Source of the DNA: an uncultured Bacilli bacterium
Lineage (GTDB): Bacteria; Bacillota_I; Bacilli_A; RF39; UBA660
Direction of reading: 5' to 3'
NCBI GenBank assembly: GCA_944355255.1
Contig: CALVQD010000070.1
Location: 1 to 33,236, forward strand
DNA: 33,236 nucleotides
Part shown: positions 1 through 33,236 of the stretch, piece by piece
Layout: each line of letters starts with the position of its first letter
Position numbering within the stretch: position 1 is the first letter of the stretch
Notes under the pieces: model-generated
Database searches by the model: none
What the model was told of the DNA's origin: nothing
Seen by the model: the letters and a program-made list of their open reading frames with translations, nothing else
Position numbers and translations under genes: made by a program

Positions 1-20
1 CAATATGGGTAGAAAAAAAT

Positions 21-52
21 AAAGAACCAGTAATTTTTACTAGTTCTTTTTC
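21..52 (+). terminator. intrinsic terminator of an upstream gene
   Basis: A 12-bp imperfect stem (21-32 with 38-49, one C/A mismatch) has a 5-base loop and runs into a T tract. It probably ends a plus-strand gene lying outside the window. Confidence 0.7.
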
Positions 53-78
53 ATATTTTTTAATAAGAGGTGATACTA

Positions 79-1020
79 TTGAATAATACTATTTCTTATT
101 ATTATCACCTTTATCCTGAAACTATTATAAAACGTAAGAAGAAGTATATTTTTGAATATCATCAAGTTTATTATATATTTGAACCAATTACAAGACCTCT
201 TAATGAAATGGAAGAAATACTTCGTTTAAATGAGTATTCATCATTTTATAATAGCTCAATTGGCTTAATTGAAAAAAACATAGAAGGAAAATATATTACC
301 ATTTTAAATAATAAATATTATGTACTAATAAGTAATAGAACTCCTAATAGAAGAATCTATTTTTCTGATTTATTAGTTGTAAAAGACTTTATACCACTTA
401 ATAATTTTATGTTACTAAAAAGAAATGATTGGGTGAATTTGTGGAGCAAAAAGAACGATTATTTTGAATATCAAAAAGAATATATTAAAACAAAATTTCC
501 TATTTTATATTATAGTCTTGATTATTATATAGGATTAAGTGAAAATGCTATTAGTTATATAGGACAAGTAGAACGAGAGATGAAACCAAGTGAAAGAGAT
601 CATTTAGTTCTCGCTAAAAAAAGAGTGCATTATAATGACAATCTTCATGAGTTTCAATCTCCTTTAAATATAGTAATAGACTATAAAGAAAGAGATGTTT
701 CTGAGTACTTTAAATCTTTATTTTTAGACGATTGCTATAATGAAGAGGAAATTATTAATTATTTGAAAGAATTACCGGCAAGTGGCTTTGGAATGGGGTT
801 GTTGATGGGGAGAATGTTATTTCCGAGCTTTTATTTCGATTTATATGAGAAGATTGTAAATGATGTAATACCTGAGAAGGAAATTTATAAAATTATCGAT
901 AAGAGTGATGATTATGAATATTTTTTGAGATTTATTTATTTTGAAATTAATAAAATAATTAAAATACCAAGGATTGATTGGTTACATAAAGATGTAGTTT
1001 ATAAAAAAGAGGCTAGCTAG
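79..1020 (+). CDS. YutH-like (CotS/kinase-fold) family protein
   Basis: This protein of about 313 residues has no signal peptide or membrane segment and is rich in Tyr, Ile and Lys. The central HEFQSPLNIVIDYKERD stretch and the later GRMLFPSFYFDLYE stretch resemble the divergent kinase-like fold of YutH/CotS spore-coat-associated proteins. I see no intact kinase catalytic loop, so it is probably a degenerate, non-catalytic member. In Bacillus, yutH lies in the same general chromosomal area as the NifU-like gene yutI, and a NifU-like gene follows here on the opposite strand, which supports the call. TTG at 79 is chosen because AAGAGGTGA (65-73) sits at proper spacing before it; the in-frame GTG at 70 lies inside that ribosome-binding site. 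A sporulation role is not shown by the sequence. Confidence 0.55.
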   Translation: MNNTISYYYHLYPETIIKRKKKYIFEYHQVYYIFEPITRPLNEMEEILRLNEYSSFYNSSIGLIEKNIEGKYITILNNKYYVLISNRTPNRRIYFSDLLVVKDFIPLNNFMLLKRNDWVNLWSKKNDYFEYQKEYIKTKFPILYYSLDYYIGLSENAISYIGQVEREMKPSERDHLVLAKKRVHYNDNLHEFQSPLNIVIDYKERDVSEYFKSLFLDDCYNEEEIINYLKELPASGFGMGLLMGRMLFPSFYFDLYEKIVNDVIPEKEIYKIIDKSDDYEYFLRFIYFEINKIIKIPRIDWLHKDVVYKKEAS

Positions 1021-1025
1021 CCTCT
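1007..1025. terminator. shared palindromic terminator of convergent genes
   Basis: 1008-1025 is a perfect 18-bp palindrome (AGAGGCTAGCTAGCCTCT) that contains the stop codon of the plus-strand gene (1018-1020) and overlaps that of the minus-strand gene (1024-1026). On the minus strand it is followed by six T residues, so it terminates the NifU-like gene best. The T tail on the plus strand is weaker. Confidence 0.75.
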
Positions 1026-1266
1026 AATTTGTATCATTAATATTACGTACTTCGATAATTTCGGGTATTTCATTGATGATAAGTTGTTCAATACCATCTT
1101 TTAATGTTACACTGGCATAAGCACAATTAGCACATGCTCCTTGTAAATCAACGTAAACGATATTATCTTCTATTTTTACAAATTCTAAATTACCACCATC
1201 ACTTATTAAGAAAGGACGTATTTTATCAATGGTAGTACGTACTTTTTTTTCTAATTCTTCATTCAT
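1024..1266 (-). CDS. NifU C-terminal-domain Fe-S scaffold/carrier protein
   Basis: This 80-residue protein is a single NifU C-terminal (Nfu-type) domain. The IRPFLISDGGNLEFV core and the Cys45-x-x-Cys48 pair (GACANCAYAS) are diagnostic. In the family this CxxC pair binds an Fe-S cluster, usually at a dimer interface, for transfer to apoproteins in the cytoplasm. The length matches B. subtilis YutI-type stand-alone Nfu domains. ATG at 1266 is preferred because GGTGAT lies 6-8 bases upstream; an in-frame TTG at 1278 is upstream of that site. It has its own promoter, divergent from the S1-domain gene, and converges on the YutH-like gene. Confidence 0.9.
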   Translation of the reverse strand: MNEELEKKVRTTIDKIRPFLISDGGNLEFVKIEDNIVYVDLQGACANCAYASVTLKDGIEQLIINEIPEIIEVRNINDTN

Positions 1267-1282
1267 TTTTATCACCAACTTT

Positions 1283-1311
1283 ATTATAAGATATTTTTAA
1301 CTGTTGGTAAA
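1283..1311 (-). promoter_or_regulatory. promoter of the NifU-like gene
   Basis: On the minus strand, TTTACC (1311-1306) and a perfect TATAAT (1288-1283) are 17 bp apart, directly upstream of the Shine-Dalgarno site. The -35 box is weak (4 of 6). Confidence 0.55.
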
Positions 1312-1315
1312 GTCC

Positions 1316-1344
1316 TTGTTCTAAAACAAATTATTTGCTATAAT
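1316..1344 (+). promoter_or_regulatory. promoter of the S1-domain gene
   Basis: TTGTTC (1316-1321) and TATAAT (1339-1344) are 17 bp apart, and TGC before the -10 makes it an extended -10. It is back to back with the minus-strand promoter; the two -35 boxes are only 4 bases apart. Confidence 0.7.
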
Positions 1345-1367
1345 GAAAGAGAAAAAGGAGTGAAAAT

Positions 1368-1733
1368 GTGAATGATTTATACCAAAAAGGCAATATTTTA
1401 ACGGGAACAGTAACAGGCATTACTAATTATGGCATTTTTGTATCTTTAGATGAGAATAAGAGTGGATTAATTCATATTTCAGAAATTAGTGATAGATTTG
1501 TAAAAGATATTCATAAATTTGTTACTATGGGTGAATTAATAAGAGTTGAAATAGTAGGACTTGATAACAAGAATCATTATCGACTTAGTATCAAGAATAT
1601 TGATTATCGTATTATGAAAAATAAGAAAAGTAAGATTACAGAAACTCCTAGTGGTTTTAAAAATTTAGCTATTCATTTGGATAAATGGATTGAAAATTGG
1701 CAAAATAGTGAAGAAATTCAAAAAAAAGACTAA
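1368..1733 (+). CDS. S1-domain RNA-binding protein, CvfD/GSP13 (YugI) type
   Basis: This 121-residue cytoplasmic protein starts with one S1 RNA-binding domain (about residues 6-77) with the typical GTVTGITNYGIFVSL and GLIHISEIS segments. A basic linker and the C-terminal FKNLAIHLDKWIENW motif follow, matching the tail of the CvfD/YugI (general stress protein 13) family of Bacilli. Those proteins bind RNA and ribosomes and act as post-transcriptional regulators. GTG at 1368 follows AAGGAG by 7 bases; the ATG two bases earlier is out of frame and meets a stop at once. It is monocistronic: an extended -10 promoter lies upstream and the tRNA promoter starts just after its stop codon. Confidence 0.85.
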   Translation: MNDLYQKGNILTGTVTGITNYGIFVSLDENKSGLIHISEISDRFVKDIHKFVTMGELIRVEIVGLDNKNHYRLSIKNIDYRIMKNKKSKITETPSGFKNLAIHLDKWIENWQNSEEIQKKD

Positions 1734-1739
1734 AATTTA

Positions 1740-1768
1740 TTGACAAGATAATAATAAACTGATATATT
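1740..1768 (+). promoter_or_regulatory. promoter of the tRNA cluster
   Basis: A perfect TTGACA (1740-1745) and TATATT (1763-1768) are 17 bp apart, about 35 bases before the first tRNA. This is a strong sigma-A-type promoter, as expected for a stable-RNA operon. It starts 7 bases after the preceding stop codon. Confidence 0.85.
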
Positions 1769-1802
1769 TAATGACGTCAGACATTGTTAGTGAGTTTGAT
1801 TT

Positions 1803-1879
1803 GGGCGATTAACTCAGTTGGTTAGAGTGCTTGCCTTACAAGCAAGATGTCATAGGTTCGAGTCCTATATCGCCCACCA
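1803..1879 (+). tRNA. tRNA-Val (anticodon TAC)
   Basis: The acceptor GGGCGAT pairs with ATCGCCC. The anticodon loop CTTACAA gives TAC (reads GTA). A normal GTTCGA T-loop is present and the CCA end is encoded (1877-1879). Confidence 0.95.
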
Positions 1880-1886
1880 TTATGTT

Positions 1887-1962
1887 GCCGAAATAGCTCA
1901 ATAGGTAGAGCAACTGATTTGTAATCAGTAGGTTCCGGGTTCGATTCCTGGTTTCGGCACCA
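1887..1962 (+). tRNA. tRNA-Thr (anticodon TGT)
   Basis: The acceptor GCCGAAA pairs with TTTCGGC. The loop TTTGTAA gives TGT (reads ACA). The discriminator is A and CCA is encoded. It starts 7 bases after tRNA-Val. Confidence 0.95.
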
Positions 1963-1969
1963 TTTTTTT

Positions 1970-2054
1970 GGAGAGGTAGCGAAGAGGCTAAACGCGACAG
2001 ACTGTAAATCTGTTCCCTTTGGGTTCGATGGTTCGAAACCATCTCTCTCCACCA
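1970..2054 (+). tRNA. tRNA-Tyr (anticodon GTA)
   Basis: This 85-base class II tRNA has a long variable arm. The acceptor GGAGAGG pairs with TCTCTCC, with one G-T pair. The loop CTGTAAA gives GTA. CCA is encoded. Confidence 0.95.
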
Positions 2055-2060
2055 TATTGT

Positions 2061-2135
2061 TGCCTCGTAGCCAAGTGGTAAGGCATAAGACTTTGACTCT
2101 TACATGCGCTAGTCCGAATCTAGCCGAGGCAGCCA
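2061..2135 (+). tRNA. tRNA-Gln (anticodon TTG)
   Basis: The acceptor TGCCTCG pairs with CGAGGCA, giving the U1-A72 pair usual in tRNA-Gln. The loop CTTTGAC gives TTG. The discriminator is G and CCA is encoded. Confidence 0.95.
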
Positions 2136-2138
2136 TTT

Positions 2139-2214
2139 GTTCCGTTAGCTCAGTCGGTAGAGCATTTGACTTTTAATCAAAGGGTCTGGAGTTCGAATCT
2201 CCAGCGGGACACCA
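2139..2214 (+). tRNA. tRNA-Lys (anticodon TTT)
   Basis: The acceptor GTTCCGT pairs with GCGGGAC through several G-T wobbles. The loop CTTTTAA gives TTT. CCA is encoded. It is the last gene of the five-tRNA transcript. Confidence 0.93.
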
Positions 2215-2225
2215 GTTAGTATTTG

Positions 2226-2250
2226 AATGAACAAACATGTTCATTTTTAT
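2226..2250 (+). terminator. terminator of the tRNA cluster
   Basis: An 8-bp perfect stem (2226-2233 with 2238-2245) with an ACAA-type tetraloop is followed by TTTTATTTTA. It lies 11 bases after the last tRNA. Confidence 0.8.
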
Positions 2251-2265
2251 TTTATCTAAATATTT

Positions 2266-2293
2266 AAAAGATAGGATAATTATCCTATCTTTT
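2266..2293. terminator. bidirectional palindromic terminator
   Basis: A 28-bp perfect palindrome is centred at 2279.5 with T runs at both ends. It contains the stop codon of the minus-strand gene (2280-2282) and can also stop leftover tRNA transcription. Confidence 0.75.
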
Positions 2294-3212
2294 TCGTAAG
2301 TTCAGCAATTTGTTTACGTAATTCACAAATTTCTAATTCTAATTTATCATAATCAATCGAAGTAGTTTGAGTTTCCTTTTTTGGTGCTTGATATTCATCA
2401 ATGTTTAATGGTTCTAATTCATGATTTAATGCATTTTTCTCACTTTGAATATTCTTAAATGGATCTATTGGTACAAATGTCGGATTTGCTAATTCTTTTG
2501 ATACAATCGGTGCAGACATTGTTCCTTTGGTAACGCTTGTTTTCATATTCTCCAGATTAACAATCGTTTGATCTTTTTTAGATATATCGACAATATTGAA
2601 TTCATTGACATCACTTAATGGTTCTGTTTCAGGTAATTCTGAAAGTAACATTTCTTCAAATTGATTTATATCAAATTTATCTTCAAAATTGCTCTCATTA
2701 TCTTCTGGAACTTCAAATTCTTGAAATGAAATCGTTTTTGAAGGTTCTAATGATGGTAACTCCAATGATTGATCTGTTTCATGAGCAATATCGAACGTAT
2801 ATTCTTTTGGAAGAACAGGGTCTACATCATTTTCTAATTCTACTTCAATCGTTTCTTTAGGAGTATTTTGAATACGTAATAAGTTAGTTGAGCTGATTGG
2901 TAACTTGAATGGTTTTGTATCCAAAACCTCTAGTCCTTCTAATTCACTAAACTTCTTATCTTCTACTGTATCTTGGGCTAATTTACTCTCTCTTACAATA
3001 CGCTTTATAATTTCTTTCACATTTGCCCATTCCTCATGACTCAATAATTGTCCTTTTCCGTCTTCTATTTTAGTAACATAAGAAATTTGATAATTTTGGT
3101 TATCTAATTCTCCTAAAGTATAGATAAAATAATGAATTCCATTTTCTCTAAAATAACGGATGGCATCAACTGATGTATCCATTCCATTCAGCTTTATATT
3201 AATTTTCCCCAT
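2280..3212 (-). CDS. unknown acidic protein with C-terminal coiled coil
   Basis: I do not recognise a family with confidence. The 310-residue protein has a folded N-terminal part (about residues 1-95) that reads like a small beta-rich domain, with IRYFRENGIHYFIYTLGE and a following YVTKIEDGKGQLLS hairpin; this vaguely recalls DUF1292-type domains. A long acidic, Pro/Glu/Ser-rich, probably disordered stretch follows (about 100-270). The end is a short coiled coil (LELEICELRKQIAELTKKI). There is no signal peptide or membrane segment, so it is likely cytoplasmic, perhaps a scaffold or adaptor. ATG at 3212 is preceded by AAGGAGG; in-frame codons up to 3266 lie in the AT-rich leader. It is divergent from the next gene. 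Confidence 0.6.
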   Translation of the reverse strand: MGKINIKLNGMDTSVDAIRYFRENGIHYFIYTLGELDNQNYQISYVTKIEDGKGQLLSHEEWANVKEIIKRIVRESKLAQDTVEDKKFSELEGLEVLDTKPFKLPISSTNLLRIQNTPKETIEVELENDVDPVLPKEYTFDIAHETDQSLELPSLEPSKTISFQEFEVPEDNESNFEDKFDINQFEEMLLSELPETEPLSDVNEFNIVDISKKDQTIVNLENMKTSVTKGTMSAPIVSKELANPTFVPIDPFKNIQSEKNALNHELEPLNIDEYQAPKKETQTTSIDYDKLELEICELRKQIAELTKKIG

Positions 3213-3298
3213 TTTTATCCTCCTTATTCTATATATCATTATATAAAATTTTATTTTCTTTTTCAAGTGGTTAACTATTTTTATTTATCATTTTATAG

Positions 3299-3304
3299 TA
3301 TAAT
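3299..3304 (+). promoter_or_regulatory. -10 box of the membrane/papain-like gene
   Basis: A perfect TATAAT lies 30 bases before the ATG at 3334, but no good -35 is seen at normal spacing. Transcription starting near 3311 would exclude the in-frame ATG at 3310 as start. Confidence 0.45.
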
Positions 3305-3333
3305 ATAACATGTTAAAAAGGAGGCGTTATAAT

Positions 3334-4632
3334 ATGTTGAAAAAAACAATCAATTCAACTACTTATTTTGTTTCAGCAATCCTCTTTTTTATCGGAAGCT
3401 ATTTATTTATTTTCCGAACTGATTTTACAGTGAATATTCTTTTATATTTCCTATGTCTTGGGATTTTATTAGATGCGGTATTGCAATGCATTCATGTACT
3501 CACGAAAAAACAAAAGAAAAATATGTTGGTACGTGCTACCTTAGATATTGGATTTGCTATCTTTATCTATTGGCATCCTTCTTTTTTTCAAGGAAGTTTA
3601 TCAATTATTTTAGGACTTTATTTGTTCATTCATGCCATCATAGAAGCAATTAATTATGCACTGTACAAAAAAAATCATATTCGTGGACGTCTTCTTATAC
3701 TAATTGCTTTTCTTATTAAATTTACATTATCACTATTTCTTATGTTACATCCAACTGCAAAATATCCATATGTATTATTAATCATTGGAATTTACTTTGG
3801 TTTATATGGTATTTCTCAATTAAATAGTTTTATTTCAGAAATCACACCAAATCGAATCAAGAACAAAGTACGTATTTCTCTTCCGATTTTAATTGCTGCT
3901 TTTATTCCTCGAAAATTAATTACATTAATCAATGAAATTCTAGAAAATGAACCTGAGGAAACTGCCTTAGAAGCAAGAAAGAAAACAGAAAAAAAAGGAG
4001 ATATTGAGGTCATTCTCCATTTAGCAAACTCGGGATCCGCAGCTTTTGGACATATTGAAATATCTTTCGAAGGAAAGACTTATTCTTATGGAAACTATGA
4101 TATGCATTCAAGAAAATTGTTTGATGCAATTGGAGATGGTGTCATTTGCATTGCTGATCGAGATGCCTATATTCAATATGCCCTAAGAAATAAAAAAAGA
4201 TATTTAGTTGTTTTTGGAATTTCACTAACGAAAGAAGAAAAAGAGATTGTAAAAAAACGTATTCACAAGTTAATTACAACAAATGTAGAAGATTATTATC
4301 CAGATCTGCAATTAGCGGAAATGGGAAAATTACCTAAGGGAGAATACCATGATATGTCTAGTGAAATTTATCAACTTGCAAATGGAAAATTTAAAAAAAT
4401 AACATCAGGAAAGTGGAAAAAATTTTTCGTATTAAAAACAAATTGTACCGGTTTAGTAGAAAATATATTAAATGGTGTTGGATTACATATATTAGAGTTT
4501 AATGGTCTATTAACTCCGGGAAGTTATTATGATTATCTTAATCGTGAATTTTTAAAAAAACAAGGAAAAGTAGTATATCGAAAGATTTATACCAATCCTC
4601 TCACTCAGAAAGAAGTTCCTCTACAAAAATAG
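3334..4632 (+). CDS. HdeD/DUF308-like membrane protein fused to a permuted papain-like (LRAT/NlpC-type) domain
   Basis: This 432-residue protein has two parts. Residues 1-180 hold about six short hydrophobic helices arranged in pairs with small loops, as in HdeD/DUF308 membrane proteins. After a charged linker, residues about 225-432 form a soluble domain. There a conserved-looking His240 (FGHIEISFEGKTYSYG) comes before Cys371 (KTNCTGLVENILN), the His-then-Cys order of circularly permuted papain-like folds such as LRAT and YiiX. Such enzymes cleave or transfer acyl or peptide groups; the substrate here is unknown. ATG at 3334 is chosen because AAGGAGG (3318-3324) lies 9 bases before it. The last 32 bases overlap the convergent helicase gene. 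Confidence 0.6.
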   Translation: MLKKTINSTTYFVSAILFFIGSYLFIFRTDFTVNILLYFLCLGILLDAVLQCIHVLTKKQKKNMLVRATLDIGFAIFIYWHPSFFQGSLSIILGLYLFIHAIIEAINYALYKKNHIRGRLLILIAFLIKFTLSLFLMLHPTAKYPYVLLIIGIYFGLYGISQLNSFISEITPNRIKNKVRISLPILIAAFIPRKLITLINEILENEPEETALEARKKTEKKGDIEVILHLANSGSAAFGHIEISFEGKTYSYGNYDMHSRKLFDAIGDGVICIADRDAYIQYALRNKKRYLVVFGISLTKEEKEIVKKRIHKLITTNVEDYYPDLQLAEMGKLPKGEYHDMSSEIYQLANGKFKKITSGKWKKFFVLKTNCTGLVENILNGVGLHILEFNGLLTPGSYYDYLNREFLKKQGKVVYRKIYTNPLTQKEVPLQK

Positions 4633-6004
4633 AGGGATTTTTTTGTGGTATTAAAAGATAAACATAGTTTTTCGTTCTCGTTAATGCGACATAAAATAAT
4701 CTACGTTCTTCTTCTAAATCTATATCCATTTCTGTACTAGGAAAACCATATTTACCTGTTCTTAAATTCAAAAGAAGTACTTCATCATAACCCAATCCTT
4801 TTGCTTTATGAATTGTTAACATGTCAACCTGAATCCATGGTGGACATTTTTTTAACATATGATAAATTGTTTTTTCTTTCATGATTTCTAAATCAAATTG
4901 ATAACGAGATAAAATTAAAATTTTTTTCGGTTTTGTGGTTTGGAACAACTGTTCTAATATATGTTTTATTTGCTTTACATAAATTTTTTCATCTGTGTAA
5001 TAATATTGTTTTATTGGAAATTTTAAATGTTTTTCAGAATACAATTTCTTTCTAATTTGATTGTTATTCCGTGAGATTACCTTTTCAGCATAAACTAACA
5101 ATTCTTGACTATTTCGATATGTATGATTTAAAAAAATCTGAATTCCAGGTGAAAAATAATCTAAGAAATGAATGAAGTAATCGACATCAGAATCAGCAAA
5201 TCGATAAATACTTTGGTAATCATCTCCAACAGCAACTACATGGCATTTTGTCAATTGATAGTATTGAAAAATAAAATCAAAACGTTCTTTTGAAATATCT
5301 TGAAATTCGTCGATCATAATATATTCGTAATCTAAATAAATACAATTTTTCTCTTTTAATAAATCAAGTGCTCTTTTCACCATATCGGAAAGAAAAATAA
5401 TATGATTTCTCTCTTTATAACTTTCAAATTTTTGTTGAAGTAATGTATTATTCTGTTCTTGTAATTCTTTTATTATTTCTTCTTCTAACCAACTTGGAAC
5501 TAAATCTGGCTTTAATTTCCACAACAAACGATACCAGTACTTCAATAGTCGTTTTTTGATATTAGAAGTCGTCATATACGACAATAATAATGCTTCATAG
5601 TAATTTCTATCATCCGTTCTTAAATGCTCTAAAAAGCGCTTATTTACCTGTTCTATATCTGTTTCTATCACAAAAGATTGACGATTGTGTTTCAAAACAT
5701 TTAACGCGAACTTATGAAAAGTAATCACTTGAATTGTAAGATTCATTTGCTTAAAATATTTTTTTATTTCTGAACATGCATAATTCGTATAAGATAACAT
5801 TAATATCTTTTCTGAAGGAACATGTTTCACATAAACTAAATAATAAACTTTACAACAAATCGTAAAAGTTTTACCACTACCAGCACCAGCAATGATTTGT
5901 AAACATTGATGATGATCAACAATTGCTTGGTATTGCTCCCGATCAATTGTTATTTTAAATTTTGTCTCTAATTCTTTTAACCATCCCATACTAGTTATAT
6001 ACAC
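4601..6004 (-). CDS. short UvrD/PcrA-like superfamily 1A DNA helicase
   Basis: This protein of about 467 residues carries SF1A helicase motifs in order. They are a Q-like motif (DREQYQAIV), Walker A GAGSGKT (40-46), motif II with IDEFQD, motif III GDDYQSIYRF, motif IV-like HTYRNSQELL, motif V with IHKAKGLGYDEV and motif VI RRLFYVALTRTK. These give ATP-driven 3'-5' DNA translocation. UvrD/PcrA/Rep are usually 650-750 residues, so the 1B/2B subdomains must be strongly reduced and the protein is not a standard PcrA. The start is uncertain: GTG at 6004 and ATG at 5989 both lack a strong Shine-Dalgarno site. It ends with TGA and overlaps the end of the convergent gene by 32 bases. Confidence 0.85.
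   Translation of the reverse strand: MYITSMGWLKELETKFKITIDREQYQAIVDHHQCLQIIAGAGSGKTFTICCKVYYLVYVKHVPSEKILMLSYTNYACSEIKKYFKQMNLTIQVITFHKFALNVLKHNRQSFVIETDIEQVNKRFLEHLRTDDRNYYEALLLSYMTTSNIKKRLLKYWYRLLWKLKPDLVPSWLEEEIIKELQEQNNTLLQQKFESYKERNHIIFLSDMVKRALDLLKEKNCIYLDYEYIMIDEFQDISKERFDFIFQYYQLTKCHVVAVGDDYQSIYRFADSDVDYFIHFLDYFSPGIQIFLNHTYRNSQELLVYAEKVISRNNNQIRKKLYSEKHLKFPIKQYYYTDEKIYVKQIKHILEQLFQTTKPKKILILSRYQFDLEIMKEKTIYHMLKKCPPWIQVDMLTIHKAKGLGYDEVLLLNLRTGKYGFPSTEMDIDLEEERRLFYVALTRTKNYVYLLIPQKNPSIFVEELLSE
4618..4644 (+). terminator. terminator of the membrane/papain-like gene
   Basis: The stem CCTCTA/TAGAGG (4618-4623 with 4630-4635) has a 6-base loop and is followed by seven T residues. The stop codon (4630-4632) is inside the stem, which also lies within the 3' end of the convergent helicase gene. 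Confidence 0.8.
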
Positions 6005-6025
6005 TTCTTTTTATCTTTTTCCTGC

Positions 6026-6050
6026 AAAAAAAAGATGGAATATTTCCATC
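6026..6050 (-). terminator. terminator after the rmuC operon
   Basis: On the minus strand a 7-bp perfect stem (6044-6050 with 6034-6040) with a 3-base loop is followed by eight T residues. It overlaps the stop codon of the small membrane protein gene. Confidence 0.85.
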
Positions 6051-6372
6051 ATATAAGAATAAATGAAGCAACTACATATAAAGTAAATGCAAAACAAAAA
6101 GCAATAATTATCATTAAGAATTGATTTATAAATCCTCCATTCATAATCCATGAATCATCATCTTCTTTTGTAGGATGACTTGAATAAAAATTGCCTGTTC
6201 CTGGATGTGCTCCTAATTTTTTTGTATTATTCTTTCCATTTGTACCATTTTCTTCAATCTGAGATTGCTGTATTTGTTTTAGTAGTTCTTCTCGATATGC
6301 TCTTAATTCATTGATTGCTCTTCGACGTTCTTGTTCACGTAATTCTGGTGTATTATTATTTTTCTCATCCAT
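6049..6372 (-). CDS. small tail-anchored membrane protein of unknown function
   Basis: This protein of about 107 residues has a charged helical N-terminal part (about 10-45, rich in Arg, Glu and Gln). A low-complexity linker rich in Asn, Gly and Lys follows. One hydrophobic segment closes the protein (about residues 82-106), giving a tail-anchored topology with most of it in the cytoplasm. No family is recognised. ATG at 6372 follows AGGTGA and overlaps the last 8 bases of rmuC, so translation is probably coupled. Its tight link to rmuC suggests a related role, but nothing in the sequence proves this. Confidence 0.65.
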   Translation of the reverse strand: MDEKNNNTPELREQERRRAINELRAYREELLKQIQQSQIEENGTNGKNNTKKLGAHPGTGNFYSSHPTKEDDDSWIMNGGFINQFLMIIIAFCFAFTLYVVASFILI

Positions 6373-7453
6373 TTTCTTCACCTATTTTCTCTGTAGGAAT
6401 CTCATCCATCTCTACTCGATTAATTGATTCAAAACGCTTCGTAATCTTATTTGTCGTTGTATGAATATCTTTAATATCTTTACTAACAGTATCAATAGAA
6501 CGAGATAATTTATCCCAACGATCTTTATAACGTTTAAATTCTTCAGATAATAATTTTAGTTCTCTATGAATAATCGTCGCATATTTATCTCTTTCAATAT
6601 TCTGCATAATTACTTGTATTGTTGTCAATGTACTAATTAATGTAGTTGGAGAAGTAATCCAAACTCTTTTCTTATAGGCATACTCAATAATTTCTTCATG
6701 ATAAGCATTTAATTCAGCAAAAATTGCTTCTGCAGGTAAAAATAAAATTGCTTGATCACTTGTAACACCTGGAATAATATATTTACTACTAATCGCATCA
6801 ATATGTTTTTTCATATCCATACGAAACTGTTTCTCACTCTCATTACGTACGGCAACACTATTGTTTTTATCAACCATCATACGATAGTGTTCTAATGGAA
6901 ATTTAGAATCAATTGCAATCGTTCCGAGTGGTTCTGGAGCAAATAATACACAATCGGCAATTGTTCCATTTTCAAAAGTATATTGAAGTTGATATACTTT
7001 GTGATTATTTTCCCCAAATACACTAGACATAATATGTCTTAAATTGACCTCACCAAATATTCCACGACTCTTCTTATCTGTTAATATACTCTGTAATGAA
7101 ACAATATCTGTTGATAAAGTATCAATTTTTTTCTGTGCTTCATCAATCTTAGATAAACGTTCTAATACTGAAGTAAATGTTTTATTTGTTTTTTCAAAAT
7201 TTTCATCTAATCTTTCATTCACTTTATTATCAATCAATCTTAATCGATACTCAATTTTTTCAGACTGCTTATCAAAATCATCACTTAAATTTTTAGATAA
7301 AGAGGTTTGAAACGTATTTAATTCTTTAATCACTTCTGTTTCTAATCTTCCTAAACGTTCTGTAATATTCGCTTCATTAATATTTTTTACAATAGAAACA
7401 ATTACTAAAATAATTACAATAATTAATAAACCAATTATGATATAGTCGATCAT
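6365..7453 (-). CDS. rmuC: RmuC family DNA recombination protein
   Basis: This 362-residue protein has an N-terminal membrane anchor (about 3-21), a coiled-coil stretch (about 35-125) and the RmuC core. Diagnostic segments are RGIFGEVNLRHIMSSVFGE, IDSKFPLEHYRMM, ILFLPAEAIFAELN and the WITSPTTLISTLTTI segment near the end of the core. RmuC proteins have a nuclease-like fold and limit inversions at short repeats in E. coli; the biochemical activity is poorly defined. Length and architecture are normal. ATG at 7453 follows GAGGTGG. It is first in a two-gene operon; a TATAAT at 7488-7483 on the minus strand is the likely -10 box. Confidence 0.92.
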   Translation of the reverse strand: MIDYIIIGLLIIVIILVIVSIVKNINEANITERLGRLETEVIKELNTFQTSLSKNLSDDFDKQSEKIEYRLRLIDNKVNERLDENFEKTNKTFTSVLERLSKIDEAQKKIDTLSTDIVSLQSILTDKKSRGIFGEVNLRHIMSSVFGENNHKVYQLQYTFENGTIADCVLFAPEPLGTIAIDSKFPLEHYRMMVDKNNSVAVRNESEKQFRMDMKKHIDAISSKYIIPGVTSDQAILFLPAEAIFAELNAYHEEIIEYAYKKRVWITSPTTLISTLTTIQVIMQNIERDKYATIIHRELKLLSEEFKRYKDRWDKLSRSIDTVSKDIKDIHTTTNKITKRFESINRVEMDEIPTEKIGEENG

Positions 7454-7527
7454 GTTACCACCTCTATTTTCACTATATATTTATTATAATACATTTTTGT
7501 TTTTTAGAAAATAGTTCTTTTTACAAA

Positions 7528-7560
7528 ACAAAAATTAGACAGTTTTCACACCATCTAATT
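7528..7560 (-). terminator. terminator after the rhodanese gene
   Basis: A 10-bp stem (7533-7542 with 7551-7560, including G-T pairs) has an 8-base loop. On the minus strand it is followed by TTTTGTTTTG; on the plus strand six T residues follow, so it may work both ways. The rhodanese stop codon is inside the stem. Confidence 0.75.
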
Positions 7561-7848
7561 TTTTAATATCCATTCTTCATATCCACCATTAATATGTATA
7601 AAATGATATCCCTGTCGTGATAATATTTGAATTGCTTTTAAACTCTTCATACCACGACTACAATATATGTAATATGTCTTTCCCTTATCTAAATATTTAT
7701 CGGGATATACAATTAGTTGTTCAAAAGGAATATTAATTGCTGTAGGAATATGATTACTATTATAACTTTCTATACTTCTTACATCAATCAAGGGTATTTG
7801 CCCTAAATGATTCTTTAATTCACTGATAGAAATACTTGAAATCATCAT
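7555..7848 (-). CDS. single-domain rhodanese-like sulfurtransferase
   Basis: This 97-residue protein is one complete rhodanese domain. It has the LIDVRSIESYNSNHIPTAIN N-terminal signature, the active-site loop YCSRGMKS with the catalytic Cys, and the C-terminal INGGYEEW motif. Such proteins carry persulfide sulfur on the active-site Cys in the cytoplasm (PspE/GlpE/YtwF-type). AAGGTGAT precedes two adjacent ATG codons (7848 and 7845), and the second has the better spacing. A TATAAT at 7867-7862 on the minus strand may give it its own promoter downstream of the VirD4-like gene. A link to the secretion locus is not evident. Confidence 0.9.
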   Translation of the reverse strand: MMISSISISELKNHLGQIPLIDVRSIESYNSNHIPTAINIPFEQLIVYPDKYLDKGKTYYIYCSRGMKSLKAIQILSRQGYHFIHINGGYEEWILKN

Positions 7849-7889
7849 ATCACCTTAATATATTATATGTGAAATGATTTTATTTGTTA

Positions 7890-10589
7890 CTATTCATCAT
7901 CGTCATCATCACTGAAGAAATCATCGAAGAATTCGTCTTCTGTAATTTCATGTTCTATTTCTTTTGTAGCTTGTTCAAATGAATGTTGTGTTTCATAATT
8001 TGATGATACAGAAGATTGTGAAGTAGTAGGAACAACTGGAGAAGATTCAGGGACATGATCCTCTATAATAGGAGTTGTTGGCAACTTACTCTGCTCTTCT
8101 TTTTTTCTAAGCGCTTCTTGTTCACGACGTATTCTTTCAGCTTGTTCTTTTTTAATACGTTCTTGTTCTTCTTGTTCTCTTTTTTGAATTGCCAATTTTT
8201 CCTCTTGTTCACGACGCATTCTTTCTTGTTCTTGTTTTATACGTTCCTGTTGTCTTTTTTCTTCTTCTTTCTTTTTACGCTGTTCTTCTTCGTGTCTTTT
8301 TTTCTCTTCTTCTTCTTTTTTACGTTGTGCTTCCTCGCGTTTTCTTTTTTCAGTCTCTTCCTTTTTCTTTCGTTCTTCGTTTTCTTTTCGAATCTTTTCT
8401 AGTTCTATTTCTTGCTGTTTCTTTAATTCTTGACGTTTCTTTTCTTCTTCCTCTTCTTTCTTGCGTTGCTCTTCTTCCAAACGTTTCAGTTTTTCTTGTT
8501 CTTTGCTCTGGCGTTCTTGTTCTTCTTTCTTTTTCTTTTCAATTGCTAAACGTTCTTGTTTTTCCTCTTCCTCTAAAGCCGCAATTTTCTCATCAATACG
8601 ACGTATCACATCTTGTAAATCCATTCCGGCCGGTTTATTTGGAGCAACTGGTGTGGTAGCTTTTGAAGGTGTTGAAGTAGAAGTACTAGGCATTGGTTTA
8701 TTAGGAGTATCATTCATTGGATTGGTTCCACCAAATATATTTGGACCCGCAAATGGATTTCCACCACCAAATGGACTAGACCCTCCAAACGGACTAGCGC
8801 CACCGAATGGACCTCCTCCAAATGGATTTGCATTAGCTCCCATTTGTTCCATCTTTTCTTTTCTAATTTCTTCTACTTTACCTTTTAAATCAAACATTTG
8901 AACTTCTTTCTTTTCACGATGTGGATAAGTTGCTTTTTCATATACTTTTCCCCATGCATTTTCATTTAACATTTCAAAGTTTGGTTTTAATCTTGTTTTA
9001 AAAGGCATCATACGAATTCTTAAAATAATCGCATGCCATTTTTCTAAACGCTGTAAATCACTAACAGTAACAAGTGGTGTTGATGCTGTTTTATCCTTTT
9101 CTTTTGATTTTTTCTCACCACACATTTTACTGATTTCTTCCAATGCATTTAATTCACTACTAATCAAATAAATAATATTACCACAGTTACCCTTAATCGT
9201 TTCTCCATTATCTTTTCCATATACTTGTGTTAACTGTGCAAAGTTTTGAATGATGAAGTTAAATCTCATACTTCTACTACGAGCTGCTGTAACCATAGTT
9301 GTTACATCTTTTAATGGAGGCATGTTTGCAAACTCATCCAAAATAAAATTTGTACGATAAGCAAGCTTTCCATTTGGAGATTCTTGTGCTACATCAATCA
9401 AAGTTTCATAACACTGCTTAATAAAAATAGTAACAAGTGAATGATATGTTTTCTTTTCATCTTGAATAACAATAAATACAGCTGTTTTCTTTCTTCCAAT
9501 ATCTTTCATATCAAAATCACTATGTGAAAGCATTTCAGACATATTCTCACGTGATGCGAATAACTTGATCTTTTGTTTAAATACAGATAAAATACTCGCT
9601 TTTGTATCAGATGGTGCCATCAGTGTACTAGAAGCATCTACGTATGCAGTACTTCTTGGATCTTTACTATTGAAATATTCTGTAATATATGTCTTACCAC
9701 CTGGCATACCTTTTATCTTTTCTTCTCCTAGGGTAGACATTAAACTAATACTATTTAAGTTAATTTCTTCTGGTTTTGCATCTTCAAAAAGAGCTAATGT
9801 AAGTCCCGCAAAATAATCAGCGGAAGTCTTTTCCCAGAAAGGATCCTGATTTTGAGCATTTTCATCATACAAAATATTAACTGCTAAATCATCTACTAAT
9901 TCAATGGCTTTATCTTGATTTCCATTACGATAATATTCATAAGGTAATGTTAGTGGATTCCATCCACTTCCCTCTTGTGGATTACGGAAATTTAAAAGTA
10001 CAACATTATACCCTTTTTCACGAAGCATATTTGCATTCTCTTCGTAAATTTCTCCCTTAGGGTCTGTAATAATCATACTCTCTCCGGCTTTTGCTAAAAT
10101 CTTTACTAGTGGATTAACAACAACTTGTGTTTTACCAGCACCAGTAGAACCAATAATTAAATTATGGTATTCAGAGTTATCGATCCACATTCCTTTTTTA
10201 TTGTTAATAATTGGAATACCACCATAAGGTATCTCATCATCACGAGGATTGACTTTCTTTAACTCCTTTTTCATTTCATCTTCAGTAGCCCATCTCGCAT
10301 AACCACCTTTTTCTTTTTTACCTACTTTGATTCCAATACCAGATTCACGCTCGAAAAAGTGGTCTTTTACACTTGTAATTGTAAAAATAAGTGCTAATGT
10401 ATAAAATACCATTGTAGGTGCAAAATACTCCTTAGAAAATGCTGGAAGTGGATTAAACCCACTTAGTTCATTCTCCCCTAAAAATGAAACAATATTACAA
10501 AGTGCAATTGCAACAAGATATAATAATACAATACAAAATATAATAAAAATTTTAATATCTTTTTTTTCTGCTCTAAATTTTAATTTCAT
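7890..10589 (-). CDS. VirD4/TraG-type coupling ATPase with long charged C-terminal helix
   Basis: This 899-residue T4SS coupling protein has two N-terminal membrane helices (about 14-35 and 57-75). Walker A GSTGAGKT (147-154) is followed by the IITDPKGE element and Walker B FILDEFANMPPL (about 413-424). Coupling proteins recruit substrates, protein or protein-DNA, and feed them into the channel at the membrane. After the ATPase core come a Gly/Pro/Phe-rich repeat segment (about 586-617, NPFGG/SPFGG type), a Pro/Thr linker and about 175 residues of alternating Glu, Lys, Arg and Gln (about 655-831). That stretch fits a coiled coil or single alpha helix. The last residues are an extreme Asp/Glu tail. 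Ordinary VirD4 proteins lack such a tail. It is the last T4SS gene and has a GGAGG site before ATG 10589. Confidence 0.92.
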   Translation of the reverse strand: MKLKFRAEKKDIKIFIIFCIVLLYLVAIALCNIVSFLGENELSGFNPLPAFSKEYFAPTMVFYTLALIFTITSVKDHFFERESGIGIKVGKKEKGGYARWATEDEMKKELKKVNPRDDEIPYGGIPIINNKKGMWIDNSEYHNLIIGSTGAGKTQVVVNPLVKILAKAGESMIITDPKGEIYEENANMLREKGYNVVLLNFRNPQEGSGWNPLTLPYEYYRNGNQDKAIELVDDLAVNILYDENAQNQDPFWEKTSADYFAGLTLALFEDAKPEEINLNSISLMSTLGEEKIKGMPGGKTYITEYFNSKDPRSTAYVDASSTLMAPSDTKASILSVFKQKIKLFASRENMSEMLSHSDFDMKDIGRKKTAVFIVIQDEKKTYHSLVTIFIKQCYETLIDVAQESPNGKLAYRTNFILDEFANMPPLKDVTTMVTAARSRSMRFNFIIQNFAQLTQVYGKDNGETIKGNCGNIIYLISSELNALEEISKMCGEKKSKEKDKTASTPLVTVSDLQRLEKWHAIILRIRMMPFKTRLKPNFEMLNENAWGKVYEKATYPHREKKEVQMFDLKGKVEEIRKEKMEQMGANANPFGGGPFGGASPFGGSSPFGGGNPFAGPNIFGGTNPMNDTPNKPMPSTSTSTPSKATTPVAPNKPAGMDLQDVIRRIDEKIAALEEEEKQERLAIEKKKKEEQERQSKEQEKLKRLEEEQRKKEEEEEKKRQELKKQQEIELEKIRKENEERKKKEETEKRKREEAQRKKEEEEKKRHEEEQRKKKEEEKRQQERIKQEQERMRREQEEKLAIQKREQEEQERIKKEQAERIRREQEALRKKEEQSKLPTTPIIEDHVPESSPVVPTTSQSSVSSNYETQHSFEQATKEIEHEITEDEFFDDFFSDDDDDE

Positions 10590-10643
10590 AAAAACCTCCG
10601 GTTCTTAATTATCATCATAATACTACTAATATCATAACATAAA

Positions 10644-10676
10644 AATGAAAAAATGAAACATATAATTGTTTCATTT
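10644..10676 (-). terminator. terminator between the surface protein and VirD4 genes
   Basis: A 10-bp perfect stem (10667-10676 with 10651-10660) with a 6-base loop is followed on the minus strand by TTTCATTTTT. It overlaps the stop codon of the preceding gene and suggests that virD4 is at least partly transcribed on its own. Confidence 0.7.
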
Positions 10677-11494
10677 TATGTTTCTGATGTAATCATTCGA
10701 TAATTTCCGTCTTCTTCTTTATATATCCTATATTTCTCGGTAGCAGCCGTACCATATTGAACATCTCTAACAATCAACTCTTTTGTTCCATCATCATCTA
10801 AATCCATAATTTGAGCAATTGTATAATAATGCATCAAATCAGAGTCATTTGTTGAGTTTGTATTTGAAATAATACGATATAATTCTCCATTCTTTTCATA
10901 ACACAAGAACGAAAATTGTTGGTTGTTATTTTCGCCTCCCATGCTATTAATGGCATAGACTACTTCCTCTATACTATCGCCATCTAAATCTACTTCAATC
11001 TCTTGAAGCATTGTTAATTCATCATCAGATGGCATTGTCATTCTATCATTACCCTCAATTAATTTACTTAATACAATTTTTATATTTTGATCTAACTCTT
11101 TAAATCCCGTAGGTACTACATCAATTTTTTTACCTGCCGCATAAGCAAATAAAGTTCCCGGATAATCTACAGAGTCATTTTGATCATCAAATAAATATAT
11201 CATAGTATTATAAGCCATTAAATTGTATTGCCCTAAATAAGTCCCATCGCTATAAGAATAAAACTTTCTAGTTCCAAAAATCTGATTCCAATCTACTGCC
11301 TCATCAAGCTTTCCATCACTATAAGAAAAGCGATGTTCTGCATCAAATACAAGATATATGGTTGGTGCTTCTTCTTGCTTATTGTCAACTGTCCCAAAAG
11401 CAAAAAAGCATAAAATGAAGTAAAGGATCGCAATTGCTAATACAATAAAATATTTCAATTGAAAGTGAAATTTTTTCTTTTCTTTTTTCATCAT
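10676..11494 (-). CDS. membrane-anchored surface protein with Asp-rich Ca-binding-like repeats
   Basis: This 272-residue protein has a basic N-terminus and one hydrophobic segment (about 13-34), placing the remaining 235 residues outside. The ectodomain carries two Asp-rich loops, EVDLDGDSIEEVVYA and IMDLDDDGTKELIVRD. These resemble the calcium-binding loops of FG-GAP/VCBS or dockerin-like folds, each followed by a beta strand. There is no Cys in the ectodomain apart from one in the FLCYEKNG strand. It lies 26 bases after the hydrolase gene with an AAAGGGG site. The position recalls the small accessory proteins beside VirB1/VirB8-like genes in Gram-positive T4SSs, but I see no clear VirB8 fold. 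Function unknown. Confidence 0.6.
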   Translation of the reverse strand: MMKKEKKKFHFQLKYFIVLAIAILYFILCFFAFGTVDNKQEEAPTIYLVFDAEHRFSYSDGKLDEAVDWNQIFGTRKFYSYSDGTYLGQYNLMAYNTMIYLFDDQNDSVDYPGTLFAYAAGKKIDVVPTGFKELDQNIKIVLSKLIEGNDRMTMPSDDELTMLQEIEVDLDGDSIEEVVYAINSMGGENNNQQFSFLCYEKNGELYRIISNTNSTNDSDLMHYYTIAQIMDLDDDGTKELIVRDVQYGTAATEKYRIYKEEDGNYRMITSET

Positions 11495-11520
11495 TCTACC
11501 CCTTTCTTACATTTTACGCC

Positions 11521-13413
11521 TTAATTTGGAAGTACTTTTGGATTTGCAAATGATACATCTCCATAAATAAGTCTTAGCTGTGTCAAAGTAAGAGTTTTCG
11601 TTTGCCAATCTGTTGTAGCATCATCAAAGGAATTCGTTTTTCCGTCTAAATTTCCTTCTTGAATTGTAATTTGATTTCCATCTACTCCTGTTACAACAAA
11701 CACATGGTTGTGAGCTCTATCAGAGGATCCAATAGCACCTACAACTGGTGTTTTTTCTAATACAAATTGATCTGGATGCGCATTTACCAACTGAGATGCA
11801 CACATATATCCATCCCCAGTGAATCCTGGTGAATAGCCATAAATTTCATAAAATCTTCCCCATGCAAACCAGGTACATTGTCCAAATAATTTATGAGCAG
11901 CATATGGATTGAGTGGGGATTTCCAAGCAGCTACATTTGTAAAGTCTGGATCTCCATGAATAGAACCATTACCACTATTACAGTTGGCAGAAATTTCTAC
12001 AGCATCAGGAAAAACCTTTCTTATAATCTCTGCTGCACTTTTCCCTTCATTCGCTAACTTTTGAAATTGATCTTGCGTCTTTTGATTATAGTCCGTATAT
12101 AATACATTGCCATCTTTATCAAGTGCTACTTGTCCAGCAGTTTCTGCAACTAAAGCTCGAATTCGGTTATTTTCTTCAAGCGCAGGTCTTGACCACGTTT
12201 TAGAAGCATCATATCCAGAATGAATTGTGGTTCCAGATTCTCCTCCCGCAACATCAGACCAACATCCTTCGTCAGGATTACAATATGCTTGATCATTTGT
12301 ACAAGCTCTAAGAGGGATCACATAAGAACCATTTTCTTCTTCTCCTTTACCAACTTCTCCCATTATTTTTCCTCTCATTAATGTAAAGGAACGAGCAACA
12401 ATTGCCTGAGCTTTCACTGCTTCATCAGGAGCTCCTCCATTTTCTTGATAAGTAACTCCCAATATATACTTTTCAAGATCAACTAATTCTTCATCTTCAA
12501 GTGGAATTAATCCCGAAGAAACATCACATTCTAATAAACGTACTTTTACATTAGAGGCCACTAAAGAAGTTCCTTCACTTGTTACAATATTAAATCTACA
12601 AGTACCACCACCAGTATCTGCCTCTGTAAAATCATTAAGAGCAGCTTCATACATATTACGATTAAAATAAATCTGATCAATTAAATCATTAAACATAGTT
12701 TCCTTTGATTCTTCATCACTCGGAATCGTTGTTCCCATTGCCCTTAATTTATCTTCAATAAAATTATCATAAAGCCATTTCCGATATTCTTCTTCTGACT
12801 TAACACTATTTCCTTCAACCATTCCTTCCATTAGTGTGATTGCTTCATTTCGCAAATCATTATAACTTTGTTCTGTTTGTTCATCTCCACAATCATACTC
12901 AATCTCTGGAATTTCATCTGACGATTGTTCCTCACTTGTATCTGGTTCTACAATTGTACATTCACTATTGGTCTGCATCATTGTAGAGTTTCCAATAAAA
13001 ACTGCTGATAAAACTAATGGTGCATCGACATCTATATTTTTAGATAGATAATATTCATAGCGATCTCCTACAACACGATAAAAAACTTCTTCTCCAGTTC
13101 CCCAATACCCTGTTGCAAAAAAGTTACCCAATGATTCAAAAAAAGCTCCTGCAGATTCTCCGGCATCCTCCAAAGTTTTTTGAATTCCATTCATTGCATT
13201 ATCAATTGCTGCAAGTGGTAGAATAACAAGACAAGCGGCGGCAATCATAAGAAATAAAAAACCGCCACCACCTGAAAAAATGGGTAATAATAATTTGATC
13301 TTTAAAAAGCCTTTACTAGTATTTGTACTTTGTTCTTCACCACTATTTTCATTTTCAGTAGCAGCTCCGTCACTCGACTGCTTTTTATTGAAAAAATTCA
13401 ACAAATTATTCAT
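11521..13413 (-). CDS. cell-wall hydrolase with SpoIID-like and CHAP domains
   Basis: This 630-residue protein has one membrane helix (about 50-72) after a short cytoplasmic Ser/Asn/Glu-rich tail, with the rest outside. A charged spacer (about 85-285) leads to a SpoIID/LytB-like domain (about 300-470). That domain has the LEKYILGVTYQENGG motif (Glu324 fits the catalytic Glu of SpoIID transglycosylases) and the DEAVKAQAIVARSFTLMRG motif. A C-terminal CHAP amidase/endopeptidase domain follows, with Cys513 (GQCTWFAWGR) and His568/His570 (AHNHVFVV). Two wall-cutting activities in one anchored protein fit a VirB1-like opener of peptidoglycan for the T4SS channel. It lies 34 bases after virB4, as wall hydrolases do in many Gram-positive conjugation operons. 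Confidence 0.88.
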   Translation of the reverse strand: MNNLLNFFNKKQSSDGAATENENSGEEQSTNTSKGFLKIKLLLPIFSGGGGFLFLMIAAACLVILPLAAIDNAMNGIQKTLEDAGESAGAFFESLGNFFATGYWGTGEEVFYRVVGDRYEYYLSKNIDVDAPLVLSAVFIGNSTMMQTNSECTIVEPDTSEEQSSDEIPEIEYDCGDEQTEQSYNDLRNEAITLMEGMVEGNSVKSEEEYRKWLYDNFIEDKLRAMGTTIPSDEESKETMFNDLIDQIYFNRNMYEAALNDFTEADTGGGTCRFNIVTSEGTSLVASNVKVRLLECDVSSGLIPLEDEELVDLEKYILGVTYQENGGAPDEAVKAQAIVARSFTLMRGKIMGEVGKGEEENGSYVIPLRACTNDQAYCNPDEGCWSDVAGGESGTTIHSGYDASKTWSRPALEENNRIRALVAETAGQVALDKDGNVLYTDYNQKTQDQFQKLANEGKSAAEIIRKVFPDAVEISANCNSGNGSIHGDPDFTNVAAWKSPLNPYAAHKLFGQCTWFAWGRFYEIYGYSPGFTGDGYMCASQLVNAHPDQFVLEKTPVVGAIGSSDRAHNHVFVVTGVDGNQITIQEGNLDGKTNSFDDATTDWQTKTLTLTQLRLIYGDVSFANPKVLPN

Positions 13414-13447
13414 GAAGGCTCACCTCGATCCTGCTAAAAAATAATAA

Positions 13448-15232
13448 TTATAGACCCCCTCCTGAACCAAATGAGTCTAATTCCTGTTCGGAAGCAATCA
13501 CATTGATACGCATTCTTCTACTACCACATACAAATAATGCTTCTCCTTGATTATATCTTTTAATACTTTCCATCTCACTATCATTTAAATCAATTAATTT
13601 CGATAAATCTTCTACAGCTTGTTTCTTTAATCCCATAACCAAATAATAAGAAGCATTGTCAAAGATTGCTTTTCCATGTACAACAACACGTGGGTCACTA
13701 AAATCACTTGGTTGTTGTGTAATAATGATGGTTCCAGTATTGTATTTACGAGCACGACGTTGAATTTGAGCTAAAAACTCTGCTCCCATTTCATTGTTTC
13801 CACTTAATAATACGTGTGCTTCATCTACACAAAGAACCGTATTTACACTTTTGTCTAAGGTCATTCCCCATGCATATTTTAATATGTTAAAGAATAACGC
13901 ATTACGAATATTTGTATCTGTATTCATTAATTCACGAATATTAAAAACTACAAAATCGCTTTTTGGTTGAATCGTTGTATGACCAGTAAAATAGAAACGT
14001 AATTCACGAACAATTGGTCGAATTTTCATTTCAAGATATTCTGTAATATCTCGCTCACGCGTCTTTTCTGGCATAGCCTCCAATCTCTGACGAATTGTTA
14101 AATAAACTTCTTTAAATGTTGGATAATCTTTAGATGAAAATTTTGTAAAATCAGAATTAAAATCAATTCCAAAACGACGATAAGTCTCTTGTACAATTTC
14201 ACTAAATAAGTTTAATACATCTCCTGGAATTTCAGGATCATAATATCTTAAAAATGCTTTTAATGAAAGTAAAGTACTTGTAAGAACAGAATGACTTGCT
14301 CCTGCTTGTAATTCTTCTTCATCTGCATCTAATATAATTTCTAGAGGGTTAATCATACCAAACTCTCCACCACGTCCAAGATCAATAAAATCTCCATTGT
14401 AAAGACGTGCCATTTCTTCTAATTCTCCCTCTGGATCAATTGCAATCACTTTATAATTATTTCTAAAATGACTTCTCAACATAATCTTAGCAGCCGTAGA
14501 TTTACCACTACCAGACGTACCAAGAATAATCAAATTCGCATTATTACGATTATGTTCTTTTTGAAGTTGATATAAAAATTGATTGAATAAAATAACTCCT
14601 CCAGAAAAATCAACACCTAATAGTGTAGATAGTCCTGGATCTTTGATACTATCGAAAATAAAAGGGTACATTGCAGCAATCGTTGGAGAAGGGATTGGTG
14701 TTCCAATTCTCTCTTCAATATCCTGATCTGGAAAAATTGGCAAAATAGATTTTAACACTTTTTCCTGTTCAAAACGAAGCGGAATTGCTCTCATCTGCAT
14801 AGCTTCTAAATAATTTTTCAACTGCATTTTTTTATTCGTTAATTCTTCTTCACTATCTGCTGTAATCATAACATGTAATTGAAAATCAAATATTTTTGCC
14901 TGTGTTGCCGCAATCATTTGAATAAATGCTTCTAATGATTCATAATCTTGACGAATTCTTTCTTGAATCGTCTTATCTGGTTCCTGTTGATATCTTTCTT
15001 TTAAATCAGCAATTTCCTTATTTAACATCTTAGAAACTTCGCTGTATGCAAATGGGATATGCTTAATTACCATTTTGATACCTGACATACTTGTTAGATC
15101 AGATAGAAACCCAGGATTAATATATTTTGGATAAGAGATGACTGTTAAAATTGTTGCATATTTATCACTGATAATAAAATCAGATGGTCTAAATTCTAAC
15201 CCTTTTGGTGCTATTTGTGCTTTAATATCCAC
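13448..15232 (-). CDS. VirB4/TrbE-type secretion ATPase
   Basis: This 594-residue protein has the VirB4 N-terminal domain (about 1-195), starting with IAPKGLEFRPSDFIISDKYA. The RecA-like ATPase follows: Walker A GTSGSGKS (about 236-243), IAIDPEGELEEMA, Walker B VLCVDEAHVLLSG (about 463-475) and the ITQQPSDF motif. VirB4 is the conserved ATPase at the T4SS base that powers pilin handling and channel assembly. The protein is shorter than the roughly 800-residue VirB4s of many conjugative plasmids because a TraC-like N-terminal part is a separate upstream gene. GTG at 15232 follows GGTGAT and overlaps that gene by 11 bases. The C-terminus is Gly-rich. Confidence 0.95.
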   Translation of the reverse strand: MDIKAQIAPKGLEFRPSDFIISDKYATILTVISYPKYINPGFLSDLTSMSGIKMVIKHIPFAYSEVSKMLNKEIADLKERYQQEPDKTIQERIRQDYESLEAFIQMIAATQAKIFDFQLHVMITADSEEELTNKKMQLKNYLEAMQMRAIPLRFEQEKVLKSILPIFPDQDIEERIGTPIPSPTIAAMYPFIFDSIKDPGLSTLLGVDFSGGVILFNQFLYQLQKEHNRNNANLIILGTSGSGKSTAAKIMLRSHFRNNYKVIAIDPEGELEEMARLYNGDFIDLGRGGEFGMINPLEIILDADEEELQAGASHSVLTSTLLSLKAFLRYYDPEIPGDVLNLFSEIVQETYRRFGIDFNSDFTKFSSKDYPTFKEVYLTIRQRLEAMPEKTRERDITEYLEMKIRPIVRELRFYFTGHTTIQPKSDFVVFNIRELMNTDTNIRNALFFNILKYAWGMTLDKSVNTVLCVDEAHVLLSGNNEMGAEFLAQIQRRARKYNTGTIIITQQPSDFSDPRVVVHGKAIFDNASYYLVMGLKKQAVEDLSKLIDLNDSEMESIKRYNQGEALFVCGSRRMRINVIASEQELDSFGSGGGL

Positions 15233-15773
15233 TTGTCATCACCGTCCCAAACGTAGTGGTTTGTCCACCATTTAAAAAGTTATCCAAAATAATTCTCAAA
15301 TCATCATTTGTAGTTTGATGGCATGTTAACTGAGCATTTGCAAATTGTGTAATTAAATTACGAATACGCTTCTGCATTTTATCTTCATCTCTTGTTTTAA
15401 ACAATAAATAGTATTCTGTATCAACAATGTTATTATTTACAAAAAAGTTTCCCTTATTAATATCTTCTACAATTAATTTACGACGAATTGGATCATTTGT
15501 ACTATTGTATAAAAGTTGTAGTTGTGACAAGTAAACACTAATATCTACTGGTCTATCTGCAGCAATCACCCAAAATTCATAATCAATGGTGTTATACACA
15601 TTCTTTAAATTAGTAATCATTGCATTTTGCATTTCATAATCTAAAATAAAGATATTTCTAGGCATAATTTTTACTCCAGTTACTTTTTCATTATTATCGA
15701 GAATAATAGTACCATTCTTAATATCTTTCACTGGTACAAACTGTGTTGTATATTTATCTTTTATTTGTGCCAC
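15222..15773 (-). CDS. TraC/VirB4 N-terminal-like protein
   Basis: This 183-residue soluble protein has no signal or membrane segment. It begins with TTQFVPVKDIKNGTIILDN and contains MPRNIFILDYEMQNAMI and WVIAADRPVDISVYLSQL. This is the beta-rich layout of the extra N-terminal region of TraC/VirB4-type ATPases. It ends 11 bases inside virB4 in another frame. Either an ancestral long VirB4 is encoded as two proteins, or this is a dedicated VirB4 partner. Similar small TraC-like genes between PrgI and VirB4 genes occur in other Gram-positive-type T4SSs. GTG at 15773 overlaps the PrgI gene by 20 bases, so translation is likely coupled at both ends. Confidence 0.7.
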   Translation of the reverse strand: MAQIKDKYTTQFVPVKDIKNGTIILDNNEKVTGVKIMPRNIFILDYEMQNAMITNLKNVYNTIDYEFWVIAADRPVDISVYLSQLQLLYNSTNDPIRRKLIVEDINKGNFFVNNNIVDTEYYLLFKTRDEDKMQKRIRNLITQFANAQLTCHQTTNDDLRIILDNFLNGGQTTTFGTVMTSGY

Positions 15774-16071
15774 GTCTCATACACCAACCTTCCCATTCAA
15801 ATTGTCTTCTTTCTCTATAAAAATTAATCAGTTCCTGTAAGAATGTTAAAACATTATGATAATTTGGAACAGGCATTACCATGAATCCGGTAATAAGTCC
15901 TGGCGCCAATACCAATATTGTCACTAATGTGCTATCTAGCGGTATAAACATTAGAAAGATCAACGTTAAACCTACTCCACATCCAAACATTGCCAAATCA
16001 AACCAAGTAAACAGTCCAAATAATAATCTAGACTTTTTAGAATTGGCAGGAATTAAATAATTTCCATTCAT
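15754..16071 (-). CDS. PrgI-family T4SS membrane protein (VirB3-like)
   Basis: This 105-residue protein has two adjacent membrane helices (about 18-40 and 44-66) joined by a short turn. The typical PrgI tail follows: MVMPVPNYHNVLTFLQELINFYRERR, then aromatic and basic residues. PrgI proteins sit immediately before VirB4 in Gram-positive T4SSs and are thought to be VirB3 counterparts that tether the ATPase. AAGGGTGTG precedes the ATG at 16071. It lies 23 bases after the VirB6-like gene, giving the canonical order VirB6, PrgI, VirB4. Confidence 0.85.
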   Translation of the reverse strand: MNGNYLIPANSKKSRLLFGLFTWFDLAMFGCGVGLTLIFLMFIPLDSTLVTILVLAPGLITGFMVMPVPNYHNVLTFLQELINFYRERRQFEWEGWCMRRGTNKR

Positions 16072-16094
16072 TTTGTATCACACCCTTTTCTTCT

Positions 16095-17972
16095 TTATGA
16101 TTTTTTCTTTCCGATGTTATTTGCCTCTTCCATTTTTGTGATTTCTTTATCTAATTTTTCAATAATTTGAGCTTGTCTATTACGTTCATTAAATTGTGCC
16201 GCCATACCAGCAAATGTGTCTTGGTCAATATACTTATCTAGCATGTTAGCATTTTCACGAATTTGTCTTTCAAGATCAGCTCTTGCACTTTCCGTCATAC
16301 TTTGAATTTCTTCATCACTTTTATCCAGTACTCCATTTCTTCTTGCTACTTCAAAAAGATAATCTTGATAGTCTACGTCAGTACGACCTCCAAAACCATT
16401 AAAAATATTCACTAGATCAGATTGATATCTACCGTCCACAGAACTAAGCTGTCGATTGTATGCGTCAGATGAGGAACCCATAGCTACTTTCGCATAATCT
16501 TGTTGTCTTAATAATTCTTTTATTCGACCAGCGCGTTCACTTTGTGCTCCAGACTTCTGAGCACTTCCAGTAAAGTCTGTAAATTTATCCCATGCCCTTG
16601 CGCTGAATCCATAACCCATTTCCCTATTCTGACGAGCATGGATTGAATCTATTCTAGCGGCAGTCATACTTTCTCTCATACCTTTTCCTTTTAGTCCACT
16701 AGCACCCGCTCTGAAAAATCCTGAACTTGCACCACCGACAGTGGTTCTTAATCCTCTTAGACGGCCTCCATAAAGACGATCATATTCTGCTTGTGTCTCT
16801 GTATCCCAGTTTCCTTCATGCTCCTTTTTAAATTGATGTCTTCCTATGTAATGAGCACCAAGATTGGCAAGTCCACTACCAAGGGCTCCACCAAGGGCTG
16901 CTCCAAAGAATGCTCCATTTCCTGAGAATGCTTTTTGTTCTTCAATTCCAAATATTTTAGAAATTAATTGTGGTACCTGTTTTGCAAACAGTAACAATCC
17001 AATAATAACAAAAGCACTTAGTAACCAATTAGAAGCACCACTTTGATAAACAGGATCTCCTAAAGTAGCATCAAATACATAATATCCAAATCCATTTTCT
17101 CTTACCAATTCGGCAATGATAAATATAATGAAATAAATTGTAATCAAACGAATAAAAAGGTTTAAAAAACATGATGTTGTTTCTTTGATCCAATTTTTAA
17201 AAATAGAATCTGAATCATTGATACTTGCAAGAATTGGTACTGGTGCAATCAATTGCAAAAATGAAAGCTTTACAGAACGAACTGCCAAATCAAAACAGAA
17301 CATCAAAAGCATCCATGCAACAAAGCCACCAGCAATGGTCGAAATCAAAAAACTATATGAATAATTTTCACTACTAATCAATTCTCCTAAATCATCTACT
17401 GAGTCTGCCTGGGCATAAATACATGCCTCATCATCATCACCCTCATCACATTCCGCAGCTGTTTTTATTTCAACACTGTTGTCCGCTGTGACTTTTGGAT
17501 GGAAAAAACCTTTAAATACTTGTACAGCAATTAACTCTCCACCATTCGTGTAAGCATATTTAACCTGTTCTGGATCAGATGCTGCACCTAAAATTAAATT
17601 TCCTAATACATTGTCTTGAATAATATAAGATTGAATTCTATAAGCCAATGTAAAAATATTTGGCGTAATTACTAAAAGAACTAATGCGACAACAATTTTC
17701 TTAATTAATGATGACCCACTTTTAGCAATTTTATCTGGGCTAACTAACATCGTAATTAAGGAGATTGCCACTTTAAATAGCATAAATACACCAATAATTA
17801 CATAAATTCTCTGTGCAAAATCAGCAACCGTTGTATCAGATAGAATTGATACGTTAGAAATTTGAAAAAACAAATTATATAAATTTTCAACAAAAAAGTA
17901 AATAATTTTATCTAACCCATAAAAGAGCGGTTGTAAAAAGGTTCTAACAAGCCAATCTCCCATTGAAGTCAC
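16095..17972 (-). CDS. VirB6/TrbL-like polytopic channel protein
   Basis: This 625-residue protein has about six membrane helices in its first 370 residues, for example near 25-40, 55-76, 90-108, 208-232, 260-290 and 312-330. An extracellular loop with two Cys (AAECDEGDDDEACIYA) lies about 170-190. A Gly/Ala-rich hydrophobic stretch (GAFFGAALGGALGSGLANLG) and a long soluble, charged C-terminal domain (about 370-625) follow. Topology, size and place before PrgI and VirB4 fit VirB6/TrbL, the inner-membrane channel of T4SSs. The two loop Cys could form a disulfide. The gene has its own extended -10 promoter and a terminator upstream. A GGGGTGA site precedes the start. Confidence 0.85.
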   Translation of the reverse strand: MTSMGDWLVRTFLQPLFYGLDKIIYFFVENLYNLFFQISNVSILSDTTVADFAQRIYVIIGVFMLFKVAISLITMLVSPDKIAKSGSSLIKKIVVALVLLVITPNIFTLAYRIQSYIIQDNVLGNLILGAASDPEQVKYAYTNGGELIAVQVFKGFFHPKVTADNSVEIKTAAECDEGDDDEACIYAQADSVDDLGELISSENYSYSFLISTIAGGFVAWMLLMFCFDLAVRSVKLSFLQLIAPVPILASINDSDSIFKNWIKETTSCFLNLFIRLITIYFIIFIIAELVRENGFGYYVFDATLGDPVYQSGASNWLLSAFVIIGLLLFAKQVPQLISKIFGIEEQKAFSGNGAFFGAALGGALGSGLANLGAHYIGRHQFKKEHEGNWDTETQAEYDRLYGGRLRGLRTTVGGASSGFFRAGASGLKGKGMRESMTAARIDSIHARQNREMGYGFSARAWDKFTDFTGSAQKSGAQSERAGRIKELLRQQDYAKVAMGSSSDAYNRQLSSVDGRYQSDLVNIFNGFGGRTDVDYQDYLFEVARRNGVLDKSDEEIQSMTESARADLERQIRENANMLDKYIDQDTFAGMAAQFNERNRQAQIIEKLDKEITKMEEANNIGKKKS

Positions 17973-18003
17973 CCCTTATCTCAAAAAGTCTATATACACC
18001 AAC

Positions 18004-18012
18004 ATTATATCA
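18004..18012 (-). promoter_or_regulatory. extended -10 promoter of virB6-like gene
   Basis: On the minus strand TGATATAAT (18012-18004) is a perfect extended -10 element. The -35 region lies in the preceding terminator and is poor. It is about 30 bases before the VirB6 start. Confidence 0.6.
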
Positions 18013-18013
18013 T

Positions 18014-18041
18014 AAAAAAAAGTATTAATAAAATACTTTTT
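18014..18041 (-). terminator. terminator after the Cys-rich VirB2-like gene
   Basis: A 10-bp stem (18032-18041 with 18017-18026) with a 5-base loop ends in seven or more T residues on the minus strand. It lies 10 bases after the stop codon. Confidence 0.8.
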
Positions 18042-18051
18042 ATTTTTCTTA

Positions 18052-18810
18052 TCAACTTTTACTACATTTATTATTCAATAAGCAATTCGCACATTCCATA
18101 ATGGAACCAGCACCAGCATTAGAAAGCAATTCCGCAGAGAATTGAACAATTGTAAATACGAGGAACACAGCTACTCCAGCAATCAGTCTTTGTATAAATT
18201 TTTTCCCTGCCTTACTAATCGCAGCTTCATCTTGTGCCATTGTTGCTTTAGCAAAATCTAGCATTCCAAAAACAATTAATGCAATTGGAGTAATCATTTT
18301 TAATAAGTTATAAATGTTTGATACAAATTGTGGTATTTTTGCATCAATTTCTATATCTGTTCCACAACTAGCTGTCGTTGTACTTTCATCTTTTGCATTT
18401 GCTTTTGCATAACATGTTTTATACCCAGAAACATTACAACGATCTCTAATCGGATCTCCATTGGCATCTTTTTCACAGTTTGCTCTTAAGCAAGCTTCTG
18501 CTTTTTCTCCAGTATCATCAATATAAACATCATTTGAGTTATCTATCGTTTCATAATCATCAGGATCTCTTAAATGCTCACAAGATGAATAACAAGGTTG
18601 TAAATTCGTATTACTGGTATTACGATTACATATCTCAATACATTCATCATATGTCTGGGCAGTTGTAGTGCCACTACTCGGACTAGGATTGTTACACGTT
18701 GGATCTGTTGGTGAACAGTAATCTGCAGATACCGAAAAAGGTATGATCCAAAAACAAGCAACAAAAAGAATCACGCAATAGAATATATGATATCTCCTGT
18801 TTTTACTCAT
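18052..18810 (-). CDS. secreted Cys-rich protein with C-terminal VirB2-like domain
   Basis: This 252-residue protein has a signal peptide (hydrophobic core about 9-27, cleavage probably after VSA) and a Cys-rich ectodomain (about 29-155). Its last 95 residues are clearly related to the two small VirB2-like proteins encoded just upstream: IPQFVSNIYNLLKMITPIALIVFGMLDFAKA, then a charged turn, then a second helix FIQRLIAGVAVFLVFTIVQF. The mature part has 14 Cys, an even number that fits disulfides. Cys before the first helix and after the second match the pair in its paralogues. A pilin-like subunit with an added surface domain, perhaps a minor or tip subunit, is likely. It has its own promoter and terminator. 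Confidence 0.75.
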   Translation of the reverse strand: MSKNRRYHIFYCVILFVACFWIIPFSVSADYCSPTDPTCNNPSPSSGTTTAQTYDECIEICNRNTSNTNLQPCYSSCEHLRDPDDYETIDNSNDVYIDDTGEKAEACLRANCEKDANGDPIRDRCNVSGYKTCYAKANAKDESTTTASCGTDIEIDAKIPQFVSNIYNLLKMITPIALIVFGMLDFAKATMAQDEAAISKAGKKFIQRLIAGVAVFLVFTIVQFSAELLSNAGAGSIMECANCLLNNKCSKS

Positions 18811-18826
18811 AATATCACCTATTATT

Positions 18827-18856
18827 AGTATATCATAATAAGCATCCTTTCTACAA
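18827..18856 (-). promoter_or_regulatory. promoter of the Cys-rich VirB2-like gene
   Basis: TGATATACT (18835-18827 on the minus strand) is an extended -10. TTGTAG (18856-18851) may be a weak -35 at 18-bp spacing. It lies between a terminator and an AGGTGAT ribosome-binding site. Confidence 0.6.
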
Positions 18857-18865
18857 TCATTTTAA

Positions 18866-18895
18866 TAAAAAAAAGAACATCTGTTTAATGTTCTT
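18866..18895 (-). terminator. terminator after the second VirB2-like gene
   Basis: An 8-bp perfect stem AAGAACAT/ATGTTCTT (18888-18895 with 18873-18880) has a 7-base loop that contains the stop codon. It is followed by a long T tract on the minus strand. Confidence 0.85.
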
Positions 18896-19232
18896 GAATA
18901 ATTTCTTGAATACATTTTAAAGCATCATAATCATTTGTACTTCTTCCATTAGTTTCGGCAGAATCTAGTAGTTTTAATAAGAAAATTGTAATACTTACTA
19001 CAAAAAACACCATAGCACCCGCTAATAATTTCTTCATAAACAAAGTCTGATACTTCTTCATATCCTCTTCTTTTTTTGCCGCTACAGCTTTGGCTAGATC
19101 AACCATACCAAAAATAATTAATAATAGCGGAACACCAATTTTAATGAAATCAATCACATAAGAAATTGTATTTAAAATGTAATCCGGAATAGGAACCCCA
19201 CCAATAGCACATACTGAACTTAAAATCCACAT
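18885..19232 (-). CDS. VirB2/TrbC-like pilin subunit 2
   Basis: This 115-residue protein has two membrane helices (about 18-46 and 67-90) joined by a Lys/Glu-rich cytoplasmic turn (AAKKEEDMKKYQTLF). One Cys lies near the N-terminus (Cys8) and one near the C-terminus (KCIQEI). It is a clear paralogue of the gene upstream. The IPDYILNTISYVIDFIKIGVPLLLIIFGM helix and the LLAGAMVFFV helix align without gaps. This is the VirB2/TrbC hairpin type, though unlike classic pilins it lacks a long cleaved signal peptide. No Shine-Dalgarno site is seen before ATG 19232, and an intrinsic terminator lies directly upstream, so it is probably expressed far below its paralogue. Confidence 0.75.
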   Translation of the reverse strand: MWILSSVCAIGGVPIPDYILNTISYVIDFIKIGVPLLLIIFGMVDLAKAVAAKKEEDMKKYQTLFMKKLLAGAMVFFVVSITIFLLKLLDSAETNGRSTNDYDALKCIQEIIQEH

Positions 19233-19238
19233 AAAGTA

Positions 19239-19268
19239 AGAAAAAAGTAATTACTCTAGTAATTACTT
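19239..19268 (-). terminator. terminator/attenuator between the two VirB2-like genes
   Basis: A 10-bp perfect stem AAGTAATTAC/GTAATTACTT (19259-19268 with 19245-19254) with a 4-base loop is followed by T residues on the minus strand. The stem contains part of the stop codon of the first pilin gene. Partial read-through would set the ratio of the two subunits. Confidence 0.75.
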
Positions 19269-19596
19269 AAAAAATCTCCTTCAAGCATGTTACTGCTCCA
19301 GTTGTTTGTCCGTCTCTTTCACCAGCATTATCTAGAATTCCTACTAAGAACTGTACAATTGTAATAACAAAGAATACTAAAGCTGCAGCCATTAATCTTT
19401 TAATAAATGTTGACTGTGCCTTCTTAATCTCGTCTTCTTTACTGCCCATAACGGCCTTTCCTAAATCAATCATACCAAAAATGACTAGGATAATTGGAAC
19501 ACCGATTTTAATACCTGTTACAATATAACTAATAATATTTGTAATCATTGGTGGAATTTCTACCCCGCCAATTTCACAACCTGCTAATATAAACAT
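19267..19596 (-). CDS. VirB2/TrbC-like pilin subunit 1
   Basis: This 109-residue protein has two membrane helices (about 17-45 and 66-88) flanking a charged turn (SKEDEIKKAQ). Cys7 near the N-terminus and a Cys in the VTCLKEIF tail match the positions in its paralogue. With both termini outside, the two Cys could form a disulfide that closes the hairpin. Size and shape fit the major pilin/VirB2-like subunit of Gram-positive T4SSs. It has the best expression signals of the three paralogues: a near-consensus promoter (TTGACA-17-TATACT) and a GGGAGGTAA site before ATG 19596. A terminator follows the gene, which would give abundant short transcripts. Confidence 0.8.
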   Translation of the reverse strand: MFILAGCEIGGVEIPPMITNIISYIVTGIKIGVPIILVIFGMIDLGKAVMGSKEDEIKKAQSTFIKRLMAAALVFFVITIVQFLVGILDNAGERDGQTTGAVTCLKEIF

Positions 19597-19620
19597 AATT
19601 TACCTCCCTTGTTTAAAATA

Positions 19621-19649
19621 AGTATAACCAATATTTCTGTTTTTGTCAA
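19621..19649 (-). promoter_or_regulatory. strong promoter of the T4SS pilin module
   Basis: A perfect TTGACA (19649-19644) and TATACT (19626-19621) are 17 bp apart on the minus strand. It starts only 9 bases after the TadZ-like stop codon, so it separates the T4SS module from the Tad module. Confidence 0.85.
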
Positions 19650-19657
19650 TTTATGTT

Positions 19658-20686
19658 CTAAAAAATACCTAAAATTTTATTTCTTCTCTCTACGTTTCGT
19701 CCATCTGACTGTAAAGTAAAACCAAGTTTTGTAAGTAAATCATTTAAAACTGGTAAATCGGACTCTCGTTCATCTAATGGTGGAAGATTAAAAAATACAT
19801 TTAATTTGGATTCATATTCAAATTCTGCCACATCATTACTACTTAATAAGCTCTGATTTAATACTACTTTTTTATTTTTTAATTTTAAAATAATTTTAGG
19901 ATCTACCATTGTTAGGCGATTCAATTTAATAATTGAAGGTTCAATTAAATAAATAACATCAGTACAGCTTTCTAAGGCTTTTTTATCGTCATTTACATCG
20001 ATCAGCAACACGTCATGATCGGATAATCTAGAAATTTTATCTGCTAATTCCGTCTTATCTACACTGTACATGTTTTTATAGCGAAAAAAACTAAATTCAC
20101 GACGCCCAACTTCAATTGCAGCTACTTTGTAATTTCTTTCTAATTGTCTTAACATCATATAAATTAAAGTAGTTGCCCCAGTATTTTTGGTAATATTTTT
20201 TACTCCCAATATTTTTGTTTGTTTTGTTACTACTGGTTGTACCATTGCTCCCATCATATTTGCATTTGAATTATTTGGTATTTGGGACATTGGTTGAGAC
20301 TGTTGATTAATTACCAAATAGTGAGCGACATCTTTATACGTATTTGGTGTATTTAATAAATATTGAATTCCATCTAAACTTTTCGTAAAATTATAAATTC
20401 CCATGGCAACTAATGTAGAATAGAAGTTAGGAATTGTTGTATCCGCTGTATCATCAAAAAATAAAATAACCTTACTCATATCTAATTCAACAGATAATTG
20501 TTGCAACTTTGAAATATCCTTATAATCTTTAATTGCTGTAATATCTAAAATCATGCGTTGAAAAAAGAAGTTTTTAAACGTTCTAATAATTTCTTCTACA
20601 TCAAATTCTCCATACATCGTTTTAATAATATCAATATTTAAAGATTGTAACATAGACTGATATTTGTTTGCGATAATAACGTTCAT
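19658..20686 (-). CDS. TadZ/CpaE-like protein with degenerate P-loop
   Basis: This 342-residue cytoplasmic protein has a receiver-like N-terminal domain (about 1-130; LDMSKVILFFDD and ALDGIQYLL-type strands and helices). A linker rich in Gln, Asn and Met leads to a MinD/ParA-like domain (about 155-342). At the deviant Walker A site, where active members have KGGxGKT, it reads NITKNTGATTL (about 163-173). The KGG and GKT lysines are not both present, so ATP hydrolysis is doubtful. The later VLLIDVND and DVIYLIEPS strands keep the fold. TadZ/CpaE proteins place Tad pili at the cell pole. The position after TadA, TadB, TadC and pilin genes supports the call. GGGAGGTG precedes ATG 20686. Confidence 0.8.
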   Translation of the reverse strand: MNVIIANKYQSMLQSLNIDIIKTMYGEFDVEEIIRTFKNFFFQRMILDITAIKDYKDISKLQQLSVELDMSKVILFFDDTADTTIPNFYSTLVAMGIYNFTKSLDGIQYLLNTPNTYKDVAHYLVINQQSQPMSQIPNNSNANMMGAMVQPVVTKQTKILGVKNITKNTGATTLIYMMLRQLERNYKVAAIEVGRREFSFFRYKNMYSVDKTELADKISRLSDHDVLLIDVNDDKKALESCTDVIYLIEPSIIKLNRLTMVDPKIILKLKNKKVVLNQSLLSSNDVAEFEYESKLNVFFNLPPLDERESDLPVLNDLLTKLGFTLQSDGRNVERRNKILGIF

Positions 20687-20719
20687 AATTCACCTCCCTA
20701 AGAGTTGTTATATGAATGA

Positions 20720-20746
20720 AAAAAGACAATAAAACAATGTTTTATT
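20720..20746 (-). terminator. terminator before the TadZ-like gene
   Basis: The stem AATAAAAC/GTTTTATT (20739-20746 with 20728-20735) has a 3-base loop and leads into TCTTTTTT on the minus strand. The stem is AT-rich, so it may be leaky and pass transcription to tadZ. Confidence 0.6.
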
Positions 20747-20771
20747 ATATCTTTTCATGCATTAACATAGA

Positions 20772-21278
20772 TTAATATTCATATTCTACTTCATCGTATA
20801 TAACTCTACTTTCTCCCTCAATTGGATATTCAATGACAGAGACAAGTGGAAATTCAAAATACATATATGCAGTCACTTTAAAATAGTAACCACGTTCTGA
20901 CGGAATTCTCCATACACAATAACGGTAATCACTTGTCGGAGTTAATAGTTGTGCAGTACGGTTTGCCTCTGAAGAAGAAGCACCATTTGTACTGGTCCCT
21001 TCACTATCTACTCTTAAACGACAATTTTGTGTTTTATTTGGGTTTACACGATACCCAATATTTCTCAATTCGTTATTGATTTTTGTTGTAACTGTATTTG
21101 GCAGTCTCGTGCTGTTTGGTCCTATTTCATCTGCATTTTGAACTAGAATATCAATAATTGTATTTTTTACTCTGGATGCTTTTGAGTAACTAGAAGAACC
21201 TGCGAATATGATAATAAATATGACGACAAAAACAATAATCATATTAAATACAAATGTGTTTCCTATCGCTTCTCTCAT
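20772..21278 (-). CDS. TadE-like minor pilin, copy B
   Basis: This 168-residue protein has a very short leader (MREAIG), one long hydrophobic helix (about 8-30) and an ectodomain of about 135 residues. It contains two Cys (NCRLRV and YRYCVWR). The ectodomain is related to that of the preceding gene: YCVxR, then VTAYMYFEFPLV, then a Ser-Arg-x-x-Ile-Tyr end. Single-helix proteins with a short charged leader, encoded after TadC, fit TadE/TadF minor pilins, which are cut by a prepilin peptidase and join the Tad pilus base. It lies 9 bases after its paralogue. Confidence 0.7.
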   Translation of the reverse strand: MREAIGNTFVFNMIIVFVVIFIIIFAGSSSYSKASRVKNTIIDILVQNADEIGPNSTRLPNTVTTKINNELRNIGYRVNPNKTQNCRLRVDSEGTSTNGASSSEANRTAQLLTPTSDYRYCVWRIPSERGYYFKVTAYMYFEFPLVSVIEYPIEGESRVIYDEVEYEY

Positions 21279-21287
21279 ATTTTACAC

Positions 21288-21749
21288 CTACTCATAACTT
21301 GTCTGAAAGATATAGATACGATTTGTTCTTGAGGAAACTGGAATCTTAAATAAATTATTTACAAGTGGAACATTCATATAAATATAAGTGGTTACTAAGT
21401 ATGTAGAATAAGCTGTCTCTTTTCCATCCGTATCCGTTTCATGTCTTCTATATACGCAGTAATCAAATAAATTTGTACTAGCACTTCCATCAGTCATTAA
21501 TTCGTAATCTTTTCTTTCAGGGCAACGAATTGTATCCGCTGCATTATACCCTAAAGACTGTAATATTCCATTAATTTCTTCAATCGCATATCGATTATAT
21601 CCTTCATGTCTTTCAATCGCATTAATAATTCTACTATTTACTTTAAATGCTCGGTTGTAACTTATGATTCCAGCGAGAAATGCAAATACAATCACAATAA
21701 ATAAAATGATAAAGTTAAATAAATATATGCCTCCAACGCTTTGTTTCAT
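21288..21749 (-). CDS. TadE-like minor pilin, copy A
   Basis: This 153-residue protein begins MKQSVGG, followed by one hydrophobic helix (about 8-29) and an ectodomain with two Cys (IRCPERK and FDYCVYR). It is a paralogue of the next gene, sharing the leader type and the end of the ectodomain (VTTYIYMNVPLV, then SRTNRIYIF). The leader fits a class III/type IV prepilin signal with cleavage after Gly. It probably works as a minor pilin with the Flp-like subunit encoded 25 bases upstream. Which copy is TadE and which TadF cannot be told. Confidence 0.7.
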   Translation of the reverse strand: MKQSVGGIYLFNFIILFIVIVFAFLAGIISYNRAFKVNSRIINAIERHEGYNRYAIEEINGILQSLGYNAADTIRCPERKDYELMTDGSASTNLFDYCVYRRHETDTDGKETAYSTYLVTTYIYMNVPLVNNLFKIPVSSRTNRIYIFQTSYE

Positions 21750-21774
21750 AAGTTACACCTCCCACATTTTTTCA

Positions 21775-22005
21775 TTATGTAGCATCTGGGTTATCTTCAA
21801 GGCATTTATCATAAGTTTCTTTGTCATAACCAGCTTGTGTTTGACATCTTCCGCCTTCCCATTTACCTCCAGCATTAGTACAGCACGTTCTTGTTTTTGT
21901 TGAATTCATAATGTTTGTAATTAATGGAGTTGCTACAAGGGCTACAATTCCAATTAATAAAATTGTCAATACTGTGATGTTTGCTTCTCCTGAAGCTTCT
22001 TTCAT
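21775..22005 (-). CDS. Flp-like small pilin of the Tad module
   Basis: This 76-residue protein starts MKEASGEANITVLTILLIG. A short charged leader ending in Gly and a following Glu precede one hydrophobic helix (about 9-30), as in Flp-type prepilins. The tail after the helix is short and hydrophilic with four Cys (CC, GRC and DKC), even in number and able to form two disulfides. Flp pilins are usually 50-80 residues, so size fits. It is the likely major subunit: it has its own near-consensus promoter and a GGTGGTGAG site, directly after TadB/TadC. Cys in an Flp tail is not usual and links it to the Cys-rich partners here. Confidence 0.75.
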   Translation of the reverse strand: MKEASGEANITVLTILLIGIVALVATPLITNIMNSTKTRTCCTNAGGKWEGGRCQTQAGYDKETYDKCLEDNPDAT

Positions 22006-22038
22006 ATTCTCACCACCTTACCATATTTTACTATGTAC

Positions 22039-22067
22039 ATTATACAACGAATTATTTTGTTATTCAA
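22039..22067 (-). promoter_or_regulatory. promoter of the Flp-like pilin gene
   Basis: TTGAAT (22067-22062) and a perfect TATAAT (22044-22039) are 17 bp apart on the minus strand. An internal promoter here would raise pilin levels above those of TadA, TadB and TadC. Confidence 0.75.
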
Positions 22068-22080
22068 GACACTTTACATG

Positions 22081-22881
22081 TTAAATACCCATCATTTGTG
22101 TCATTGACAATAATAGCAAGAAAATAATTCCTCCACCCGTACAACAAAGCATCATCATTGTCTTTTTTTCCATCTTCTCTAAACGATCTTTATATTTTTG
22201 TTCACGTGCTTTGTTTTGTAATTGTGAAACAGTTTTAGAAAACATCATCAACTGTTCTTGTTTATTTTCTTGACTACCTAATCCGAGACGATACAAAAGT
22301 CTCATCATACGCATAGAATCACGTACTGGATATTGTTTTGCAAAATCCATATATGGATCTACAGAAGAATCTCCAGCATTTACTTTTTCCACTAATTCTC
22401 TTAAGCCTGATTTAAAAATATCCGGAGCTGTATCAATACTACGAGCTAGAGCAACTGGTACTGTATAATGTTGTACTAAAATCTCTAAGCTCTTTAAATA
22501 GTATGGAAGCATTAAGTTAATTTGATACAAATTCGCCTGGTAAAATCTTTTCAAATTGATATATGGCATTTTAAAAAGAGCAAATGCAATAATTACAATA
22601 ATTAATACATTTAAAAAACTTAAATTTGAAATAAACAATAGAAATAATACACCAATTGCAATAATTGCAGTTTGAACTCTTTTTGAAAATAATTTATTTA
22701 CATCAATATCATCACCATAACGTACTCTTAATAAAAATTCATAATCATCTTCCATCAAAAATCTTAAATAAGGTTCTGTATCTTGTACGAATTTTTTTGC
22801 ATCAATTGTGTGATTCAAATGTAAAATAAATAGAACAATCACACTAATAATAATAAACATTACACTCATTGGTATTCCCAT
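22081..22881 (-). CDS. TadC-like pilus platform protein
   Basis: This 266-residue protein has N-terminal hydrophobic helices (about 3-22, 72-88 and 90-105), a cytoplasmic helical domain typical of GspF/T2SSF-type proteins (about 110-235) and a C-terminal membrane helix (about 243-262). The LMLPYYLKSLEILVQHYTVPVALA and MRMMRLLYRLGLGSQENKQEQL segments fit the TadC family. TadB and TadC together form the inner-membrane platform on which TadA acts. The start codon overlaps the tadB stop by one base (TAATG), so translation is coupled. Confidence 0.8.
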   Translation of the reverse strand: MGIPMSVMFIIISVIVLFILHLNHTIDAKKFVQDTEPYLRFLMEDDYEFLLRVRYGDDIDVNKLFSKRVQTAIIAIGVLFLLFISNLSFLNVLIIVIIAFALFKMPYINLKRFYQANLYQINLMLPYYLKSLEILVQHYTVPVALARSIDTAPDIFKSGLRELVEKVNAGDSSVDPYMDFAKQYPVRDSMRMMRLLYRLGLGSQENKQEQLMMFSKTVSQLQNKAREQKYKDRLEKMEKKTMMMLCCTGGGIIFLLLLSMTQMMGI

Positions 22882-23783
22882 TATTCAGCACCTACATTCT
22901 CATTATAATATTTCTCACCATTTAGTAAAAAGGCGGTATTCATAATTACAATCGCATGTAATATGACTTGAATATACCATAGATTTAACATGTTAATATA
23001 TGTTTCGTTTCCAAGCAATAATTGTACTAACATTACCATGAAATAAAGCATAAATCCAAATTGTAAAAATTTTCTATGGAATGTTGCACGATCAATACGA
23101 TCACGGTATACATTTTCAACTAACATATCAATATCTAATGACATATTTTCTAACGCACCTGATGAGTTTTTAGAACCTTCATTGGTGATTTGTGTAAATA
23201 ATTGATGCATATTTTTTACAATATAATAATCGTACTTATTATTAAAATAACTAATTGATTCTTCAATCGTACCATTTTCATACGCAAGATCAATCATCAT
23301 TTTAACATCATCTTTTACAGGATTTTCTAATACTCCAGATTCATAAACACCTTCTAAAGCCTTTACAAAAGATTGTGTTGTATTAAATTCCATAATTGTA
23401 TTTGTCGTATATACTTGAATTTGTTCAAAAATAAATTCACTATATACACGATTACATCTCAAATAAGTTAAATATGGAATTACAAAAATAGATAATATCG
23501 CATACATTAATGCTACTAAAACATTATAAAAATACATATAAGTAATAACAAATGCTCCAACAGCAAATACTGATGCTTGTAATACATATTGTCTTGGCGT
23601 GTATTCTTGACCAAGTTCTTTTACTTTTTCCCTTACTACTTTAAAAGAGTAAGGGGCATACTTGTCATAAATGGACGTTGCTTGTTGTGATATATACTTA
23701 TAAACATTCTGTCCAGAATTCTTACGATAAGCAATTATAAATACCACAATAAATGCAACTAACGCAAAAATTAAAAATGTCAT
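22881..23783 (-). CDS. TadB-like pilus platform protein
   Basis: This 300-residue protein has N-terminal membrane helices (about 2-18 and 72-110), a central cytoplasmic T2SSF/GspF-like helical domain (about 115-235) and two C-terminal helices (about 243-262 and 268-288). The layout matches TadB, and the gene sits between TadA and TadC as in canonical tad operons. The NTTQSFVKALEGVYESGVLENPVKDD stretch is typical of the family. It is the platform partner of the TadA ATPase. It starts 15 bases after the tadA stop with a good AAGGAGGTAAGGAG-type site. Confidence 0.82.
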   Translation of the reverse strand: MTFLIFALVAFIVVFIIAYRKNSGQNVYKYISQQATSIYDKYAPYSFKVVREKVKELGQEYTPRQYVLQASVFAVGAFVITYMYFYNVLVALMYAILSIFVIPYLTYLRCNRVYSEFIFEQIQVYTTNTIMEFNTTQSFVKALEGVYESGVLENPVKDDVKMMIDLAYENGTIEESISYFNNKYDYYIVKNMHQLFTQITNEGSKNSSGALENMSLDIDMLVENVYRDRIDRATFHRKFLQFGFMLYFMVMLVQLLLGNETYINMLNLWYIQVILHAIVIMNTAFLLNGEKYYNENVGAE

Positions 23784-23798
23784 ATCTCCTTACCTCCT

Positions 23799-25070
23799 TT
23801 AAAATAAAGATTCTATAGTAGATGTAGTGGGATTACTTACAGGTTGTCCAGATACGGTTGATTGATGGTTCATAAATGTAGAAGATGACGATTGAAATTG
23901 TGGTGTTTGGCTTGTCATAGTAGATTGTGGTTGCTGCATTGCTGTTCCTATTGCAGAAAAGCCACCATCTTGCATACCTGACATGTTAGAATTTGTTGTT
24001 TCACCGTTGTTTTCTTCTACTTTTATCATATTGTTTGGAAGAACTACTCCTTGTCCCTCTAAATAATCAATTAAATATTTACTTGGATTATGACGAATTG
24101 TATTTCCTTCCATATTTTTCTTATAAATAATGTTACATACTGCTTCATTGGCATCATTTACATAAAACTCTACCACTTCGGCAATTTCACGGACAAATTT
24201 TCTTGTTGTTTTATCTTGATAACCACGAATATATACACCAATTTGAATATAACGATAAATTGATTTCAAAAATTGGTCAATATCTTGATTTGTCTCGAGT
24301 AAGCTATACATACGACTTGGAATAGAGGCTGCATTGCTAGCATGAATCGTTGATAAAATGTAGTGTCCAGATGAAATTGAGTTACGAGCAGCCATAACAG
24401 CTTCAGCACTACGAATTTCCGATAATAGAATCCATTTCGGGTTCTGTCTCATACATGTTACTAATACATCACTATAAGAAGCAATATTATTTGTCTTCAT
24501 CGACACAATATCACGATGTGGAAAAATACGGTCTAAATGTAATTCCAGTGTATCCTCAATGGTAATGATCTTTTCATTTTCAGCAGTATGAGCAGCTAAA
24601 TATTTAACAAGCTCTGTTTTACCACTACCAGTTTCTCCTGATACGATAATATTACAATGACCTTCAACACATTTTAATAAAAAGTCGTGAATATCCAGTG
24701 TTACATATTTATCAGCAATAATTTTATCTTTTTCTAATCGAACTTTTGCAGGTGTTTTACGTAAAACAGCCGCAATCCCATTTCTGGCAATTGAATCATG
24801 TACAAAGTTTAAACGTAATTCAGTACTTTCCGCATCCAAGAAGGGAGAAGCCATATTGAATGTCTTTCCCATCACATTGGAACATTGAAATGCTAGTTTT
24901 TCCATAAAAGCATTATTTATATTAGGTTCCTCGACACGATAAATTCCTTTCGATAGGGTCTTTAACCACAACTGTCCCCCATTACTGTATGAAATATCTG
25001 TCACATCTGGGTCGTCTAAATACTTTTTTAACTCTCCAAAGTCTATTTGATCAAATACTATTTCATTCAT
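23799..25070 (-). CDS. tadA: TadA/CpaF-type secretion ATPase (VirB11/PilT superfamily)
   Basis: This 423-residue protein has an N-terminal domain (about 1-120), then the ATPase core with Walker A VSGETGSGKTE (about 140-150), Asp-box IITIEDTLELH (about 168-178), Walker B WILLSEIRSAEA and His-box TIHASN (about 240). Such hexameric ATPases power pilin assembly. They are in the same superfamily as VirB11, which is otherwise missing from this locus. The last 70 or so residues are Ser/Thr/Gln/Asn-rich and probably disordered, an unusual extension for TadA. It starts 3 bases after the CpaB-like stop and is followed by TadB and TadC. Confidence 0.95.
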   Translation of the reverse strand: MNEIVFDQIDFGELKKYLDDPDVTDISYSNGGQLWLKTLSKGIYRVEEPNINNAFMEKLAFQCSNVMGKTFNMASPFLDAESTELRLNFVHDSIARNGIAAVLRKTPAKVRLEKDKIIADKYVTLDIHDFLLKCVEGHCNIIVSGETGSGKTELVKYLAAHTAENEKIITIEDTLELHLDRIFPHRDIVSMKTNNIASYSDVLVTCMRQNPKWILLSEIRSAEAVMAARNSISSGHYILSTIHASNAASIPSRMYSLLETNQDIDQFLKSIYRYIQIGVYIRGYQDKTTRKFVREIAEVVEFYVNDANEAVCNIIYKKNMEGNTIRHNPSKYLIDYLEGQGVVLPNNMIKVEENNGETTNSNMSGMQDGGFSAIGTAMQQPQSTMTSQTPQFQSSSSTFMNHQSTVSGQPVSNPTTSTIESLF

Positions 25071-25073
25071 GAA

Positions 25074-25916
25074 TTATTGATTACCATTTCCAGATGGACT
25101 TGTAGTTGGAGAGGCAGAAGTACTTGGACTTGTTGTTGCTTGTTCTTCAGGAATAGATACTGTATTAGCATTGATAAAATCTTTTAAATATTGTGTACTA
25201 ACTTCAGTTGAACCAGAATTATCTACTGTTCCACCATGTGGTACTGGGAATAGTTCTACTGAGAAAGAATACATATAACTTGCTTTTCTAAGTAAAATAT
25301 TAATTTCATCTTCTACTCCGAAAATTAAATATGCAGGTACACGTTGTTCTTCACTATTTTCAAACACATGTTGTCCACTACTGTCTTTAACATCTAATAC
25401 TTCGATGTTCTCAATTAATTTACCTACCATAATTTGTCCATTTTCAGCTTCTGCTTTCATATAAATATCAATTTTATTACCAGGAAAAATTGAGTTACCA
25501 TAAGTAGAATCCATATCTACTGGAAAGTTATAAACAACTTCTCCCTCTTTTACTTTTACAAATGAACTATCTGGAAGATCGTCTTTAGAAACTACTGTTT
25601 CTTCATAAAACATACTTCCTTGTGGTATTACAGTATTATAGTTAGAATACTTTCCAATAATATCTGTATCATATCTTAGGACATTACTTCCTAATACAAC
25701 TGGAGCAACATCAACATAATCAATCATATCAGACTTAATTAATGTCTTAGGTTGAATTGTTTCTCTTGCTACTGGAACTGACACTGGATTTACTTTAGAA
25801 TCAATTTGTGCTTTATATCCAAAGTAAAGTAGTGCCATAATGACGATAACACCAATAATCGTTACCGTGTTCTTGTTTTTCAACAATCTTTGTAATGTTA
25901 CTTGAATATTCCCCAT
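25074..25916 (-). CDS. CpaB/RcpC-like SAF-domain pilus assembly protein
   Basis: This 280-residue protein has one N-terminal membrane helix (about 17-34), then a SAF domain (about 44-105; VPVARETIQPKTLIKSDMID and VIPQGSMFYEETV). A second beta-rich region (about 120-215) contains FPGNKIDIYMKAE. The tail is Ser/Thr/Pro-rich. CpaB/RcpC proteins belong to Tad loci; in diderms they work with the secretin. In monoderms, which have no secretin, the SAF domain is thought to bind the cell wall or guide the pilus. It precedes tadA by 3 bases and has an AAAGGGATG-type site. Confidence 0.82.
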   Translation of the reverse strand: MGNIQVTLQRLLKNKNTVTIIGVIVIMALLYFGYKAQIDSKVNPVSVPVARETIQPKTLIKSDMIDYVDVAPVVLGSNVLRYDTDIIGKYSNYNTVIPQGSMFYEETVVSKDDLPDSSFVKVKEGEVVYNFPVDMDSTYGNSIFPGNKIDIYMKAEAENGQIMVGKLIENIEVLDVKDSSGQHVFENSEEQRVPAYLIFGVEDEINILLRKASYMYSFSVELFPVPHGGTVDNSGSTEVSTQYLKDFINANTVSIPEEQATTSPSTSASPTTSPSGNGNQ

Positions 25917-25935
25917 TTCTATTCATCCCTTTCTA

Positions 25936-26352
25936 TTAATATGGAGTTTCCAATATTGCATCTAATTTATTTACTATCTCAAAATTAAATGTATCTTGTC
26001 CGCCAAGCAATATGGCAAGTGATTGCGTCTTTCGACTTTTAATACGTATACTTACCTTCGGTGGATATTCATTAACGTCGTAAATTTCAATGCGGTACTC
26101 ATTTGCTAAACTTGCACTTTGGGCAAAACGACGTAAGAAACTTTCTACAAACTTTTCACGATCGATACGAATATTCCCGGTGGTATTATAAGTTGCGATA
26201 TCGAAAGCATCAGTCATCGCCGCCTCAGTTGTCTCTTTTAATAAAGTATAGTTGTGCTCATCTGTATTTGTTAAAGTTTGGAAATAAAACATCAATACAA
26301 TTGTCGTAATTCCAAGGCCTACAACAAATGCTCCCCAATATGATTCTTTCAA
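25936..26352 (-). CDS. single-helix pseudopilin-like protein
   Basis: This 138-residue protein begins MKESYWG, followed by one hydrophobic helix (about 7-27), a helical stretch (about 33-75) and a beta-rich end (EYRIEIYDV, VSIRIKSRKTQ, TFNFEIVNKLDAIL). The leader resembles those of the three pilin-like genes downstream, although Trp stands beside the Gly. There is no Cys. A minor pilin or initiation subunit is plausible; the family is not recognised with confidence. It lies 13 bases after the giant surface protein gene and 19 bases before cpaB. Confidence 0.6.
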   Translation of the reverse strand: MKESYWGAFVVGLGITTIVLMFYFQTLTNTDEHNYTLLKETTEAAMTDAFDIATYNTTGNIRIDREKFVESFLRRFAQSASLANEYRIEIYDVNEYPPKVSIRIKSRKTQSLAILLGGQDTFNFEIVNKLDAILETPY

Positions 26353-26365
26353 ACTAAATCACCGC

Positions 26366-29281
26366 CTAATCTTTATTACAACGACTGATATCGTGTCCCT
26401 TATTTGTCGTACAAGTATTTCCAGTATCCGTTAAATAACTTTCAATAAATCTACTCTGACAATCTTTTCCATCTGCACATTCTAGTTCAAAATCGTCAAA
26501 TTTATGTCCTCTGTTATATCTTCTGATTTCAGAAATTGCAGCACTATCTAACTCAAAGATATACATTGGCTTTTCTGTATAAATTTCTTCTTCCTCTGCA
26601 TCACGGTTATTTGTAATATACTTACTAACTAAATAATTGTTTTTAGAATTCCAATTACTTCCCGGAGTACGTGTTTTTCCATCCTCACTTAAGAATGGAT
26701 TTGATAGTGAAATTTCACGATAAATAACATTAATTCCACCCTCCATTTTACATACTGGATAATCTTGATATTTTGGATCAGAACAGCAAGACTTATCATT
26801 AATCGTAGGAATTGGTGAACAAGTTCCAGTATTTCCTGCACATTGATATTTCTGTTCTAATTGTTTAAATTCTTGATAAGTGAGTCCATAACTTACATAG
26901 TTATCTCTCAAATCTTCACAACAGTTAATTCCATCCGGTCCTTTACCAGGAGTTGTTCCATATGGAGCACCTGTATACTGTGATGGATTATTGTAATCAC
27001 ATTTTGTATTTAAAGAACTTCTACAGATAGGATACTTCTCTAATAATTCTTGGATTTTTTCTTCATCACCCTCAAATTGAACTAAGAAGTGATTACAACA
27101 GTTTTCCCCATTTGGACCACTGTCTGGTTCTCCATCTCCATCTAAATCTTTAAATTGTTCAGGGTTTTGATAATCACAAACAACGCTGTCTCCTTTTTTT
27201 ACGTTGTATTGACATGTATAGCTCTTTGCATATTTATCAAAATGAGTAGCATCGTTATTTGCACTAATTTTCTTATAAGTCAATGTAACTGTATTTCCTT
27301 TTTTCTCATTTTGACCACTTGGAATTGTTGAATCATCTACCGCTAAACTACCATATCCACGATTTGTATAATTTCCAATTTCCTCACTATTTGGAGCGCG
27401 GTATGAAATAATTCCAGTCTTTTTATTTGTATAACTGTATAAATCATTTGGTAATACATATTGATTTTCTGTAGTAGCCGTATAAGTTTTATAATCCCAA
27501 ATACTTTCTGCATATGCTTGAATACCAGCAGCAGAAGTAGAGAAATTAGAAACAGTACCACTATAAGAAACACTATAATTAGTTAATTCTGTAGGATCCT
27601 TTTTAGAAACTAATTCTACACTTCCAGTTGTCGAACCATCTTCATCTTTCCCGTTACGATATCCTTTATAACCACTCAAAGTAATTGTTGGTTGTAAATC
27701 ATAAGCAAATTTTCTATTATTTAACACACTATCACTAGTACAACTTCTGATTTGGTTTACTAAACTCGTTTTTGTACTTGAAGATGCACTTTGATAATCA
27801 TCATACCAATTTTGGTAATCAATTTTTACTTTACACTCACGTGTTCCACTTACACTTAAACGATATTTACTACTGTTTGGCCAAATAAATGAACTTCCCG
27901 TCATAACATATCCCTGATAACTTCCAGGAAGTGTCAAATCTGTAGATTCTTTACAATATACTGTACAGTAAGAATTGATGGTAGAAACTTTGTACATCTG
28001 TGTTTTACTTTTATCCAAGTACATACATTTCCATGATACTGTATCCATAAACGTATGTGTTTTTGAACTACCATCTGTTCCACAACTTGGGGTTGTAGCA
28101 GTCGGTGGCTCACTATTTACATCACAAGATCCACAGATCGGATATGCGAATTCAATTTCATCTTTTGTATGAGAAGATGTAATGGAACTATCAACACAAC
28201 AATTCGTACCACCTGGGCCACTATCTGGTTTTCCATCCCCATTTGTGTCTTTAAAATGATCTGGATTTGTCCAATCACATTTTGGTAACATACTATAAAA
28301 CCATAAAATACCGTGGGCATATGGGTTTGGTGTATTTCCATTTCCACTAAATAATTTACTTCCTAAAATATCCAGATTATAATTCACACCACCTGAATTA
28401 TTTGGATTATACTGAATAACTGGATCATTTGTTGAAACATATCGTGAATTAAATCCTCCAGATGTATTTTGATCTGAAGATAAATATAAAGCACGAGATC
28501 CAGCAACAGCAAATGCATATAACATTCCAAGTTTTGTATCTGTTCTATTTCCGTGGTTCCACATAAATGCCATCAACTCTGTAACCGTTCCAACATAAAA
28601 TCTTTCTCCAGCATTATAATTAATTGCAGTAATTGGTTCAAATTCCAAAAAGTGTTCATCTGCATTTTTATCGTTATAATAATCATAACCCAAATCATCC
28701 TTGAGCATTTTCATAAACTTAGAAGTATTATTTGTAGCCATGTTTATAAAATAATCTAACACTCTTGTATTGCTTCCTGTCTCTCCCTCTCTTGGCCAAA
28801 TTCTAGGAAGATTTAAAACACTAGCATTTGATAAACGACTTTTTTCAAACTTTACCGTTCTTAACTGCCTAGATGAATTACTATATTTAATAACTGCTGA
28901 TTTATTTCCATTAGTTTTTCTATATTTATTATAGTAAACAGTCTGTTTCGTGTTTTTTAATTCATTATATATTCCACTTCTAAAATAGTCATGAGAATAT
29001 GTTCCCGTTACTTTTTTTCCATTTTTATCAACAATGGTTAAACGAAGTCCTTCAGCACTCGCACCATTGCTTGGATCATCATTGAAATGATAGCTCGTTG
29101 CCCAACAGTATCCGCTTGTACAACTGTCGGTATTAATTCCTCCACCTGAGCCAGCGTTACCATCTACATCCGATGTATCTAACGCAGAAACAGTAGTAAT
29201 TGGGGAGGTTAAAACCATACATAAAAATATGGCAGTAAATATCAATAATACTTTTTTTGTTTTTCTTAGCAAAGCACTCAC
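26366..29281 (-). CDS. large secreted Cys-rich repeat protein, candidate pilus adhesin or tip
   Basis: This 971-residue protein has a signal peptide (hydrophobic core about 11-32) and no C-terminal anchor or sortase motif. About 30 Cys are in the mature part. Four copies of a Cys module begin near residues 334, 702, 761 and 820. The first two read CD-x-x-NP-x-x-F-K-D, then DGDGxPDSGPxGxNCC, then YPIC about 20-30 residues later; the third lacks the Asp loop and the fourth is shortened. The DxDGDGxPD loop resembles thrombospondin type 3 calcium sites. The N-terminal 330 residues and the 390-700 region look like beta-rich folded domains. Position before the pilus genes suggests a tip adhesin or structural surface partner. 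GTG at 29281 is used; TTG at 29272 has better spacing to AGGGG. Confidence 0.75.
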   Translation of the reverse strand: MSALLRKTKKVLLIFTAIFLCMVLTSPITTVSALDTSDVDGNAGSGGGINTDSCTSGYCWATSYHFNDDPSNGASAEGLRLTIVDKNGKKVTGTYSHDYFRSGIYNELKNTKQTVYYNKYRKTNGNKSAVIKYSNSSRQLRTVKFEKSRLSNASVLNLPRIWPREGETGSNTRVLDYFINMATNNTSKFMKMLKDDLGYDYYNDKNADEHFLEFEPITAINYNAGERFYVGTVTELMAFMWNHGNRTDTKLGMLYAFAVAGSRALYLSSDQNTSGGFNSRYVSTNDPVIQYNPNNSGGVNYNLDILGSKLFSGNGNTPNPYAHGILWFYSMLPKCDWTNPDHFKDTNGDGKPDSGPGGTNCCVDSSITSSHTKDEIEFAYPICGSCDVNSEPPTATTPSCGTDGSSKTHTFMDTVSWKCMYLDKSKTQMYKVSTINSYCTVYCKESTDLTLPGSYQGYVMTGSSFIWPNSSKYRLSVSGTRECKVKIDYQNWYDDYQSASSSTKTSLVNQIRSCTSDSVLNNRKFAYDLQPTITLSGYKGYRNGKDEDGSTTGSVELVSKKDPTELTNYSVSYSGTVSNFSTSAAGIQAYAESIWDYKTYTATTENQYVLPNDLYSYTNKKTGIISYRAPNSEEIGNYTNRGYGSLAVDDSTIPSGQNEKKGNTVTLTYKKISANNDATHFDKYAKSYTCQYNVKKGDSVVCDYQNPEQFKDLDGDGEPDSGPNGENCCNHFLVQFEGDEEKIQELLEKYPICRSSLNTKCDYNNPSQYTGAPYGTTPGKGPDGINCCEDLRDNYVSYGLTYQEFKQLEQKYQCAGNTGTCSPIPTINDKSCCSDPKYQDYPVCKMEGGINVIYREISLSNPFLSEDGKTRTPGSNWNSKNNYLVSKYITNNRDAEEEEIYTEKPMYIFELDSAAISEIRRYNRGHKFDDFELECADGKDCQSRFIESYLTDTGNTCTTNKGHDISRCNKD

Positions 29282-29304
29282 CCCTACTATTATGAACTAT
29301 ATCC

Positions 29305-29333
29305 ATTATACACAAAAATGTCAAAAACAACAA
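29305..29333 (-). promoter_or_regulatory. possible promoter of the large surface protein gene
   Basis: A perfect TATAAT (29310-29305) has TTGTTG (29333-29328) 17 bp upstream on the minus strand. The -35 falls inside the preceding terminator hairpin, so strength is uncertain. Confidence 0.45.
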
Positions 29334-29354
29334 TAGGCTTTCCGCAATTGTTGT
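29321..29354 (-). terminator. terminator before the large surface protein gene
   Basis: An 8-bp perfect stem ACAACAAT/ATTGTTGT (29347-29354 with 29327-29334) has a 12-base loop and is followed by TTTTGA on the minus strand. The short T tail makes it a moderate terminator. Confidence 0.5.
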
Positions 29355-29368
29355 CCTTTTTCATACTC

Positions 29369-30040
29369 TTAAAATCCAAACGTATCATGCTTTTCATTCC
29401 AGTAAATCATTCCAGAAACAAATAGAATAATAATAATTAATAAAACATAGTAATAATCAGCCAAAAATTGCGCTAAATTAAACCCTGGTGTTTCTGTTGG
29501 ACTTACTTTCGTTGGTTCTTTTTTTTCTAATGATGCTTTATACTCGTTCACTTGTTTCACAAACTCATCATATGTTAAACTTGTTTTTAACCATTTTTGA
29601 CACAACTTAAACTCTTTTACATCTTGACAAACAGCATCATTTGAAAATTGGTTATAAGCCGGTGTATTTGCATAATAAGTATATAACTCCCCATAATCAC
29701 AATCTCCTGAATTAGTCGCATAGGCAATAAATCGATATGACCTATCAGCTTCAAATCCATCAACAATAATCTCTCCAGGATTTTCACTATTATCTCCATA
29801 ATGAAAATAACGATCATGACTAACATCATATATTGTAATTTCTGGTGTCAAATTAGTAATAATCACTTGAAACGAAACACTTCCATTACTTTCCTGATAA
29901 GTCGTTGTAACATTTACATTAGAAGCAATCCTCTGATAACGTGATGCTAATGTATTATCACAAGAATCGGCTCCCTGTACACGAGATGGAATTACTACTA
30001 ACAATATCATACAAACTATAAATAATATTTTTTGTTTCAT
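29369..30040 (-). CDS. type I membrane surface protein with four Cys
   Basis: This 223-residue protein has a signal peptide (cleavage near VQGAD, residue 24), an ectodomain and a C-terminal membrane helix (about 192-212) with a short charged tail ending in HDTFGF. The first part of the ectodomain (about 30-120) alternates strands like a fibronectin-III or Ig fold (TTYQESNGSVSFQVIITNL). Four mature Cys (DSC, GDC, AVC and KLC) suggest two disulfides. A helical segment with SLTYDEFVKQVNEYKASLEKK and a Thr/Pro linker lead to the anchor. It starts 10 bases after the previous gene with AAGGAGGG. Function unknown. Confidence 0.65.
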   Translation of the reverse strand: MKQKILFIVCMILLVVIPSRVQGADSCDNTLASRYQRIASNVNVTTTYQESNGSVSFQVIITNLTPEITIYDVSHDRYFHYGDNSENPGEIIVDGFEADRSYRFIAYATNSGDCDYGELYTYYANTPAYNQFSNDAVCQDVKEFKLCQKWLKTSLTYDEFVKQVNEYKASLEKKEPTKVSPTETPGFNLAQFLADYYYVLLIIIILFVSGMIYWNEKHDTFGF

Positions 30041-30050
30041 AATTCCCTCC

Positions 30051-31646
30051 TTATTTTAAATGATAAGTATATGTTGTATCATAAACAGTTATCAATAAAT
30101 CAATCTCAGTTGCATCTTTTACTTCACTTAACACTTCTACATAACCTTCATCCGTCAACGATACTCGCTTTGGCTTTATTTCTTTCAATGTGATATTTGT
30201 TTCTTTCTCTTTTTCATCGATGGTGTACACTAATTTCCCATATTTTTCTATTAGTTTTGCTAAAGAAAGTGATTTTTCTTTGGAGTCATCACTTAGTTTT
30301 AGTGTTCCGCTCAATCTCAAAATATTCTTCTCGTACTCATCAACAGTTGGCGTTAGATATTCAGTAGACGTAATACATTCATTTTCATTAAGGCAAAAAT
30401 CATACGTCAACGGAAATTTATCTGCAATCTCAATCTGATCAATTTTTAACGTACTGTTCTTTAAAATATTGTCATTGAATTTTAATGTCTTCCCCAAATT
30501 TACTGCTTCTACTTCTTGCGTACCAGTTAAATCTACTGGATTCAGAGCGATTCTAGTAATCGCATATTCCCCTGCACTGGTTCCTTCGTCAATATATTGG
30601 AATTCCATATCTTTAAGTGTTTCTTGTTTTGGAATTTCATAAATAAATACATAATTATGTTCCTCTGAATCTAATGCTTCTCCATAATATGCATTTCCAA
30701 ATTCATCTAATCTTTCAGCTTTACTATTATCACTATAGTATTTTTCTCCATCAATCACTAAAACAGGCCTTGCTGTATCAAACTTTCTTGCTGTTGTATA
30801 ATAATTTGAAATATTCATTGAAACTAAAACATATGCATTGTCCTTATCAATGATAGTTCCATTTTCTGATTTATCTGTAATATAACTTTCTGTAATTTGC
30901 ATTGTAAAGCCATTCCCAGAAAATGTATAACCTTCTGAATAAACTTTGTTTTTAAAAGCAAATTGGTAAATACCATACCCTACTCCTACTACTACCAACA
31001 CGGTTACTAATACATTGATCAAATATCTATTTTCTTTATATATATACTTCCCATGACGTAAACGACGATTCCATCCACGTTTTAACTTATCTGTATCAAT
31101 TTCAATATTAATTTCAAATTCCTCACGGTCTTTGGCATCAATATTTAAATCTTCTAAATCTTGTCCGAAATTAAACTTCTTAATATCAAATCCTGTTGCA
31201 CGTACAGCAAAAATAATTAAAGTAAACCACTCTAATATCATAACCGCAGTGACCAAATCTCTTACTAACAAAGCAATTCTAATATCTACGACCTGAATAT
31301 ACATACTATTTAGTACATTATTCGCATAATAAAATACTCCGGTTGTAAATAAATAAGATAAAATTGTAATAATATAAAATAAAACCGGTTTTTTCTTATA
31401 ACGCATTAAATAAATAATTGCAACTGCAATTATCACAATCAATAGAGGTAAAACAATAGAAACACCACTTAATAAAGCTCTAATCGTAGACTGTCCTACA
31501 ACACTTTCTACAGAGCTCGTATATGTATTAAAAAAATTCAGCACACTACTTGTTTTGTAAATCAAATAACCAATGATAAAACAAACAAATAAGTGGATAA
31601 CTTTAAAATATTTAATCAATAATGCATATGGTTTTCTTAAAATCAT
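30051..31646 (-). CDS. polytopic membrane protein with DUF4352-like ectodomain
   Basis: This 531-residue protein has four N-terminal membrane helices (about 14-34, 56-82, 90-108 and 124-148), a charged cytoplasmic segment (about 150-205), a fifth helix (about 210-230) and a large outer domain (about 235-531). The first part of the outer domain (GFTMQITESYITDKSENG, then AYVLVSMNISNYYTTARKF) resembles the DUF4352 Ig-like fold. A second beta-rich part with one Cys pair (DFCLNENECITS) follows. A role as a membrane scaffold or assembly factor for the surface proteins is possible but not proven. GAGGGCG precedes the ATG; a TATACT at 31685-31680 may be its -10 box. Confidence 0.6.
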   Translation of the reverse strand: MILRKPYALLIKYFKVIHLFVCFIIGYLIYKTSSVLNFFNTYTSSVESVVGQSTIRALLSGVSIVLPLLIVIIAVAIIYLMRYKKKPVLFYIITILSYLFTTGVFYYANNVLNSMYIQVVDIRIALLVRDLVTAVMILEWFTLIIFAVRATGFDIKKFNFGQDLEDLNIDAKDREEFEINIEIDTDKLKRGWNRRLRHGKYIYKENRYLINVLVTVLVVVGVGYGIYQFAFKNKVYSEGYTFSGNGFTMQITESYITDKSENGTIIDKDNAYVLVSMNISNYYTTARKFDTARPVLVIDGEKYYSDNSKAERLDEFGNAYYGEALDSEEHNYVFIYEIPKQETLKDMEFQYIDEGTSAGEYAITRIALNPVDLTGTQEVEAVNLGKTLKFNDNILKNSTLKIDQIEIADKFPLTYDFCLNENECITSTEYLTPTVDEYEKNILRLSGTLKLSDDSKEKSLSLAKLIEKYGKLVYTIDEKEKETNITLKEIKPKRVSLTDEGYVEVLSEVKDATEIDLLITVYDTTYTYHLK

Positions 31647-31699
31647 AATTTCGCCCTCTTTTATTCTAATACTAATAATAGTATAGCTTAAATTTTATA

Positions 31700-31727
31700 A
31701 AAAAAAAAGAGATAAAATTCTCTTTTT
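31700..31727 (-). terminator. terminator after the thioredoxin-PH operon
   Basis: A 9-bp stem (31719-31727 with 31704-31712) with a 6-base loop leads into a long T tract on the minus strand, starting one base after the stop codon at 31729. Confidence 0.8.
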
Positions 31728-31728
31728 C

Positions 31729-32175
31729 CTAAATTGCGCGATTATTCAAAGCACCATATTTCTTTTTTTCTTCCATCATATATTCTGTAATATTTGTTTC
31801 AATCTCATCTAAAGCATCATTTTGAATATTAGAAAGAGGAATAAACTCTTTTACAGTATCAATATATATCTTTCCCCAAATAATTCCTGATTTTACCTTT
31901 ATATCATTAAACATATCTGGAGTAATCGCAGTAAAGAAATATCCAAAAATAAGACGCTTTTGACCTATTAATATTCTCTTATTTGTGAGAGCAACAACAC
32001 ATGAGGTAATAATATCTAATGGATTATCATTTTTTTGCCCAGCAAAAATATATTGTACTTCTTCTCCGGGATTCAAATGAGTTTCAATTACCTTAGCATG
32101 TGCTGAAATTCGCCAAGCAATCGTAGCTGGGTATCTTCTTTTAAATTCTTTCGCACGTTTAGCAACAAGTGTCAT
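31729..32175 (-). CDS. bacterial PH-domain-like protein
   Basis: This protein of about 148 residues has no signal or clear membrane helix. The core (about 25-130) runs LNPGEEVQYIFAGQ, CVVALTNKRILIGQK, GIIWGKIYIDTVKEFIPLSNIQ. This is the order of strands and the ALTNKRILI signature of bacterial PH (bPH/YvqF-like) domains that bind membranes or protein partners at the inner face. ATG at 32175 follows GAGGAG by 11 bases; a GTG at 32184 overlaps the previous stop but sits too close to that site. It is co-transcribed with the tandem thioredoxin gene. The partner is unknown. Confidence 0.65.
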   Translation of the reverse strand: MTLVAKRAKEFKRRYPATIAWRISAHAKVIETHLNPGEEVQYIFAGQKNDNPLDIITSCVVALTNKRILIGQKRLIFGYFFTAITPDMFNDIKVKSGIIWGKIYIDTVKEFIPLSNIQNDALDEIETNITEYMMEEKKKYGALNNRAI

Positions 32176-32183
32176 CAGTATCA

Positions 32184-32990
32184 CTACTCCTCAATAAAGC
32201 CATTCTCTTTAAAGAAATTGATCATTGATTCTTCGCTCTCAAATCCTTCAATAGAATCGATTACTTCTTTATTTTGTACAACAATCGTAAGCGGAGTTCC
32301 AAATCCATCTGCTAAAATATCAAGAGATTCTGTCATACTTGTCTGATCTTCAGTTGATAGATCTGTAATATTTAAATAATTAATTGTAATATTATATTCT
32401 TTTGCAATATCATTTAATACTGGTCTTGCTTCTTCACAATGAGAACATCCTGTTTGAGCAAATACAATAATTTGTTTTTCATCACCATTAATAATATCTT
32501 GATATTGCGTATAATCAATTTTATTCAAATTTGCATCATCTGCTTCATATACCGCATCCTCTGGAATAATTCCGTTTGTCTGTAAGAAATTAAATAATCC
32601 TTCCGCATCAGTATATCCGATCTGAACACCATCCTGTTTTCCATTTCGTACTACTGCTAATGTTGGGGTTCCAAATCCATCTTGGTCAATCTCTAACATA
32701 TCTAATACTTTTGTTAAATTTTCTGTTGAAAGTTCATCTGTATTTAAATAGTAATATCCAAACTCATATTTATCACTTGCATCTTCTAATATTGGTGAAA
32801 ACTGTTGACAATAACTACATGTTGGTCTTCCTAAATAAATTAATTCTCCAGTTGTTGTATTCATTAACTGTTCAATTTCTTTTATTGTATCTTCTTGTTT
32901 CTTATTTCCCATTATCATTGATACAATGATAATTAAAATAATCGCAACTACAACACCTAAAACGGCTAATAATTTTTTATTCTCATTCAT
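32184..32990 (-). CDS. membrane-anchored tandem thioredoxin-fold oxidoreductase
   Basis: This 268-residue protein has an N-terminal membrane helix (about 7-28) and two complete thioredoxin domains in tandem (about 45-143 and 170-268). The first has the active site Cys58-Ser-Tyr-Cys61 and the second Cys182-Ser-His-Cys185. Both keep the cis-Pro loop (GFGTPT and GFGTPL). The two halves share the DGFGTP and FNFLQTNGI/INFFKENGF endings, so they arose by duplication. Topology places both domains outside, where they can form, shuffle or reduce disulfides. It is the first gene of the cluster, and many downstream proteins have paired Cys, so dedicated oxidative folding is likely. Confidence 0.85.
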   Translation of the reverse strand: MNENKKLLAVLGVVVAIILIIIVSMIMGNKKQEDTIKEIEQLMNTTTGELIYLGRPTCSYCQQFSPILEDASDKYEFGYYYLNTDELSTENLTKVLDMLEIDQDGFGTPTLAVVRNGKQDGVQIGYTDAEGLFNFLQTNGIIPEDAVYEADDANLNKIDYTQYQDIINGDEKQIIVFAQTGCSHCEEARPVLNDIAKEYNITINYLNITDLSTEDQTSMTESLDILADGFGTPLTIVVQNKEVIDSIEGFESEESMINFFKENGFIEE

Positions 32991-33046
32991 GCTTCACACC
33001 TTTACTTTCTATGTTACTCTATATTGTTCATGAGATAACTAAAAAT

Positions 33047-33075
33047 ATTATACTTTATTTTCTTAAAAGTTACAA
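33047..33075 (-). promoter_or_regulatory. promoter at the head of the Tad/T4SS cluster
   Basis: TTGTAA (33075-33070) and a perfect TATAAT (33052-33047) are 17 bp apart on the minus strand, giving a leader of about 50 bases before the thioredoxin gene. Confidence 0.75.
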
Positions 33076-33140
33076 TGTTTTTTCAGGATAAAACTCCTTT
33101 TAAAATTTACTTGTATTTTAAAAAAAGAAGTGCACATAAG

Positions 33141-33169
33141 TTGTGCAATAAGATTTATAACTGTATAAT
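33141..33169 (+). promoter_or_regulatory. promoter of the IS-like transposase gene
   Basis: TTGTGC (33141-33146) and a perfect TATAAT (33164-33169) are 17 bp apart. The -35 lies inside the putative terminal repeat, as is common in insertion sequences. Confidence 0.6.
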
Positions 33170-33211
33170 ACCTTCCAAGCAATTTATTTGTCATTGAAGG
33201 AGGTATTGAAA

Positions 33212-33236
33212 ATGGCAAATTATTGTCATCTATCTT
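33212..33236 (+). CDS. start of an IS30-like transposase gene (cut by window end)
   Basis: ATG at 33212 follows AAGGAGG (33197-33203) by 8 bases. Only eight residues are visible, MANYCHLS. IS30-family transposases often begin with a Met, a few residues, Tyr, then x-His-Leu-[ST] before the EER motif, so the start fits. The rest is outside the window and the call rests on this short match plus the terminal-repeat-like sequence. Confidence 0.5.

Follow-up and report, generated by a model that had tools for sequence, protein, structure and literature searches.

What does a large, Cys-rich secreted protein do when its gene stands directly before a set of pilus genes, and is it an adhesin or pilus tip, as the first-pass annotation supposed? 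The question is raised by a 971-aa open reading frame in the window (the whole stretch of DNA analysed here, 33,236 nucleotides, one contig of a 1.19 Mb assembly). The position given for it holds, the gene lying 13 bp upstream of DUF5411, which is followed by the Tad genes. Here, we report the layout of this protein, the genes that accompany it across the family and the role that these suggest.

The ORF has a GTG start and encodes 31 Cys; all but one, i.e., 30, lie beyond the signal peptide, in good agreement with the roughly 30 first counted. Its Cys density is 3.2%, compared with a family median of 3.7% and 0.74% in the other ORFs of the same loci, and its four CC pairs stand against a mean of 0.93 in composition-preserving shuffles (P=0.012). 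The signal-peptide core is present in 53 of the 55 complete relatives. Beyond it the 971-aa protein has no further transmembrane stretch (max KD19 1.1), and LPxTG is absent, which bears out the reported lack of a wall anchor; an LPxTG/sortase wall adhesin was ruled out, since LPxTG-like motifs are missing from the last 80 aa of all complete relatives (0/55). The protein is thus Cys-rich and, to judge by its signal peptide, secreted, as described, but "giant" is too strong a word, for 971 aa is ordinary in a family ranging from about 430 to 1470 aa. The genus-mate counterpart keeps a full-length ORF at 66% identity.

Domain layout of the protein and its family

The 971-aa protein had no informative match in Pfam, NCBIfam, PHROGs or PDB sequences, the Pfam matches at E<=1 being chance only. 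The full-length structural model is of modest quality (pLDDT 68, pTM 0.43) and finds no fold match in PDB (best E 0.16); the tail profile likewise gave chance matches only against PDB sequences. The features that can be delimited are listed in Table 1.

Table 1. Coordinates of the Cys-rich protein, its parts and neighbouring genes in the window
Feature	Position	Strand	Basis or remark
Cys-rich secreted tip-like protein, 971 aa	26366..29281	-	ORF; relatives by whole-protein search and tail profile
Signal peptide (aa 1-34)	29180..29281	-	Hydrophobic core KD19 2.34; probable cleavage after VSA, placed by eye
Variable head (aa 35-330)	28292..29179	-	Divergence from genus mate L055; mosaic with L003
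Cys module 1 (aa 335-384)	28130..28279	-	Acidic loop present
Core region (aa 385-700), conserved across family	27182..28129	-	Iterated profile matches in most of 64 relatives
Cys module 2 (aa 702-754)	27020..27178	-	Acidic loop present
Cys module 3 (aa 761-814)	26840..27001	-	Acidic loop lost
Cys module 4, truncated (aa 821-844)	26750..26821	-	CC and YPVC only
Conserved C-terminal domain (aa 846-971)	26369..26746	-	Alignment of 42 relatives; no PDB sequence match
DUF5411 (PF17424), putative minor pilin, proposed to dock the tail	25936..26352	-	Pfam E 1.7e-50
CpaB/RcpC-like	25074..25916	-	Pfam RcpC E 9.6e-6, just below curated cut-off
TadA/CpaF-type ATPase	23799..25070	-	T2SSE E 3.4e-29; VirB11/TadA models
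TadB-like membrane protein	22881..23783	-	Position and size only; no Pfam match; synteny conserved
TadC-like membrane protein	22081..22881	-	Position and size only; no significant Pfam match; synteny conserved
Small Cys-containing pilin candidate, 76 aa	21775..22005	-	MKEAxGEANxTV start and CC..C kept in relatives; no Pfam match
Two TadE-like minor-pilin candidates (20772-21278 and 21288-21749)	20772..21749	-	Shared M[KR]E[AS]..G start, hydrophobic helix; no Pfam match
SecTM: secreted, C-terminal membrane helix	29369..30040	-	Upstream of 37/53 relatives having an upstream gene
531-aa membrane protein, beyond SecTM	30051..31646	-	Conserved synteny

The tail, i.e., the last ~125 aa, has the consensus YRxISLxNPFPxxxGxGRxPGxNW...ITNNR...PMYxIxLTPxxIKxIRxYNxxxxYxDFxLxC...CxS. 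With the whole protein as query, 46 of the 145 genomes of the GTDB family UBA660 yielded relatives, and the tail profile matched in 110 of these 145 and in 138 of the 193 genomes of the order. According to the iterated profile, core and tail are common to most of the 64 relatives, with the head and the Cys modules variably added, and short versions of 428 and 526 aa still have both. As judged from these alignments, two parts define the family: the Cys-rich core and the C-terminal domain of about 125 aa, which is new and has no match. Extra tip-like copies, tandem or interspersed, are found in L058 (G064), L041 (G030), L062 (G087), L065 (G062) and L048 (G057), and one copy in G064 has an in-frame TAA stop; these are possible reserve copies. 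No copies were found among 72,556 plasmid records.

The Cys modules had been described as four copies, each combining a thrombospondin-3-like acidic loop with a CC pair and a later YPIC. CC pairs are indeed present in all four, but the acidic DxDGDGxPD loop is seen only in module 1, which carries DTNGDGKPDSGPGGTNCC (loop DTNGDGKPD at aa 345), and module 2, which carries DLDGDGEPDSGPNGENCC (loop DLDGDGEPD at aa 712); in the third module the loop is gone, and the fourth is reduced to a stub. Similarly, YPIC occurs twice in the 971-aa protein and YPVC once, whereas module 3, in which GPDGINCC is kept, ends with YQC. An alignment of 18 module copies taken from relatives shows no variation at the first Cys or the CC pair; the acidic loop, read from it by eye, occurs in 7 and is missing in 11. 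The conserved element thus seems to be a disulfide-type scaffold; the thrombospondin-3/calcium repeat was rejected as the defining feature, and calcium would be at most an addition in some family members. A profile search with the repeat unit alone, which the first-pass annotation had proposed, matched no known domain, either in Pfam, even at E 10, or in PDB sequences. Its suggestion of a new disulfide- and calcium-stabilised repeat was not refuted by this search; that the acidic loop defines the module is not supported.

Gene neighbourhood and co-occurrence with TadA

Read on the minus strand, the Cys-rich gene is preceded by genes for a two-domain thioredoxin-like protein, a PH-domain protein, the 531-aa membrane protein and SecTM. 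It is followed by DUF5411, CpaB/RcpC, TadA, the TadB/TadC-position proteins, the 76-aa pilin candidate and the two TadE-like proteins, and then by a TadZ-position protein, VirB2-like proteins, VirB6, PrgI, a split VirB4, a SpoIID-CHAP hydrolase and VirD4. Among the Tad parts, TadA is matched by profile and RcpC scores below its cut-off; TadB, TadC, TadZ and the pilins were assigned by position and size, with no profile. The T4SS set (VirB4, VirB6, PrgI, VirB2-like, SpoIID-CHAP and VirD4) and the Tad genes keep one conserved order (window 7890-25916, L055, L073, L095, L098), VirB4 is 60-95% identical across about 121 of 145 genomes, and the scan of window proteins revealed no relaxase. By gene content and order, this is a lineage-wide chromosomal T4SS beside the Tad genes.

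Several smaller observations belong to this neighbourhood. The thioredoxin-like protein that opens the gene cluster on its upstream side (32184-32990) has PedC/BrcD and TrbB/TraF similarity and is a possible disulfide helper for Cys-rich proteins. A VirB2-like protein (18052-18810) has a Cys-rich N-terminal extension with 16 Cys, and both its length and its Cys number vary among relatives. In the gap between SecTM and the Cys-rich gene (29296-29358, minus strand), a 48-nt stretch with a T run folds to -13.2 kcal/mol (z -3.3) and looks terminator-like by eye; it is followed by TTGACA-17-TATAGT, an 11/12 match. The Cys-rich gene may be the start of its own transcript, running into DUF5411 and the Tad genes.

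The gene immediately downstream matches PF17424 with 170.8 bits against a cut-off of 30. By profile search, DUF5411 is present in 119 of the 145 family genomes and 156 of the 193 of the order; in a class sample of 247 genomes it exceeds the cut-off in 27, all of this GTDB family. It stands immediately downstream of 49 of the 63 copies of the Cys-rich gene that have a downstream neighbour, with a gap below 150 bp in 48 and usually of 0-16 bp; please note that the loci were fetched in searches seeded by the 971-aa protein, and the linkage percentages refer to that sample. In G098, the two genes stay together away from the Tad locus. In L095, L096 and L099, the slot before DUF5411 is empty and copies are found elsewhere in the same genomes, and G108, G064 and G087 have copies outside the locus without DUF5411. 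In L053 and L054, DUF5411 itself bears a Cys-rich passenger (about 650-1040 aa), and a short tail-domain protein adjoins it.

In the predicted DUF5411 model, an N-terminal helix of 46 residues leads into an alpha/beta head; this layout is pilin-like and suggests a minor-pilin role; the model has no fold match in PDB. Profile comparison with the other pilin candidates gave a weak likeness (12.5%), restricted to the N-terminal 28 residues, and an M[KR]E[AS]-type start is common to DUF5411, the two TadE-like proteins and the small pilin candidate. The last of these has a CC..C pattern and 4 Cys in the window and in many relatives, unusual for an Flp-type pilin. One PF01478 prepilin peptidase is encoded elsewhere in the genome.

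The co-occurrence with TadA/VirB4 pairs that the first-pass annotation envisaged was then resolved into its two members. With "locus-type" TadA defined as E below 1e-60, a threshold that we set ourselves, TadA is found in 119 of the 145 family genomes, and locus-type VirB4 in about 121. The tail domain occurs in 105 of the 119 TadA-containing genomes versus 5 of the 26 others (Fisher P 8e-12); in other words, homologues are not widespread where the pilus locus is lacking, and this refuting condition of the first-pass annotation did not apply. Among these five, the gene lies at a contig edge in G018 and G121, masked sequence adjoins it in G036 (the possible orphan copy in L036 was discarded on that ground), and VirB4 is at a contig start in G087. 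The sole clean exception is G135, in which the protein is present and locus-type TadA, VirB4 and DUF5411 were not detected. Upstream of this copy, L070 (G135) contains a repeat protein of EYIELLNxGYxPK type in several paralogues of 355-680 aa, arranged in tandem (5316-14998). In the 14 TadA-containing genomes where the tail domain was not detected, it is possibly too diverged.

TadA and VirB4 are separated in 22 genomes. The tail is present in 8 of the 10 with TadA only, against 2 of the 12 with VirB4 only (P 0.008). The genomes are mostly fragmented bins in which an absence call can reflect an assembly gap, and since some of the 22 are contig-end losses, the contrast depends chiefly on the genomes with good assemblies: G094 (3 contigs) combines TadA, DUF5411 and the Cys-rich protein with no locus-type VirB4 detected, and G038 (9 contigs), G105 and G144 have VirB4 with neither locus-type TadA nor the tail domain detected. 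Association with the pair as such is not supported, the protein being kept without VirB4 and mostly missing where VirB4 is found without TadA; that with TadA is. On this genomic distribution, the Cys-rich protein belongs with the pilus and not with the T4SS.

Head variation and the proposed role

Compared in 50-aa bins with its genus mate L055, the window protein is 20-54% identical in the head and 62-88% in the rest, reaching 84-88% in the tail, with DUF5411 at 99%. The L056/L087 pair follows the same trend (33%, 58%, 68%, 84%); the exception is L083/L084, in which the N-terminal third is 98% identical and the tail 85%. The head of L003 is 73% identical to that of L055 and 35% to that of the window, while the core identities are 84% for window-L003 and 76% for window-L055. 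The L003 head is therefore nearer to L055 and its core nearer to the window, a single mosaic that points to head exchange. A head that evolves this fast is what one would expect if this part of the protein faced a target that itself changes.

The adhesin or pilus-tip role originally suggested appears to be the best fit to the co-occurrence with TadA, the DUF5411 linkage and the variable head. We consider it probable, with moderate confidence, that the 971-aa protein is a non-pilin adhesin at the tip of a Tad-type pilus, similar in its working to PilY1, and that its tail docks on DUF5411. It would be exported by Sec via the signal peptide and then folded by many presumed disulfides. The conserved tail would hold it on the pilus, most likely on the adjacent putative minor pilin DUF5411 together with the two TadE-like minor-pilin candidates; the fast-evolving N-terminal head would face outward and bind a target, i.e., another cell, mucus or a surface; and the Cys modules, locked by disulfides, may flank the core as stiff spacers. 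The pull would then come from the pilus as TadA extends and retracts it.

The protein could instead be needed for pilus assembly to begin at the membrane or wall, as a platform, chaperone or priming factor with no target to bind, and its near-universal presence in the locus and coupling to DUF5411 would suit such a part. PilY1 and minor pilins prime T4aP assembly (PMC7541494), so tip and assembly roles can coincide; a hypervariable mosaic head and copies elsewhere in the genome, however, would not be expected of a pure assembly part, and we hold this reading to be rather unlikely. Somewhat less credit is due to the idea that the protein serves the adjacent T4SS (VirB4/VirB6/VirD4), as its contact adhesin or as a secreted component, and stabilises the contact between cells during transfer of DNA or protein, the Tad genes acting as helper. 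It draws on the shared conserved gene order (VirB4, VirB6, PrgI/TcpE-like protein, CHAP-SpoIID hydrolase, VirD4), on the abundance of locus-type VirB4 (about 121/145 genomes) and on the dependence of monoderm T4SS on surface adhesins (PMC12102498), but the absence of the tail from 10 of 12 genomes with VirB4 and no TadA, and its presence in 8 of 10 with the reverse, speak against it.

An unrelated secreted or wall protein, e.g., a surface-layer or mucus-binding one that merely shares the pilus operon, would account for the missing anchor, the missing known domain and the copies away from the locus in G064, G087, G108 and G135. It would leave aside the tight co-occurrence with TadA, the near-constant DUF5411 spacing across dozens of genera and the off-locus pair in G098, and we regard it as very improbable.

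If the protein is the tip adhesin that we favour, the pilus and the T4SS might, as a tentative and rather doubtful extension, form a two-part chromosomal contact machine, in which a Tad-type pilus finds and grips a partner cell by an exchangeable Cys-rich tip and is coupled to a cargo-delivering T4SS. With heads exchanged between lineages and extra tip copies elsewhere, the range of partners could change while the machine stays constant. The variable-head tip protein would offer a concrete handle on what these small-genome bacteria, seen as metagenome bins, attach to; the head could be made and used as bait for cells or glycans to find the partner. DUF5411, a Pfam family of unknown function, gains a proposed function.

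Comparison with known systems

The modules resemble thrombospondin type 3 repeats in the DxDGDGxxD acidic motif near cysteines. They differ in that residue 12 of the loop is Pro instead of acidic and in the lack of a Pfam match; membership was rejected, as there are no tandem DxDxDGxxDxxD repeats matching the TSP3 profile.

The operon type has already been partly noticed. PMC9523054 reports, under Clostridia names, a gut operon with CpaF, GspF, DUF5411 and a remote Internalin-B-like protein, predicted to be secretion-related, in which CpaF and GspF adjoin the same DUF5411 marker. In the text consulted, there is no description of the Cys-rich protein with its tail domain and head variation, of the T4SS genes or of the tip reading.

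PilY1/PilC proteins have a variable N-terminal part and a conserved C-terminal part. The window protein would resemble them as a large non-pilin exported by Sec, if the neighbouring DUF5411 is the minor pilin that its model suggests. Unlike them, it has no beta-propeller match (Pfam, NCBIfam, PDB fold), is disulfide-rich by prediction and belongs to a Tad-type locus. As for the calcium-binding loop on which the function of PilY1/PilC depends, the window protein has two acidic loops, which are absent in most relatives. PilY1 forms a tip complex with minor pilins (PMC7541494, PMC8833165). In Myxococcus, the Kil Tad tips are interchangeable, have many predicted disulfides and have alternatives encoded elsewhere in the genome (PMC12075869); three pilin-like genes and a large variable tip domain are the likeness of KilLMN/TadEFG to our locus (PMC12075869). 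In KilN/TadG, the pilin itself forms the large tip part, whereas the window protein is secreted on its own; only in L053/L054 does DUF5411 carry a Cys-rich passenger. A TadG/KilN tip minor pilin was rejected, the window protein having a cleavable-type signal peptide instead of a pilin alpha1 helix fused to the tip domain. Since there is no propeller and the protein is separately secreted, we describe it as working like PilY1 or TadG/KilN and not as a member of either, and the idea of an exchangeable Tad tip would thereby come to include tips secreted as proteins in their own right.
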